In this document: piece by piece, positions 1 to 64,000 of the stretch
Position numbering within the stretch: the stretch's first letter is position 1
How the letters are laid out: every line of letters starts with the position of its first letter
DNA from: Bacteroidia bacterium
GTDB taxonomy: Bacteria > Bacteroidota > Bacteroidia > JADZBD01
Assembly (NCBI GenBank): GCA_020054095.1
Contig: JAGVMA010000030.1
Location: 1-64,000 of the forward strand
Length of the DNA stretch: 64,000 nt
Direction: 5' to 3'
Translations under genes and position numbers: made by a program
Notes under the pieces: generated by a model
What the model was told of the DNA's origin: nothing
The model's input: only the letters and a program-made list of their open reading frames with translations
The model's database searches: none

Positions 1-143
1 CAAAAATATTTTTGGCGGTAATGAAAAATTCCGGTTGCGAAAAAATTATTGTTCCGCAAATTGGTTTGTCGGATGGCATTGTGCATCTATTGTACGAAAA
101 ACAAAAGCTAAAACACGAAGCCAAACAAGCAATTGCAAAATAG
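1..143 (+). CDS. Ppx/GppA-family phosphatase, C-terminal fragment
   Basis: An open frame enters from the left edge (codons in phase with base 3) and stops at TAG 141-143. The visible 46 residues read ...GCEKIIVPQIGLSDGIVHLL..., which resembles the C-terminal end of the exopolyphosphatase / guanosine pentaphosphate phosphatase N-domain, where a GLxxGI motif closes the second actin-like subdomain. The family hydrolyses polyphosphate or pppGpp in the cytoplasm. Only the tail is visible, so catalytic residues cannot be checked; the family call rests on this short motif. Confidence 0.6.
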   Translation, partial: KIFLAVMKNSGCEKIIVPQIGLSDGIVHLLYEKQKLKHEAKQAIAK

Positions 144-151
144 TTTTTAAT

Positions 152-159
152 TAGCTTTG
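152..159 (+). promoter_or_regulatory. Candidate Bacteroidetes -7 box (TAGCTTTG) before plsC
   Basis: TAGCTTTG matches the Bacteroidetes TAnnTTTG -7 consensus. A TTG lies 16 nt upstream (133-135), a little closer than the usual spacing of about 19. The box ends 3 nt before the ATG at 163, so a transcript from here would be nearly leaderless. Confidence 0.35.
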
Positions 160-162
160 TGC

Positions 163-945
163 ATGTTTTTGCTGCGCCCATTTTATTTATTAATCGGCAT
201 TTTTGCGATGGCCTGTTTTGTAGTAAGTCTTCTCGTTTTCTTTTTTATCTATCTTTTTATTTTTGCAACTGTTCCTAAAAATCGCGCTGCACATGTTGCA
301 CACACGGTTAGCAGAGCATGGGGCAAAACCTGTTTTCTATTCATGTTTATTCCTACCAGAGTTGAGGGAAAAGATAAAATTGACAAAAACAAAACTTACG
401 TTTTTGTGGCTAATCACCAATCGCAATTAGATATCCCGCTTTATGCAATTGCTTGCAAAAACACTTTTAAGTTTTTAGCCAAAGCCGAATTAACAAAAAT
501 TCCGCTACTTGGTTTTTTAATAAAACGACTTTACTTGACTGTTGATCGCAACGACAAAACAGACCGATCGAAAAGTTTATTAGTGATGAAAGAAGCACTC
601 TCAAAAGGGGTTTCGATATTTTTGTGCCCCGAAGGAACACGAAATAGAACACAAAATCCGTTGCTCGAACTGAAAGATGGTGCATTTAAAGTAGCAATAG
701 AAACACAATTGCCAATAGCCGTGCTTACTGTTATTGATACAAAAAACCGAAACCGACCAAAAAATCCGCTCGAACTTATGCCCGGTGCTGTACACGCCAT
801 TTGGCACGATCCCATTGAAACCAAAGGATTATCTTTGAACGATATTCCGGCTTTGAAAGAAAAAGTTAGAATTATAATGATGGATAATTTAAAAGCTTAT
901 CATAACAAAGGAATAACGGCATTTAAAAATTACAACTATGCGTAA
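163..945 (+). CDS. plsC: 1-acyl-sn-glycerol-3-phosphate acyltransferase
   Basis: Transfers an acyl chain to lysophosphatidic acid to make phosphatidic acid at the inner membrane. The 260-residue protein has N-terminal hydrophobic segments (about residues 1-38), then the acyltransferase motifs in order: NHQSQLD (HX4D, His85 and Asp90), the FLAKAELTKIP block near 104-114, and CPEGTR at about 156-161. Length fits the family. A TTG six bases upstream also opens the frame, but ATG 163 gives a natural hydrophobic N-terminus. The 3' end overlaps the next gene by 8 nt, indicating cotranscription. Confidence 0.88.
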   Translation: MFLLRPFYLLIGIFAMACFVVSLLVFFFIYLFIFATVPKNRAAHVAHTVSRAWGKTCFLFMFIPTRVEGKDKIDKNKTYVFVANHQSQLDIPLYAIACKNTFKFLAKAELTKIPLLGFLIKRLYLTVDRNDKTDRSKSLLVMKEALSKGVSIFLCPEGTRNRTQNPLLELKDGAFKVAIETQLPIAVLTVIDTKNRNRPKNPLELMPGAVHAIWHDPIETKGLSLNDIPALKEKVRIIMMDNLKAYHNKGITAFKNYNYA

Positions 946-1513
946 ACTCGTTTTTTTATTTCTGATTTTGTCATTGTCGTCATTTGCTCAAAGCAAAAAA
1001 AAATCTGCCTTAAAATACTGGGACGACATGACAGAAAAAGACCGACAAACCGCAATAGCCGACACTGCATTATCGCCAATTGTAAAAATATTTCACACTG
1101 GGCAGTTTTCATTTGTGAGCGCTAATCAGGCAGAAGTGATAAAACTATTCAAAGCACTTTCTTCTGAGAGTGAACATGGGCTTGCTGTTAGGTTATATAA
1201 TTTCAATAAACTGATAATGGCTGCCGATACTTTGCTCACCGGCTTGTTAAATGAACACGGCACGAAAATTATTTATAACCAAACCGACTTAACCATTAAA
1301 TATCTGAACCGAGAGCGAAACAAAAAAAACATGCTGTATAAAAAATACATTCCTTATTTGGCGGCAGATTTAAATGAACGAATTGAATTTCAAAATTTTA
1401 AATTTTTTTTAGACAGCTATTATAACTTGGCCGACCAAAACACAAAGCAGTTTCTGCAAATTTTATACAAAGAACTTGAAGCTGCGGGTGCCGGAAAACT
1501 TGACGCGAAATAA
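938..1513 (+). CDS. Exported hypothetical protein
   Basis: A 191-residue protein with a clear signal peptide (charged MRK, hydrophobic core, SSFAQS around residue 18). The remainder is Lys-rich and mostly helical in character, with no motif I recognise. It overlaps the end of plsC by 8 nt and ends 29 nt before the YebC-family gene, so it is probably cotranscribed with plsC. Likely periplasmic; the function is not inferable from sequence. Confidence 0.7.
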   Translation: MRKLVFLFLILSLSSFAQSKKKSALKYWDDMTEKDRQTAIADTALSPIVKIFHTGQFSFVSANQAEVIKLFKALSSESEHGLAVRLYNFNKLIMAADTLLTGLLNEHGTKIIYNQTDLTIKYLNRERNKKNMLYKKYIPYLAADLNERIEFQNFKFFLDSYYNLADQNTKQFLQILYKELEAAGAGKLDAK

Positions 1514-1515
1514 TT

Positions 1516-1523
1516 TATATTTA
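1516..1523 (+). promoter_or_regulatory. Candidate -7 box (TATATTTA)
   Basis: TATATTTA is a near match to TAnnTTTG, 19 nt before the YebC-family ATG. It lies just after the stop of the upstream gene. No clear -33 TTTG is seen. Confidence 0.2.
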
Positions 1524-1542
1524 CATTCCTAAAAAATAAACC

Positions 1543-2253
1543 ATGGGACGGATATTTGAAAAACGAAAACATAAAATGTTTGCCCGCTACGATAAAATGG
1601 CGAAAGCATTTACGCGTATCGGAAAAGAGATTGCAATTGCAGTAAAACAAAGTGGCCCTAATCCGGATAATAATCCACGATTAAGAATGGCCATGCAAAA
1701 CGCAAAAGGCGTAAATATGCCTAAAGACCGTATCGAGAATGCAATTAAAAAAGCGGCATCAAAAGATGCATCTAATTTTGATGAAGTAGTTTATGAAGGA
1801 TATGGCCCGCATGGTATTGCCATTTTAGTTGAAACGGCTACAGATAATTCTACACGCACGGTTGCCAATGTGCGCATGCATTTCACTCGCAGTGGTGGCA
1901 CATTGGGCAAAACAGGTTCGCTCGATTTTTTATTTGACCGAAAAGGAGTTTTTAAAATTGAACGCACCGCCTCCATTAACACAGAAGAATTAGAATTAGA
2001 ATTAATTGACAGCGGTCTTGACGACTTGGCTGTTGACGATAACGAAATTTATATCTACACTGCATTTAACGATTTTGGAGCCATGGCTGCTGCACTTGAA
2101 AAGAAAGGGATAAATGTAATTAGCGCTGAGAAGCAACGTATTCCTAACAATACCACCGAACTAACCGAAGCGCAGCAGGAAGAAGTTATTAAGCTGGTGG
2201 AGGGATTAGAACAAGATGATGATGTGCAGCATGTTTATCATAACATGAAATAA
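1543..2253 (+). CDS. yebC: YebC/PmpR-family protein (TACO1 family)
   Basis: A 236-residue member of the YebC family. In other bacteria these proteins act as DNA-binding regulators or, as shown more recently, help translation of proline-rich stretches on the ribosome. Family signatures are present: the FTRIGKEI helix near residue 24, NPRLRMAMQNAK at about 43-54, MPKDRIENAIKKA at about 59-71, YEGYGPHG at about 85-92 and the acidic C-terminal domain. The N-terminus (MGRIFEKRKHKMFARYDKM) differs from the E. coli MAGHSKW form. It ends just before a strong bidirectional terminator. Confidence 0.9.
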   Translation: MGRIFEKRKHKMFARYDKMAKAFTRIGKEIAIAVKQSGPNPDNNPRLRMAMQNAKGVNMPKDRIENAIKKAASKDASNFDEVVYEGYGPHGIAILVETATDNSTRTVANVRMHFTRSGGTLGKTGSLDFLFDRKGVFKIERTASINTEELELELIDSGLDDLAVDDNEIYIYTAFNDFGAMAAALEKKGINVISAEKQRIPNNTTELTEAQQEEVIKLVEGLEQDDDVQHVYHNMK

Positions 2254-2274
2254 ACACACGCTTGTTTTGTTATT

Positions 2275-2313
2275 AAAAAGCCGAGCTCCGCTGAAAGCGG
2301 GGCTCGGCTTTTT
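2275..2313. terminator. Bidirectional intrinsic terminator
   Basis: Arms 2275-2291 and 2297-2313 form a 17-bp stem (one G-T pair, loop TGAAA) with an A tract on the left and a T tract on the right. It sits between the convergent yebC (+) and the 1603-residue T9SS protein gene (-), so it can terminate both. Confidence 0.9.
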
Positions 2314-2332
2314 AAAATGGTTTATCTCGTTT

Positions 2333-5300
2333 CTAGAAAACTATCACGCGTTTCACTGTTTGGTTTTCGGTGTTGCGAACAATTAACATATAAGTTCCTT
2401 TGCCTTCTTGGGTTAAATCAAAGCGCTTAATGTAATTGCCTGTGTAGTTTTTTAATTCTTCTTTATAAACTACCTGCCCAATGGTATTAGTAATTTCAAT
2501 CTGATAATTATCGGTACTTATAAAGTTCATTATCAAATCGAAAATACCGTTGTTAGGGTTAGGATAAAGATTTAATGATAAGCCCACAATCTCTTCGGTG
2601 AAGCCGGTTAATATTGCATTAATAGGAGAAGAACAAGACGAACAGCCAAAATTATTTGTTACACACACAGTGTATGTTCCGCTTTGTGTAATGGTATAAT
2701 TTTGTTGCGTTGCTCCGTTTATTGGATTGCCATTCAAATACCATTGATAAAATGGGAATGTGGTTGTTGAAAGCTGATTACCATTTTGAGTAATTACCGG
2801 ATACGGGAATGGAATAGGGTTTACAGTAACTGTAACCGCATCAGTAGCCGTACAACCTCCATTGCTTACAGTAACAGTATAGTTAGTTGTAACCGCAGGA
2901 TATGCCAGCGGATTTGCAATTGTGGTTGAACTTAATCCGGTGGCCGGTGTCCACAAATATGTTCCGCCTCCACTTGCCGAAAGTTGTGTTGTATCGCTCC
3001 AGCAAATTGTAGCATCAGTGCCTGCATTTGCAACAGGAGGTGGGTTTACAGTAACCACTATTACATCTGTAGCAGTGCATCCGTTATTTGTTACAGTTAC
3101 AGTATAAGTTGTAGTAACTGTTGGATTAGCAACCGGGTTAGCAATTGTAGTTGAACTTAATCCCGTAGCGGGAGACCAAACATAAGTACCTCCGCCAGTA
3201 GCGTTCAATGTTGTATTGTTTCCTACGCAAATTGTTACATCATTACCTGCATTAGCTGCAGGTAGCGGAGTAACTGTTACTGTTTTTGTAGCAGTAGCGG
3301 TACAGCCGAAAGAGTTTGTAACCAACAATGTATAGGTGGTAGTTGCAGTAGGTGTTGCCACAGGGTTTTGACAAATAGAACAACTCAGACTGCTTGCCGG
3401 ACTCCAAGTATATGTAGTACCGCCCGAGCCACTTAAGTTTGTACTGTTGCCTGCACAAATTGTAGCAGGCGCACCGGCATTAGGTGTTGGATTTGGATTA
3501 ACTGTTACTGTAACTGTGCTTGTTGCTGAGCAACCATTGGTGGTAACTGTTAACGTATAAGTTGTAGTGGTCGTTGGGTTTGCAGCTGGATTAGATACTG
3601 TAGTAGAGCTTAACCCGCTTGTTGGAGCCCATGAATAAGTGCCACCGCCTGTACCATTTAAAGTTGTGCTTCCGCCCGAGCAAATAGCTACATTATTTCC
3701 GGCATTAGCTGTAGGGTTAGCGTTAACCGTAACTGCTTGAGTTGCTGTGCTACTGCCGTTTCCATTAGTTGTTACAAGTTGTGCTGTGTATGTTCCTGCG
3801 GTGTTGTAGCATACGCTTGGTGGGTTTTGTGCCGTTGATGTGCTTGGAGATCCTCCGGGGAAAGTCCAGCTCCAGCTTGTGCCGCCTGTAGATGTATTGG
3901 TAAACGTGATACAGTTGCCTTGGCAAATTGTGGATGCAGAAGCAGTAAACGAAGATGTTGGCATGCTTCCGGTTGTGTATTGCAGATTAATATTATCAAT
4001 ATACATCCACTGCCCATAGCGACCTCTATTGCGGAATGCGAACATCACACTTCCTTGTCCGGCATAGCTATTTATGTTAATTGTCTCGGTGCGCCATTGT
4101 GCTGATGTAGGCACAAATGCTGTGGCCGTTTGATCCGGTGCAGTTGAAAGCGGAGCTCCTCCATTTATATATATTTGAGTCCACGTATTTCCACAATTAG
4201 TTGAAATCAACACTTCTAGCGTATCGCTGTAAGTTGCGTCATATCGGGCATAAGCCACATCAAATCGTAAACTACAAGTTGTAACGCTGCTTAAATTATA
4301 TTTCGGAGTCCACATTTCGTCTCGTGCGCCTGCCACATCTTGTGTGTAATTATCAAATGCCGAACAAGCTGTGCTTGTACTAAAACCACTGGCATTGGTA
4401 GCACGCGACCAAAATACACCATCATTATTAATGTTTCTTGCAAACCAGTTTGCCGGTAAAAATGGTGCTGCTTCAAATCCCTCGTTAAACGGAAGTGCCC
4501 CTGCATTGCTAATGGTGATATAAGATGTACGCATTACAGAATCGTTACCATTTGAGTTGAATGCCCATAATGTAACTTGATAAGTACCAACAGTGTTATA
4601 AGTGATTAAAGGATTTTGTGCCGATGAAGATGCCGGTGTTCCGCCCGGAAAAAGCCAACTCCAAGATGTTGGACTTAATGTAGTTTGATCTGTAAATTGA
4701 ATTTGCTGCCCCGGGCATCCCGTTTGCATATTTGATGTAAACTGAGCTATAGGCGGCAAGTTGCCGGCCGAAAACAAATCGGATTGCCACATACCGCGAC
4801 CATAAGTAGCCGCACGTACTTTTCCTGCTGAGTATTGTATTTCTAATTCTTTTACAATCACATTCGGCAAACCCGTCATGTACGAAACCCAACCGCCCGA
4901 TGAATTGTCGCGGTAATAAACGCCCACATCTGTTCCCACATAAATTCCATCGGCCGAACCATTTTGATAAACCACTGTATTGCATGGTAAATTTGGTAAG
5001 CCGGTAGAAATATTAGTCCATGTAGTTCCGCCATCAAGCGACTGATAAACTTTTGTGGCAGCAGCATAACCCGAATAAGTTAAGTAAACTTTATTTGGAT
5101 CACTTCCGCCCACAGCTACATAAGTCATAGCTTGCGAAGTAGGAAGCGTGCCTGTAATATTTGTAAACAATGTTCCACCATTAGTTGATTTAAAAATTGC
5201 ATTTTGTTTTATGCAATAAATAACTTGTGTATTTGATGGCGCATAGGCAATACGAACGATATTTCCCGTGCCGCCAGTGGTTGCTCCAAGGGCGGCCCAA

Positions 5301-7144
5301 GTAGTGCCTTGGTTAGTGCTTTTATACATTGCAGCTTTACCTACAAGTAATTCTTGATTGCTTGCAGGGCTCATTACATAAGGCGTAACCCAGTTGCCTT
5401 GCGCATTTACTCCCGTGCCTGCCGATGTAACAATATTAGTAGCACCGCCCCAGTTATTGGTTGTGCGATAGATGCTTCCATAATAAAGTTCGCCAAATTG
5501 TGTGTTAGATGTAGTATAATCAATTAAACATTCCATACCATCGCCACCAATTACCCGTGCCCAGGCGCCAGATGAAACACGGCTTGTTCCGTTGTCTTGC
5601 CAACCTGAAATATTTATGTTTGCATTAGTTGCCGATGTTCCTAAGTTGTACATCTGAGCTATCTGCAATCCGTTACTTAAATCGCTCCAAGCGCCACCGT
5701 TATTAGTAGTGCGGAAAAGTCCGCCATCGTTTGCGGAGTAAACAGTTGTACCATTGGTGTAAATTAAATCGTGCATATCGGCATGCACATAAGGCGCTCC
5801 GCTGCCCGTCCAATGAGCATTAATAGTCCAGTTAGCGCCACCATTGGTTGTTCGCCAAATGTTAATTCCACCCGAAACTAATTCATTGGCATTGGTGGGC
5901 GATGCTGCTAAAGCTAAGTCGAACCAACCTTGTCCGCCTGCATCACTGCCATTACTTTGCCATCCTAAAATATTAGTGGGCGATGCAATGGTAACTTGAG
6001 CAAAACTTGTTCCTCCATTAGTGGAACGATAAAAACCTAAAATTCCGTAGTTGGTAGTGTTACATGCCAGCACATAAACATATTGATTGTTTGCAGCAGT
6101 AACAGCTATTGCAAAACGCAAAGCATTAGTTGGCAGGCCTGTTGTAACTTGCGTGTAAGCTGCTCCTGAATTTGACGAACGGAAAACTGCTGCTGTGTTA
6201 TAACGTGCCGCGTAAAGTATTGTAGAATTGCCGGGCTGAAATTCTATGTCTTTAAAAATACCGGCTTGTACTTGAGTCCAATTGGTGCCGCCATCAGTTG
6301 TGCGGTAAATTCCGTTTGAAGTAGCTGCGTGAACAATTTGTGTGTTGGTGGGGTCAATTAAAAGTTTTGAAATTGTGCGCCCGTTTGTTACTGTCCAGTT
6401 TAATCCGGTGGTATTCCAAGTTACACCACCATCGGTAGATTTTAGCACGCCCAAACTGTAGGTGTCTCCGGCATCGCCATCACCGGTTGCCAAGTACATG
6501 ATTTGTGTATTGGTTGGGTCAATCGCAATATCTGTAACTCCAATTGCGGGCAATGCATCGGTGTTCCACATGGTCCATGAGCTGCCGCCATTAGTAGATT
6601 TCCATAATCCGCCTCCGGGCGAACCCACATAAAGTGTGTTTGAATTTGTTGGATCCAAGCGGATACAGTTTGCTCTGCCTGCGCCTCCGCCTGTAGGAAT
6701 ATTTGTTGTAGGTCCAATGATTGACCAATTTCCAGCTTGTACAGATGGATTAGGGCCATAGCGGTTATTCGCAGAATTTATTAAATCGGATGCGTGCTCA
6801 TGCATTGCTGCATTAAGTTGATTTCTATCTCCGGTAGGATAAACGCGTGGTGCCATAAAATCTTCCCAGCGTTTAAATTGTTTCCAGCTTCCGAGTTTTG
6901 ATGAAAAGGGAGGAACAATTGTACTGTTCTGTTGTTTCAGTTTTTCGTCTTTGTATTTACTCTGATTTTTTTCGTATTCAATTTGTTCTTTGTTCTCGTT
7001 CTCCCATTGCTGGAAAGCGGCTTGAACAGTATAGAAATTTACATTCGGATCAAGCATCATTTCCACCCACGATTGGGCAGATAAATTTGATGAAAAGAAT
7101 AACAGCATTAATGCCGAGATGGAGAAACGGTAAAGTAGGTTCAT
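2333..7144 (-). CDS. T9SS-sorted BNR/sortilin-like repeat protein with PKD domains
   Basis: A 1603-residue secreted protein. In order: signal peptide (residues 1-23, ending LSAQ); a region from about 140 to 790 with many BNR/VPS10-like beta-propeller signatures of the type LYVGSPGGGLWKSTNGG; a PKD domain (about 800-880); a choice-of-anchor-J-like jelly roll (about 890-1080); a second PKD; four PKD/Ig-like units of about 70 residues each with ATICxG and TTTYTxTV motifs; an Ig-like unit; and a type A sorting tail (LNLYPNPNNGIFDL). It should be carried across the outer membrane by T9SS and anchored or released. The propeller suggests carbohydrate or protein binding rather than known catalysis. 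Convergent with yebC. Confidence 0.85.
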   Translation of the reverse strand: MNLLYRFSISALMLLFFSSNLSAQSWVEMMLDPNVNFYTVQAAFQQWENENKEQIEYEKNQSKYKDEKLKQQNSTIVPPFSSKLGSWKQFKRWEDFMAPRVYPTGDRNQLNAAMHEHASDLINSANNRYGPNPSVQAGNWSIIGPTTNIPTGGGAGRANCIRLDPTNSNTLYVGSPGGGLWKSTNGGSSWTMWNTDALPAIGVTDIAIDPTNTQIMYLATGDGDAGDTYSLGVLKSTDGGVTWNTTGLNWTVTNGRTISKLLIDPTNTQIVHAATSNGIYRTTDGGTNWTQVQAGIFKDIEFQPGNSTILYAARYNTAAVFRSSNSGAAYTQVTTGLPTNALRFAIAVTAANNQYVYVLACNTTNYGILGFYRSTNGGTSFAQVTIASPTNILGWQSNGSDAGGQGWFDLALAASPTNANELVSGGINIWRTTNGGANWTINAHWTGSGAPYVHADMHDLIYTNGTTVYSANDGGLFRTTNNGGAWSDLSNGLQIAQMYNLGTSATNANINISGWQDNGTSRVSSGAWARVIGGDGMECLIDYTTSNTQFGELYYGSIYRTTNNWGGATNIVTSAGTGVNAQGNWVTPYVMSPASNQELLVGKAAMYKSTNQGTTWAALGATTGGTGNIVRIAYAPSNTQVIYCIKQNAIFKSTNGGTLFTNITGTLPTSQAMTYVAVGGSDPNKVYLTYSGYAAATKVYQSLDGGTTWTNISTGLPNLPCNTVVYQNGSADGIYVGTDVGVYYRDNSSGGWVSYMTGLPNVIVKELEIQYSAGKVRAATYGRGMWQSDLFSAGNLPPIAQFTSNMQTGCPGQQIQFTDQTTLSPTSWSWLFPGGTPASSSAQNPLITYNTVGTYQVTLWAFNSNGNDSVMRTSYITISNAGALPFNEGFEAAPFLPANWFARNINNDGVFWSRATNASGFSTSTACSAFDNYTQDVAGARDEMWTPKYNLSSVTTCSLRFDVAYARYDATYSDTLEVLISTNCGNTWTQIYINGGAPLSTAPDQTATAFVPTSAQWRTETININSYAGQGSVMFAFRNRGRYGQWMYIDNINLQYTTGSMPTSSFTASASTICQGNCITFTNTSTGGTSWSWTFPGGSPSTSTAQNPPSVCYNTAGTYTAQLVTTNGNGSSTATQAVTVNANPTANAGNNVAICSGGSTTLNGTGGGTYSWAPTSGLSSTTVSNPAANPTTTTTYTLTVTTNGCSATSTVTVTVNPNPTPNAGAPATICAGNSTNLSGSGGTTYTWSPASSLSCSICQNPVATPTATTTYTLLVTNSFGCTATATKTVTVTPLPAANAGNDVTICVGNNTTLNATGGGTYVWSPATGLSSTTIANPVANPTVTTTYTVTVTNNGCTATDVIVVTVNPPPVANAGTDATICWSDTTQLSASGGGTYLWTPATGLSSTTIANPLAYPAVTTNYTVTVSNGGCTATDAVTVTVNPIPFPYPVITQNGNQLSTTTFPFYQWYLNGNPINGATQQNYTITQSGTYTVCVTNNFGCSSCSSPINAILTGFTEEIVGLSLNLYPNPNNGIFDLIMNFISTDNYQIEITNTIGQVVYKEELKNYTGNYIKRFDLTQEGKGTYMLIVRNTENQTVKRVIVF

Positions 7145-7230
7145 GTATTCAGAGTTTTAATAGTGCAATATGAGAAAAAAAAAAAGGCAAGTCAAGCGTC
7201 AGCGCCCATTTTCGATGAATGATGGTTTTT

Positions 7231-7274
7231 TATAGCTAAAGAGCCCCACATTTGTGCGGGGCTCTTTAGCTATA
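7231..7274. terminator. Perfect 17-bp stem-loop between two T9SS genes
   Basis: Arms 7231-7247 (TATAGCTAAAGAGCCCC) and 7258-7274 are perfectly complementary with a 10-nt loop. It lies just downstream of the subtilase gene (-) and upstream of the next gene. On the minus strand the stem is followed by an A run, not a U tract, so it is not a canonical intrinsic terminator; it may act in 3'-end protection or transcription attenuation. Confidence 0.6.
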
Positions 7275-7290
7275 AAGCAGAAACCCCTTT

Positions 7291-9708
7291 TTACATCAGC
7301 ACTATTCGTTTTACAAATTGTTTATTGCTGCTGCGCACAGTAACAAAATAAACGCCTTTGTTGTTAGCAGTTAAATTTATTGTTTTATTATAGCTGCCTA
7401 TGTAGCTGTTCAGTGCTTCGGTGTAAACTACCTGGCCAATTGCATTGGTAATTTCAATGGTATAATTGTCTTGGTTAACTAAGTCCATTGCTAAATTAAT
7501 ATTGCCATTGCTTGGGTTGGGAAACAAGTTTATCGTCCATTCGTCTGTTAATTCGGGGGATCCAACAGTAATTGTAGTGTATTGTAAATTTATATTATCT
7601 ACATACAATGCTTGGCCATAACGACCACGATTTTGAACTGCAACAATTACAGATTGCTGACCTATATATGAATTTAGCGAAACACTTTCCGTTCGCCATT
7701 GCGATGCGGTGGGTACAAACATTGTGTTTTGCACATCCACCCCGCCATTGGTAGAAAGATTTGTTCCACCATTTAAATAAACCTGTGTCCACGATTGGAC
7801 GCAATTTGTAGAAATGTAAATGGCTAACGAATCGCTGTACATCACATTGTTATACAAGCCGTATCGTGCATACGCTACATCAAATCTTAAAGTACAGGTA
7901 GATAGCGTACTGAAATCTAATTTGAGCGATCGCATTTCATCGCGCGAACCTTGTGCATCGCTCGCATAATTATCAAACATGGCACAAGCAGTGCTGGTGT
8001 TAAATCCGCCTACAGTGGTATTGCGTGTCCAAAAAATTCCTGTTGGCGCTGCATCAAGCGATGACCATCCGGTAGGCAAAAATTGTGTGTTCTGGAATCC
8101 TTCGGTAAATGGTGGTGCTTGCCCTGTGCTGCTTACAGTAATATAATTTGTTTGAGTAGCGGTGCTGCTTCCGTTGCTATTAGTAGCTACTAAAGTAACT
8201 GTGTAGGTTCCCGGTGTGTTATAAGTAATTAGTGGGTTTTGTGCTGTTGACGATGCAGGAGTTCCGCCCGCAAATGTCCATGCCCAAGAGGTAGCGCCCG
8301 CACTTTGATCGGTAAACTGAACTTGCTGCCCGGGGCAAATGCTTGTATTGTTAGCCGCAAATGCAGCTGCTGGCGGATTACTTAAACTTGAGTTTACACA
8401 TGCCATTGCAGCATTCGCATCTATTCTTCCTGCGCCAAGCTGACCAACATAATTAGGATTTTGCGAATTAATGTTTATGCAGGTAGAAGTTAAACAGCTA
8501 ATGATTTGCGATTGTGTCATGGTTGGGGCTAATGAGCGCATTAGGCCAACTAAGCCTGCTGTCAATGGGCATGCCATTGAGGTTCCGCTCATAGATGCGA
8601 ATGTATTATTAGGTACGGTGCTATAAATGTTACTGCCCGGAGCTGTAATATCAATCCATGTTCCGTAATTAGAGAAACTTGATTTTACATCGCCCGTTGT
8701 AGATGATGCTACCGATAAAACATTGGTATATGCCGCTGGATAAAACATAGTGTTCACATTGCTGTTTCCGGCTGCCGCCAAAATCACAGGTTTAGATGGC
8801 GCATTATACGCAGCATTAATTACGTTTTGCGCTGTACCCGAAGATGACGAACCGCCCCAAGATAAACTGATAACGTGCGCTCCTGCTGCTGCTGCATACG
8901 AAACGCCTTCGTAACCGTTAGATATCGATTGGGCGTTACCGGAGTTTGATGTGGCTTTTACGCCAATTATTTTTGTGCTAAACCCTATTGCCGAAATTCC
9001 GGTAGAGTTATTTGTAGATGCGCTTGCATCACCTGCACAGTGTGTGCCGTGGCCAAACGAGGTGTTTGGAGGATTAGGATCATTATCTAAATCTGCTACA
9101 TCGTAACCGTTAATATCATCTATATATCCGTTACCATCATCATCAATATTATTATTAGCAACTTCACCCGCATTCACCCACACGTTTGCCGATAAATCAG
9201 TGTGCGTTACTTGCACTGCATTATCCACAATTGCTATTCTGCGAGTAGAGCCGGTAGAAAAATAATTCCAAGCGCTGGTAGCATTTATTTGTGCTAAGTA
9301 CCATTGCTGCGATGAACTGTAATCATTTGGTGTTAAACACACTTCATCGTAAGGCACTTTTTCGGCATATTCTATTTCGGGGCAGGTTTTTAATGCCGCT
9401 ATAATTTTATCTACGTTATATATATCGGTAAAATTTAATTGGTAGGTGCGTTGCATGGCTTCATCATGCGTCATCGCGAAAAATGGTTTATAGAACCGAG
9501 TTATTTGATTCCCACCAACCACTTTTTGCAAAAATGGCAAATGGTTAACCGTTAGGTTTAAAGGGTTATCATCTTTCTTTTTTACTATCGGTTGGTTATC
9601 CTTTAGTTTAAACCAAATTTTACCATCTTGGTAAGTTTTGTAAACATTTTGCGATACAGAAAGCCCTGCTATCAGCAGCATGCAAAGTGTGTAGTACAAT
9701 TTTTTCAT
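7291..9708 (-). CDS. T9SS-sorted subtilisin-like (S8) serine protease
   Basis: An 805-residue exported endopeptidase. The ATG at 9708 starts a good signal peptide (MKKLYYTLCMLLIAGLSVSQ); an in-frame extension to 9768 would spoil it. A propeptide-like region precedes the S8 domain. Triad: Asp162 in IVDNAV (DSG is usual, so the flanking residues are atypical), His220 in GHGTHCAG and Ser377 in SGTSMACP, with oxyanion Asn315. An Asp/Asn-rich loop at about 186-203 resembles the calcium-binding insertion of Bacteroidota S8 enzymes. It is followed by a PKD domain, a jelly roll and a type A sorting tail (NLFPNPSNGNINL). The last 300 or so residues are closely related to the tail of the downstream neighbour. 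Confidence 0.9.
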   Translation of the reverse strand: MKKLYYTLCMLLIAGLSVSQNVYKTYQDGKIWFKLKDNQPIVKKKDDNPLNLTVNHLPFLQKVVGGNQITRFYKPFFAMTHDEAMQRTYQLNFTDIYNVDKIIAALKTCPEIEYAEKVPYDEVCLTPNDYSSSQQWYLAQINATSAWNYFSTGSTRRIAIVDNAVQVTHTDLSANVWVNAGEVANNNIDDDGNGYIDDINGYDVADLDNDPNPPNTSFGHGTHCAGDASASTNNSTGISAIGFSTKIIGVKATSNSGNAQSISNGYEGVSYAAAAGAHVISLSWGGSSSSGTAQNVINAAYNAPSKPVILAAAGNSNVNTMFYPAAYTNVLSVASSTTGDVKSSFSNYGTWIDITAPGSNIYSTVPNNTFASMSGTSMACPLTAGLVGLMRSLAPTMTQSQIISCLTSTCININSQNPNYVGQLGAGRIDANAAMACVNSSLSNPPAAAFAANNTSICPGQQVQFTDQSAGATSWAWTFAGGTPASSTAQNPLITYNTPGTYTVTLVATNSNGSSTATQTNYITVSSTGQAPPFTEGFQNTQFLPTGWSSLDAAPTGIFWTRNTTVGGFNTSTACAMFDNYASDAQGSRDEMRSLKLDFSTLSTCTLRFDVAYARYGLYNNVMYSDSLAIYISTNCVQSWTQVYLNGGTNLSTNGGVDVQNTMFVPTASQWRTESVSLNSYIGQQSVIVAVQNRGRYGQALYVDNINLQYTTITVGSPELTDEWTINLFPNPSNGNINLAMDLVNQDNYTIEITNAIGQVVYTEALNSYIGSYNKTINLTANNKGVYFVTVRSSNKQFVKRIVLM

Positions 9709-9830
9709 GGGGAACTTTTTAAAGGTTAAACAATGGTTAATTACAAATCTTACTGCAATGTATAACACGTATTATGAAAAAGCAAATTTCGGTGGCGGAT
9801 TTTTTCGTGTCAATATTAATAGTTGACCTA

Positions 9831-9860
9831 TTGTTTTATTTAGAAAATAAAATACATTTG
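9831..9860 (+). promoter_or_regulatory. Bacteroidetes promoter TTG-N19-TACATTTG
   Basis: TTG at 9831-9833 and TACATTTG at 9853-9860 are separated by 19 nt, the expected Bacteroidetes -33/-7 arrangement. It would start transcription near 9867 and give a leader of about 60 nt before the ATG at 9929. Confidence 0.55.
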
Positions 9861-9928
9861 CTATCCATCTAACGATTTAACATCCTTTTAGTTTGATGGT
9901 AAAATAAAAAGGACAAAAACATTTTACT

Positions 9929-10360
9929 ATGAAAGATTTACAAGAGTATTACAACATGGTTGAGGAAATCATCAGCAGCTTTGGAGTTGACCCTGCTGCG
10001 TGCCGCACACAAACCACCGGCCAATGGGATTTACGCAAGGGCTCGGCACCCGTTTGGATTGATGTTTGGAAACTGCAAGACCAAGATTACGGTTACATTC
10101 AAATGCTATCGCCAATTATGGAAGTGCCCGTAGATAACCAACACCTTTTCACTAAAGAATTGTTAGAAACCAACCACAATTTATATGGTGTGGCATTTAC
10201 CATTAAAGAAAAATGGTGCTACCTAAAAATGATACGCGAACTGGAAGGCCTTGATAAAAGCGAAGCATTGGCCATGTTTAACCGCATAGGTAACTATGCC
10301 GATGATTTTGATGATAAGCTAAAAGCACGTTACGGCCAAGGTGGTGGCGGCAGAGGCTAA
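9929..10360 (+). CDS. YbjN / CesT-like small cytoplasmic protein
   Basis: A 143-residue soluble protein without a signal peptide. The alternating helix and strand pattern, the motif GSAPVWIDVWKLQDQDYGYI and the MFNRIGNYADDFDDKL helix resemble the YbjN / type III chaperone-like (CesT) fold often found in Bacteroidota. The tail is glycine-rich (GQGGGGRG). It is monocistronic, with its own promoter upstream and a strong terminator downstream. The fold assignment is by general resemblance; the function is unknown. Confidence 0.65.
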   Translation: MKDLQEYYNMVEEIISSFGVDPAACRTQTTGQWDLRKGSAPVWIDVWKLQDQDYGYIQMLSPIMEVPVDNQHLFTKELLETNHNLYGVAFTIKEKWCYLKMIRELEGLDKSEALAMFNRIGNYADDFDDKLKARYGQGGGGRG

Positions 10361-10385
10361 TATTGTTTTTAATGTTTAGTATTTT

Positions 10386-10417
10386 AAAAACGCTCACTGG
10401 TTAAAGTGAGCGTTTTT
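10386..10417 (+). terminator. Intrinsic terminator
   Basis: Arms AAAAACGCTCAC (10386-10397) and GTGAGCGTTTTT (10406-10417) with an 8-nt loop and a T run to 10419, just after the YbjN-like gene. Confidence 0.88.
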
Positions 10418-10566
10418 TTGATTATGAATAATCAATTAAATGGCGTGTACATTGAAGAATCTCGTTAACATTTATATACAAATTTTTTTTTAATGTAACT
10501 CTGATGTTTTTATTACTTGCAAAGTAATAAACAATAAAACGCTATTTTTATTGTTTATAATAGTGA

Positions 10567-12103
10567 ATGATAAATCTAATTGGATTAAATAATTTCATTT
10601 TGTTTCTGCTATGCTTTCTTCTTACGGGCATTAGCATTTATTATTAAATAAAAGAAAACAATAGGCTCTCAATTATTTTTTTAATCCTTGCCTCTCTTGT
10701 TCTGCGCATAACGATTGCTTGTTTAGATCCATTTTTATTTTTATGGGATGAACAATTTCATGCTTTGGTCGCTAAAAACATGATTGACAGACATTGAAGC
10801 CAATGCTATATGCAAATCCTATTCTGGACTACAACTATAAATGGTGGGATGTGAACCATATTTGGCTGCATAAGCAACCACTATTTTTGTAGATTATTTC
10901 ATGTTCGATAAAAATATTTGGGGCTAATGCCTTTGCTGTTCGATTGCCATCGGCAATCTTTTTCTCGATTATTCCGCTGTATATATATAGAATTGGGCAT
11001 ATTGCAATAAATCCAAAGATAGGTTGGTGGGCAGCTTTTCTTTTTTCATTTTCATATTTTTTCATTGAGGTTGCAGCCGGCTCAATTCATACAGACCATA
11101 ATGATGCGCATTTTATTTTTTTTGTTACAGCAAGTATGTGGGCTTTTTTTGAATATTATAAATCAGGCAACGCAAAGTGGACTATTGTTATAGGGATTTT
11201 TGCAGGTTTTGCTGTACTTACAAAATGGCTAACAGGATTACTTATTTATTTATTGTGGTTTTTTATTAAGGTTTATGAAAGGCAAGATAAAGTTAGATTA
11301 TACCTCGATTATTTAACTGCATTTGCAACTACTGTGGTAATTGCTATTCCTTGGCAAATACACATAATAAATGTTTTCCCGTTAGAAAGTGTATATGAAT
11401 ATAATTTAAACACAAGACATTTTTTTGAGGAAATCGAAGGACACGCAGAAATATGGTATTGTCATTTTGCGCAATTTCATATACAATATGGCTTTATAGG
11501 ATTATTTACTTTCCCCATTGCATTTTATTGTTTTTCAAGGGATGTGAAAAATAAAATATATTTACTTTTTTTTGTCTCGGCTATATTATTTATTTATTTT
11601 TTACAATAGCCGTAACAAAAATGCCTTTGTTTACTTCTATTTTGTCTCCTATTATTTTCATTGTCTTCGGGACGTTAGCATTCAAAATCGAAGTATTTGT
11701 TTTTACAAATAAATATCAATTAAATAAATACTTACTAATACCAATATTAATTACTATTGCGATATTTTCAAGTAGACTATATAGTGAAATACTAAGTAAT
11801 CATACTTCATCTATAAATAACACTACACGTGCTGCAAATATGAATAATTACAAAATAAATGGGAAGATAGCAGGGCAATTTATAGATAAAAATATTGTTG
11901 TTTTTAATTGTAAAAGATTTAATGCAGTGCCATTCATGTTTCAAACTGGGCTGACTGGATACGGTTCTTGTCCAACCATAGATGAATATAAAAAATTAAA
12001 AGAAAAGAAAGTAAGAATGGCCGTTTTTGTTGATGATAAAGTATCCGATTTTTTGTTAAACGACTCTTCAGTTATAAAGTTGAACCATAGACTAAATGAA
12101 TAA
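10567..12103 (+). pseudogene. Decayed GT39/ArnT-like membrane glycosyltransferase
   Basis: Conceptual translation across frames gives one polytopic protein of about 510 residues resembling the PMT_2 / ArnT family (lipid-linked sugar transfer). The early LWDEQFHALVAKNM carries the family's acidic D-E motif, followed by NHIWLHKQPL and many membrane segments. Lesions: in-frame TAA at 10645-10647; a frame change around 10791-10797, where the first frame hits TGA 10795 and homology continues in the next frame as TLKPMLYANP; in-frame TAG at 10890-10892, where Trp is expected in LFLW; and another frame change near 11595-11609 (FLQ-stop versus FTIAVTKMPLF). The longest intact pieces are 10944-11609 and 11621-12103. 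Base composition is more A+T-rich than the flanks. Confidence 0.8.
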
Positions 12104-12111
12104 TAAGGTTT

Positions 12112-12228
12112 TTATTTAGTCAATATCATTTTTCTTGTTTCTACTTCTTTATTATCAACGACCAAAGTATACAAATACATTCCTGCTGCTAGTTCAGATG
12201 CCAATAGCTCTATTGAGCCTTTTCCACA
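12112..12228 (-). pseudogene. Relic of a T9SS sorting-domain tail
   Basis: Reading the minus strand from 12228 to the TAA at 12112-12114 gives about 38 residues including SELAAGMYLYTLVVDNKEV and ending RKMILTK, the typical end of Bacteroidota sorting or tail domains. Just upstream the homologous reading continues in another frame (VKLNIKNVEK, about 12222-12252), so one frameshift separates the pieces, and stops follow. No intact body of the gene remains. It lies directly beside the broken glycosyltransferase gene. Confidence 0.6.
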
Positions 12229-12322
12229 TTTTTAATGTTAAGTTTAACCTAACACTCTCTATCGCTCATATTGGGGACTATGCATTTTCTCACACCCATT
12301 TCCTTTTTACATTTAAAATTTT

Positions 12323-12330
12323 TACCTTCG
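12323..12330 (+). promoter_or_regulatory. Weak -7-like box (TACCTTCG)
   Basis: TACCTTCG differs from TAnnTTTG at one position and lies 18 nt before the ATG of the carboxypeptidase gene. A similar TACTTTCG precedes the gene at 37603. No -33 element is evident. Confidence 0.22.
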
Positions 12331-12348
12331 GGTAAAATATTTATTATC

Positions 12349-14736
12349 ATGCAAAAACTTTTCTCTCTTGCAGCATTGCTTTTGTTGTTTTGTTGCTTAG
12401 CTAATGCACAGCAGCAAAAATATTCGCGCGTAAAAGTATATGCCGACAAATATCAAACAGCTCAGTTGGCAGCCATGGGCGTGGCTGCTGATCATGGCGA
12501 AACAAAACGCGGCCACTGGTTTATCACCGATCTAAGTGCCGATGAAATGAACATCGTTAAAAGTGCCGGTCTCAGTTTCGATGTTTTAATAGATGATGTT
12601 CCGCTTTTTTATCTCAACCAAAATTTAAACTTAAAAACAACTCCCGAGCAGCCATCGGTGCAAAGCATAGGTTGCCCCACACCGCCTAATTATACTACAC
12701 CTGCTAATTTTGCATTGGGCAGTATGGGTGGTTTTTTTACACTCGCAGAAATCATCGGCCATTTCGATAATATGGCAAATTTGTTTCCGTCAATTTTTAA
12801 AGCCAAAACTGCTTTGCCTTACCAAACCAACGAAAACCGCCCGGTTTATTGGATGAAAATATCCGACAACCCAAATGTGGATGAGACCGAACCCGAAGTT
12901 TTATATACTGCCATTCACCATGCGCGCGAGCCTGCATCGGTAGCGCAGTTAATAATGTATATGTATTATTTATTGGAGAATTATAACAGCAATGCCGAAG
13001 TACAATATTTGGTTAACAACAGCGAAATGTTTTTTATACCGCTTATTAATCCTGACGGCTATTTTTATAACGAAACCAATAGCCCTAATGGCGGAGGCAT
13101 GTGGCGCAAAAACCGCAGAAACAATGGTAATGGAACCTATGGTGTGGACTTAAACAGAAACTATGGCTACAACTGGGCTTACGATAATCAAGGCTCATCG
13201 GGCAATCCATCATCAGATACATACAGGGGCACAGCCGCTTTTTCTGAACCCGAAACACGTAACATACGAGATTTTTGTAACACGCATCAGTTCAGATTAA
13301 CCGTTAACTATCACACCTATGGCGATTTGTTAATTTATCCTTGGGGTTATGCAGCAAGCACTTATACGCCCGATTCAGCACAGTTTACCGAATATGGTTC
13401 GCACTTAACTACACATAATCGTTATAGCTATGGCACCCCCGACCAAACAGTATTATACTCAGCTAACGGAACAAGTGATGACTGGATGTATGGCGACCAA
13501 ACAAGTAAACCCAAAATTTTTGCATTTACTCCTGAAGCAGGGCAGAGCGATGAAGGTTTTTGGCCTCCGCAAAATCGCATCATTGATATTTGCAAGGAAA
13601 ATATATGGCAAAACCTGCACGTGTGCCACTTGGCATTAAAATATGCCGAAGCTACGGATAACGAGCACAATTATATTCCTAACCTTTCAGGATATTTTAA
13701 TTATAAAATAAAACGACTTGGCATGGATGCGCCTGCTACTTACACGGTAAGCATTATTCCGGTCAGCCCACAAATAACAAGTGTGGGCGCACCTCGCACT
13801 TATTCATCATTAGCGCTTTTGCAAGAAGCATCAGATTCTATTTCATTCACGCTTGCATCTAACACGTCAAATGGCCAACTAATAAAATACATTTTACAAG
13901 TGGACAACGGATTGTATCAAAAACGCGATACAATTGTAAAACGCTACGGCCCACCGGTAATTGTTTTTGCAAGTAACGGTAATAACATGACCGGCTGGAC
14001 TAATGGCGGAACCTGGGGAACCACTACCAGCACATTTTATTCTGCCCCATCGTCCATTGCCGATTCGCCCACAGGAAATTATCAAGACAATGATGTAACT
14101 ACACTCACCACATCATCGCAACTAAATTTAACAAATGCACTTAGCGCACAGGTTACATTTTTTGCAACTTGGCAAATTGAAACTAATTTTGATTACGCAC
14201 AAATTTTAGCATCGAATGATAATGGCAACACATGGTTTCCGTTGTGCGGGAAATATACAAAAGCAGGTAACGGATATCAAGACCCGGGTCAGCCCATTTA
14301 CGATGCGTATCAGTTTGGTTGGCTTTATGAAGAAATTTCGTTAGATGCATACATCGGTCAAAATATTTTGCTCCGCTTACAATTGGTATCAGATAATGGC
14401 GGAACAGCCACAGGTTTTTTCATTGATGATTTGAAAGTAGAAAAAATAATTCAGACCACAGTAGGCTTATCCGAAACGAATGAGCCGCAACTCTTATCGC
14501 AAAACATGCCCAACCCAGCCGATGATTACACCTACATAAGTTATACTAATGTAGATGCAGGCACGCAAGTAATTATTTATAATTCATTAGGCGAATTAGT
14601 GATGAGCCAAAAAATAGAACAAGGCACCGGAAACATAAAATTAAACACTACAAGTTTATTGCCGGGCGTTTATTATTATTGCTTACAAAATGGAGCTAAC
14701 TTATCTGCTAAACAAAAAATGACTGTTATTCGTTAA
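12349..14736 (+). CDS. T9SS-sorted M14 zinc carboxypeptidase
   Basis: A 795-residue exported metallocarboxypeptidase. ATG 12349 gives a proper signal peptide (MQKLFSLAALLLLFCCLANA); an upstream in-frame ATG at 12271 does not. A prodomain-like segment (about 25-110) precedes the M14 domain. Zinc ligands and catalytic residues are visible: HxxE in HAREP (His191, Glu194), DLNRNY (substrate binding, about 267-272), His322 in NYHTYG, and the general-base Glu396 in FTPEAG. A beta-rich domain and a type A sorting tail (NMPNPADDYTYI... GVYYY) follow. It ends 2 nt before the DUF922-like gene, so the two are probably one operon. Confidence 0.92.
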   Translation: MQKLFSLAALLLLFCCLANAQQQKYSRVKVYADKYQTAQLAAMGVAADHGETKRGHWFITDLSADEMNIVKSAGLSFDVLIDDVPLFYLNQNLNLKTTPEQPSVQSIGCPTPPNYTTPANFALGSMGGFFTLAEIIGHFDNMANLFPSIFKAKTALPYQTNENRPVYWMKISDNPNVDETEPEVLYTAIHHAREPASVAQLIMYMYYLLENYNSNAEVQYLVNNSEMFFIPLINPDGYFYNETNSPNGGGMWRKNRRNNGNGTYGVDLNRNYGYNWAYDNQGSSGNPSSDTYRGTAAFSEPETRNIRDFCNTHQFRLTVNYHTYGDLLIYPWGYAASTYTPDSAQFTEYGSHLTTHNRYSYGTPDQTVLYSANGTSDDWMYGDQTSKPKIFAFTPEAGQSDEGFWPPQNRIIDICKENIWQNLHVCHLALKYAEATDNEHNYIPNLSGYFNYKIKRLGMDAPATYTVSIIPVSPQITSVGAPRTYSSLALLQEASDSISFTLASNTSNGQLIKYILQVDNGLYQKRDTIVKRYGPPVIVFASNGNNMTGWTNGGTWGTTTSTFYSAPSSIADSPTGNYQDNDVTTLTTSSQLNLTNALSAQVTFFATWQIETNFDYAQILASNDNGNTWFPLCGKYTKAGNGYQDPGQPIYDAYQFGWLYEEISLDAYIGQNILLRLQLVSDNGGTATGFFIDDLKVEKIIQTTVGLSETNEPQLLSQNMPNPADDYTYISYTNVDAGTQVIIYNSLGELVMSQKIEQGTGNIKLNTTSLLPGVYYYCLQNGANLSAKQKMTVIR

Positions 14737-14738
14737 AT

Positions 14739-15317
14739 ATGAAAAAACAAATCGCACTTTTCTTTTCGTTTACTGTTATCATTTCTCTGCTCGGATTTAT
14801 ACAAACCACCGGCTTTTCCGATAAAGACAATATTGCCTGGCAAAAAACCACAAAGCTTGCTTGGACAGATTTTAAAGGAAAAGTAGATACAAAAAAAACT
14901 ATCCCCGGCTATGCTTACTTGCTTATCAATTATAATTCTGCGCTAAAGCCCGATAGCATGTACATTACCGTTACCGATGTTTTTTACAGAGGATATTCTT
15001 GGATTAACGAAAAATCAAAAACCAAAGAACAGCTGAATCATCAGCAAGGTTGTTTCAACTTGGTAGAAGTTGCTTGTCGCAATTTCCGAAAAAGCATTGC
15101 CACTAATACCTTTTATAAATCCAGTGCCAATAATACTTTAAGGGCAATGTACAGTGCAGCCATAAAAGAAAAAAACAATTTGCTTGTGAGCTATTACAAC
15201 GAAACAAAAAACGGAACCGATAAAGTAAAACAAGCCGAATGGGATAAAAAAATTGCTGCTGATTTAAAAAAGACAGATGCATATAACAAACAAATAGTCC
15301 CCATAAAAATGTATTAA
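14739..15317 (+). CDS. DUF922-like exported protein with altered HExxH motif
   Basis: A 192-residue protein with an N-terminal signal or anchor segment. Its layout matches DUF922, a putative secreted zinc protease family: LAWTDFKGKV (about 40-49), a central beta region, a W residue before the helix, and the helix LNHQQGCFNLVEVACRNFRK. Typical members read HEQGHF, an HExxH zinc motif. Here it is HQQGC (101-105), so both the catalytic Glu and the second His are missing and the protein is predicted to be inactive as a metalloprotease. It starts 2 nt after the M14 gene. Confidence 0.65.
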   Translation: MKKQIALFFSFTVIISLLGFIQTTGFSDKDNIAWQKTTKLAWTDFKGKVDTKKTIPGYAYLLINYNSALKPDSMYITVTDVFYRGYSWINEKSKTKEQLNHQQGCFNLVEVACRNFRKSIATNTFYKSSANNTLRAMYSAAIKEKNNLLVSYYNETKNGTDKVKQAEWDKKIAADLKKTDAYNKQIVPIKMY

Positions 15318-15356
15318 TTTCTCCAAATAAATAAACACCCAAAAACACCCAAAAAC

Positions 15357-16307
15357 ATGAAAAAAATCTACACAGTAATGGCAGTTGTATTTTCTGCCGG
15401 AATTTTAAATGCACAAACCTTCTGGACAGAAGATTTCGGGCAAGGATGTAACCAAGGCCAATTAGCTACTGCTTACACAGGCATTAATGGCGCTTGGACA
15501 ATGACACAAACAATGAATAACGACACTTATGCTAACGAATGGTTTGTGAGTGCAACCGAAGCCGGCACAGGTGTGAGCCAATGCGGAGATGGTTGCTTAT
15601 CTAACACCACTTTAGCCAACAGAACACTGCACGTAGGAAACGTGGCGGTGTCATTAGTTAACTTAGCTGCCGATAATGGCGCTGCTTATAACACAGGTGG
15701 CGTGTGTCAAAGTTTTCAAATATGTGTGCTTACCAACAAGCGCATAGAGTCACCGATGATTAACTGCTCAAACAAAACTAACATCACTCTATCGTTTGTT
15801 TACATGGAGAACGGACAAAACACGTTGGACGATGCTTCGCTTGTTTATTCTGCCGATGGTGGAGCTACCTGGACTACTTTGCAAAATTTAAACAAAACAC
15901 AATTTGGCAATTGCTCTCCGCAAGGAATGTGGACTGCCTTCTCAACCACACTTCCCTCATCAGCAAACAATAACACCAATGTTAAAATTGGTTTTTTGTG
16001 GGTTAACAATGATGATGGTCAAGGCACTGATCCATCTTTCGCAGTGGACGATATTATGCTGAGCGTTGTAATATCTTCTATTAATGAAATAAGTGCTGAA
16101 GGCGTAAATGTATTTAACGATGGTAATAATTTGGTAATACAATCGGCAAGTGCAGTAAAGTTAAACGCAATGTACGATGTAGTGGGCAAACAACTAGCAG
16201 TTACTATGCATGATAACAAAATACCAGTTACCAATTTGCAAACCGGAATCTATTTTGTTCAAATAGAAATTAACGGCAAACTAGTTACTCGGAAAATTAA
16301 AATTTAA
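15357..16307 (+). CDS. Small T9SS-sorted secreted protein
   Basis: A 316-residue protein with signal peptide MKKIYTVMAVVFSAGILNAQ, a jelly-roll-like body rich in Asn, Thr and Gly (RIESPMINCSNKTNITLSF, then SADGGATWTTL), and a degenerate type A sorting tail (VVGKQLAVTM ... TGIYFVQIEING). Eight or so cysteines suggest disulfides in the exported form. The body looks like a choice-of-anchor domain; binding partner unknown. Flanked by its own terminator and separated by 39 nt from the DUF922-like gene. Confidence 0.8.
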   Translation: MKKIYTVMAVVFSAGILNAQTFWTEDFGQGCNQGQLATAYTGINGAWTMTQTMNNDTYANEWFVSATEAGTGVSQCGDGCLSNTTLANRTLHVGNVAVSLVNLAADNGAAYNTGGVCQSFQICVLTNKRIESPMINCSNKTNITLSFVYMENGQNTLDDASLVYSADGGATWTTLQNLNKTQFGNCSPQGMWTAFSTTLPSSANNNTNVKIGFLWVNNDDGQGTDPSFAVDDIMLSVVISSINEISAEGVNVFNDGNNLVIQSASAVKLNAMYDVVGKQLAVTMHDNKIPVTNLQTGIYFVQIEINGKLVTRKIKI

Positions 16308-16316
16308 AATCTTTTT

Positions 16317-16354
16317 AAAAGTGCACACTGAGCGAAGTCGAAGTGTGCACTTTT
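16317..16354 (+). terminator. Intrinsic terminator with TGAGCGAAGTCGA loop
   Basis: Arms AAAAGTGCACACT (16317-16329) and AGTGTGCACTTTT (16342-16354), followed by more T. The loop region GAGCGAAGTCGA resembles a sequence that recurs in intergenic hairpins of many Bacteroidota genomes (recollection, not searched). Confidence 0.85.
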
Positions 16355-16383
16355 TTATTGATTGCGAAGTTGCCCCGATTTCT

Positions 16384-17172
16384 TTATAAACAAGCCGTTC
16401 TTCCACCATCTACCGGAATATTAATGCCGGATATATAACTTGCAGCAGGCGAAGCCAAAAAAGCAACAGCCGCAGCCACTTCATTGGCTTCGGCAATACG
16501 TGCCATTGGTATTTCGCTAATCATTTCGTTGCGTAATTCTTCCACTGTTTTTCCGCCTGCCTTTGATTTTACTTCCAGCAGCGATTGAATACGAACCGTA
16601 TTAGTCATGCCCGGTAAAACATTGTTTACAGTAATGCCGTGTTGCGCAAGTTCGAGCGATAAAGTTTTGCTCCAATTGGCTACAGCAGCCCTTATTGTGT
16701 TTGATACACCAAGCCCTTTAAGTGGCTGCTTCACACTTGTGCTAATAATGTTAATGATGCGCCCGTAATTTTCTTTTTTCATTCCGGCAACCAATGCTGT
16801 TACTAAAATATGATTGCATAAAAGGTGATTAGCAAATGCCGAAGTAAACTCATCTGTTTTTGCATTTACAATTGGTCCTCCTGCAGGGCCGCCTGTGTTA
16901 TTTACGAGTATGTGATAATTTTTTTCGCTGCTTAAATGCGCTGCTAAATTTTTTCGCAACTCATCTTGGTTTGAAAAATCGGCACATAAAAAATCGTGTT
17001 TTTGTCCCTTGCTTGTGTCCAATTCTGCTGCTGCTTGTTTTAGTTTATCGGTATTGCGCGCAACCAAGGTTACATTGGCGCCAAGTAGCGCAATTTCAAT
17101 AGCTGCAGCTTTTCCAATACCTTGTGTGCTGCCACAAACCATTGCGTTTTTATTTTTCAAATCTAAATCCAT
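16384..17172 (-). CDS. SDR-family oxidoreductase lacking the YxxxK pair
   Basis: A 262-residue Rossmann-fold short-chain dehydrogenase/reductase. The cofactor loop is GSTQGIG (14-20), NNTGGP (91-96) replaces NNAG, and PGMTNT (about 187) and GGRTACL at the C-terminus follow the FabG pattern. The catalytic Ser144 is present, but the position 13 residues later, normally Tyr of YxxxK, is Ser157 and the Lys is Arg161 (SNTIR). This matches a FabG-like subgroup with a GLGVSNTIR sequence; the reaction may be altered or absent. Monocistronic, divergent from the RND gene. Confidence 0.85.
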   Translation of the reverse strand: MDLDLKNKNAMVCGSTQGIGKAAAIEIALLGANVTLVARNTDKLKQAAAELDTSKGQKHDFLCADFSNQDELRKNLAAHLSSEKNYHILVNNTGGPAGGPIVNAKTDEFTSAFANHLLCNHILVTALVAGMKKENYGRIINIISTSVKQPLKGLGVSNTIRAAVANWSKTLSLELAQHGITVNNVLPGMTNTVRIQSLLEVKSKAGGKTVEELRNEMISEIPMARIAEANEVAAAVAFLASPAASYISGINIPVDGGRTACL

Positions 17173-17266
17173 ACACTTATTTTTTTCAAATATAGGATTA
17201 AACTATTTGCATCATAACGAAGTCAATACATGGGTTATTTTTTGCTTATGGTCGCAAAAAATCACG

Positions 17267-17274
17267 TAAGTTTG
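17267..17274 (+). promoter_or_regulatory. Candidate -7 box (TAAGTTTG) for the transporter operon
   Basis: TAAGTTTG matches TAnnTTTG exactly, 30 nt before ATG 17305. TTTG at 17241-17244 lies 22 nt upstream, slightly wide for a -33 element. Confidence 0.4.
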
Positions 17275-17304
17275 TTTACTCATAAAAACACGCTATTAAC
17301 TAAT

Positions 17305-19752
17305 ATGTGGTCGGCATTTGGCAGAGGTATTTTACGTTACAGAGGAACTGTATTTATCTCCATTTTAATTTTAACAATTGCAGCCGGATATGTAGCTACC
17401 AAAATTGAGTTATCGTATTCTTACGCTCGTGTTTTGCCCGAAGATGATTCATCTTACATTGATTACCAGAAATTTACAAAGCTATATGGCGAAGATGGAA
17501 ATGTATTGGTGCTTGGTTTTGCCGATAAAAATATTTTCGAACTTAAAAAGTTTGCCGGTTGGTATGCACTTACCGAAAAAATTAAAGCAATAAGTGGGAT
17601 AAAAGATGTTATGTCGGTTACGCGCCTTTACAAATTAGTGCGCAACGACAGCTTAACGCAATTTGATTTGGTGCCCATCATCAAACAAAAACCTTTAAGC
17701 CAAATAGAGGTTGATAGTTTAAAACAAGAAATTTTAAACCTGCCTTTTTACAATGGCTTGGCACTTAATAAAACACAAGATGCCACATTGATGGCAATTA
17801 CTTTCGAGAAGAAAGACCTCGACTCTAAAAACCGATTGTCAATTGTTGCCGACATTGAAAAATATGCCGAAGAATTTGCAAAATCGAATAATATAGAAGT
17901 TCATTATTCCGGAATGCCTTACATCCGCACTAATTACATGCGCAAGGTGGGAGCCGAAATGAAAGTGTTTATGGTGCTCGCCATTTTAGTAACGGCAATT
18001 ATTTTGTGGTTATTGTTTCGTTCGTTCTTAGCGGTAGGTATTTCGCTGTTTGTATGCCTTGTAGGTGTTGTTATATCATTAGCCACTATCGTTTTAATGG
18101 GATACAAGATTACCGTTTTATCGGGCCTCATTCCGCCACTCATTATGGTGATAGGCGTACCCAATTGTATTTTCATCATCAATAAATACCAAGAAGAGTT
18201 ATTACGCCACGGAAATAAAATAAAAGCACTTGCCCGCACAATAGAAAAAGTGGCGATGTCTAATTTACTTGCCAATATTACTACGGCAATTGGTTTTGCA
18301 GTTTTTTATTTTACAGATAGCACCTTGCTTGTTGAGTTTGGCTTGGTAGCATCGGTAAATGTTTTAATCACTTATTTAATTGCTCACATTCTGCTGCCCG
18401 TTATTTACAGCTATGTGCCTACGCCTAAAGCAAAACACACCAAACATCTAAAAGGCAAATTTATTCACCGCTCATTAGAGTTAGTTGATTACTTAGTGCA
18501 CAACCACCGCAAAAAAATATATTTCACCATCACAGTTCTCACATTGCTTTCGTTTTACGGGATGACAAAAATGAAATTAGTGGGCCATGTGGTTGATGAT
18601 TTGCCGCAGCGCGACCCGATATATACACACCTCAAATTTTTTGAAAGTAATTTTAGTGGCGTCTTGCCTTTCGAAATAAATGTGGACACAAAAAAACGCA
18701 ACGGAGTTTTTGCTGATAACGCACGCACACTTTATAAAATCAAATCAATGCAAAAACTCATGGAACAATACCCGGAGTTTTCGCGCCCAATATCAGCAGT
18801 AGAAGTTTTAAAATTTGCTTATCAAGCATACAAGGATGGAGAAAAGAAATTTTACATTTTGCCCGGCAGCATGGAATTAAAAAATCTTTCGGACTACACA
18901 AAAAGTGTAAAAGGAAAGGAAGACCGATTGTCGTCTTTTATTGATACCGCCAAGCAATTTACTCGCGTTAGTTTTCAAATGGCCGATATTGGCTCCGACA
19001 AAATGAAAACATTGGTGAGCGACATAAAACCGCGCATTGATTCAATTTTTAATTACAATAAAGATGCAGCAGCTTGGGTTGCCGATAGCTCGAAATACAA
19101 TGTGATGCTTACAGGCCACAGTTTAGTTTTTCTTAAAAGCAATGATTATCTATACCATCATTTGTTTGTGAGTTTACTAATTGCAATTGTTTTAATTCTG
19201 TTAATCGGAATGATTTTGTTTCGCTCCATTGCCATCATTGTTCTTTCAAAATTACCTTGTCTTATTCCACTTGCAATGACTGCAGGTATAATGGGTTTTT
19301 TAAATATTCACTTTAAACCTTCCACCATTTTAATTTTTTCTATCGCATTCGGCATCGCATCCGATGGTACCATTTATATCTTAACCGAGTATCGCAATCA
19401 ATTGCGAAAATCAAAAGGACAATCGCAAGCCACTGCCATATCGCGCACCATTCGCGAATTAGGCCTGAGCATGATATACACCAATATTATTTTGTTTTTC
19501 GGATTCATTATTTTTGCTGCATCAAGCTTTGGCGGCACCGTAGCTTTAGGTGTATTAATTTCAATTACACTTTTAGTTTCGCTCATCACTAATTTAGTTT
19601 TATTGCCTTGCATTTTGCTTTCGCTCGAGAAGTGGAATCAAAACAAAGTACTGATGCAAGATTCGCTCATCGAAATTATTGACGAAGAAGAAGACATAGA
19701 TTTGGAAAAATTAGAAGTTCAAAAAATTACCGAAATAGAAAATACGAATTAA
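17305..19752 (+). CDS. RND/MMPL-family (HAE3, Patched-like) transporter
   Basis: An 815-residue inner-membrane protein with the duplicated RND layout: TM1 (about 10-30), a large periplasmic loop, five TMs (about 205-370), TM7 near 415, a second periplasmic loop, then five more TMs (about 620-780). It lacks the length of tripartite drug-efflux pumps (about 1000 residues) and resembles the hydrophobe exporter / sterol-sensing-like group that moves lipids such as hopanoids. The acidic tail follows the last TM. ATG 17305 was chosen over an in-frame ATG at 17230 because it fits the cytoplasmic N-terminus and the promoter box. First gene of an operon; the next gene begins 2 nt later. Confidence 0.85.
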
Positions 19753-19754
19753 CA

Positions 19755-20615
19755 ATGAAAGGAATAATTTTAGCAGGCGGTTCGGGCACACGCTTACATC
19801 CGCTAACGCTTGCGGTTAGCAAGCAGCTTATGCCCGTTTACGATAAGCCGATGATATATTATCCGCTTTCGGTTTTGATGATGAGTGGTATAAGCGAAGT
19901 GCTGATTATTTCTACTCCTCACGATTTACCACATTTTGAAAAACTGCTTGGCGATGGAAAATCACTTGGTTGCAAATTTTCTTATGCTGTTCAAGAAACC
20001 CCTAATGGCTTAGCGCAAGCATTTGTAATTGGCGAAAAATTTATTGGAAAAGATAAAGTAGCACTTGTGCTTGGAGACAATATTTTTTATGGCGGTGGCC
20101 TGGGTAAATTATTGCAGCAACATAATAACCCCGATGGTGGAGTGGTGTTTGCCTATCACGTTTCCGATCCCGAAAGATATGGAGTAGTGGAGTTTGATAA
20201 CAATGGCAAAGCAATTTCAATAGAAGAAAAACCACAAAATCCAAAATCGAATTATGCAGTGCCCGGCTTGTACTTTTATGATAACAGCGTGATAGAAGTG
20301 GCTAAAAGTTTAAAACCAAGCGCAAGAGGCGAATATGAAATTACAGATGTAAACAAACACTATCTAAATGCCGGAAAATTAAAAGTAGGAATTTTAGACA
20401 GAGGTACAGCTTGGCTCGATACAGGTACTTTTGATTCGTTAACGCAGGCAAGCCAATTTGTGCAGGTGATACAAGAGCGGCAAGGGTTGCGCATAGGATG
20501 TATAGAAGAAGTAGCTTACCGAATGAAATACATTGATGCCGATCAGCTGAAGAAAATTGCAGAACCACTTTTAAAAAGCGGCTATGGAAAATATTTATTA
20601 AGCATAGCGAATTAA
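19755..20615 (+). CDS. rfbA: Glucose-1-phosphate thymidylyltransferase
   Basis: Makes dTDP-glucose from glucose-1-phosphate and dTTP, the first step of dTDP-rhamnose and related sugars. The 286 residues carry [13 protein letters not shown] (about 6-18), [16 protein letters not shown] (about 23-38), [11 protein letters not shown] (about 109) and [18 protein letters not shown] (about 160), all standard for RfbA/RmlA. Length is typical. It starts 2 nt after the transporter and ends 3 nt before the epimerase gene, so its product probably feeds the neighbouring sugar-nucleotide enzyme. Other rfb genes are not in the window. Confidence 0.95.
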
Positions 20616-20618
20616 ATT

Positions 20619-21548
20619 ATGGCAAAAATATTAGTTACAGGCGGTGCAGGTTTTATTGCAAGTTCGCTTGCCGAAAAATTAGCCGAGGATAAAAATAACA
20701 TTGTAATCATAGTGGATAATTTAATTACAGGTTCGCTTGATAAATTACCGCAATCAAAACACGATAACGTAAAATTTGTGAGGTGCGATGTAAACGAGTA
20801 CAACGATGTGTCGAGTGTTTTTTTTGGCTATCATTTCGATTATGTTTTTCATTACGCAGCTTTGGTTGGTGTTAAGCGCACATTAGAAAATCCCATAAAA
20901 GTTTTAAATGATGTTTCGGGCATAAAAAACATTATGCACCTTTCAAAAAGCACCGGAGTAAAACGTGTTTACTATTCATCATCATCCGAAGTATATGGCG
21001 AGCCGGTAGAGTTTCCGCAAAATGAAGACACTACTCCACTTAATTCGCGCTTGCCCTATGCCATCGTGAAAAACGTGGGCGAAGCATATTTAAAATCATA
21101 CAAAAAAGAATTTGGCCTGGACTATACCATATTTCGTTTCTTCAACACATTTGGACCAAAACAAAGTAAGGATTTTGTGGTTTCGCTCTTCATCAATAAA
21201 GCGTTAAAAAACGAAAGCATAACAGTGTATGGCGATGGACTGCAAACGCGCACATTCTGTTACATTGATGATAATATAGAAGCAACATCAAACGCATTTT
21301 ACCAAAATAAATTTATTAATGAGGTTGTAAATATTGGTGGCGAAGTAGAAATTACAATACTAGACTTAGCACGAACAATTGTACGAGTAGCAGAATCAAA
21401 ATCGAGTATTATTCATTTACCCAAATTAGAAGAAGGAGACATGACTCGCAGAAAACCCGATGTGAGTAAGATGAAACAATTGCTCGAAAACCCAATTGTT
21501 ACTTTAGAAGATGGATTGAGAAAAATTATTAACCTGCAAAAAAAATAA
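20619..21548 (+). CDS. NAD-dependent sugar-nucleotide epimerase/dehydratase
   Basis: An extended SDR of 309 residues. GGAGFIA (about 8-14) binds NAD; SSSSEVYGEP and PYAIVKN (the YxxxK pair) give the active site; FRFFNTFGP is a family signature of UDP-glucose 4-epimerase and dTDP-glucose 4,6-dehydratase relatives. Which sugar is used cannot be decided, but the position directly after rfbA favours a dTDP- or UDP-hexose. Three nucleotides separate it from each neighbour. Confidence 0.85.
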   Translation: MAKILVTGGAGFIASSLAEKLAEDKNNIVIIVDNLITGSLDKLPQSKHDNVKFVRCDVNEYNDVSSVFFGYHFDYVFHYAALVGVKRTLENPIKVLNDVSGIKNIMHLSKSTGVKRVYYSSSSEVYGEPVEFPQNEDTTPLNSRLPYAIVKNVGEAYLKSYKKEFGLDYTIFRFFNTFGPKQSKDFVVSLFINKALKNESITVYGDGLQTRTFCYIDDNIEATSNAFYQNKFINEVVNIGGEVEITILDLARTIVRVAESKSSIIHLPKLEEGDMTRRKPDVSKMKQLLENPIVTLEDGLRKIINLQKK

Positions 21549-21551
21549 CAA

Positions 21552-22529
21552 GTGCAATTTTTAGAAAACTACATTACGCTGGTTAACGATGGGTTAAACA
21601 AATTTATTATTGAAAGTAAAAACGAACCACACCAACTTTACGATCCGGTTGAATATATTCTTTCCCTTGGTGGAAAAAAAATAAGGCCCGCCATTGTTTT
21701 ATTTTCTGCCGATTTGTTTGGCGGCAAGGCCATGGATGTAATACACCCGGCAATTGCAGTAGAGGTGTTTCATAATTTTACACTCGTGCACGATGATATT
21801 ATGGACAACGCACCATTACGTAGAAGCCAAAAAACGGTGCACGAAAAATGGAATACCAATGCAGCCATTTTAAGTGGCGATGTGATGCTGGTACTTGCCT
21901 ATAAATTACTGAATGAATACAAAGGAGTAAACAAAGAAAAAATTGTGAACGCATTTAATGTAAATGCAATAAAAGTTTGCGAAGGACAGCAAATGGATAT
22001 GAATTTTGAAACCCAGAAAAAAGTAACCATTGCTGACTACTTAAAAATGATTGAATATAAAACCGCAGTGCTATTGGCAGCAGTTTTTAAAATAGGTGCG
22101 CTATCGGCAAATGCAAACGAAGCCGACTGCGAAAACAGTTATGAGTTCGGGAAAAACTTGGGAATGGCATTTCAACTTAAAGATGATTTGATGGATGTGT
22201 ACGGCACACAAAATTTCGGGAAACAAGTTGGTGGCGACATTATCAGTAACAAAAAAACATTTATGCTTTTAAAATCAATTGAATTAGCCGATGCATATAA
22301 AAAGGAAGAACTTTTAAATTGGTTGCAAGCCGATAGCAAACATGCAGAAGAAAAAGTTAATGCCGTTAAACAAATATACGATGCGCTTAATATTCGTGAA
22401 ATTACTTCGGGTGAGATGGAAAAATTTTACAACCAAAGTTTAGTTTCGCTCACAAAATTAAACATCAGTAATGAAAAAAAATCGCAGCTAAGGCAATTAG
22501 CCGATTTGATTATGAATCGTGAAAATTAG
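21552..22529 (+). CDS. Polyprenyl (trans-isoprenyl diphosphate) synthase
   Basis: A 325-residue head-to-tail prenyltransferase that lengthens allylic diphosphates with IPP. GGKKIRPA (about 35-42) binds IPP, the first aspartate-rich motif is DDIMDNAPLRR (about 81) and the second is LKDDLMDVYG (about 217). The start codon is GTG at 21552. Chain length is not certain; the sequence around the first motif fits FPP/GGPP-type or longer synthases. It is last in the transporter operon and overlaps the convergent TIGR01777 gene by 4 nt. Confidence 0.9.
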   Translation: MQFLENYITLVNDGLNKFIIESKNEPHQLYDPVEYILSLGGKKIRPAIVLFSADLFGGKAMDVIHPAIAVEVFHNFTLVHDDIMDNAPLRRSQKTVHEKWNTNAAILSGDVMLVLAYKLLNEYKGVNKEKIVNAFNVNAIKVCEGQQMDMNFETQKKVTIADYLKMIEYKTAVLLAAVFKIGALSANANEADCENSYEFGKNLGMAFQLKDDLMDVYGTQNFGKQVGGDIISNKKTFMLLKSIELADAYKKEELLNWLQADSKHAEEKVNAVKQIYDALNIREITSGEMEKFYNQSLVSLTKLNISNEKKSQLRQLADLIMNREN

Positions 22530-23431
22530 TGATACAAATTTTTTAGCGCCCCACTCAGTGTTTCATATTTAAAATTAAAACCCGCATTTTTTATTTTTTC
22601 ATTACTTATTCTGCTGCCGGTTAAAACCATGGCACTCATCTCGCCTAATAATAATTTTAAAAATAGCGCAGGAACATTTGGTAAAAAAAATGGCTTTTTA
22701 AAATGCCTTGCAACCTTTTTGGTAAAATCAGTATTGGTAATAGCTTCGCTTGATACAGCGTTTACTGCACCATTTATTTTATTGTTACCAATGATGTAAA
22801 CCATCATTGAGCATAAATCTTCGAGGTGTATCCAGGGCATATATTGCTTGCCTTTGCCCAGCGCAGAGGCAAATCCTGTTTTTACGGGCGCTGCTAATTT
22901 TTTTAGTGCACCTTCGTTTTTTGCCAATACAATTCCTATTCGCAGTAAGCATAATCGCAGATTTATTTCATACAAAGGCACTGTTTCATTTTCCCATTGC
23001 TTGCAACAATCGCTCAAGAAATCGTTACCGCAAGAATCTGTTTCAGTGTAAATTTTATCGGATGTAACCATGCCGTAATAGCCAATTGCCGATGCATTTA
23101 TCAGCACATCTGTTTTTAATTTTCCCTGCAGCAAATTTTTTACAATTGTGCGTGTAGGTTTTATTCTCGATTGAAGCAGTTCATTTTTTCTCTCTGCTGT
23201 CCAGCGCTTATCGGCAATGCCTGCTCCGTTTAAATTTATAATTGCATCAAAAAAATTGGGGCAATTGTCGGCAATAAAACCATCGTCCGGATTCCAGAAA
23301 AAAATCGTTTTTCCATCTGCTTTTTTTGCGTCTCGTGTTAAAAAAAACACAGCATAGTTTCCTTGCTTTAAAACGGCAGTTAATTTTTTGCCGACCAATC
23401 CGCTTGAACCACTTATCAGTATTCGTTTCAT
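22526..23431 (-). CDS. TIGR01777-family NAD(P)-dependent epimerase-like protein
   Basis: A 301-residue atypical SDR of the YfcH group. GSSGLVGKKLT (about 8-18) binds the cofactor, INLNGAGIADKRWT (about 68) and INASAIGYYG (about 112) are signatures, WIHLEDL (about 198) is present, and the DUF1731-like C-terminal segment includes PFFLPNVPALFLKLLLGE. The natural substrate of the family is not established. It overlaps the polyprenyl synthase stop by 4 nt, convergent. Confidence 0.88.
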   Translation of the reverse strand: MKRILISGSSGLVGKKLTAVLKQGNYAVFFLTRDAKKADGKTIFFWNPDDGFIADNCPNFFDAIINLNGAGIADKRWTAERKNELLQSRIKPTRTIVKNLLQGKLKTDVLINASAIGYYGMVTSDKIYTETDSCGNDFLSDCCKQWENETVPLYEINLRLCLLRIGIVLAKNEGALKKLAAPVKTGFASALGKGKQYMPWIHLEDLCSMMVYIIGNNKINGAVNAVSSEAITNTDFTKKVARHFKKPFFLPNVPALFLKLLLGEMSAMVLTGSRISNEKIKNAGFNFKYETLSGALKNLYH

Positions 23432-23512
23432 ATAGACTAAAAGAGATAAAATTTAAAGCAACTTACAGGGCAAAAATACCGTCTTTATTTATGAAATTAC
23501 AACCCTAATTTA

Positions 23513-23520
23513 TACATTTG
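23513..23520 (+). promoter_or_regulatory. Candidate -7 box (TACATTTG) for the giant adhesin gene
   Basis: TACATTTG matches the Bacteroidetes -7 box and lies 92 nt before the TTG start at 23613, in the divergent region after the TIGR01777 gene. A degenerate -33 (TTATG) ends at 23493, 19 nt upstream. Confidence 0.42.
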
Positions 23521-23612
23521 AGATGTGAACTACTTTGTGAATAACTATCCCATACAGAAATAGTTACAACCTCGCAATAACAGAAATTAGCAACAAGTAA
23601 AAAACTGCCCGT

Positions 23613-26600
23613 TTGATAAAAAAACTACCAATACTATTTTTACTCCTTTTTAGCTCAGTAACAATTTTTGCTGCTGACTTTTTTTGGGTGGGAGGCAGTG
23701 GCAGTTGGCACGATGCTCAACATTGGGCTGTAAAAAGTGGTGGAGCAGGTGGTGCCGGAATTCCGGCCGATGCCGATAAAGCTATTTTTGATGCTGCTTC
23801 GTTTAAAAAAGCAAATGAAGAAATTAGTATAACATCAAGCATTTCAGTTAATGCCATTGATCTCAGCAAAATAAAATTTAAACCACTCTTTATTGTATCA
23901 GAAAATGTAAACGTAAATTTTTCGGGGAAAGAAGGTCCTAACGACCCTGGTATTATTGCATTCAGCCAAATGGCAATGTACAAAGATAAACTCGATGAGT
24001 TTAAGAAAAACGGATACTCTTGGCAGCCAAAAGTTGATTCTACTTCTTTAAAAAATACTGCTGTTCCTATTGATGTTTTAACGACTTGCACCATTGTGGT
24101 TACTGTATATAATTTGTGCCCGAGCCAATGTATCGGTCAGGCAATTGTAAATCACACACCCTCAACAGGAAATTTTACTTATTTATGGAGTAACGGACAA
24201 ACTACGCAAACTGCCACCGGCTTGTGTGCCGGGCAAGGTTATAGCGTATTGGTAAATAATCTCGACTCAGCTGACCAGTGCGTACAAAGTGTTGCGTTCG
24301 TGAACTATCCGCCATTTTTGAGTTTTTTTACAAGCACACAGCCACTCTGTAACGCAGCTTGTAACGGAACCGCCACTTTTAACGCAACAGGCGGAACACC
24401 GCCCTACACTTATTTTTGGACACCAACAGGGCAAACTACACAAACCGCCACGGGCTTATGTGCAGGTGGATATACCGTAGTTGCTACCGATGCTAACGGT
24501 TGTACATTTCAAAATACATTTACATTGGTACAACCACTCGCAATATCGCCAAACCCTACACAAGTTAACGTGCTTTGCTTTAATCAGTGTACAGGTACTG
24601 CTACAGTAACTCCATCGGGCGGCACTGCGCCTTACACTTATTCATGGTCAACATTGCCATCGCAAACAACAGCTACCGCCACAGGTTTGTGTGCAGGTTC
24701 ATATACCGTAACAATTACTGACAATAATGGCTGTACACGCACGAATGCGATTACAATTACACAACCTACACAATTAAACATAACCGCAACCACAACCGGA
24801 AATCCTTTGCCCTGTAGTAATAGTTGTTCAGCTACAGCTACAGCAAACCCAAGTGGTGGCACAGCGCCTTATACTTATTTTTGGTCGCCAGGTGGACAAA
24901 CAACACAACTTGCAACTGGCTTATGTGCGGGAACATATACAGTAGTGGTTACCGATGCCAATGGCTGTACACGGCAGCAAACGGTTAATATTACAGCCCC
25001 TCCGGCTTTAACTTTAAATATAGCATCAACCAATAACCCATTAGCTTGTTTCGGAAATTGTAATGCAACACTCACTGCCACAGTCGGTGGAGGAACTCCG
25101 GCATACACTTATTTGTGGACTCCGGGAAATCAAACTACCGTTACAATAACAGGACAGTGCGCTGGCAGTTATACTGTTACGGTTACTGATGCAAATGGTT
25201 GTACCATTCAGCAAAACATAACTGTAACACAGCCCACACAAGTTCAGGTAAATGGTTCGAGTGTTAACTTAAACTGTAATAATGTTTGTTCCGGAAGTGC
25301 AACTGCAAACCCATCGGGTGGTACACCACCTTATACTTATTCGTGGACCCCCGGCAACGCTACCACATCGAGTATTGCCGGCTTATGTGCCGGAACGTAT
25401 ACCGTAACCGTAACCGATGCGAATGGGTGTACACAGCAGCAGGTATTTAATATTACACAGCCACCACCAATTGTTCCGAATCAAACAAGTACAAATATCC
25501 CGTGCTTTGGTTTGTGTGTGGGCACGGCAACTGTAAATCCTACTGGTGGTAACTCGCCTTATACTTATTTATGGTCTCCGGGCGGGCAAACAACAAATTC
25601 CGTAACAGGCTTGTGTGCAGGTAACTATACAGTTGTAATTACCGATGCAACAGGATGCACGCGCCAACAGGTATTTAATATTACAGAGCCACAGCCATTA
25701 GTTCTCACACCATCACAACAACCATTGCAATGTAATAACACTTGTATAGGCGTGGCTGCTGTGAGCGTTGCGGGTGGTACAGCAGGTTATTCCTATTTAT
25801 GGACCCCAGGTAATTTCACAACATCTACCATCACCGGCTTGTGTGCAGGAACATATACTTGTGTGGTTACCGATGCCAATGGATGTACGCAAACGACCAC
25901 CGTTACTATAGTGCAACCCACACAAGTGAGTGTGGCCACTGCAAGTAATAATGTGCAGTGTAACGGCCAATGCAACGGCTCTGCTTCCGCACTTGGCGGT
26001 GGCGGCTCACCACCATACACTTATCAATGGATGCCGGGTGGTCAAACCACTACAAGCATTACAGGCCTCTGTGCCGGAACTTATACTGTAACAGTAACCG
26101 ATGCCAACGGATGTAGTGTTACCAATACCATTACTATCACCCAACCTCAGCCCATTTTACCAAACTTAAATACTACCAACGTGCAATGTAACGGTGGTTG
26201 CACAGGTGCATCAGCTGCAAACCCATCGGGTGGTACAGCACCATATACCTATTTATGGATGCCGGGAAATATTACTACACAATCGGTAACTGGCTTGTGT
26301 GTGGGCTCATATACCTTAACCATTGCGGATGCTAATGGCTGCACAGCTCAGCAGATAATAAATATTACACAGCCCAGCGGACTATCATCAAGCATTACCT
26401 CATCTACAACGAGTTGTAATGTTTGTAATGGATCAGCCACTGCTAATGCTACTGGTGGAACATTACCTTACACATTCTCTTGGGCTCCGGGCGGGCAAAC
26501 TACACAAACCGCAACAGGTCTTTGTCCGGGCACATACACAGTTTTTGTAACTGATTTAAACGGTTGCACTTCGCAGTCGGTGGTTAATATTTTGCAAACA

Positions 26601-29600
26601 GTGCAGATTAACGTAACCACTTCTAATAATACTCCAAGTTGTTTTGGCTCATGCGATGGAATAGCAACCGCTAATCCAACAGGTGGTCAACTACCTTACT
26701 CTTACTTGTGGAATCCTTCTAACCAAACCACACAAACTGCCACCGGTTTGTGTGCCGGAACTTATACCGTAACGGTTACCGATGCCAACGGATGTTTTAA
26801 CACATCAATAGTAATATTTACAAATCCTCCTCAATTAACCGCTAACGCTGCTATCACAAATGTTACTTGTAATAATTTATGCAACGGAGCCATTTCTGTA
26901 ATTCCGGGTGGAGGCACGCCCGGTTACACTTTTGCTTGGTTGCCAGGCGGACAAACCACCGCTACCGTTACCGGATTATGTGCAGGTAGCTACACGGTAA
27001 CAGTTACCGATGCCAACGGATGTACTAATCAGCAAGTATTAAATGTTTCACAAGCACCGCCAATTATTGTTACACCTACTAACACATTACCCGCCTGCAA
27101 CCAATGTAACGGCCAAATTGTTTTGAACCCTTCAGGTGGTTCAGGCATTTATACTTCTTTTGTTTGGACACCCAACGTATCATCATCAGGCACGGCAATT
27201 AATTTGTGTGCAGGTGTTTATACAATTGTGATTACCGATAATACAGGATGCTCACAAACGGTAACCGTGAATTTGAGTAACCAAAACGGCCCCAGTGCAG
27301 TTACTGCATCCACTAACGCAACATGTAATGGCGGATGCAACGGAACTGCATCGGTTGGTAGCATTGTAGGCACCGGTCCATTTACTTTTGATTGGTTACC
27401 GGGCACGCCCACAGGCGATGGCACACAAAACATAAGTAACCTTTGTGCCGGAACTTACACCGTGCAAGTTACCGACCAAGGCACAGGTTGTATTTCTTTA
27501 TTTAGTGTAACCGTAACCGAACCTGCTGTTATAGCCGGCAATGCAATCATTACCAATGCATCGTGTAATGGCAACTGTAACGGAATTATTAACTTAAGCC
27601 CTTCGGGCGGAACACCCGGCTACACTTATTTGTGGACACCCGGAAACATGACTACGCAAAACGTAACCGGGCTTTGTGCCGGAAATTATACAGTAGTAAT
27701 TACCGATGCCGCAGCATGTACACAACAGCTCACATTTACAATTACTGAACCTGCTGTACTTAATGTTCCCGTTTCATCAACCGATGTTTTATGTAACAGC
27801 GCTTGTAACGGAACTGCTACTGCAAGCCCTACTGGCGGAACATCGCCTTATATTTATTTATGGTCGAACAACCAATCGTTGCAAACAATTGTAAACCTTT
27901 GCCCGGGTACTTACACGGTAGTGGTAACCGATGCCAATGGTTGCACATCGCAAAACACAGTAACCATTGCACAGCCCAATGCAATTACTTCATCAGAAGT
28001 GCATGTGGATGCTACTTGTAATAGTGGTTGCGATGGCACAGCAACTGTAACACCAAGTGGCGGAACCGCACCATTTACATTCTTGTGGTCTCCGGGTGGA
28101 ATGATTACAGCGAGCGTAACCGGACTTTGTGCAGGAAATTATAATGTAACCATTACCGATGCCAATGGCTGCACTCTTGTGCAAAATGTTTCAATAGCTC
28201 AGCCAACTGCCATTGCACCTAATGCTACTGCAACTAACGCAAGTTGTAATGGCGGCTGTAACGGAACAGTTACTGCAAGCCCAACGGGTGGTACACCTAA
28301 CTATACATTCCTTTGGAATCCGGGTGGATTTACCACGCAATCGGTTACAGGGCTTTGTGCCGGAAATTATACGGTAACAATTACTGATGCTAATGGTTGT
28401 ACGCAAAACCAAGTGGTTACAGTTATGCAGCCATTAATATTACAAGCCAATACTTCATCCACAAGTCCATTGTGCAATGGCAACTGCAACGGCAGTGTTT
28501 TAGCAAATCCAATTGGTGGCACAGGTCCGTTTACCTATTTGTGGTTGCCCGGAAATCAAACAACACCTTCGGTAGGTGGCTTGTGCGCGGGTTCTTACAC
28601 AGTAATTGTTACCGATGCCAACGGCTGTACCGACCAGCAAACAATTAACGTAGTTGATCCGCCATTACTAACATCGGTACAAGCAGTTGCTAATGCCAAC
28701 TGCAGCCAGTGCAACGGAACCATAACGCTTACACCTAGCGGAGGTACGCCTAACTACACATTTGCTTGGTTGCCCGGAAACATGACAACACAAACGGTTA
28801 CAGGGTTATGCGCAGGTGTTTATACAGCCACCGTAACAGATGCAAGCGGCTGCACCATTCAAGTGCAAATTCCGCTTAGTAATAACAATGGTCCGGTTTT
28901 AACTTCATCATCTACTTCACCTACCTGTTTTAATGCCTGTACCGGAACAGCAAATGTTCTTGTAACATCTGGCAACGGGCCATTCACATTTTCTTGGTCG
29001 CCAGGCGGACAGACAACCGCAAGCGTTACAGGATTATGTGCCGGCACTTATTTCTGTATTGTTACCGATGCCAACGGCTGTATAACCATTGAAACAATAA
29101 CTATTACCCAGCCGCCACAAATGTTATCGAACGCAACAGTGGTGAACGCAACCTGTAATGGTATTTGCGATGGAAGTATAACACTAAGCACATCGGGCGG
29201 AACATTGCCTTACACTTATTTGTGGAGTAACGCTGCTACCACTTCCGCTATTACAGGATTGTGCGTGGGAGCATATTCTGTAACCGTAACCGATGCGGTT
29301 GGTTGTACTGCTGTATTTAATTTTAACATTATTGGTTCTATAGTTGTAAGTGCAACTGCTTCATCTACCAATGCGGGCTGCAACGGCAACTGCAGCGGAA
29401 CAGCCACTGTTACCAATGTTACAGGCGGCACATCACCATACACTTATCAGTGGAGCGATCCTAACGGACAATTTACACCTACTGCTACCGGCTTGTGTGC
29501 AGGCACTTATACTGTTACCGTTACCGATTATAATGGCTGCGTGGGAACACAAACTGTTACCATCACTCAACCACAAGCAATAGTTGCAAATCCTAATATA

Positions 29601-31697
29601 ACAGATGCTACTTGTGGCCAGTGCAACGGACAAATTGTTTTAACACCAAGTGGTGGTACAGTGCCTTACACATTTATATGGAGCAACAATGCCACTACAC
29701 AAAACATAAGTAATTTATGTGCCGGTGTTTACATGGTTACTATCACCGATGCAGTTGGCTGCACAGCCACATTTAACATTCCTGTAAATAACTCAGGCGG
29801 ACCTACGGGAACTGTTGCAGTTACAAACCCAAGCTGTTTCGGGGCATGCGATGGTTCGGCAACTGTTACTCCGAGCGGTGGCACACCACCATATACATTT
29901 AACTGGGTGCCAACCGGGCAAACTACTGCTACCGTTACAGGTTTGTGTGTGGGCACCTATATTGTGCAAATACAAGATTCATTGGGCTGTATCGGAAATG
30001 TAACAGTTACTATTTCTACGCCAACGCAAATAATTCCTAACCCAACTATTGTGCACACCGATTGCGGAATTTGCAACGGCTCTATTTCGCTTAATCCATC
30101 GGGCGGAACAGGTCCTTACACTTATTTGTGGCAGCCGGGTAATTTAACCACACCGGCAATAAATAATTTATGCGCAGGTAATTATACCGTTACCATTACG
30201 GATGCTAACGGCTGTACAAGCCAAACAATTATAGGTGTGCAAAATATAAATGGCCCAACAGCTACAGTTACTTCTACCAATCTTTCGTGCAATGGCGCGT
30301 GTAACGGAACTGCTACGCTTACGGTTGTTGGCGGAACTTCGCCTTATACTTTCTTGTGGAGCAATGGCGCCACCACTCAAAACTTAACCGGATTATGTGC
30401 CGGCACTTATGCAGTTACAGTAACCGATGCAGCCGGATGCGTGGATGTACTTTCTGTAACTATTACACAACCTCCGCCAATTGTATTTAGTTTTTCATTT
30501 TCGCAAGATCCATTGTGTAACGGAAACTGCAATGGTGTAATAACCGCAATACCATCGGGCGGAACATTGCCTTATACTTATGCTTGGAATAATGGAGCCA
30601 CCACACAAACCATTTCAGGCCTTTGTGCCGGAAACTACAGCGTGATTGTAACCGATGCCAACGGCTGTACCGCAACGCATTTCGATACGTTGGTTGACCC
30701 GCCAGTTTTAAATATTACCGGAGGCATTATAACACCTGCAAGTTGTAACACAATTCCTGATGGAGCTATTGATATTACAGTAGTAGGCGGCACACAGCCA
30801 TATTCATTCTCGTGGACGCCAAGTAACCAAACCACCGAAGATTTATCAAATGCATTTATTGGAAACTACACCGTAACCGTAACCGATGCCAATGGCTGTA
30901 CGGATACTGCACAGTTTACAATAACATCCACTGTTACGGTTATTGCTAATGCGCTTGGCGCAGATACCACTTGCCCTGGCACTTGCACCATGTTAGATGG
31001 CAGCACAAGTATAAATGCTGTTACATTCCAGTGGATAGATGTGCAATCGAATAACGTAATAAGCACTAGCGATTCGGTATTAGTTTGCCCTACCACATCG
31101 GGAGCTAATTTCTTTGCGCTGATAGCAACTAACGGTGCATGTTCCGATACCGATACAGTTGTCATTTTCATCAACACACCACCTGTTGCCGATGCCGGAC
31201 CTAATCAAACAATATTATCAGGCACAAGTACAATTATTGGCGGAAACCCTACGGGGCCTATTGGTTCTACCTATAGCTGGTGGCCTGCGCAAGGCGTGGG
31301 TGCCGATACTTCACTTTCTAATCCTACAGTAGCACCTTCAGTTACTACCATGTACTATGTATTGGTTACCGATGCCAATGGTTGCACTTCATTAGATTCG
31401 GTGCTGGTAACGGTAATTCCTGATATTATTTTCCCTAATGGAATATCGCCCAATGGCGATGGGGCAAACGATGAATGGATAATTGATGGCATAGAATTTT
31501 TCCCTGATTGTGTAGTAGAAATTTACAATCGCTGGGGCGAGTTATTGTTCCGATCGGTAGGTTATCCGCCTAATGGCAGATGGAAAGGGCTTTATAAAGG
31601 GAAAGAACTTCCGGTTGGAACTTATTATTACATCATAGATTTAAAAAGCGAATTTTTCCCTAATGCTTTCACAGGCCCAATAACCTTAATGCGATGA
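23613..31697 (+). CDS. Giant SprB-like surface adhesin, T9SS type B sorted
   Basis: A 2694-residue protein starting with TTG (MIKKLPILFLLLFSSVTIFAA is a proper signal peptide). Residues about 22-75 contain an FWVGGSGSWHDAQHW domain common at the N-terminus of Bacteroidota adhesins. About 30 SprB-type repeats of roughly 76 residues follow (residues about 158-2430), each with GG-PYTY-W, GLCAGTYTVTVTDANGC. A cysteine-poor Ig/PKD-like region precedes the gliding-motility-associated C-terminal domain (FPNGISPNGDGANDEW ... YNRWGELLF), the type B sorting signal. SprB in Flavobacterium is the mobile surface adhesin of gliding. The next gene is PorP/SprF, overlapping by 4 nt, the same pairing. Gliding itself cannot be shown here. 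Confidence 0.92.
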   Translation: MIKKLPILFLLLFSSVTIFAADFFWVGGSGSWHDAQHWAVKSGGAGGAGIPADADKAIFDAASFKKANEEISITSSISVNAIDLSKIKFKPLFIVSENVNVNFSGKEGPNDPGIIAFSQMAMYKDKLDEFKKNGYSWQPKVDSTSLKNTAVPIDVLTTCTIVVTVYNLCPSQCIGQAIVNHTPSTGNFTYLWSNGQTTQTATGLCAGQGYSVLVNNLDSADQCVQSVAFVNYPPFLSFFTSTQPLCNAACNGTATFNATGGTPPYTYFWTPTGQTTQTATGLCAGGYTVVATDANGCTFQNTFTLVQPLAISPNPTQVNVLCFNQCTGTATVTPSGGTAPYTYSWSTLPSQTTATATGLCAGSYTVTITDNNGCTRTNAITITQPTQLNITATTTGNPLPCSNSCSATATANPSGGTAPYTYFWSPGGQTTQLATGLCAGTYTVVVTDANGCTRQQTVNITAPPALTLNIASTNNPLACFGNCNATLTATVGGGTPAYTYLWTPGNQTTVTITGQCAGSYTVTVTDANGCTIQQNITVTQPTQVQVNGSSVNLNCNNVCSGSATANPSGGTPPYTYSWTPGNATTSSIAGLCAGTYTVTVTDANGCTQQQVFNITQPPPIVPNQTSTNIPCFGLCVGTATVNPTGGNSPYTYLWSPGGQTTNSVTGLCAGNYTVVITDATGCTRQQVFNITEPQPLVLTPSQQPLQCNNTCIGVAAVSVAGGTAGYSYLWTPGNFTTSTITGLCAGTYTCVVTDANGCTQTTTVTIVQPTQVSVATASNNVQCNGQCNGSASALGGGGSPPYTYQWMPGGQTTTSITGLCAGTYTVTVTDANGCSVTNTITITQPQPILPNLNTTNVQCNGGCTGASAANPSGGTAPYTYLWMPGNITTQSVTGLCVGSYTLTIADANGCTAQQIINITQPSGLSSSITSSTTSCNVCNGSATANATGGTLPYTFSWAPGGQTTQTATGLCPGTYTVFVTDLNGCTSQSVVNILQTVQINVTTSNNTPSCFGSCDGIATANPTGGQLPYSYLWNPSNQTTQTATGLCAGTYTVTVTDANGCFNTSIVIFTNPPQLTANAAITNVTCNNLCNGAISVIPGGGTPGYTFAWLPGGQTTATVTGLCAGSYTVTVTDANGCTNQQVLNVSQAPPIIVTPTNTLPACNQCNGQIVLNPSGGSGIYTSFVWTPNVSSSGTAINLCAGVYTIVITDNTGCSQTVTVNLSNQNGPSAVTASTNATCNGGCNGTASVGSIVGTGPFTFDWLPGTPTGDGTQNISNLCAGTYTVQVTDQGTGCISLFSVTVTEPAVIAGNAIITNASCNGNCNGIINLSPSGGTPGYTYLWTPGNMTTQNVTGLCAGNYTVVITDAAACTQQLTFTITEPAVLNVPVSSTDVLCNSACNGTATASPTGGTSPYIYLWSNNQSLQTIVNLCPGTYTVVVTDANGCTSQNTVTIAQPNAITSSEVHVDATCNSGCDGTATVTPSGGTAPFTFLWSPGGMITASVTGLCAGNYNVTITDANGCTLVQNVSIAQPTAIAPNATATNASCNGGCNGTVTASPTGGTPNYTFLWNPGGFTTQSVTGLCAGNYTVTITDANGCTQNQVVTVMQPLILQANTSSTSPLCNGNCNGSVLANPIGGTGPFTYLWLPGNQTTPSVGGLCAGSYTVIVTDANGCTDQQTINVVDPPLLTSVQAVANANCSQCNGTITLTPSGGTPNYTFAWLPGNMTTQTVTGLCAGVYTATVTDASGCTIQVQIPLSNNNGPVLTSSSTSPTCFNACTGTANVLVTSGNGPFTFSWSPGGQTTASVTGLCAGTYFCIVTDANGCITIETITITQPPQMLSNATVVNATCNGICDGSITLSTSGGTLPYTYLWSNAATTSAITGLCVGAYSVTVTDAVGCTAVFNFNIIGSIVVSATASSTNAGCNGNCSGTATVTNVTGGTSPYTYQWSDPNGQFTPTATGLCAGTYTVTVTDYNGCVGTQTVTITQPQAIVANPNITDATCGQCNGQIVLTPSGGTVPYTFIWSNNATTQNISNLCAGVYMVTITDAVGCTATFNIPVNNSGGPTGTVAVTNPSCFGACDGSATVTPSGGTPPYTFNWVPTGQTTATVTGLCVGTYIVQIQDSLGCIGNVTVTISTPTQIIPNPTIVHTDCGICNGSISLNPSGGTGPYTYLWQPGNLTTPAINNLCAGNYTVTITDANGCTSQTIIGVQNINGPTATVTSTNLSCNGACNGTATLTVVGGTSPYTFLWSNGATTQNLTGLCAGTYAVTVTDAAGCVDVLSVTITQPPPIVFSFSFSQDPLCNGNCNGVITAIPSGGTLPYTYAWNNGATTQTISGLCAGNYSVIVTDANGCTATHFDTLVDPPVLNITGGIITPASCNTIPDGAIDITVVGGTQPYSFSWTPSNQTTEDLSNAFIGNYTVTVTDANGCTDTAQFTITSTVTVIANALGADTTCPGTCTMLDGSTSINAVTFQWIDVQSNNVISTSDSVLVCPTTSGANFFALIATNGACSDTDTVVIFINTPPVADAGPNQTILSGTSTIIGGNPTGPIGSTYSWWPAQGVGADTSLSNPTVAPSVTTMYYVLVTDANGCTSLDSVLVTVIPDIIFPNGISPNGDGANDEWIIDGIEFFPDCVVEIYNRWGELLFRSVGYPPNGRWKGLYKGKELPVGTYYYIIDLKSEFFPNAFTGPITLMR
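24084..30902 (+). repeat. About 30 tandem SprB-type repeats (about 227 bp each)
   Basis: Internal repeats of the giant adhesin gene. The protein motif is well kept while synonymous codons differ from unit to unit (GATGCCAACGGATGT, GATGCTAATGGTTGT and so on), so the array is old and held by selection on protein rather than recently amplified. Most units have two cysteines near the start (CNGxCNG), one in LCAG and one in DANGC. Confidence 0.88.
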
Positions 31698-32638
31698 TGA
31701 GAAAAATAAAAATAGTATGCTTCCTCACGGCTGTGTTTTTCTTTAACGCACAAGCGCAGCAGTTGCCGTTGTATTCACAATACATGGTTAATGATTACAT
31801 GATGAATCCGGCAATAGGAGGGAAGAACGATTATTTTGTTGCCATGTCGGCCAATCGCTACCAGTGGATAGGAATTACTGATGCACCACGCACTTACACA
31901 CTTAGTGTGCACGGTCCGGGCAAACGAAAAAACATTGGCTTAGGCGGATACTTGTTTACCGATATTGTGGGCCCAACACGCAGAATAGGTGCAAGTTTCA
32001 CGTATGCCTATCACGCCAAGCTGAACGATGAATATAAGTTGAGCATGGCGCTTTCGGGCGGACTGCTTCAATTTTCGGTTGATGCATCAAAAATAACCTT
32101 ATACGACCCTGTAGATTTAGTTATCAGCAATGGCTACCAGCGTGTGCTGCTGCCCGATTTTGGAACAGGATTTTATTTGTATTCAAAAAAACTATACGTA
32201 GGCGTTTCTGTTCCGCAAATTTACCCTGCTAAAATTCGCTTTTTTGATTATACCACTAATACCCGTGCAAAATTAGCAACACACGTTTATGCAAGTGCCG
32301 GATATAAATTCGATTTGGGCGAGGATTTTAAAATAGAACCATCCATCCAATTCAAATACGTGAAACCGGCACCCATGCAATTTGATTTTGGCGCACGCTT
32401 GTTTTACAAAGAAAAAATTTGGATTGGCGGCTCGTTTCGCACACGCGATGCTGCAGCTATGATGGCAGGTTTTGTTTACCGCGAAAATTTAGCATTTAGT
32501 TATTCTTACGATTTAACAACCACCAATATTAAAAACTACAGCACCGGAACACACGAAGTTATCATCTCCATAAAATTTGGCAAAAACGCACCCTTAGTGC
32601 CCCCGCCAAATAAAAACTCCGCTCCGCAGTTTAATTAG
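31694..32638 (+). CDS. PorP/SprF-family type IX secretion membrane protein
   Basis: A 314-residue outer-membrane protein with a signal peptide ending NAQAQ. Family signatures: LPLYSQYMVNDYMMNPAIGG (about 24-43), YQWIGITDAPRTYTLSVHGP (about 55-74) and an alternating beta-strand pattern to the C-terminus. SprF in Flavobacterium johnsoniae is needed for secretion of SprB, and PorP-like proteins tether type B cargo to the T9SS. The start overlaps the adhesin stop by 4 nt (ATGATGA; ATG 31697 is an alternative), so the pair should be made together. Confidence 0.9.
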   Translation: MMRKIKIVCFLTAVFFFNAQAQQLPLYSQYMVNDYMMNPAIGGKNDYFVAMSANRYQWIGITDAPRTYTLSVHGPGKRKNIGLGGYLFTDIVGPTRRIGASFTYAYHAKLNDEYKLSMALSGGLLQFSVDASKITLYDPVDLVISNGYQRVLLPDFGTGFYLYSKKLYVGVSVPQIYPAKIRFFDYTTNTRAKLATHVYASAGYKFDLGEDFKIEPSIQFKYVKPAPMQFDFGARLFYKEKIWIGGSFRTRDAAAMMAGFVYRENLAFSYSYDLTTTNIKNYSTGTHEVIISIKFGKNAPLVPPPNKNSAPQFN

Positions 32639-32647
32639 GGTTTATTC

Positions 32648-32671
32648 TTTGTGTAGAGCAAACTACACAAA
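32648..32671. terminator. Stem-loop after porP/sprF
   Basis: Arms TTTGTGTAG (32648-32656) and CTACACAAA (32663-32671) with a 6-nt loop lie between the convergent porP/sprF and endonuclease genes. No U tract follows, so termination is possible but not assured. Confidence 0.4.
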
Positions 32672-32690
32672 ATCTATGTTGAAACCGTTT

Positions 32691-33434
32691 TTATATTTTT
32701 TCGTAAGTGCCGTACAAGTTTCCAAAGTTCGCTGCTTTTACTCTAAAGCCACTTCCGTGGTCGTGAGTTTTGCCATAATTTTTTCCTGAATTGTAAACGC
32801 CAATTCTAATGTCAAACATAATTCCACCTTTTTCAATTTCTTTCAAAAATTTTTCAAAATCAAAATCTTTATATACTTCGCCTGCTATGAAGTGGTAATT
32901 GGTTTTCTTATTTATTATTTTGGTGTCAGCAAAAACCAAAAATAAATCTTTCATTTTTGAAGAAGCTTTTTTTAGCGTTTCAAAGTCCCACGAAACAGTT
33001 GAGAAATGCATGTCATCCAAATCCCTGATTACAAGATCTAACCTTTTATTTTTTCTATCAACCATCAGTTTCATCTTGTATTTTGAGTAAACTATTGAAA
33101 TACGGTGTCCAAATACAGAAGCGTACAACTTTTTCTTGTCAGAATGATTTTTATCTCTGATTTCCCCAAAATTTTCACGCAAATATGAGTTTGCCCGTTT
33201 TGGGTTGTCGGGCGATTTGGTAAATAACGAAACATAAGAACTATTAAAAAGGCGCTTACTTTTTACTTCAAAACCCTTGAAATCAGCTTCTTTTTTGTTG
33301 TTTTCGGTAACGCCTAATAAATCTTCAAATGTATTTCCAATTCCACCGTCCTTATTGTTTGGCCTTGTACACTCTACAAATCCCAATTTTTCAATTTGGT
33401 TAAATACCTTTTTTAGTTTGTCTAAGTTTTTCAT
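32691..33434 (-). CDS. MvaI/BcnI-type restriction endonuclease
   Basis: A 247-residue type II endonuclease of the MvaI/BcnI family, whose known members cut CCWGG and CCSGG (family knowledge). Visible: GIGNTFEDLLG (31-41), then Asp51, Glu56 and Lys58 in EADFKGFEVKSKR, the D-ExK metal site at the spacing reported for MvaI; a C-terminal HDHGSGFRV (224-232) supplies conserved histidines. Length matches MvaI. Its ATG overlaps the controller gene stop by 4 nt (ATGA), so the two are translationally coupled. The cut site here is unknown. Codons are more A+T-rich than in the neighbours, suggesting horizontal gain. Confidence 0.85.
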   Translation of the reverse strand: MKNLDKLKKVFNQIEKLGFVECTRPNNKDGGIGNTFEDLLGVTENNKKEADFKGFEVKSKRLFNSSYVSLFTKSPDNPKRANSYLRENFGEIRDKNHSDKKKLYASVFGHRISIVYSKYKMKLMVDRKNKRLDLVIRDLDDMHFSTVSWDFETLKKASSKMKDLFLVFADTKIINKKTNYHFIAGEVYKDFDFEKFLKEIEKGGIMFDIRIGVYNSGKNYGKTHDHGSGFRVKAANFGNLYGTYEKI

Positions 33435-33658
33435 AAAGGTTTTTTAGGTAATAAATCTTTTGGACTAATTCCTAGCGCTTTTGAAATATTATTAATATGA
33501 TTAAGATTATATTTTGAGTTATATTTAAAACTCTCTATCTTGCCTATAAAGCCTAATGAAACGCCAATTCTATCGGATAATTCGGCTTGAGAAATTTTTT
33601 TTGCAGTTCTAAGCTCTTTTACTTTGTTAATGGCAAATATTTCTATTTTTGTCAGCAT
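33431..33658 (-). CDS. HTH (XRE) controller protein of the R-M system
   Basis: A 75-residue helix-turn-helix protein. The KISQAELSDRIGVSLGFIGKIES segment (about 20-42, quoted in part) is a Cro/C1-type DNA-binding unit, and size and position fit R-M controller (C) proteins, which delay endonuclease expression until the methyltransferase has acted. It is first in a C-R operon and overlaps the endonuclease ATG by 4 nt. A candidate operator is at 33712-33724. Confidence 0.82.
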   Translation of the reverse strand: MLTKIEIFAINKVKELRTAKKISQAELSDRIGVSLGFIGKIESFKYNSKYNLNHINNISKALGISPKDLLPKKPL

Positions 33659-33677
33659 CTTTTTGTTATTAATTTCT

Positions 33678-33709
33678 TTTGTAAAAATTAGATATATAAC
33701 CTACCTTTA
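33678..33709 (+). promoter_or_regulatory. Promoter for the methyltransferase
   Basis: TTTG (33678-33681), 20 nt, then TACCTTTA (33702-33709): a -33/-7 pair near consensus, 33 nt before the ATG at 33743. It overlaps the promoter of the opposite strand. Confidence 0.42.
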
Positions 33710-33712
33710 CAA
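33683..33712 (-). promoter_or_regulatory. Promoter for the controller-endonuclease operon
   Basis: On the minus strand TTG (complement of 33710-33712) is followed after 19 nt by TAATTTTT (complement of 33683-33690). Spacing is exact; the -7 box is one base from consensus. The candidate controller site lies immediately upstream of the -33 element. Confidence 0.4.
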
Positions 33713-33724
33713 CTACCTATGAGT
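33712..33724. promoter_or_regulatory. Candidate controller (C-box) operator
   Basis: ACTACCTATGAGT is an imperfect palindrome with ACT...AGT ends, resembling the ACTYATAG core recalled for C-boxes. It abuts the -33 element of the C-R promoter and overlaps the likely start of methyltransferase transcription, so one bound site could activate one side and repress the other. Single site seen; inference. Confidence 0.3.
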
Positions 33725-33742
33725 AAGTGTTTTTATTTTTAG

Positions 33743-34483
33743 ATGGAAATAAATAAAATATATAATGAGAGTTGTTTGGATACATTAAAACGTATACCCA
33801 ATAATTTTATTGATTTAGTTATAACCTCTCCACCATACAATATGAATTTAAGAATTCGTAATGGAGAATATTGTTCACGCCAAATTGTAAAAGAATTTAG
33901 CACTAAGTACGAAGGGTTTGACGATAATTTACCAATAAAAGAATATTACGAATTTCATTTGAATGTTTTAAAGGAACTTTTAAGAACTTCTAATATTATT
34001 TTCTATAACATTCAAATTGTTACAGGAAGTAAAAGGGCTATTTTTAAAATTATTGGTCAATTGTCAGACTATTTGAAAGATATAATTGTTTGGGATAAAG
34101 GCTATGCACAACCAGCAATGGCTTCAAAAGTATTGAATCGTAGAACGGAATTAATTTTAGTTTTTGATAATAACAACGGCATTAGTCGTCAATTTGATAA
34201 AGCGAATTTTGATAGAGGCACTTTAGATGACCTTTGGCTCATAAAGAGAGGAAAAAAAGTAACAGATAGTCATTCTGCTGTTTTTCCAGAAGAATTGGTT
34301 AAAACAACTATTGAGAATTTTTCTAATGAAGGAGATTTGATTTATGACCCTTTTATGGGAACAGGAACGACTGCAATAGTTGCAAAGAAGTTAAATCGTA
34401 ACTATTTAGGCAGTGAATTGTCCGAAAAATACTTTAAAGTCATAAACGAAAGACTACAAGTGTTTGAAAATGAACTTTTTTAG
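33743..34483 (+). CDS. DNA methyltransferase of the R-M system (beta class, probably N4-cytosine)
   Basis: A 246-residue N6/N4 methyltransferase. The catalytic motif IV TSPPYN (28-33) is N-terminal and the SAM-binding motif I DPFMGTGTT (202-210) is C-terminal, the beta-class order. SPPY rather than DPPY is typical of N4-cytosine enzymes, which fits known partners of MvaI and BcnI. Transcribed away from the controller and endonuclease genes from an 84-nt shared region. Target inferred only from the partner. Confidence 0.85.
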   Translation: MEINKIYNESCLDTLKRIPNNFIDLVITSPPYNMNLRIRNGEYCSRQIVKEFSTKYEGFDDNLPIKEYYEFHLNVLKELLRTSNIIFYNIQIVTGSKRAIFKIIGQLSDYLKDIIVWDKGYAQPAMASKVLNRRTELILVFDNNNGISRQFDKANFDRGTLDDLWLIKRGKKVTDSHSAVFPEELVKTTIENFSNEGDLIYDPFMGTGTTAIVAKKLNRNYLGSELSEKYFKVINERLQVFENELF

Positions 34484-34593
34484 CATCTTCAAAGAGTATT
34501 TAATTTTTAGCATAGAAGGAAGGTTTGTTTCATTCTAATCTAGGAACGAAACATTCTTTGGTCGGATTAGTCCATTCTTTCTTTGCTTTGCCC

Positions 34594-34776
34594 CATTGCT
34601 TCATTGTATTGCCTTAAAACAATGAAACAATACTCCATTGTTTCATAAGAATGGAGCAAACCAATAAAACTTTACCCCATTGTTTCATAAGAATAGAGTA
34701 AATCAATGAAACAATACCCCATTGTTTCATAAGAATGGAGTAAATCAATGAAACAATACTCCATTGTTTCATAAGG
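34594..34776. repeat. 42-bp tandem repeat with internal palindromes
   Basis: Units begin with CATTG at 34594 (degenerate), 34636, 34678, 34720 and 34762 (partial), exact 42-nt steps. Each carries ATTGTTTCAT and ATGAAACAAT, which are reverse complements; ATGAAACAAT-ACTCC-ATTGTTTCAT junctions can form 10-bp hairpins with 5-nt loops. No spacer variation, so not CRISPR. Confidence 0.85.
34614..34772 (-). other. Small open frame encoded by the 42-bp repeat
   Basis: On the minus strand ATG at 34772 opens 52 codons to TAA at 34614-34616 because 42 is divisible by 3. The product is a hydrophobic 14-residue repeat, MKQWSIVSLIYSIL three times with changes plus a partial unit. No promoter or SD is apparent, and differences between units include non-conservative ones, so translation is uncertain. 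Confidence 0.2.
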
Positions 34777-34970
34777 TTATTGTATTCTTTTGTGTTTTCT
34801 CCTTAAACTTTAAGCCTTTTTCTCGCATTTTTTGCAAAAAACACTCATTTTTTGGCATATTTCAGTTAAAAATTATGGTAGCCATCCGCCTCTTTGTTTC
34901 TTTTATCGTTTTCTGCATTAGGCACAAATTAATGGGTACTAAGCCGTTTAAAACTATTTGCAGCTTGGCC

Positions 34971-34978
34971 TATGTTTG
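34971..34978 (+). promoter_or_regulatory. -7 box (TATGTTTG) before the TonB receptor gene
   Basis: TATGTTTG matches TAnnTTTG, 28 nt before ATG 35007. TTTA at 34947-34950, 20 nt upstream, is a plausible -33 element. Confidence 0.45.
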
Positions 34979-35006
34979 TTGCACACAAATAATAAATTTA
35001 CAAAAC

Positions 35007-37409
35007 ATGAAAAATAAAGCCCCAGTCATTTTAGCAATTTTTAGCTTCTGCATCCTCATCGCGCAAGCACAAATAACCCAAACCATACGCGGCAAAGTAT
35101 TGGATAAAGAAAGCCAAACCGAAATAATAGGCGCCAATGTTTTTTTAACCAGCGATAGCACCCAAAAAATTGCAGCTACTACTGATGTTAGCGGCAGCTT
35201 TAGATTAAGCAATGTGCCTGTGGGCAGGCATAGCATAAAAGTTACCTTTATAGGTTATAACGAAGTGCTGCTGCAAAACCTAATAGTGGATGCCGGCAAA
35301 GAACTTATCTTAAATATACTGATGGAAGAAATGGTGAACACCATGGACGAAGTAGAAATTACCGCCAATAAAAAAGGCGAAACCAATAACGACATGAGCA
35401 CCGTTAGCAACAAAAGTTTTTCGATGGAACAAACCGACCGCTATGCCGGCAGCCGCAGCGACCCTGCCCGCATGGCATCTAACTTTGCAGGCGTTAATGG
35501 CGCTAACGATTCGCGAAACGATATTGTAATACGCGGCAATTCGCCCATGGGTTTGCTTTGGCGCGTGGAAGGTATTGATATTCCTAACCCTAATCATTTT
35601 GCAATACCCGGCACCACAGGCGGTGCCATAAGCATATTGAACAATAAAATTTTTGGCGTTTCCGATTTTTATACCGGAGCATTTCCGGCCGAATATGGCA
35701 ATGCAAATGCAGGTGTGTTTGATATAAAACTCCGCAACGGTAATAACGAAAAATTTGAATTCACAGGTCAGCTTGGTTTCTTGGGTACCGAACTTGCCGG
35801 TGAAGGCCCGATAAATAAAAGCAAAGGCTCATCGTTTTTGTTTACCTATCGTTATTCTACTTTAAAATTATTCGAATCGTTTAATTTTAAAATCGGCACA
35901 TCGGCAGTTCCTGCTTATCAGGATGCATCGTTCAAGTTAAATTTCCCCACCAAGAAAAGCGGCATATTCAGTATATGGGCTATAGGCGGAACAAGCAATA
36001 TTAATATTATGCTGAGCGATAAAACGGTGGACGAAGTGGAACTATATGGCGATAATAACCGCGACCAATATTTTAAAACTTCGATGGGCGTGGGTGGATT
36101 TACGCACACCAAATCGGTTAACGATAAATCGTATGTAAAAACTACGCTTGCTTTTTATGCTTCAAGCGCCTTAGCCGACCACGATATTTTTTACCGCGAT
36201 ACCGTTTCGTTTTTAGTAGATACCGTTTTTGCGAAAATGCGTTACCGATATGTATCTAACAAAGCATCGCTCAATCATGCGTTCACGCATAAATTTAGCG
36301 CCAAGCACAGCATTAAAACAGGGCTGCTTGCCGATGCTATTTTTTATAACATGATTGACAGTAATTTATTTGAATCGGCAAATGAATGGCAAGTGCGTAA
36401 TAATATTGCCGGCAATACTTTTTTAATACAGCCCTATTTTCAATGGAAATATAAACCCAATAATAACTTAACGGTTAATGCCGGCTTGCATGCACAGTAT
36501 TTTGCGCTGAGCAATAGTTTTTCGGCAGAACCAAGGGCAGGAGTAAAGTGGCAATTGAAAAACAATCAGGCATTATCGTTTGGTACAGGCATGCACAGCC
36601 AGGTGCAGCCGCTTTATATTTATTTGAATCAGCAAAAAAATGCCAATGGCGAATATGTGCTGCACAATAAAAATTTAGATTTTACACGCGCCATTCATTC
36701 GGTGCTTGGTTACGAAAGAGGATTAGGAAAAAACACACGCATGGTTCTTGAAACTTACTATCAGTATTTGTATAACATTCCGGTAGATAATTTTTCATCG
36801 GCATTTTCGTTGGTTAATCAAGGTTCCACCTTTAGCCGCTTTTTCCCCGATACATTGGTTAACAGCGGCACGGGCTTTAATTACGGTATGGAATTAACCA
36901 TCGAGAAATTTTTCAGCAAGCAGTATTACTTTTTATTTACTGCAAGTTTTTACGAATCGAAATACAAAGGCAGCGATAAAGTTTTGCGCAGCACCGATTA
37001 CAATGGCCGCTATGTGCTAAATGGTTTGTTCGGCAAAGAATTTAAATTAGGCAATAGCGGAAACAAAACACTAAGCACCGGAACAAAAATAACTTGGGCA
37101 GGCGGCAAATTATATACTCCTGCCGATTTAGCTGCATCAAAATTAGCGGGCGAGTTAATTGAAATTGATTCGCTGCGCAATACGGTTAGGTCGGCAAATT
37201 ATTTCCGCCTCGATTTTAAAATTGGCTTTAAAGTGAATACCAAAAAACTAACGCATGAATTAGCGATAGATTTGGTAAACGTGCTGAATAACAAAAACGT
37301 ACTCGGCATAACTTATGCCCCCGATCCTAAAAATCCTACGGCAAGTCCCATCCGCGAAGAATATCAACTCGGCTTTTTACCGCTTTTTTACTATAAACTC
37401 GATTTTTAA
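35007..37409 (+). CDS. TonB-dependent outer-membrane receptor
   Basis: An 800-residue receptor for import across the outer membrane. ATG 35007 gives the signal peptide MKNKAPVILAIFSFCILIAQ. A carboxypeptidase-regulatory-like domain (IRGKVLDKESQTEIIGANVF, about 28-47) is followed by a plug (about 120-230, with NDIVIRGNSPMGLLWRVEGI) and a beta-barrel to the C-terminal Phe. No SusD-like partner is nearby, so it is not a classical polysaccharide SusC pair; the substrate is unknown. Confidence 0.88.
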   Translation: MKNKAPVILAIFSFCILIAQAQITQTIRGKVLDKESQTEIIGANVFLTSDSTQKIAATTDVSGSFRLSNVPVGRHSIKVTFIGYNEVLLQNLIVDAGKELILNILMEEMVNTMDEVEITANKKGETNNDMSTVSNKSFSMEQTDRYAGSRSDPARMASNFAGVNGANDSRNDIVIRGNSPMGLLWRVEGIDIPNPNHFAIPGTTGGAISILNNKIFGVSDFYTGAFPAEYGNANAGVFDIKLRNGNNEKFEFTGQLGFLGTELAGEGPINKSKGSSFLFTYRYSTLKLFESFNFKIGTSAVPAYQDASFKLNFPTKKSGIFSIWAIGGTSNINIMLSDKTVDEVELYGDNNRDQYFKTSMGVGGFTHTKSVNDKSYVKTTLAFYASSALADHDIFYRDTVSFLVDTVFAKMRYRYVSNKASLNHAFTHKFSAKHSIKTGLLADAIFYNMIDSNLFESANEWQVRNNIAGNTFLIQPYFQWKYKPNNNLTVNAGLHAQYFALSNSFSAEPRAGVKWQLKNNQALSFGTGMHSQVQPLYIYLNQQKNANGEYVLHNKNLDFTRAIHSVLGYERGLGKNTRMVLETYYQYLYNIPVDNFSSAFSLVNQGSTFSRFFPDTLVNSGTGFNYGMELTIEKFFSKQYYFLFTASFYESKYKGSDKVLRSTDYNGRYVLNGLFGKEFKLGNSGNKTLSTGTKITWAGGKLYTPADLAASKLAGELIEIDSLRNTVRSANYFRLDFKIGFKVNTKKLTHELAIDLVNVLNNKNVLGITYAPDPKNPTASPIREEYQLGFLPLFYYKLDF

Positions 37410-37470
37410 TTAACACATCTTATTTTTTCTGAAAGCCGAAGACAAGTTTTTGTCGTAGCTAATAAGTTCT

Positions 37471-37500
37471 TTGTCGGCATTTGCCCCCAAATGCCAACAA
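37471..37500. other. Stem-loop between the TonB receptor and the broken T9SS gene
   Basis: GGCATTTG (37476-37483) and CAAATGCC (37488-37495) pair with a 4-nt loop; TTGT and ACAA extend the stem after one mismatch. No U tract. A small GACAA-GTTT-TTGTC hairpin lies at 37441-37454. Possibly a weak terminator or leader structure. Confidence 0.35.
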
Positions 37501-37550
37501 ACTGTTAATAACAATGCTTTAAAGAATGCCCTCGTATTATCTGATTTTAT

Positions 37551-37558
37551 TACTTTCG
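37551..37558 (+). promoter_or_regulatory. Weak -7-like box (TACTTTCG)
   Basis: One base off TAnnTTTG, 44 nt before ATG 37603. Same deviation (TTCG) as the box before the M14 gene. Confidence 0.22.
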
Positions 37559-37602
37559 TTGTCCTTAAAAAAACTCTAAACAAATACATAACCCTATACA
37601 AA

Positions 37603-40600
37603 ATGAAAAAATTAGTATCCATCATCTCGTTCTTACTTGTAGCAGTTTACTCACAAGCGCAAGTTGCTACCGGCTACACATTTAGCCAAACTGCTACTGC
37701 TTACACTCCCATAACGGGCGGTGCAGTATTAGGCAATCCTTCTAACGATGACAATGTGTTTAATGCATTGCCAATTGGTTTTCCGTTTTGGTATAACGGA
37801 GTGGCCTATTCCACTTTTTCTGCAAACGCCAATGGCTTTATTGCTATGGGCAACACAGTTGTGAGTTCTTATACTTCTGTTTCGACAGGTATAATTAATA
37901 ACTTAATAGCTGCTCTCAACTTTGATATACAAGCCAATGTGGGCGTAGGCGAAATGCGTTACCAAACAATAGGTACTTATCCTAATCGCACATTGGTTGT
38001 GCAATGGTCGAGCTACCGCCCATTTAACTCCACTGCGGGCGAAATATATAATTTCCAAATCAGACTTAACGAAACCACCAATACACTCGAAGCAGCTTAT
38101 GGTTCGTTTATACATCCGGGCGCCCTTCGCACAGCAGAAGTTGGCTTACGCGGAAACAGCAATGCTGATTTTAATAACCGCCAAGTAGTTAATGGCGTAC
38201 AGACTTGGAGTACTTCTGTTGCCGGTGCTGTTAACACTGCAAACTGCGAATTAAATAACACGCCATTGGTTCCGCCAAGCGGCTTGCGCTTTGTATGGAC
38301 TCCGGCCACATCTGCCGCACCAACAACTATGACCTTTACAGCAGTTACTACATCAGGCATGACTGTTAACTGGCTCGATAACTCAACCGATGAAACTTCA
38401 TTTGCTTTATTTAATTCTACGGATAACGTAAACTTTAACTATGTAGCATCGGTAGCATCGGTTTCTACACCTACAACAGGTAATCCGTATAACTACGTAG
38501 CTACGGGCCTTTCATCTAACACACTTTATTACTGGCGTGTGATGGCAGTTAATATGGCGCCCGGCTCGCCACTTAGCGGGCAGCAAGCAACTTTGCCCGG
38601 AACCATGTGCGGTACTTACACCATCGGCCCCACTGGAGCGTATACATCTTTAACCGCAGCGATTGCTGCCGTGCAAACTAACGGTATTAATTGCCCTGTA
38701 ATTTTCGATTTACAAGCAGCTTATGTAAGCACCGTTGAAACTTTCCCGATAGTGATCCCTAACTTAGGTCTATCATCTACAAATACCATAACCGTTCGCC
38801 CCGAAATAGGCGCTACTAACTTATCTATAACAAGTGCTGCTACACAAACTATTGATTTAAGTGGCTCTTCTTATTTTAATTTTGATGGTCGCCCGGGCAG
38901 TGTAGGAACTAATCGCGAGCTAACTATTGCCAATACATCAATTACCGGAAACGCAATACGTTATATTAACGATGCGCGGTTTAATGGCTTAAACTTTATG
39001 AAAGTGAGAGGCGTGAACACATCTGCTACAAATGGTGTGGTTTTATTTTCAACTGCAATTGTAAACGGAAATGGTAACAGCAATAACACCATCAACAACT
39101 CGGAGCTTTTTGATGGCGCAACAACACCCGCCAACCTTATTTATTCTACTAATATTATAGCAGGTACTTTTAATGCTCAAAACAGCATAACTAATAGTTT
39201 GTTTTATAACTTTTTTAGTGCCTCGGCTACATCATCGGCAATTACAATTGCAAATAATTCAAGCGCATGGACAATTAATAACAATGATTTTTACCAAACC
39301 GCAACACGTACTTTTACTGCCGGGGTTGTTCACCTTGTAATTTCGGCTACTACTACCTTAGGCGGATTTACTATTAGTGGTAATGATATTGGTGGCACGG
39401 CAATAAACACTGGCGGCACTGCTTATACTATGAATGGTGCTTTTACAAGCCGCTTTGTAGGTATTAATTTTGCAGGTGGCCCTGTTAACTCATTTATTTA
39501 TAATAACAGAATTACCAATTTCAACTTCACTACAACTAATACCTCAACTACCGTTGCCGGTATTTGGTGCGGTATTGTTGTATCGGCAGGTAATGCCGAA
39601 ATAGGACTTCCTACTTTTGGGAATCAAATAGGAAGCACAACGGCCGCCAACCAAATTGTTACCTCTTCAAGTGGCAATGGCGCGCTTACGGTGGGTATTA
39701 ATTCGTCTTCAACCGGAACTGTGAAAATTGAGTTTAATCAAATAGGTGGTATTACAGCTAATAGCTCAGCATCAACTGTTTCATCGAGCATAATGGGTAT
39801 TAATATTTCGGGGGGCACAGGTGCAGTATTAACAATTTCTTCAAATACAATTGGCAGCACAAGTATTAATAACAGTATTATTAATGCTGTGAGTACAGGT
39901 GTTACAGGCGGCCATGTAACGGGCATCATCTCTGGAGCGACAAGTGCACAAACTACTATTTCGGGCAACACCATTCAAAACCTAACAAACCAATATGCCG
40001 GAACTGCTACTACAGGACAAACGCGCGGAATTGTAACTACTTCAGGTGTTAATACTATTACCGGTAACACAATTTCTATTTTATCAAACCTATCACCACA
40101 AACAGGAACAGGTACTGCTGCATCGGTACTTGGTATTTCGCAGCAATCTATTACTGTTGGTCAGCAAATAGTTAGTTTAAATACTATTAGCGGATTAGCT
40201 AACGGAGCGGCAGCAGGTGCAGTAAGCATAATAGGTATTAATTTCACTAATAGCGCAACTGCACCAGAGGGTCGTGTGTTCCGTAATAACATTTCTACAT
40301 TTGCATCAAACTCAAGCGGCATTGCATCCATTTTAGGTATAAACGTAACCGGTGGCGTTTCGCGCTTTTATAACAACTTTATTAATTTAGGTTTAGATGC
40401 GCTAAGCAATCCAATAGTAAATGCACACCAATACATAGGTATAAACAAAACATCAGCTACCAACATTAAGTTTTTCTATAACACGGTTTCTATAGCCGGA
40501 ACAGGAGTTAATACAGGTGTGGTTGATACTTACGCTTTCCGCAGAACAGCAAATTCCACAACTGCAATTGACTCGGTGTTTAACAATATTTTCTCTAACA

Positions 40601-41388
40601 CCCGTTCAAATGCAACTACTGGCGGCACACACTATTCAATAGGAATTAATTCGGTAACACAATTTATTTCTAACGCGAATAACTTTTATGGTAACGGAAC
40701 CGGCTACCAAACGGGCTTGGTAAACGCTACACAGTATTTAACACTTCCACTTTGGAATGCAGCTACAAGTTTTGATGCTAACTCTTTTAACGTAAATCCC
40801 AACTTTGTGAGCGCATCAAACTTGCACTTACAAAATTCTCCTGCTACTCCGTTAGAGTCTTACGCAATTCCTATTTCCGGAATTAACATTGATATAGATG
40901 CAGACACACGTCCGGGTCCGGTTGGCTCAGTAAATGGCGGTGGAACTGTGCCTGATATTGGTGCTGACGAGTTTGATGGTTTCCCGATTTTAATTGACAT
41001 GGGAGTTCAATCATTATTATTACCAACCACCACAGGATGTAAAACCGCAACGGAAACTGTGCGTGTAAGAGTTAGAAACTACAGCAATACAACAATTAAC
41101 TTCGCTGTTAATCCGGTAACTGTGAGTTCATCTGTAACAGGCCCTAATCCACAAGTATTCCCTAACCTTGTTTTATCAAGTGGCACTTTACCCGGAAATG
41201 CTACACTCGATACTATTGTTGCCATTAACTATAACATGACTGCTGTAGGAACTTATGTGTTTAATGCCAACACGAGCATGACTGGTGAAATAGTAGTATC
41301 GAACAATGCTATTGCCCCCGTGAGCACTGTAATTAGTGGAGGTACCGCAACGTTACTCCTAACCCTGTGTGTGCAGGAGCTAACGTAA
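37603..41388 (+). CDS. T9SS surface protein with FN3 and beta-helix, 5' part of a frameshifted gene
   Basis: Codes for 1261 residues before TAA 41386-41388, the last 12 or so out of frame. ATG 37603 gives signal peptide MKKLVSIISFLLVAVYSQAQ. A beta-sandwich domain (about 21-215), an FN3-like domain (about 220-320, VNWLDNSTDETSFALF) and a long right-handed beta-helix of short Asn/Gly/Ser-rich turns with NTIGST-type motifs (about 340-1090) follow, then a CARDB-like stretch (about 1130 on). Homology continues in another frame from about 41346-41352, so a 1-nt loss joins this to the next entry. As it stands the product lacks the sorting tail and would not be exported by T9SS. Confidence 0.8.
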   Translation: MKKLVSIISFLLVAVYSQAQVATGYTFSQTATAYTPITGGAVLGNPSNDDNVFNALPIGFPFWYNGVAYSTFSANANGFIAMGNTVVSSYTSVSTGIINNLIAALNFDIQANVGVGEMRYQTIGTYPNRTLVVQWSSYRPFNSTAGEIYNFQIRLNETTNTLEAAYGSFIHPGALRTAEVGLRGNSNADFNNRQVVNGVQTWSTSVAGAVNTANCELNNTPLVPPSGLRFVWTPATSAAPTTMTFTAVTTSGMTVNWLDNSTDETSFALFNSTDNVNFNYVASVASVSTPTTGNPYNYVATGLSSNTLYYWRVMAVNMAPGSPLSGQQATLPGTMCGTYTIGPTGAYTSLTAAIAAVQTNGINCPVIFDLQAAYVSTVETFPIVIPNLGLSSTNTITVRPEIGATNLSITSAATQTIDLSGSSYFNFDGRPGSVGTNRELTIANTSITGNAIRYINDARFNGLNFMKVRGVNTSATNGVVLFSTAIVNGNGNSNNTINNSELFDGATTPANLIYSTNIIAGTFNAQNSITNSLFYNFFSASATSSAITIANNSSAWTINNNDFYQTATRTFTAGVVHLVISATTTLGGFTISGNDIGGTAINTGGTAYTMNGAFTSRFVGINFAGGPVNSFIYNNRITNFNFTTTNTSTTVAGIWCGIVVSAGNAEIGLPTFGNQIGSTTAANQIVTSSSGNGALTVGINSSSTGTVKIEFNQIGGITANSSASTVSSSIMGINISGGTGAVLTISSNTIGSTSINNSIINAVSTGVTGGHVTGIISGATSAQTTISGNTIQNLTNQYAGTATTGQTRGIVTTSGVNTITGNTISILSNLSPQTGTGTAASVLGISQQSITVGQQIVSLNTISGLANGAAAGAVSIIGINFTNSATAPEGRVFRNNISTFASNSSGIASILGINVTGGVSRFYNNFINLGLDALSNPIVNAHQYIGINKTSATNIKFFYNTVSIAGTGVNTGVVDTYAFRRTANSTTAIDSVFNNIFSNTRSNATTGGTHYSIGINSVTQFISNANNFYGNGTGYQTGLVNATQYLTLPLWNAATSFDANSFNVNPNFVSASNLHLQNSPATPLESYAIPISGINIDIDADTRPGPVGSVNGGGTVPDIGADEFDGFPILIDMGVQSLLLPTTTGCKTATETVRVRVRNYSNTTINFAVNPVTVSSSVTGPNPQVFPNLVLSSGTLPGNATLDTIVAINYNMTAVGTYVFNANTSMTGEIVVSNNAIAPVSTVISGGTATLLLTLCVQELT

Positions 41389-44300
41389 CATTAACTGTTA
41401 CGGGGCAAACAAATGGCGGAAGCATACAATGGCAAGAATCGCAAGACAACATCACCTTTACAAATATTATTGGAGCAACTACTACTCCTTACACCTATAC
41501 TACCAGCACTTCGCAAGCAGATACAATATGGTTCCGTTCGCTAAGTTGTGGTTTACATGCATCTGTAAGCGATACAGCTCGCATTATTTTTGTTACCGCA
41601 CCTACTACTGTTAACGATACCGTTTGCGGACAAGATACAGCTTACCTATCAGCATCAGGCAGTGGCACATTGCGTTGGTTTACTGCGCCTACAGCAGGTA
41701 CACAAGTAAATACCGGAACAAACTACAATGCGTTTGTAACAGCTACCGATACTTTTTATGTAGAAGGAACAAGCGGAACACCACCAACCAGCCATTTAAC
41801 AACACTTGCTGCAGGCAATGGCGCTAATGGAAATATGTTCGCTATTACCGCAATCAACACAGTTACTATCACCGCTTTTGATGGACATACCAATAGCACT
41901 ACTCCGGCAACTTGGCAAATATATTACCGCCCCGATAACTATGCATTTGTGGTAGGAGCTAATACTAACTCAGCCGGATGGATTTCATTAGGAACAGCAA
42001 CCAACGTGCCTTCATTAGGAACAGGATTTGCGACTCCTATTCCAATTACATTTAACGTAACCATTCCTGCCGGATTAACCTATTCTTTTCACATAGTTAC
42101 CACTGCGGGACCTGGTGTAAATTATACAAATGGAACGGCACTAAATAATGTATTCAATGCCAATACTGACTTCCAATTCCGCGAAGGACATGGCGGCTCA
42201 TTATTTAATTGCGTAAACGTGCCGCGAGTGTTTAACGGAAGAATTTATTACAATGCAGGTTGCTCAAGCACTCGCACACCTGTTATTGCTGTTGTAAATC
42301 CTGCACCTATCATGACTGCATCTGCCGCTAGTAATGCTATTTGCAATAACACATCTACACAAATGTTTGCTAACACAGGCAATCCTAACTATATCTTTTC
42401 GTGGACACCACCAACCAACTTAAGTTCTACAACTAACGATACGGTTACAGCAAACCCTACAGCAAATACTAACTACATTGTTTATGCAACGGATACTACT
42501 ACCGGCTGTCGCACATCCGATACAGTTGCAATAACGGTGGGCTTAGCACCTACAATTAATGCTACTGTAAACAACGATACCATTTGCCAAGGCGATACTA
42601 TACAGCTTAATGTAACCGTTCCACCTGCAATGGCGATATTAGGGACTGGCACAATCCAAAATACAAACACAAGTTACCCAGCACCTTATGGTAATTTCTA
42701 TTGGGGAGCTCGCCATCAAATGCTTTACTTGGCATCAGAGTTAACGGCCGCGGGATTAACAGCGGGCCCTATAAATGCCATGTCGTTTGATGTAGCCAAT
42801 GTTAATGCAAGCGCATCCATGCAAGGATTCGAAATTAAATTTGCACACACCACCATCAACAGTATTACTGCTTTCCAGTCACCCACATTTACTTCGGTAT
42901 ATACGAATGCATCTTACACGGCAGTAAACGGTGTTAACTTACACACATTTAGCACTCCGTTTATATGGGATGGCGTTTCTAACATAGTTATTGAAACTTG
43001 TTTCAATAATGGTTCATTTACTGAAAACTGCTCAATGAACCAAAGTACAACCAGCTTTACTTCTACAGTTTATTACAGAGCAGATGCTGCCGGAGTTTGT
43101 ACAAACAATACCGTATTTGCTTCAATAAACCAACGTGCCAATGTGGTTTTCTATTCACAAAACAATTTCTCGTATTCATGGACTCCGGTTGCAAGTTTAA
43201 GTAACTCGAATATCATTAATCCAACAGGAGCACCTACTGTTCCTACAGCATATATTGTAACCGTAACAGATACATTAAACGGTTGTGTGAGCATGGACAC
43301 TGTCAATGTGCATGTTAATCCGGCACCATTGCGTATGCTTAACGATACATCAGTTTGTACGGTTTCTGGCAGCTATACTTTAGATGCTCAAAATGCAGGA
43401 GCTACATATATGTGGAGCACAGGTGCAACCACGCAAGCTATTTTAGTAAACCTAACAGGTTTATACTATGTAGACATTACCACAGTTGCCGGCTGTTCTT
43501 TGCGCGATAGTATTAGCGTAACCATTAACACATTGCCGGTTGTAAACCTTGGTGCTGATGTTACACAATGCGGAGATTCAGTATTGCTTGATGCACTAAA
43601 CGTGGGCTCAACTTATATGTGGAGCACAGGCAGCACAGCACAAACAATCAATGCTGATACAACCGGAATATATTGGGTAGATGTAACCACACCGCAAGGA
43701 TGTACTTCGCGCGATAGCATTTCTATCACGGTTAATCCTGTGCCGGCTGTTGCACTTGGCGTTGACTCGGCACAGTGTGGAGGTAGTATTACACTTGATG
43801 CTCAAAATGCAGGAAGCAACTATTTGTGGAGTGATAATTCTACAACGCAAACCATTACTGTAAACTCAACGGGCACCTACTCGGTAGTAGTAACCAACAT
43901 GCAAGGTTGCTCATCATCCGATACGGTGAATGTTACCATTAATACAATTCCGTTGTTTACACTCGGCAACGATTCGGCACAATGTGCAGGCAGCATTACA
44001 ATTGCCGGTCCTGTGGGCGCTAATAACAGTTACTTGTGGAGTGATAATTCTACAAACGACTCGTTAACAGTAAACACATCTGGCAGTTACAGTTTATCGG
44101 TTACTGATACAGTTACCGGCTGTTCTTACAGCGATACAATTATCATAACCATTAACCAATTCCCAATTGTAGCACTTGGTAATGATACAACCGTTTGCGG
44201 ACAAGTTACATTAGATGCTCAAAATGCGGGCTCAACTTATTTGTGGAGCAACAATGCAGCATCGCAGACAATTACAGTAAACACAACCGGAACATACTTT

Positions 44301-44879
44301 GTTACAGTAACAAACATTGGCGGCTGTTCTTCATCCGACACAATATCTGTAACAGTTAACGCAATACCGAATGCTACACTCACTATTCCTCCGGCTAACG
44401 ATACAGTTTGTTTAAACTGGCCTACTTTTGCATTAACGGGCGGAAGCCCTAATGGCGGTAGTTACTTTGGTCAGGGCGTGAGTAGCAATATGTTTAACCC
44501 TAACTCGGCTGGGGTGGGCATTCATACTATTTCGTATGTGTTTACAAATACTGCCGGATGTTCAGATACTGCATCGGCACTAATTGTAGTAAGCGCTTGC
44601 ACAGGCGTGGAAGAAACAATTGTGATGGGTAATATGCAACTCTTCCCTAACCCAAGTAACGGAAACGTAACTATTATTATTAACAACAGTACTCGTTCGG
44701 GTTATATTGTGGAGGTAACAGATGTGCAAGGTCAATATGTGTACAACGAAAAATTTGAAGACACTAACAGCACAGTTACCAAGCAAATAGATTTAAGCCA
44801 ATTAGCTAACGGAATATATTACATCAAATTAAACGATGGTGTTATAAGCCGCATCAGCAAAATTGCAATTCAGAAATAA
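41367..44879 (+). CDS. 3' part of the frameshifted T9SS gene: Ig-like repeats and type A sorting tail
   Basis: The frame is open from 41337 and could start at GTG 41367, but its natural beginning is the upstream gene: VTPNPVCAGANVTL continues its CARDB-like domain. Contents: an Ig-like unit, a beta-sandwich, five units of about 70 residues (LDAQNAG, YLWSDNSTTQTI, TGTYSVVVT, C), and sorting tail LFPNPSNGNVTIIINN. Without repair of the frameshift it is unlikely to be translated with a signal peptide. A single-base sequencing error is possible. Confidence 0.75.
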   Translation: MCAGANVTLTVTGQTNGGSIQWQESQDNITFTNIIGATTTPYTYTTSTSQADTIWFRSLSCGLHASVSDTARIIFVTAPTTVNDTVCGQDTAYLSASGSGTLRWFTAPTAGTQVNTGTNYNAFVTATDTFYVEGTSGTPPTSHLTTLAAGNGANGNMFAITAINTVTITAFDGHTNSTTPATWQIYYRPDNYAFVVGANTNSAGWISLGTATNVPSLGTGFATPIPITFNVTIPAGLTYSFHIVTTAGPGVNYTNGTALNNVFNANTDFQFREGHGGSLFNCVNVPRVFNGRIYYNAGCSSTRTPVIAVVNPAPIMTASAASNAICNNTSTQMFANTGNPNYIFSWTPPTNLSSTTNDTVTANPTANTNYIVYATDTTTGCRTSDTVAITVGLAPTINATVNNDTICQGDTIQLNVTVPPAMAILGTGTIQNTNTSYPAPYGNFYWGARHQMLYLASELTAAGLTAGPINAMSFDVANVNASASMQGFEIKFAHTTINSITAFQSPTFTSVYTNASYTAVNGVNLHTFSTPFIWDGVSNIVIETCFNNGSFTENCSMNQSTTSFTSTVYYRADAAGVCTNNTVFASINQRANVVFYSQNNFSYSWTPVASLSNSNIINPTGAPTVPTAYIVTVTDTLNGCVSMDTVNVHVNPAPLRMLNDTSVCTVSGSYTLDAQNAGATYMWSTGATTQAILVNLTGLYYVDITTVAGCSLRDSISVTINTLPVVNLGADVTQCGDSVLLDALNVGSTYMWSTGSTAQTINADTTGIYWVDVTTPQGCTSRDSISITVNPVPAVALGVDSAQCGGSITLDAQNAGSNYLWSDNSTTQTITVNSTGTYSVVVTNMQGCSSSDTVNVTINTIPLFTLGNDSAQCAGSITIAGPVGANNSYLWSDNSTNDSLTVNTSGSYSLSVTDTVTGCSYSDTIIITINQFPIVALGNDTTVCGQVTLDAQNAGSTYLWSNNAASQTITVNTTGTYFVTVTNIGGCSSSDTISVTVNAIPNATLTIPPANDTVCLNWPTFALTGGSPNGGSYFGQGVSSNMFNPNSAGVGIHTISYVFTNTAGCSDTASALIVVSACTGVEETIVMGNMQLFPNPSNGNVTIIINNSTRSGYIVEVTDVQGQYVYNEKFEDTNSTVTKQIDLSQLANGIYYIKLNDGVISRISKIAIQK

Positions 44880-44911
44880 TAACAGCCAACAACTGATAAG
44901 TTTTAGTGTTA

Positions 44912-44937
44912 AAAGGCCCGCCTATTGGCGGGCTTTT
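44912..44937 (+). terminator. Intrinsic terminator abutting a promoter box
   Basis: GCCCGCC (44916-44922), loop TATT and GGCGGGC (44927-44933), extended by A-T pairs, followed by T44934-44941. It ends the broken T9SS gene; the next gene's -7 box begins in its T run. Confidence 0.9.
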
Positions 44938-44940
44938 TTT

Positions 44941-44948
44941 TATCTTTG
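44941..44948 (+). promoter_or_regulatory. -7 box (TATCTTTG) for the P-domain gene
   Basis: TATCTTTG matches the consensus exactly and lies 6 nt before ATG 44955, leaving little or no leader. It shares its first T with the U tract of the preceding terminator. No -33 TTTG at the usual distance. Confidence 0.45.
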
Positions 44949-44954
44949 CACAAA

Positions 44955-47498
44955 ATGAAAAAAATAACTTTACTACTATTAACAATGTTTTGTGCTATTT
45001 GTTTAATGGCGCAAAACGGCAATCAATTAATAGATGCCAAAATAAAACAAGCATTACTTGCTGATAAACAAATACAGCAAAAAATAGATGTCAATAAAAA
45101 CAATCCATCATTTAATGTGGATGCTTTTTTATTTGAAGTGAGCCAGTGTAAAACGGATAACTCGGGCAACACGAAGCAAAGCAACAACAATGTTGCATTG
45201 TCATCACCCACACCACCATTTGGCTGTAGCCCCACTACTACTGCTTATTCAAACACTAATCCTGTTACAATACCTAACACTGCACCTCCTATTGTGCTTA
45301 CCTCTACTATTGTTGTAGCAGGTGCAGGCCCATATTTATGGGATTTAGATTTGATTACAAATATTGTACACACATTCGGAGCTGATTTGGATATTACAAT
45401 ACAATCGCCTGCAGGAACAATTGTTACAATTACTACTGATAACGCAGGAGCTAACGATAATACTTTTAACGGAACCACATGGGATGATGATGCTAACCCA
45501 TTGGGACAAGTGCCTTACACCGCTAATAACGGATTGGTTACTGATCACACCTATACCAACTTAGTACTCGCAACACCCCTTGTACCAGAAGAACCGCTTG
45601 GAGCATTTATTGGCGAAAACCCAAATGGAACTTGGACGTTAACATTAAGCGATGATGCAACAGGTGATGGTGGAACATTAACATGGGGCATGAGTTTAAC
45701 CACGCTCCCGGCTTCTCCTACTATTATACCTGCAACCACATTTAATAATTTAATTAATACACCTCTTACTGATAATGCAGTAACAACATCTACCATAGTA
45801 GTTAGCGGCTTAGGCAACTACATTGCCGATGTAGATATTCTTACACGTATTTCGCATACCTTTTCTGCTGATTTAGATATCACTATCACTTCACCATCAG
45901 GGACAGTGGTTACACTTACAACTGATAATGGCGCTGGGAATGATGATGTGTATAGCGCAACTACTTGGAACGATGATGCAAATCCATCAGGTCAATTGCC
46001 ATACACGAGTATGAACGGAATTTGTACCGACCATTTATACGTTAACTTTTTACCCGCATCCCCACTCACTCCTGAAGAAGCATTAAGCGCTTTCATAGGC
46101 GAAAATCCAAATGGAACTTGGACGCTTAGAGTCTCTGATGATTTAACAGGTAACACAGGTAGCTTGGCAAATTGGAACTTATACATTGCCACCGCAGCAC
46201 CTTGTTGTTCTAATACCACTAATAGCATAAGCCCTACTGTGTGTGGAACTTATACAGTGCCAAGTGGCGATGAAACTTATACATCAAGCGGCACTTACAT
46301 GGATACAATTCCTAACTCAACCGGTTGCGATAGTATTTTAACCATCAACTTAACAGTAAACCCATTGCCAATCTTCAACATCACTGGCAACACAAGTTTC
46401 TGCTTTTGGGATAGCACATTATTAACGGGCCCTAACAATGGCGCAAGTTACCAGTGGTTTTTATCTAACTTTGCAATTCTGGGCGCAACTAATAATACTT
46501 ATTATGCATCAGCAGGTGGTAATTATCAATTACAAATGACTAACTCAAACGGATGCTCAAACCTTTCTACAAACACAATTAATATCAATGTTAATCCACT
46601 TCCCACTGTTTCACTTGGCGCTGATATTACACAATGCGGTGGCACAGCTACACTTGATGCACAAAATGCAGGAAGCATGTATATGTGGAGTGATGCATCA
46701 ACTACACAAACTATAACAGTCAATAGCACCGGTAATTATTCAGTAGTAGTTACTGATGTTAACGGCTGTTCAAATTCAGATACAATTAGTGTAACTATAA
46801 ACGCAGTTCCGGTGGTAGCACTTGGCATTGATACTGCTGTGTGTGTGGGCATTACATTAGATGCGCAAAATGCTGGAAGTATGTATATGTGGAGCGATAA
46901 CTCAATAGCACAAATGCTGATGGTTACTTCTACTGATACGTATAGCGTAACAGTTACCAATACAAGTGGCTGCTCTAATGCAGATACAATAATGGTTACC
47001 GTTAACCCGCTTCCGGCATTAGCTTATAACGAAACACAAACTTTAGTTTGCGTTAATTGGTCGGCAATTACACTTACGGCTGGCACACCTGCCAATGGAA
47101 CTTACAGCGGTACTGCCGTTACCGGAAATATGTTTGATCCTGCCACAGCAGGCGCAGGCACATTCGCCATTGTTTACACATTTACCGATATCAATGGCTG
47201 TTCTAATTCAGATACATCAATGATTACAGTTGACTTGTGCACAGGAATTAACAATAGCAACGAACTAACTCAGCTTGCTATCTATCCTAACCCAAGCGCG
47301 GGTGTGTTTACTATCAATGCTTCAAGCGAAATAGAAATGCTGATAGTAACCGATGTAGTAGGCAAAGAAATTGCCCGTATTAATCCTGCAGCAGCTATGA
47401 TAGACCTTAACTTATCCCACCTTGCCAATGGAATTTATAACGTACAGGTTTTATCAAACAATAACACTACAGTAAAACAAATAGTGATAAACAAATAA
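44955..47498 (+). CDS. T9SS-sorted protein with two P-domains
   Basis: An 847-residue protein; ATG 44955 gives signal peptide MKKITLLLLTMFCAICLMAQ, and an in-frame upstream start at 44925 lies in the terminator. Two proprotein-convertase P-domain-like modules (about 80-255 and 260-420) each contain ADLDITIQSP/TSPSG, TTWNDDANP and AFIGENPNGTWTL; P-domains usually follow a protease, but none is present here. Then an Ig-like unit, two LDAQNAG-type units homologous to those of the upstream gene, and sorting tail LAIYPNPSAGVFTIN. A binding or structural surface role is likely. Confidence 0.85.
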   Translation: MKKITLLLLTMFCAICLMAQNGNQLIDAKIKQALLADKQIQQKIDVNKNNPSFNVDAFLFEVSQCKTDNSGNTKQSNNNVALSSPTPPFGCSPTTTAYSNTNPVTIPNTAPPIVLTSTIVVAGAGPYLWDLDLITNIVHTFGADLDITIQSPAGTIVTITTDNAGANDNTFNGTTWDDDANPLGQVPYTANNGLVTDHTYTNLVLATPLVPEEPLGAFIGENPNGTWTLTLSDDATGDGGTLTWGMSLTTLPASPTIIPATTFNNLINTPLTDNAVTTSTIVVSGLGNYIADVDILTRISHTFSADLDITITSPSGTVVTLTTDNGAGNDDVYSATTWNDDANPSGQLPYTSMNGICTDHLYVNFLPASPLTPEEALSAFIGENPNGTWTLRVSDDLTGNTGSLANWNLYIATAAPCCSNTTNSISPTVCGTYTVPSGDETYTSSGTYMDTIPNSTGCDSILTINLTVNPLPIFNITGNTSFCFWDSTLLTGPNNGASYQWFLSNFAILGATNNTYYASAGGNYQLQMTNSNGCSNLSTNTININVNPLPTVSLGADITQCGGTATLDAQNAGSMYMWSDASTTQTITVNSTGNYSVVVTDVNGCSNSDTISVTINAVPVVALGIDTAVCVGITLDAQNAGSMYMWSDNSIAQMLMVTSTDTYSVTVTNTSGCSNADTIMVTVNPLPALAYNETQTLVCVNWSAITLTAGTPANGTYSGTAVTGNMFDPATAGAGTFAIVYTFTDINGCSNSDTSMITVDLCTGINNSNELTQLAIYPNPSAGVFTINASSEIEMLIVTDVVGKEIARINPAAAMIDLNLSHLANGIYNVQVLSNNNTTVKQIVINK

Positions 47499-47520
47499 TT
47501 AAACAGTAAGTACTTCTACC

Positions 47521-47554
47521 GCGCGGGGCGCATCCTTTCGGATGCGCCCCGCGC
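47521..47554 (+). terminator. Very G+C-rich perfect hairpin
   Basis: GCGCGGGGCGCATCC (47521-47535), TTTC loop, perfect complement 47540-47554. It stands out in this A+T-rich genome. The downstream sequence is ACGTTTTGC, without a strong U tract, so it may be a terminator or RNA-stabilising element. Confidence 0.55.
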
Positions 47555-47596
47555 ACGTTTTGCATATACATTAGTTTCTTTGGACATGCTGACCAT

Positions 47597-47625
47597 AAAA
47601 AGCCCCGCTATTAGCGGGGCTTTTT
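47597..47625. terminator. Bidirectional intrinsic terminator
   Basis: AAAAAGCCCCGCT (47597-47609), loop ATT, AGCGGGGCTTTTT (47613-47625), T run on the right and A run on the left. Between the convergent P-domain gene and ompH. Confidence 0.9.
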
Positions 47626-47645
47626 TATTTTGAGAAGAATTAAAT

Positions 47646-48158
47646 CTATTTAATCTTCAATTCTAATTTAACGAGCGCTAAAATATCATCAGCCGGTTCA
47701 GAATAAAGTACATTGTCCATACTGGTATCTAACACATATTTATAACCTTTAGCCATAGCCACTTTTTTTATGGCGTTACGTGCTTTTTGATTGATTGGCT
47801 CCCCAAGTTCTTCGTTTTTCTTTTGTATTTCTCCTTGTGCATTTTGCTGAAAATCCTGAATGTTGGCTTGCAAATCTTGCAACTCTTTTTCTTTTATCTG
47901 TTTTATCAAGTCGGTCATTTTATCTTTATTCGCCTGGTAGTCTTGATACTTGTTTTGCAATTCAGTTTGCATTTTTATCAATTGTGCTTCTAAAGTTTTA
48001 ACAAACTCTTGCGATACTTTTCTTACTGAATCCATTTCAGGCATAATGCTGATTAATGAATCGAAATCAATATGAGCAATTTTTTGAGCACTCGATTTAG
48101 TAACCGATAGGCAAACCATTGCTACTGCCGCCACTATTGTTTTAATTGTTGTTTTCAT
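47646..48158 (-). CDS. ompH: OmpH/Skp-family periplasmic chaperone (second copy)
   Basis: A 170-residue protein whose ATG at 48158 begins a proper signal peptide (MKTTIKTIVAAVAMVCLSVT). The conserved KIAHIDFDSLISIMPEMD start of the mature part and the long coiled-coil helix rich in Lys, Gln and Glu (about 55-140) are typical of Skp, which holds outer-membrane proteins in the periplasm for BamA. Lies 31 nt downstream of a paralogue in the same operon. Confidence 0.88.
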   Translation of the reverse strand: MKTTIKTIVAAVAMVCLSVTKSSAQKIAHIDFDSLISIMPEMDSVRKVSQEFVKTLEAQLIKMQTELQNKYQDYQANKDKMTDLIKQIKEKELQDLQANIQDFQQNAQGEIQKKNEELGEPINQKARNAIKKVAMAKGYKYVLDTSMDNVLYSEPADDILALVKLELKIK

Positions 48159-48189
48159 TTTTGTTTTTGTCTGTTGGTTATTTATAAAA

Positions 48190-48729
48190 TTATTTTGCAC
48201 CCGGTTTAAAGCCCATTGATTCAAGCACTTCATCGCTCCTATCAAATTTTGGGTTAGCGTAAAGTATGTTTAATTCTGATGTTTTATTAAACATAATCAT
48301 AATTTGTTGTTTATCGCACAGTGCTTTTACGGCATTGTAAACTTTATCTTGTATTGGTTTCACTAACTCTTGGCGTTTTTTGTATAAATCGCCATCTACA
48401 CCAAATCGTTGCTTTTGTAAATCTTTTGCTTCTTTTTCTTTTTGAATAATTTCAGACTGGCGTTTCTTTTTTAACTCTTCGGTAAGTAATATTTCTTCTG
48501 CTTGATATGATTTGTAAAGTTTATCCACTTCGGCAAACTTGGCTTCAATTTCTTTTTGCCATTGTGCCGAAATTTTATCTAACTCCGATTGTGCGTTTTT
48601 GTAATCGGGCACATTAGCTAATATGTAGTCTAAATCTACATAAGCTGTTTTTTGTGCTTTTGTTGTAACTGCATTTGTTAGCATTAATGCTAACGCAATG
48701 GCTGCCGATTTTAAAATACTTGTTTTCAT
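48190..48729 (-). CDS. ompH: OmpH/Skp-family periplasmic chaperone
   Basis: A 179-residue Skp-like chaperone: signal peptide MKTSILKSAAIALALMLTNA (cut near KAQ), then AYVDLDYILANVPDY and a long charged coiled coil. Paralogue of the next gene; Bacteroidota commonly have the pair after bamA. Delivers unfolded beta-barrel proteins to the Bam complex. An AGGAG ribosome binding site lies 9 nt before its ATG. Confidence 0.88.
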   Translation of the reverse strand: MKTSILKSAAIALALMLTNAVTTKAQKTAYVDLDYILANVPDYKNAQSELDKISAQWQKEIEAKFAEVDKLYKSYQAEEILLTEELKKKRQSEIIQKEKEAKDLQKQRFGVDGDLYKKRQELVKPIQDKVYNAVKALCDKQQIMIMFNKTSELNILYANPKFDRSDEVLESMGFKPGAK

Positions 48730-48738
48730 TTTTTGGCT

Positions 48739-48743
48739 CTCCT
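48739..48743 (-). promoter_or_regulatory. Shine-Dalgarno AGGAG before ompH
   Basis: The complement of 48739-48743 reads AGGAG, nine nucleotides before the ompH ATG (48729). Strong SD sequences are rare in this window, so it is noted; it supports the chosen start. Confidence 0.4.
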
Positions 48744-48817
48744 TTTCATTTTTTATTGTTACGGGGATTCACCTCTTTTGTTCTTAAAAAATGAGAGGCG
48801 AAAATAGTGATTTTAAC

Positions 48818-51376
48818 TTATAACTCTCCAAGATTCATACCAATTGTAAAATGGAATTGACCTTTAGGGCTCGATTTAATAAACATATCGTTATCAAACG
48901 GCCAGCCATAATCTAAACCAAGTAAACCGAACATAGGCAGAAACACACGCACACCCACGCCTGCAGAGCGTTTTACATTAAATGGCTTAAATTCTTTTAG
49001 CGATGGCCAAGAGTTACCCGCCTCGGCAAATGTTAAGGCATAAATCATGGCTTGTGGGTTTAACGATAGCGGATAGTGCAATTCAAAGGTATATTTTGCG
49101 ATGGTTGCCATGCCTCGGTTATTGAAAACATCGGAAGTGAAAACACTATTGTCATCGTATCCGCGCAAAGCAATAATTTCCCGGCCATCTAAAGCAAATC
49201 CGCTTAAGCCACTACCGCCCAAATAAAAGCGCTCGAATGGCGATGTGCCTATTTGCGGATTATAATAACCCAATAGGCCATAGCCCATTCGCAAATTAGC
49301 GACTAACGATTTTTTGCCTTTACCCACAAGCGGCCTAAAGAAAGAAGTGGTGAATTTGAACTTGTAATATTCTATCCATTTATATTTTTCTTGGTCGGTA
49401 GCGTCACGCAAATCTTTACCACTTAACCTAGACCATGGCGGAGTAATGCCGGTAGATAAAGTTATTTTAGAGCCATTGGTTACGTAATCGGTTTCAAATG
49501 CATCGAGCGAGTTGCGCGAAATAACAAAGTTGAAATTAAGGTTATTGGCAAAACCATCGGCAAAAATGAATGTTTGCCCGTAGTTATCTAATACATAGTA
49601 GTTATAAGTAACATCACCAAATATGGAGAAATAGTCATCGGGTTTTTTAAGGCGTTTACCAAGTCCAATAGTAGCTCCCCAAATATCAACTCCTCTGCGC
49701 TCGGTGTTAGGCACTTTAACACCATTGCTGTTTTTTATTCTTCTTGTTTTGCCGTTAGATTGTGCCGAGTAAAAGAAATTTACGCTAAGCGAGTTAGGCT
49801 TTTTGCCACCAAGCCAGGGTTCGGTAAACGAAAAATTATAGCTCTGAAAAAACAAACCTGTAGATTGTGCTCGCAAGCTTAGACGCTGCCCATCGCCCGA
49901 TGGTAATGGAGTCCAAGTGCCTTTGCGGAACATATTTTGCATAGAAAAATTATTGAACGAAAGGCCCAATGTTCCTACCACACGGCCGCCACCAAAACCA
50001 CCTGATAGTTCAAGTTGGTCGTTAGGTCGCTCCTCCACCACATATTCAATATCTACGGTTCCTGTTAATGGGTTAGGCTTGGGGTTCACCTGCATTTTTT
50101 CGGCATCAAAATAACCAAGTATCGAAAGTTCGCGCTGGGTGCGGATAATATCACTACGGCTAAAAAGCTGGCCGGGCTTGGTGCGCACTTCACGCATTAT
50201 TACTTTATCGTTGGTTTTAGTGTTGCCTATAACGGTTACTTTATTTACTGTAGCTTGCTTGCCTTCGTATATGCGTATTTCTAAATCTATCGAATCGTTT
50301 TCAACCAATACTTCCACAGGTTGTAAGCTGAAAAACAAATAACCTTTATCTAAATAAAGCGAGCTTACATCGCTTCCATTAGCGCTCATGTAAAGGCGCG
50401 AATCCAATAACTCTTGATTGTAAACATCGCCCTTTTTAATGCCTAAGTTTTGCATTAAATCTTTGGTTTTAAAAATAGAGTTGCCTACGAAACTAATGTT
50501 GCGGAAGTAATATTTTTTTCCTTCGTTAACAAAAACGTAAATGCCAATGCGGTTAGGGCTTATGCGGTAAATACTATCGCGCACCACTTTGGCATCGCGG
50601 TAGCCTTTGCCGTAATATTTGTCAACTATAAATTGCTTGTCTTTCTCAAATTCATTTTCATAAAACTTACCTGAATTAAATACATTCCACCAGCGCTTGC
50701 GCTTGGTTTCTTTCATCGTGCGGAAGAGTTTGCCTTTTTTAAACTCGGTAGCACCCACAAAAGTGATTTCGCCAATTTTAACTTTTGGTCCTTTTTGTAC
50801 ATCAATGGTGAGTATAATTGAATTGGGGGCAGCAGTATCGGTTTGCGTTATTAGTTCAACTTTTGTATCAATGTATCCTTTCTCGATATAGAAATCTTTG
50901 ATTTGATTTTTTACAAACTGGTAAGTGGCTTCGTTTAAGGGTTTGCCTCTGTTTATAGCGATTTTATCTCTTATATCATCTGCCTCCGATTTAGAGACTG
51001 TCCCTCTTTTAAATGTGAAACGAGATAAGCGGGGTAATTCCAGAACAAGAATTCTGAGAAAAATTTTATCGCCCATAATTTTATCGGCTACAATTTGTAC
51101 ATCGCCAAAAATTCCTTGTTTCCACAGATTCATGATTGCTTCGGAAATGGCATCGCCCGGTATTCTTATTTTTTGTCCGGTAGCCAATCCCGAAACCGAC
51201 ATGATTAGGTTGTTATCTAAATTAGGAGCGCCTTCTACAATTAAGCCAGCAATCAAATATTCTTTTGGGTTACTGTAGTCAATGGTATCCGAGCTGTTGC
51301 CGGAAATGGTTTGCACCTGTGAAAAACCCAATACTGAGCTAAAAAAAATACTACTTACTAAAAAAAGTTGTTTCAT
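48818..51376 (-). CDS. bamA: Outer membrane assembly factor BamA
   Basis: An 852-residue Omp85 protein that folds beta-barrel proteins into the outer membrane. Signal peptide (residues 1-19), five POTRA-like domains to about 430 (motifs such as YNQELLDSRLYM and VVEERPNDQLELSGGFGGGR), then the 16-strand barrel including the conserved YLGGSGLSGFALDGRE and the C-terminal beta-signal ending LGEL. Seven nucleotides after uppS and 88 nt before ompH. Essential in other bacteria. Confidence 0.94.
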   Translation of the reverse strand: MKQLFLVSSIFFSSVLGFSQVQTISGNSSDTIDYSNPKEYLIAGLIVEGAPNLDNNLIMSVSGLATGQKIRIPGDAISEAIMNLWKQGIFGDVQIVADKIMGDKIFLRILVLELPRLSRFTFKRGTVSKSEADDIRDKIAINRGKPLNEATYQFVKNQIKDFYIEKGYIDTKVELITQTDTAAPNSIILTIDVQKGPKVKIGEITFVGATEFKKGKLFRTMKETKRKRWWNVFNSGKFYENEFEKDKQFIVDKYYGKGYRDAKVVRDSIYRISPNRIGIYVFVNEGKKYYFRNISFVGNSIFKTKDLMQNLGIKKGDVYNQELLDSRLYMSANGSDVSSLYLDKGYLFFSLQPVEVLVENDSIDLEIRIYEGKQATVNKVTVIGNTKTNDKVIMREVRTKPGQLFSRSDIIRTQRELSILGYFDAEKMQVNPKPNPLTGTVDIEYVVEERPNDQLELSGGFGGGRVVGTLGLSFNNFSMQNMFRKGTWTPLPSGDGQRLSLRAQSTGLFFQSYNFSFTEPWLGGKKPNSLSVNFFYSAQSNGKTRRIKNSNGVKVPNTERRGVDIWGATIGLGKRLKKPDDYFSIFGDVTYNYYVLDNYGQTFIFADGFANNLNFNFVISRNSLDAFETDYVTNGSKITLSTGITPPWSRLSGKDLRDATDQEKYKWIEYYKFKFTTSFFRPLVGKGKKSLVANLRMGYGLLGYYNPQIGTSPFERFYLGGSGLSGFALDGREIIALRGYDDNSVFTSDVFNNRGMATIAKYTFELHYPLSLNPQAMIYALTFAEAGNSWPSLKEFKPFNVKRSAGVGVRVFLPMFGLLGLDYGWPFDNDMFIKSSPKGQFHFTIGMNLGEL

Positions 51377-51383
51377 ACTTCAC

Positions 51384-52130
51384 TTACTGGTTCGAAATCT
51401 GTTCGCTTGTTTTTCCAAATCTGCGTTCGCGTTTTTGGTAATCTAAAATAGCTTGGTAAAAATCATCTTTACTGAAATCGGGCCATAGTTTTTCGGTAAA
51501 ATAAAATTCGGCATAAGCTAATTGCCAAAGTAAAAAATTACTGATTCGGTGTTCGCCACTTGTGCGAATCATCAATTCAGGGTCGGGGTAATTTTTGGTA
51601 CAAAGGTATTCGTCAATTAAATTTTCATCTATATCGTCCACATTAATTTTTCCTGTTTTTACTTTTTCGGCTATGTTTTTAAACCCGTTTATTATTTCCC
51701 ATTTCGAACTGTAGCTTAGCGCCAATACAAGTGTCATGCGTTTGCAATGTTTGGTTTTTTCAATTGCTTCGGCAAGTTCTTTTCGGCATTTTTCGGGCAG
51801 CGATTCGGTATCGCCTATGGTTTCGAGTTTTATATCGTTTTTTAAAAGTGTTGTAGTTTCCTTATTGATGGTGGCTACAAGTAAAGTCATTAATGCTTCT
51901 ACTTCAATTTTTGGTCGGTTCCAGTTTTCGGTAGAGAAAGCGTAAAGCGTTAAATATTTTACGCCTATTTCTGCGGCAGCTTCGGCAGTATCGCGCACGG
52001 CTGTAACTCCGTTTTGGTGGCCAAAAATGCGCAACTTCCCTTTTTGTTTTGCCCAGCGGCCATTGCCATCCATAATAATGGCTACGTGCTGTGGTAGTTT
52101 TTCGGGATTGATTTCGTGCTTAAAATTCAT
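51384..52130 (-). CDS. uppS: Isoprenyl transferase (undecaprenyl diphosphate synthase)
   Basis: A 248-residue cis-prenyltransferase making the lipid carrier for peptidoglycan and other envelope glycans. The catalytic IIMDGNGRWAKQKG (Asp21, about 18-31), GHQNG, YLTLYAFSTENW and the RTSGEHRISNFLLWQLAY block near the C-terminus are the standard signatures. Between the DUF6089 gene (6 nt upstream) and bamA (7 nt downstream), the usual Bacteroidota arrangement. Confidence 0.95.
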   Translation of the reverse strand: MNFKHEINPEKLPQHVAIIMDGNGRWAKQKGKLRIFGHQNGVTAVRDTAEAAAEIGVKYLTLYAFSTENWNRPKIEVEALMTLLVATINKETTTLLKNDIKLETIGDTESLPEKCRKELAEAIEKTKHCKRMTLVLALSYSSKWEIINGFKNIAEKVKTGKINVDDIDENLIDEYLCTKNYPDPELMIRTSGEHRISNFLLWQLAYAEFYFTEKLWPDFSKDDFYQAILDYQKRERRFGKTSEQISNQ

Positions 52131-52136
52131 GCGAGC

Positions 52137-52946
52137 TTAATTGTATCCGTTGCATTTATTGGGTTTGCCTCGCAATTTAAAGGTGAGCATAACTCCGGCA
52201 AACGAGTACCAATCTTTAGTACTCGAATCACCTCGCTGTTTTCCCACATTGGTTGCCGGATCGGTGCCTATGCTTTGGTCGGCAAAAAATGCGCCCTGAG
52301 TACTAAGCGCAGAAGGGTTCACATAGCTTTTGCTCACATCATCTATATAATCAGTAAAAGTTTTGCGTAAGCCCCATTCGCACGAAAAGCCAATGTTATT
52401 AGCAATATTAAATTTTAATCCTACGCCAAATGGAACAGCCACTTGGTTTAGTTTGTATTTTTTTGATGAGTTTTCGGATGTGCCTTGACCTTCTGTGCCA
52501 AGTGGTTGCAGATCGTACCAGGTTTCGCCCACTTGAGCTTGCGGGCGCATGCGAAAATAATTTACTCCGGCAAAAACATAAGGAGTGAAAAGGGTTTTGC
52601 GGTTTCCTATTGCATATTCTAAAAAGTTAAATTCAAATTCGGCAGCCACTTCGGTTATTGGCGATTTAAATGCAAGGTTTCGGCTAATTTGCGATGGAAC
52701 GCCTGATTCTGAGTCAGCGCCTTTTACAGTTCCAAACAAAACATTGGCTTTAATATTATAACGCTGGTTGAAATTGTAGCGATAAACAATGCCTCCGGCA
52801 GGTTCTATCATGTTAAAATGCTTGGCTACATTCAAATCTCCTAAATAGTAACTGCCGCCCAAAAACAGGCCTATTTCCTGATAGCGGTCGGTTTTTTGAG
52901 CCCAAGCGCTAATGGTTAGCAGGCAGGCGAATATTATTCTTTTCAT
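52137..52946 (-). CDS. DUF6089-family outer-membrane beta-barrel protein
   Basis: A 269-residue protein with a short signal peptide (MKRIIFACLLTISAWAQ) and a small beta-barrel pattern. The EIGLFLGGSYYLGDLN start is the recognisable DUF6089 signature; members lie between nadK and uppS in many Bacteroidota. Function unknown; the position suggests envelope assembly. Confidence 0.82.
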   Translation of the reverse strand: MKRIIFACLLTISAWAQKTDRYQEIGLFLGGSYYLGDLNVAKHFNMIEPAGGIVYRYNFNQRYNIKANVLFGTVKGADSESGVPSQISRNLAFKSPITEVAAEFEFNFLEYAIGNRKTLFTPYVFAGVNYFRMRPQAQVGETWYDLQPLGTEGQGTSENSSKKYKLNQVAVPFGVGLKFNIANNIGFSCEWGLRKTFTDYIDDVSKSYVNPSALSTQGAFFADQSIGTDPATNVGKQRGDSSTKDWYSFAGVMLTFKLRGKPNKCNGYN

Positions 52947-53027
52947 AATTGAATTTACTTAACGAAAATTATGCCCTTTTATTGTGTTAAAGGAGACCAA
53001 AAATAAGCATTTTTTTGGCTCTAAAAT

Positions 53028-53909
53028 TTAGTTCCTCTTGTCAATCCCCCACATTAGTTTATTACGCAGTGTGGTTAAAAATTCGTGATTTTCGAGCTTT
53101 ACAATGTTCATCCCGAATGGCGATTTTTTTATAATTATCTCGTTGGTGTTTTCGAGCAGTTTGGAGCGCGAATCGAGCGAGAGCATAAATTTTGTGTTAC
53201 GCCCTTCTACTTTTATTTTTATAGTTCCAGAATCGGGGATAACAAGTGGCCGCACATTAAGATTATGTGGCGCTATGGGCGTGATGATAAAATTTTCGCT
53301 ATCGGGCAGCACTATGGGGCCGCCACAGCTAAGCGAATAGGCGGTGGAGCCCGTGGGCGATGAAATAATTAAGCCATCGGCATAATACGAGTTAATCAGT
53401 TGTTCGTTAAAATAGGTGTGTATAATTATCATTGCCGATGTGTCGCTTTTGCCGATAGTGATATCGTTTAAAGCGTAATTTACATCGCCAAAAATTGCAG
53501 CAGGTTTTTCAATCATCAACATGCTGCGTGTGTCAATCACATATTTTTTTGAAACAATGGCATCCACAGCCAATTGCACTTCTTCTTTAGATACGCTTGC
53601 CAAAAAACCTAAACGGCCTGTATTTATACCCAGCACAGGCGTTCCGCTGTCGCGAATTAAATCGAGCGTTTCGAGTAATGTGCCATCGCCACCTAAGCTG
53701 ATAAGTAATTGGGTGGTGTCTTTTATTTCGTTACCGGTATTAAAAAGTTTAATGCTGCTGCCGGTGTTAACGGCATTTTTCAGATAGTGAAAAAAGGGTT
53801 CGTAAACCCAAGTAGTATTTTTTTTGGCCGCCAAATAATCAAACAATTGCTGCACGTGTGCAGATTTGTTGGCTTCTAAATTACGACCGTAAATAGCAAT
53901 GTTTTGCAT
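53028..53909 (-). CDS. nadK: NAD kinase
   Basis: Phosphorylates NAD to NADP in the cytoplasm. The 293 residues hold ISLGGDGTLLETL (GGDGT at 73-77), GINTGRLGFLA (about 95-105), the metal/ATP-binding ADGLIISSPTGSTAYSLSCG (about 173-192) and a C-terminal domain that closes the active site. Length is typical. It starts 2 nt after the Omp85-like gene and ends 81 nt before the DUF6089 gene. Confidence 0.95.
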   Translation of the reverse strand: MQNIAIYGRNLEANKSAHVQQLFDYLAAKKNTTWVYEPFFHYLKNAVNTGSSIKLFNTGNEIKDTTQLLISLGGDGTLLETLDLIRDSGTPVLGINTGRLGFLASVSKEEVQLAVDAIVSKKYVIDTRSMLMIEKPAAIFGDVNYALNDITIGKSDTSAMIIIHTYFNEQLINSYYADGLIISSPTGSTAYSLSCGGPIVLPDSENFIITPIAPHNLNVRPLVIPDSGTIKIKVEGRNTKFMLSLDSRSKLLENTNEIIIKKSPFGMNIVKLENHEFLTTLRNKLMWGIDKRN

Positions 53910-53911
53910 AG

Positions 53912-55333
53912 TTAAATAGGTGCTGCAAAGTGAATAAAAAATCCGTGTTCTAGTTTTTTAGTGAAAGAATATTCTAATCGTAAAACAATATCATAATAGG
54001 TTACAAAATCAATTCCGGAGCCAAAACTGTAAAGCGCTTGGTTGGCTAATGGGTTAGTGTTTTTATATAAATTATCAATCACGTATCCGGCATCGGCATA
54101 AGCATTGGCATATACCGCAAGGTGAAAGGTATTAAATTTTTCGGTACCTATAATATTGGTTTTCAAAGTTCTTTTTTTCAGTATTTGATATTTAAAATTA
54201 GTTCGTAAAAGGCCGTAATGCTGCCCGTCAATAATATAATATTCATACCCGCGAAGATTATCGCGGTAGCCCAGCCCACGCTGCACATAATAAGGTTGGT
54301 TTGTTTTTGACGAAATTTTTCCTCTGGCCGATGCCGCAAAGAACCACCGCTTGCTAAGTTGAAAAAAATACTTGTAAGTGGCAGTTAAAAAAGTGATGTT
54401 CAGGTTTTTTTCTTCTTTAAAAATTCCCAATCCGGTTTGCGTAATATCCACATCGGCATAATAACCTTTAAGTGGATAGGGTTTAAAGTCGCGATGGTCG
54501 GAACGAGCGTATAAGTTAAGTGCTAAAAACCGAGTGTTATTTAAATCGTTTATGAAATAGGAGTCGGCTATTTTAGTAATCGTGTCGCCAATGGTGCCCT
54601 TAAAATATCGCAGCTCGGAAGAAAAAGTATTATAGATTCCTTTGCGATACGATACATTTATTTTTGAGCTCAGCTCTTGGCGGATGTATTTTTCTTCATC
54701 ACGAAAAAACAACTGCCGATTATTTCCGGAGCCGTAATTTATCTCGTGATTGCGCCCGAAAGCAAAAGTAAACGAGCCGCCTATGGTTTGTTTTTTATTT
54801 AGATAGGGAGCGTTGTACATAAACCCATATTGCTCAGAATAACCCAATCTTAATACAATTATAAAACGCTCTTTGCGGCCTCTAAAATTTTCGCGATTAA
54901 GAAAAAATCCATAGTTAACGCGTGTTAAATCTTTGGTTTCCCACCATACGTTAAAATTTCTGTCGGCTAATTCAAAAATAGGCACAGGCCAAGTGTACCA
55001 GCGTTCGGTAAGACGGATGGCTACTTTTGTTTCGTTGCCGCGTGTGTCAAAGGTGTCAAATTTTACAAAATTAAACAGCAAAGTATTATTTAAATTTTGT
55101 GTTGAATTAGTGAAATGTTTTTGCAAATCGGTGGCGCAAATAGTGTCGTTTTCGGTAAAGCTAAGCTCACGCATAACAATGTGCCGCTTGGTAACTTTAT
55201 TTCCTATTATTATTATTGATTTTATGGTGAAACAACTATCTGTTTGCACGGCCACCGGTTTTGGCGCATTTACTTTAACCGAATCTGTATCAGCTTGAAA
55301 AACGAATGCAGAAAATAAAAAAGTTAAAAACAT
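53912..55333 (-). CDS. Omp85-superfamily (TamA/BamA-like) outer-membrane protein
   Basis: A 473-residue protein with a signal peptide (MFLTFLFSAFVFQA), one POTRA-like domain with FTIKSIIIIGNKVTKRHIVM (about 36-55) and ERWYTWPVPIFELADRNFNV (about 131-150), then a barrel including the RGLGYRDNLRGYEYYI region. Shorter than BamA (one POTRA instead of five). Probably inserts or secretes a subset of outer-membrane proteins or lipids; the substrate is unknown. Cotranscribed with nadK (2 nt apart) and CBS (18 nt). Confidence 0.75.
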   Translation of the reverse strand: MFLTFLFSAFVFQADTDSVKVNAPKPVAVQTDSCFTIKSIIIIGNKVTKRHIVMRELSFTENDTICATDLQKHFTNSTQNLNNTLLFNFVKFDTFDTRGNETKVAIRLTERWYTWPVPIFELADRNFNVWWETKDLTRVNYGFFLNRENFRGRKERFIIVLRLGYSEQYGFMYNAPYLNKKQTIGGSFTFAFGRNHEINYGSGNNRQLFFRDEEKYIRQELSSKINVSYRKGIYNTFSSELRYFKGTIGDTITKIADSYFINDLNNTRFLALNLYARSDHRDFKPYPLKGYYADVDITQTGLGIFKEEKNLNITFLTATYKYFFQLSKRWFFAASARGKISSKTNQPYYVQRGLGYRDNLRGYEYYIIDGQHYGLLRTNFKYQILKKRTLKTNIIGTEKFNTFHLAVYANAYADAGYVIDNLYKNTNPLANQALYSFGSGIDFVTYYDIVLRLEYSFTKKLEHGFFIHFAAPI

Positions 55334-55351
55334 TTATAGTTTCAGCCCCAA

Positions 55352-56014
55352 CTAAATGTTGAGGAAATGGATAAACTCGTCAAACTTGCCACGCACATCT
55401 TTATCGTATTCGCCCAAGTGGAAACTCGCCTTCACAGTGTAATTATAGCGGCTAAAGGTTTGTAGTATTCCTGATAAATCGTCTTTGTTAATTTTTAGTG
55501 TAAGTTCTATTTTTGTTGAGTCAATAGTTGATGTGATGTAGCTGCTCAAAATTTTCGCATCGTTTCCTTCCACTATTTGCGCAATCTGAATCATCGAGTA
55601 ATCATTCATGTTTAACTCAAGCATAATTATTCCACCCGGCTCGTGCACAAACGGCATAGCCGCAATTTTTTGCATTAAATTATGCGAAGTAATTACACCC
55701 ACAAATTGGTTCGCTTCATCCAGCACGGCAATTAAGCTGAGGTTTAAACCCGATATAAGTTTTAATGCATCAAAAGCATGCTGCGTTTTTAAAACCGATG
55801 CTTTAATAAGCGGTATTTTTAATTTGCTGATGGGCTCTTTTGGGGTTTTTAAATCAAGCAAATCGGTATCAGCAACCAAGCCCACAAACTGCCCTTTTTC
55901 AATAACAGGCAGGTGCGACACTCTAAATTCCTCCATCCACGCATGCGCTTTTTGGGCACTTTCCGAAATTTTTAGTGGCGGAATTTCATCGCTTAATAAA
56001 TCAACTGCTAACAT
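55352..56014 (-). CDS. CBS-pair protein with C-terminal ACT-like region
   Basis: A 220-residue cytoplasmic protein. Two CBS motifs (about 1-65, with SHLPVIEKGQFVGLVADTDL, and about 70-130, with SLIAVLDEANQFVGVITSHN), which bind adenine nucleotides in other proteins, are followed by an ACT-like helix/strand segment (about 133-205). Probably senses a nucleotide and controls a partner, which the sequence does not reveal. It leads the operon that continues with the Omp85-like protein and nadK; such a CBS gene often precedes nadK in Bacteroidota. Confidence 0.85.
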   Translation of the reverse strand: MLAVDLLSDEIPPLKISESAQKAHAWMEEFRVSHLPVIEKGQFVGLVADTDLLDLKTPKEPISKLKIPLIKASVLKTQHAFDALKLISGLNLSLIAVLDEANQFVGVITSHNLMQKIAAMPFVHEPGGIIMLELNMNDYSMIQIAQIVEGNDAKILSSYITSTIDSTKIELTLKINKDDLSGILQTFSRYNYTVKASFHLGEYDKDVRGKFDEFIHFLNI

Positions 56015-56018
56015 GGTA

Positions 56019-56026
56019 TAAAGTTA
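56019..56026 (-). promoter_or_regulatory. Candidate -7 box (TAACTTTA) before the CBS gene
   Basis: The complement of 56019-56026 reads TAACTTTA, one base from TAnnTTTG, 4 nt before the CBS ATG at 56014. Lies in the divergent region shared with pdxJ. Confidence 0.25.
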
Positions 56027-56069
56027 CTTATTTTTACAAACGCAAAACAATGCGGCTTATTGTATTTAA

Positions 56070-56786
56070 ATGACAAAACTTAGTGTAAACATTAATAAAA
56101 TTGCAACTTTGAGAAATGCACGTGGTGGCAACGTGCCCGATGTGGTAAAAGCAGCTATTGATTGCGAGCGCTTTGGCGCCAATGGAATTACAGTGCACCC
56201 ACGCCCCGATCAAAGACATATAAGGTATGACGATGTACGGCAAATAAAAAAAATTATTACCACCGAATTTAATATTGAAGGCAACCCAAGCGAGAAAAAA
56301 TTTATTGATTTGGTGCTGGAAACAAAACCGCATCAGGTTACTCTGGTGCCCGATGCATCAGGACAACTCACATCTGACCACGGCTGGGATACAATTAAAC
56401 ACAAAGCATTTTTGCAAGAAATAATTGCAGAATTTAAAAAGCACGGAATACGCACTTCTATTTTTGTAGATGCTGATTTACAAATGATAGAAGGAGCAAA
56501 AGCAACCGGAACCGACAGAATAGAATTATACACTGAAAAATATGCAAAGCAGTTTTCTGCTGATAAATTAAAAGCTGTTGAGCCATTTAATACAGCAGCA
56601 ACATTAGCAACCGATTTAGGCATAGGACTAAATGCCGGCCACGATTTAAGTTTAGAGAATCTGAAATTTTTCAAGCAAAATGTGCCAAACTTATTAGAAG
56701 TTTCAATAGGACACGCACTTATTGCCGATGCACTTTATTTGGGATTAGAAAATACGGTTCAGCTGTACTTAAGGCAATTGCAGTAG
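56070..56786 (+). CDS. pdxJ: Pyridoxine 5'-phosphate synthase
   Basis: Condenses 1-deoxyxylulose-5-phosphate with 3-amino-2-oxopropyl phosphate to form pyridoxine phosphate (vitamin B6). The TIM-barrel protein of 238 residues has the PdxJ signatures [17 protein letters not shown] (about 4-20), HPRPDQRHI (about 48-56), EGNPS (about 70), LVPD, IELYT (about 150) and GLNAGHDLS. Full length. Convergent with the SGNH hydrolase gene (2 nt apart). Confidence 0.95.
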
Positions 56787-56788
56787 TT

Positions 56789-58057
56789 TTATTTCACAAC
56801 GGCTTTCATTGAATACTGCTTAGCATCAGTAGTAGTTAACGAAACATAATATACACCCGCAACTAATCCGTTTGTTTCGTGATAAAAGCTTTCGCGTGTT
56901 TGGATGAATACAAGCTGCCCTAATGAATTATAAATCATTAAACTACTAATTAGCAGATTGCTACTGATAGATAGTTGCCCTAATGCCGGATTTGAAATTA
57001 TAAACTCATCGGATACAGTTTGAAAATTACCATTGATAGACGTTTGCCCTGTAATATTATTTACGGTGTAAAACGAATCGCGAGTGCAGCCATCATAAAC
57101 AACATGGAACATAGGATAATAAGCGGCTTGCGCATACACGTGCAACGGATTTTGCAACGAAGATTGTTGCGAATCACCAAAATCCCAATGGTGCGTGTAG
57201 TTGCCTGAAGTTGCATTGTAACACTGCATAGTGAGCGGTGCAGTTTCTTGCCAAGTAAATTCTGCCCATGGTTCGTAAATTCCCAAATTCCATGTGTTTA
57301 AGCTATCGCTCACAGTTGTGTTTGCCACGTTTTGTAAATATGTGGCAGTAGTTGCGTTTAGTGTGCTGTGAAATAAATTACCCACAGGATTTTTGTGAGT
57401 GAAAATTTTGTAAAAAACACAAGCAGCTAAATACGAACCTTCTAATGATGGGTGGCTGTTATCTGTTACATATAGATTTATTGTAGAATCAATACTTTGC
57501 GATAATTTATATGCTTCACCTACCGGAGACATGATGCCTTTGCACGTATCGGCAAAAATTTTATACGACTCTTTTAGTCGCTGTTGCATACCCGAAAAAG
57601 TACAAACAGGCTGATAGCTGCCACAGTTTTGAGCATCGCCATACTTGCGCCCCCAAGTTTCAAAAAAAACAGTGCGCGTACAATTATTATTGTTTTTTAT
57701 AACACTATCTAATAAAAGAGAATAGGGCAACGTATTTTGATTTACTGTGCTTGGTGCTAAGGATGGCTCTTGGCTTTGCGCTTGCAGTACCACATAATCC
57801 CAAGTGTCGGCATTTATTTTACTTATGCTTGTAGCGTTATTAAAATGCATCTGAAGCGTATAGCCACCCGGTGTGTTGTTATCGTAAATTAGTGTATCGG
57901 CAGTGCGTAATCCTAATTGGTAAACCAAATCAGGAAGGTTATTAGAATAAGTATAACTATTGCCTAAATATAAAATTTTGAGTTTAACATTTGGCTGTTG
58001 TTGAGCAAAAGCTCCTTGCGAAATAATAAATAATGCAGCGGTAAAATATTTTTTCAT
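56789..58057 (-). CDS. T9SS-sorted SGNH/GDSL hydrolase (DUF4886-like)
   Basis: A 422-residue exported esterase-like protein. ATG 58057 gives signal peptide MKKYFTAALFIISQGAFA; an in-frame extension to 58156 was rejected. SGNH features: nucleophile Ser34 in YLGNSYT, and Asp199 and His202 in TDNSHPSLEG; block II Gly and block III Asn are less clear (LQAQSQEP near 91-98). A PKD-like region (WDFGDSQQSSLQNPLHVYA, about 325) and a sorting tail (SLGQLVFI) follow. Likely removes acyl or acetyl groups from an extracellular glycan; the substrate is unknown. Convergent with pdxJ. Confidence 0.8.
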   Translation of the reverse strand: MKKYFTAALFIISQGAFAQQQPNVKLKILYLGNSYTYSNNLPDLVYQLGLRTADTLIYDNNTPGGYTLQMHFNNATSISKINADTWDYVVLQAQSQEPSLAPSTVNQNTLPYSLLLDSVIKNNNNCTRTVFFETWGRKYGDAQNCGSYQPVCTFSGMQQRLKESYKIFADTCKGIMSPVGEAYKLSQSIDSTINLYVTDNSHPSLEGSYLAACVFYKIFTHKNPVGNLFHSTLNATTATYLQNVANTTVSDSLNTWNLGIYEPWAEFTWQETAPLTMQCYNATSGNYTHHWDFGDSQQSSLQNPLHVYAQAAYYPMFHVVYDGCTRDSFYTVNNITGQTSINGNFQTVSDEFIISNPALGQLSISSNLLISSLMIYNSLGQLVFIQTRESFYHETNGLVAGVYYVSLTTTDAKQYSMKAVVK

Positions 58058-58129
58058 TTGAAACAGCTTAATAGATAAAGGCGGGTTAAAAATAGCAACA
58101 AAAAAGCGAAGGATAAAAAAGCTAATTTG

Positions 58130-58137
58130 TATCTTTA
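58130..58137 (+). promoter_or_regulatory. Candidate -7 box (TATCTTTA) before rpoN
   Basis: One base from TAnnTTTG and 19 nt before the GTG at 58157. In the divergent 99-nt region with the SGNH hydrolase gene. No clear -33 TTG. Confidence 0.28.
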
Positions 58138-58156
58138 GCCACAATAATTGAGCCAC

Positions 58157-59614
58157 GTGTTAAGACAAACGCTACAGCAAAAGTTACTTCAAAAGTTATC
58201 GCCTCAGCAAATTCAGTTGATGAAATTGCTGCAGTTGCCCACAGTTGCTTTAGAGCAGCGCATAAAGGAGGAGCTGGAAATTAATCCGGCATTAGAAGAA
58301 GGTGGCGAAGACGATGATTTGAATAATGAAGAAGAAGATTTTTCTCAAGAATCGGATTTAGATAATGAAGATACGCAAGACGATTTTTCGTTGAGCGATT
58401 ATATGGATCAGGACGATGATGAAACTGCTCCGTATAAACTAAAAGCAAATAATCACTCGGCTGATGATGAGCACAGAGAAATGCCGGTGGTGAGCACTTA
58501 TTCTTTTCATGATTTATTGGAAAGTCAATTGGGCCTTCGTCCGCTTAGCGACCAAGAGTATCAAGTAGGTTTATTTTTAATCGGCAATATAGATGAGGAT
58601 GGTTATTTGCGCAGAGATTTAGAATCAATAATTGACGACATTGCTTTTACCCAAAATATAACTACGACCAAAGAAGAACTTGAAAAAATATTGCTCATCA
58701 TCCAAGAATTTGACCCAGCCGGTGTGGGTGCCCGCGATTTAAAAGAATGTTTGCATTTGCAATTAGAACGTAAATCGTTTTGGGATGAAAGTATGCAATT
58801 GGCATCGGTAGTTATAAAAAACTACATTGATGAATTCTCGAAAAAGCACTACGATAAAATTGTCAAAAAATTGGAAATTACCGAAGCGCAATTAAAGGGT
58901 GCTGTGCAGGAAATCTTAAAACTTAACCCACGCCCGGGTGGTTCTGGTTCCGATAATCAAAAAAATGCACAGGAGGTAATTCCTGATTTTATTTTAAACA
59001 ACGAGAACGGAAAATTAGAGTTGATACTTAATTCGCGTAATATGCCTGAATTGAAAGTTGCAAAAGTGTATCACCAAATGCTCGAGGAATATTCGCAACG
59101 GAAAGACAAAACGGGAAAGGAAGCGGTGCATTTTGTAAAACAGAAAATAGAATCGGCAAAATTATTTATTGATGCCATTAACCAGCGTTATCAAACATTG
59201 TTTCTTACCATGCGCTGCATCATGGATCATCAGGTAGAATATTTTATGACCGGTGATGAGACCAAGCTTAAACCAATGATATTGAAAGATATTTCGGAAA
59301 AAGTGGGCTTGGATATTTCCACTATTTCGCGCGTAAGTAACAGCAAATATGTACAAACTCCTTTTGGTACATTTTTATTAAAAACATTTTTTTCCGAGTC
59401 GCTCTCTACCGATTCGGGTGAAGAAGTTTCATCACGCGAGGTGAAAAAAATATTAAAAGATGCAATAGAGGGCGAAAGCAAACGCAAACCACTAACCGAT
59501 GATGCATTGGCAGAAATATTAAAAAAGAAAGGGTACAACATAGCACGCAGAACAGTAGCTAAATACCGCGAGCAGTTAGAGATTCCGGTAGCCCGACTTC
59601 GAAAACAACTTTAG
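58157..59614 (+). CDS. rpoN: RNA polymerase sigma-54 factor
   Basis: Directs RNA polymerase to -24/-12 promoters under enhancer-binding activators. GTG 58157 is preferred over TTG 58148 because it gives MLRQTLQQKLLQKLSPQQIQ, the family N-terminus (region I). An acidic linker follows (about 55-105), then the core-binding domain (about 115-310), the HTH (about 380-400, ISEKVGLDISTISRV) and the RpoN box ARRTVAKYRE near the C-terminus. 485 residues. The PAP2-like gene starts directly at its stop. Confidence 0.95.
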   Translation: MLRQTLQQKLLQKLSPQQIQLMKLLQLPTVALEQRIKEELEINPALEEGGEDDDLNNEEEDFSQESDLDNEDTQDDFSLSDYMDQDDDETAPYKLKANNHSADDEHREMPVVSTYSFHDLLESQLGLRPLSDQEYQVGLFLIGNIDEDGYLRRDLESIIDDIAFTQNITTTKEELEKILLIIQEFDPAGVGARDLKECLHLQLERKSFWDESMQLASVVIKNYIDEFSKKHYDKIVKKLEITEAQLKGAVQEILKLNPRPGGSGSDNQKNAQEVIPDFILNNENGKLELILNSRNMPELKVAKVYHQMLEEYSQRKDKTGKEAVHFVKQKIESAKLFIDAINQRYQTLFLTMRCIMDHQVEYFMTGDETKLKPMILKDISEKVGLDISTISRVSNSKYVQTPFGTFLLKTFFSESLSTDSGEEVSSREVKKILKDAIEGESKRKPLTDDALAEILKKKGYNIARRTVAKYREQLEIPVARLRKQL

Positions 59615-60220
59615 GTGAGTACCCAATTCGCAAAACTGATTTCTTATTTGTTTCATCCATTATTGATGCCCACTTATGGCATGATGGTTTATTTTTTTAT
59701 TGATGAAAACGCTGCCTATTTTACTCCGCCTAAATTGCGATACACACTTTATGCCATGACTTTTGTTTTTACATTTTTAATGCCCGCACTAAATGTTTTG
59801 TTTTTATTGCGATACAAGTTTATTGGCTCGTTACACATGATTGCAAAAGAGGAGCGTAGAATTCCGTTTTTAATTACAGCGATATTTTTTTTCGCCCAAA
59901 TATATTTGCTCCGCGATGTAAATATTCCATCGGCAATAAAACTGCTAATGCTTGCAGCAACATTAGCACTTGTGCTTACCATAATTATTAATTGGTTCTG
60001 GAAAATATCAGCGCACATGGTGGGAGCGGGCGGATTGTGTGGCGCTGTATTTATTTGTCAATATGCAATGCACCAAAATTATTTATGGCTTTTAAGTTTA
60101 CTATTTCTATTGAGCGGATTGGTGGCAATGGCACGGCTAAAAATAACAAACCACACAATTGCTCAATTGTGTGGCGGTTATTTGCTTGGCTTTGCAAGCA
60201 ACTTAGTATTTCTGTTCTAA
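59615..60220 (+). CDS. PAP2-like integral membrane protein
   Basis: A 201-residue polytopic protein (six or so membrane segments) starting with GTG immediately after the rpoN stop. Blocks EERRIPF, KISAHMVGAGG and RLKITNHTIAQLCGGYLLGF recall the three phosphatase motifs of PAP2 (KxxxxxxRP, PSGH, SRxxxxxHxxxD), but Pro/Ser/Gly/Asp residues are not all kept, so activity is doubtful. Ends 4 nt before the convergent sucB. Confidence 0.6.
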   Translation: MSTQFAKLISYLFHPLLMPTYGMMVYFFIDENAAYFTPPKLRYTLYAMTFVFTFLMPALNVLFLLRYKFIGSLHMIAKEERRIPFLITAIFFFAQIYLLRDVNIPSAIKLLMLAATLALVLTIIINWFWKISAHMVGAGGLCGAVFICQYAMHQNYLWLLSLLFLLSGLVAMARLKITNHTIAQLCGGYLLGFASNLVFLF

Positions 60221-60224
60221 AGAA

Positions 60225-61445
60225 TTAAAGTCCCATTAAAACATCGGCAGGATCTTTTCCGCCAAAAAGCATTTTCACCGGATTTTCGCACATCTCTTTC
60301 ACCTTTACTAAAAAGCCAACCGACTCGCGGCCATCAATAATGCGGTGGTCATAAGATAGTGCAACATACATCATTGGTCGTATTACCACTTGTCCGTTAA
60401 CGGCTACCGGGCGCTCTACCACATTGTGCATACCAAGTATTGCGCTTTGCGGTGGGTTTATAATAGGTGTTGACATAAGTGAACCAAAAACGCCACCATT
60501 GGTAATTGTAAAAGTTCCGCCTTCCATGTCTTTCAATTCTATTTTATTATCGCGTGCTTTTACTGCTAAATTTTTTATTTCAATTTCAACTTGTGCAAGC
60601 GACATTACTTCGGCATTTCTCAGAACAGGCACTACCAACCCTTTGGGTGCGCTCACTGCAATGCCCACATCGCAATATTTGTGATAAACAATTTCTTCGC
60701 CATCTATCATGGCATTTACAGCCGGATAAAGTTGTAATGCTTCGGTAACTGCTTTGGTGAAAAAACTCATGAAGCCTAATTTTACTCCAAATTGTTTTTC
60801 AATTATTGGATTGTATTTTGCACGAAGTGCGAAAATCTGACTCATGTCAATCTCATTAAAAGTAGTAAGCATTGCCGTTTGGTTTTTTACCGAAACCAAA
60901 CGCTGAGCAAGCTTTTTGCGCAATGGAGTCATTTTTTGCCTGTCGGTATCGCGCGTTCCGCCAAATCCTTTTTGCCCGCCAAACCCCTTGCTCATTGCAT
61001 TTAGCACATCTGCTTTTGTAATTATTCCATCTTTTCCGGTGCCGTTAACTTGTGTTGCAGCAATTTTATTTTCTTCCATTAATTTTTTTGCTGCAGGTGC
61101 AGGAGTCCCTTTTGCATAGTTAGTTCCGTTTTGCTGAACTGCTACCGGTTCTTCTTTTTTCACTTCTTCTTTCTTTGCTTCCACTTTAGGCTTTGTTTCA
61201 CCTTTCACACTTGTATCAATGGTGCAAACCACAGCACCTACTTTCACAGTATCGCCTTCGGCTGCTAATATTTTAATTGCACCATTGTCTTCGGCATTAA
61301 TGGTGAGTGTAGCTTTGTCGCTATCAATTTCAGCCACAGCTTCATCTTTCTCCACATAATCGCCATCGTTTTTTAGCCAGCGAGCAATGATTACTTCCGT
61401 AATTGATTCTCCTGGACTTGGTACTTTCAGTTCTATTTTTGCCAT
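60225..61445 (-). CDS. sucB: 2-oxoglutarate dehydrogenase E2 (dihydrolipoyl succinyltransferase)
   Basis: The E2 core of the 2-oxoglutarate dehydrogenase complex: transfers succinyl from lipoyl to CoA in the TCA cycle. Lipoyl domain (1-75) with modified Lys44 in [12 protein letters not shown]1/E3-binding domain (about 108-150, [14 protein letters not shown]); and a catalytic domain with [10 protein letters not shown] (HRxxDG) near the C-terminus. 406 residues, typical length. 13 nt downstream of sucA, one operon. Confidence 0.95.
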
Positions 61446-61458
61446 AATTGATGCGGTA

Positions 61459-64000
61459 TTATTTTGTTACCAATGTTTTTTCAAATAGTTTATTGATGAT
61501 AGTTTCTTGCTGCTGCGCATGCATTTTACTGAAACCCGTAGCAGGGCTTGCGCTTTCACTTCTGCCAATGTAATTTAATGGCGCATAGGGTTTCATTTTG
61601 TTTGATACAAAAATCCAAGCACCCATGTTTTCTGGTTCTTCTTGCACCCAAAAATAATTTTTTGCGTTTTTATATTTTTCTAAAATTGCTTTTACTTGGT
61701 TGTGAGGGAAAGGATAAAGTTGCTCCAATCTTATAATTGCAGTATCGGCAATGCCTGCTTTATCGCGCGCCTCAGCCAAATCGTAGTAAATTTTTCCTGA
61801 GCAAAATGCAATGCGTTTTATGTTTTTAGCATCTGCATTGGTATCATCAATCAGTTCTTTAAAACCGCCCGATGTAAAGTCGTTAACTGATGAAACACAT
61901 GTAGGGTAGCGCAATAATTTTTTTGGAGTAAAACAAATAAGTGGTTTTCTGAAATCGCGTTTTAGCTGTCTGCGCAAAGCATGAAACTGATTTGCAGGGC
62001 TTGTAGCATTTACTATTTGTATGTTATTTTCGGCACACATTTGTAAAAAGCGCTCTAAGCGTGCGCTCGAATGTTCAGGTCCTTGTCCTTCGTATCCGTG
62101 AGGCAGAAGCATTACAAGTGCATTCATTCTGCGCCATTTATATTCCGAGCAGGTTATAAACTGGTCAATCATTATTTGTGCTCCGTTAAAAAAGTCGCCA
62201 AACTGTGCTTCCCAAATTACTAAATCATTGGGCGATGCTAATGAATAACCGTATTCAAAACCAAGCACCCCGTATTCTGATAAATGCGAATTGTAAATAT
62301 CTAATTTGCCTTTTGCGCCCGTGTTGTTTAGTGGTGTGTATTCATCTTCCGAGTCTTCAACTTTTACAACCGCGTGGCGGTGCGAAAAAGTTCCGCGTTT
62401 TACATCCTGCCCGCTAAACCTCACATCATGTCCTTCGTTCATTAGCGTAGCATAAGCCATTAGTTCGCCCATTGCCCAGTCGTAACTGTCTCTCTCAATC
62501 ATTGCAGCCCTATCTTTAAAAATGCTTTCAATTTTATTGAAGAATTTTTTATCAGCAGGTAGTTGCGAAATTTTTTTAGCGAGCTCTAAAAATGTTTTTT
62601 TGTTTACTCCTGTTTCTGGCGATTTTTCAAAATCTTTTTCAGTTCCCATTTTCAGCCCTTTCCACTGTCCATCTAAAAACGATGTAACCTTTGCTTTTTC
62701 TTGTTGCTTAGCTTCATCTAACTTTTCTTGCAATAGCTGCTTAAAGTTTTTCTCCATCTCTTTAGCCAAATCGCCCGTAACCGAACCTTCTGTAATTAGC
62801 TGTTGCGTGTAAATTTCGCGTGGGTTCGGATGGCGCGCTATTGCTTTGTATAAAATGGGTTGAGTAAAACGTGGTTCATCACCTTCATTGTGCCCGTATT
62901 TGCGGTAACACAATACATCTATGAATACATCGCGCTTAAATTTTTGGCGAAATTCCATTGCAAGTTGCGATACATAAACAACCGCTTCCACATCATCACC
63001 ATTAACATGAAATACAGGTGCAAGCACCACTTTTGCAACATCGGTGCAATAAGTAGAAGAGCGGCCATCTAAATAGTTAGTTGTAAAACCTACTTGGTTA
63101 TTTATCACTACGTGAATAGTGCCACCTGTTTTGTAACCATCGAGTTGCGACATTTGTATCACCTCATAACATATACCTTGGCCCGCCAAGGCCGCATCGC
63201 CATGTATTAAAATTGGACAAGCTTTTGAATTATCGCCACCGTGTAAGTTATCAATTTTAGCGCGCGTAATGCCTTCTACCACCGGGTTCACGGCTTCTAA
63301 GTGCGATGGATTTGGCGTTAGACTAATATGAACTTCTTTACCCGAATTACTTTTCAAGTCGGAAGAATAGCCCATGTGGTATTTCACATCGCCATCAAAA
63401 AGTGAATCTTCAGTGGGGCGGCCTTCAAATTCGGTGAAAATATCTTTGTATGTTTTGTTTAGGATATTGGCCAAAATATTTAATCTTCCGCGATGCGCCA
63501 TGCCAATCACAAAATCTTTAATACCCAAATCAGCGCCCTTTTCGCACACCGCATCAAGGGCAGGAATAACTGTTTCGCCACCTTCCAATGAAAAGCGTTT
63601 TTGGCCAACAAATTTGGTGTGCAGAAAATTTTCAAATACTACCGCTTGATTCAGTTTGTTTAAAATCACTTTTTTATCATCAATAGAAAACTTGGGAGTG
63701 TTTTTGCCGGCTTCCATTTTTTCTTGCAGCCATTGTATAACTTCGGGTGTGCGTATATACATGTATTCTGCGCCTATGCTTTGGCAATAGGTTTGCTCCA
63801 TGTGTGCTACAATATCTTTAAGTTTAGCAGCGCCAATTCCTATTATGTTTCCGGCCTGAAATGTTTCTTCCAAGTCTTTGGCATCTAATGCAAAATTTTC
63901 AATTGCAAGTGTGGGAGTGTATTTTCTGCGCTCACGAACGGGATTGGTTTTTGTAAATAAATGTCCGCGCGAACGATAGCCGTTAATTAAACTTATTACG
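61459..64000 (-). CDS. sucA: 2-oxoglutarate dehydrogenase E1, partial at right edge
   Basis: Thiamine-diphosphate-dependent decarboxylase of the same complex. The frame is open through the right edge: upstream of an internal TTG at 63873 it reads [16 protein letters not shown], the E1 N-terminal region, so the gene continues beyond 64000. Visible motifs: [41 protein letters not shown] (ThDP/Mg), NNQVGFTT, and [20 protein letters not shown]. The N-terminal end (about 60-100 residues) is missing. Confidence 0.95.

Follow-up and report, generated by a model that had tools for sequence, protein, structure and literature searches.

The SprB-repeat gene and its neighbours

The window analyzed here comprises 64,000 nucleotides of contig JAGVMA010000030.1 from a Bacteroidia bacterium (assembly GCA_020054095.1). 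Its forward strand carries, at 23613-31697, an ORF with a TTG start that encodes a SprB-repeat T9SS substrate of 2694 amino acids. The SprB repeat model PF13573 matches this ORF in 27 stretches (E 3e-217; 702 bits against a curated cut-off of 28), and a type-B T9SS C-terminal signal covers residues 2607-2694 (TIGR04131, 58.2 bits against 35). A signal peptide, read from the sequence, and an N-terminal non-repeat domain without cysteine (23613-24086) are followed by Cys159 in the linker directly before unit 1 (24087-24089) and by 29 consecutive SprB units of about 76 amino acids, each with four cysteines (24090-30668). After the last SprB unit (30669-30899) come two PKD-like domains with approximate boundaries, the first (30933-31172) with the same four-cysteine layout as the SprB units (residues 2454, 2458, 2492, and 2510) and the second at 31173-31412, and finally the type-B T9SS C-terminal sorting domain (31431-31694; TIGR04131/PF13585).

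The adhesin ORF is adjoined on the same strand by the gene for an outer-membrane partner of the PorP/SprF family (31694-32638; TIGR03519, E 4e-81). The repeat family, the T9SS signal and the SprF partner are all of already known kinds: SprB of Flavobacterium johnsoniae and its PF13573 relatives share the repeat profile, the type-B T9SS signal, an adjacent PorP/SprF partner, and near-constant first and fourth cysteines (C1 and C4 below). In the Bacteroidota, SprB-type proteins are the adhesins that bear force in gliding and attachment. In F. johnsoniae, twin cysteines in the C-tail of SprF link it to GldK (PMC12635249), whereas the PorP/SprF protein of the window has no cysteine after its signal peptide and lacks this C-tail pair. 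There is thus no indication of a moving gliding adhesin, although GldK is encoded in the same genome.

Just downstream of these two genes lie a gene for an MvaI/BcnI-type restriction endonuclease and one for an N4/N6 DNA methylase (32691-34483), and the region 34764-47498 encodes a series of further secreted or surface proteins, with type-A T9SS tails on two of them, Ig_7 domains, and a proprotein convertase P-domain. The genome holds 132 SprB-repeat matches on about 20 contigs, many of them at contig ends, which suggests further giant adhesins at which the assembly was broken by the repeats.

Splitting the ORF into units yielded 30 recognizable SprB-type units, with C1 residues spanning 169 to 2378. 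Four cysteine sites were defined: C1 belongs to the motif CNG and C2 follows it at three to four residues, while LCAG contains C3 and DANGC contains C4. The first-pass annotation had described C2 and C3 as two extra cysteines (CNGxCNG, LCAG) present in nearly every unit, and 29 of the 30 units indeed carry all four, with a C1-C2 spacing of CxxxC or CxxC. It had also described their joint loss from the last unit, and this is exactly what is seen there: C2 and C3 are absent (CNTIPDG, AFIG), while C1 (30744-30746) and C4 (30897-30899) are retained. Although that unit is the final SprB unit, the cysteine pattern goes on after it, through the four-cysteine PKD-like domain and into a PKD-like domain with C4 only.

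SprB units were gathered from the organism's own genome, from 118 genomes drawn across the phylum, of which 27 had SprB matches, and from 79 loci of named genome contigs; they were realigned to an iterated profile and scored at the four sites, giving 1986 units in 146 ORFs. C1 and C4 alone are present in 1334 of them, and 474 carry all four cysteines, so that the four-cysteine unit occurs well beyond the 2694-residue protein. What sets this protein apart within PF13573 is that nearly all of its units have the otherwise optional C2 and C3. Couplings between alignment columns were calculated by a mean-field analysis of 1778 neighbouring unit pairs that was blind to which columns are cysteines.

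Two pairs of co-varying cysteines

C2 and C3 behave as a pair within the repeat, as the first-pass annotation had proposed for a second disulfide. Both are present in 490 units, neither in 1463, and only one in 33 (phi 0.957), and theirs is the top intra-unit coupling, with a z of about 26 as compared to about 10 for other column pairs. In the 2694-residue protein itself, 29 joint presences and one joint absence, taken with the family phi of 0.96, are far above chance. Since tandem repeats copy units, and the C2/C3 state does correlate between neighbouring units, the co-variation might reflect whole-unit copying by recombination without any structural coupling. However, copying does not account for the excess of this coupling over that of other column pairs, and the pattern recurs in 43 ORFs in which four-cysteine and two-cysteine units are mixed, with 208 joint C2/C3 switches between adjacent units. 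Further, five of the seven units with C3 only have a cysteine elsewhere as a possible partner: L115, L157 (twice), and L079 keep C3 and have another cysteine in the loop that leads to strand E, and in L073 an insertion shifts C2. We therefore regard copying alone as a very improbable explanation.

Units with C2 but not C3, or the reverse, which the first-pass annotation had named as evidence against the bond, were looked for; many of the 33 discordant cases can be explained and few remain. Many belong to Ig_7/PKD-like domains whose early cysteine was scored as C2. The CxxC units of L149 (C1 and C2, no C3) are succeeded by a C4-less unit, which would fit a bond between their own C1 and C2; being three tandem copies, they count as one event. 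The units left without explanation are a CPTC unit of L106, a CxxC unit of L144 without C3, and a few others. Taken together, the co-variation supports a C2-C3 disulfide that would act as an optional clamp inside each module.

The outer cysteines behave differently. The model of the first-pass annotation places both a C1-C4 and a C2-C3 disulfide inside every repeat; in its favour, C1 and C4 occur together in most units, and C2 and C3 co-vary. However, C1 and C4 of one unit are not correlated (phi -0.018), 98 of the 100 units that lack C1 retain C4, the two are never co-absent from one unit in chains, and their intra-unit coupling ranks 4235 of 4970. A first hint at another pairing came from the order of units in L077 and L083, in which C1 goes with the C4 of the next unit. 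Across the 1986-unit set, C1 of unit n and C4 of unit n+1 are correlated (phi 0.486, p 1e-23), and their coupling ranks first of 5625 inter-unit couplings. The opposite direction, C4(n) with C1(n+1), was rejected (phi 0.012). Co-absences of C1(n) and C4(n+1) number 18 in 10 ORFs, as compared to a maximum of 10 in 2000 within-ORF shuffles, and with L077 left out there are still 11 as compared to a maximum of 6. The association was replicated in L110-L188 alone, which were fetched after the idea had been formed (phi 0.546, p 6e-15). As C1 and C4 are seldom missing, the coupling rests on 47 junctions without C1, and a few discordant junctions remain. Both cysteines of the outer pair being intramodular is accordingly a reading to which we give very little credence. 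The number of two cross-links per repeat stands, but one would lie within the repeat and the other between repeats, rather than both within.

The spacing of C1 and C2 (416 CxxxC and 68 CxxC among the related units) resembles a metal-binding or thioredoxin motif, and together with the two further cysteines it might be read as a zinc-ribbon-like set of metal ligands or as a redox motif instead of structural disulfides. However, the two pairs vary independently of each other, as seen from the many units with C1 and C4 only and from a C1-C2 phi of -0.005, C4 is coupled to the C1 of the previous unit, and disulfides are usual in secreted surface proteins. Metal or redox sites thus appear very unlikely here, and we favour two kinds of disulfide, one inside the module and one between modules.

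Module geometry, compensation, and chain ends

The AlphaFold2 model of three units (27978-28661), built from an alignment of 81 sequences, has a mean pLDDT of 97.9 and a pTM of 0.83. Each unit is predicted to have strands A, B, C, E, F, and G; C1 falls in the A-B loop and C2 where strand B starts, while the E-F turn holds C3 and the F-G turn C4. In Ig and FnIII folds, the A-B and E-F connections lie at the C-terminal pole and the F-G connection at the N-terminal pole. Combining this layout with the predicted strand positions would put C2 beside C3 and make C1 of one module face C4 of the following one, while C1 and C4 of the same module are expected at opposite poles, which again argues against their pairing. 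The length of the A-B loop of unit n predicts the linker that follows the unit (OR 33, p 2e-76) and not the one that precedes it (OR 1.15, p 0.44). Units with a short A-B loop (C-x3-[ND]G) form a junction subtype in which the next linker lacks the usual QP/EP and often reads NGP; in the 2694-residue protein, examples are the units at 27024-27251 and 28629-28853.

Junctions at which C1(n) is absent show signs of compensation. Of 40 such junctions, 18 also lack C4(n+1), and another 18 gain a cysteine in the linker before unit n+1, for example in L106 (VVVDSFTCPPVQ), where it recurs along the array. The remaining four apparently involve Ig_7/PKD-type domains whose early cysteine sits four residues past the aligned site. 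By contrast, where C1 is present, a linker cysteine is found at 57 of 1731 junctions and C4(n+1) is missing at 10 of 1731. A second AlphaFold model, of L179, in which C1 is lost and a linker cysteine gained, has a confidence of 96.6.

If bonds run from each unit to the next, neither C4 of the first unit nor C1 of the last unit of a chain should have a partner. C4 is missing in 26 of 106 first units as compared to 39 of 1766 internal units (p 3e-17), and C1 is missing in 36 of 114 last units as compared to 57 of 1766 internal units (p 3e-22). In the 2694-residue protein, the final PKD-like domain has C4 (residue 2591, 31383-31385) and no C1, as predicted for a chain end, whereas C4 of unit 1 (Cys223) has a candidate partner in Cys159, at the same place as the compensating linker cysteine of homologues. 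Alternatively, cysteines might bond between chains to give a bundled fibre, which is conceivable for the leftover cysteines C750 and C1815 discussed below. However, the losses at first and last units, and the fact that the loss of a cysteine is tied to the neighbouring module of the same chain, speak for bonding within one chain, and we consider a bundled fibre highly unlikely. From these patterns we infer that the inter-module C1(n)-C4(n+1) bond, or staple, would be near-universal in SprB repeats.

A proposed disulfide-stapled rod

We hypothesize that the T9SS exports this adhesin and that SprF anchors it as a rod in which about 32 Ig-like modules follow one another, each with two kinds of disulfide. 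The clamp would join C2 to C3 at the C-terminal pole of the module, connecting the beginning of strand B with the E-F turn, and its two cysteines would be gained or lost jointly. The staple would span the junction between two modules, running from C1 in the A-B loop of module n, at the C-terminal pole, to C4 of module n+1, which sits in the F-G turn at the N-terminal pole. Such a stalk would be stiff, nearly inextensible, and protease-tolerant, so that the adhesin would be held extended and force passed on without unfolding. On the strength of the sequence data we consider this architecture, a T9SS-exported and SprF-anchored rod with an intra-module clamp and an inter-module staple and probably serving as a stiff stalk, very likely to be right. 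Within it, the covalent pairing of the cysteines is strongly supported by the co-variation, the near-inextensibility of the rod is a calculated property, and the stalk function is a likely consequence.

Applied to the 2694-residue protein, the pairing rule uses 124 of 127 cysteines, which form 30 clamps, 31 staples, and a further staple at the N-terminal linker, leaving C750 and C1815 in strand F and C2633 in the sorting domain. As the staples overlap, each peptide bond from residue 159 to residue 2591 would be under one or two of them. The shortest covalent path between these residues was computed as about 404 steps, while the bare backbone takes 2432 and the pairing of the first-pass annotation 876. 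At about 0.36 nm per residue, 404 steps amount to about 145 nm; by our own estimate, 32 folded modules of about 4 nm each would have a similar length. The covalent path being close to the folded length, the rod should hardly lengthen under load even with its modules unfolded.

Other cysteines recur in the modules of the family. A strand-F cysteine (TYTC) is found at 25860-25862 (C750) and 29055-29057 (C1815), and in L140 and 34 other ORFs, amounting to about 5% of units; it has no co-occurring partner and is often present in adjacent units. In units of many loci (L162, L156, L110, and L112, for example), two further pairs are seen: cysteines in strands F and G co-occur in 23 of 25 cases in 16 ORFs, and cysteines in strands B and E in 12 of 14 cases in 9 ORFs. 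Thus, modules seem to use a menu of disulfides that would include optional F-G and B-E pairs.

Among solved structures, GhpA of Aureispira (PDB 9flw, 9fls, 9flp) is the best structural match (Foldseek E 5e-9) and the strongest PDB sequence match (E 6.5e-37). A phmmer search of the PDB with three units of the 2694-residue protein gave weak FnIII/phage matches only, and a profile made from one unit missed GhpA. Apart from this distant match, the sequence searches brought up no solved structure of a SprB repeat. GhpA likewise has tandem Ig-like modules, with an early cysteine and a DANGC-type cysteine in the stretches shown, but identity is about 22% over aligned columns and the global TM-score is modest. 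Tandem FnIII/Ig arrays such as those of fibronectin, titin, and NCAM are also built from head-to-tail beta-sandwich modules. The classical Ig disulfide connects strands B and F within a domain, whereas the conserved bond of SprB repeats would lie between modules. Gram-positive pilins and adhesins are cross-linked by intramolecular isopeptide bonds, and there, too, the proposal is that covalent bonds keep a surface stalk from stretching; by contrast, the SprB rod would use disulfides, and across module junctions. A search of the literature on SprB repeats, adhesin interdomain disulfides, and GhpA, in which most subscription journals lay outside coverage, brought up no account of disulfides between the repeats of SprB proteins.

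In the organism's own genome, Pfam models gave no match to DsbA, DsbB, or VKOR, despite its very cysteine-rich secreted proteins. If the proposed pairing is true, more than 100 cysteines would be oxidized per chain in a genome without a recognized DsbA, DsbB, or VKOR, pointing to another oxidizing route. The staple reading would apply to ordinary two-cysteine SprB repeats as well, beyond the 2694-residue protein. It is somewhat more probable than its opposite that SprB repeats across the Bacteroidota form inextensible, chain-mail-like rods through overlapping inter-module disulfides, with optional clamps (C2-C3, B-E, F-G) tuning stiffness module by module. Such repeat-to-repeat locking would account for the ability of stalks thousands of residues long to bear load and stay extended.
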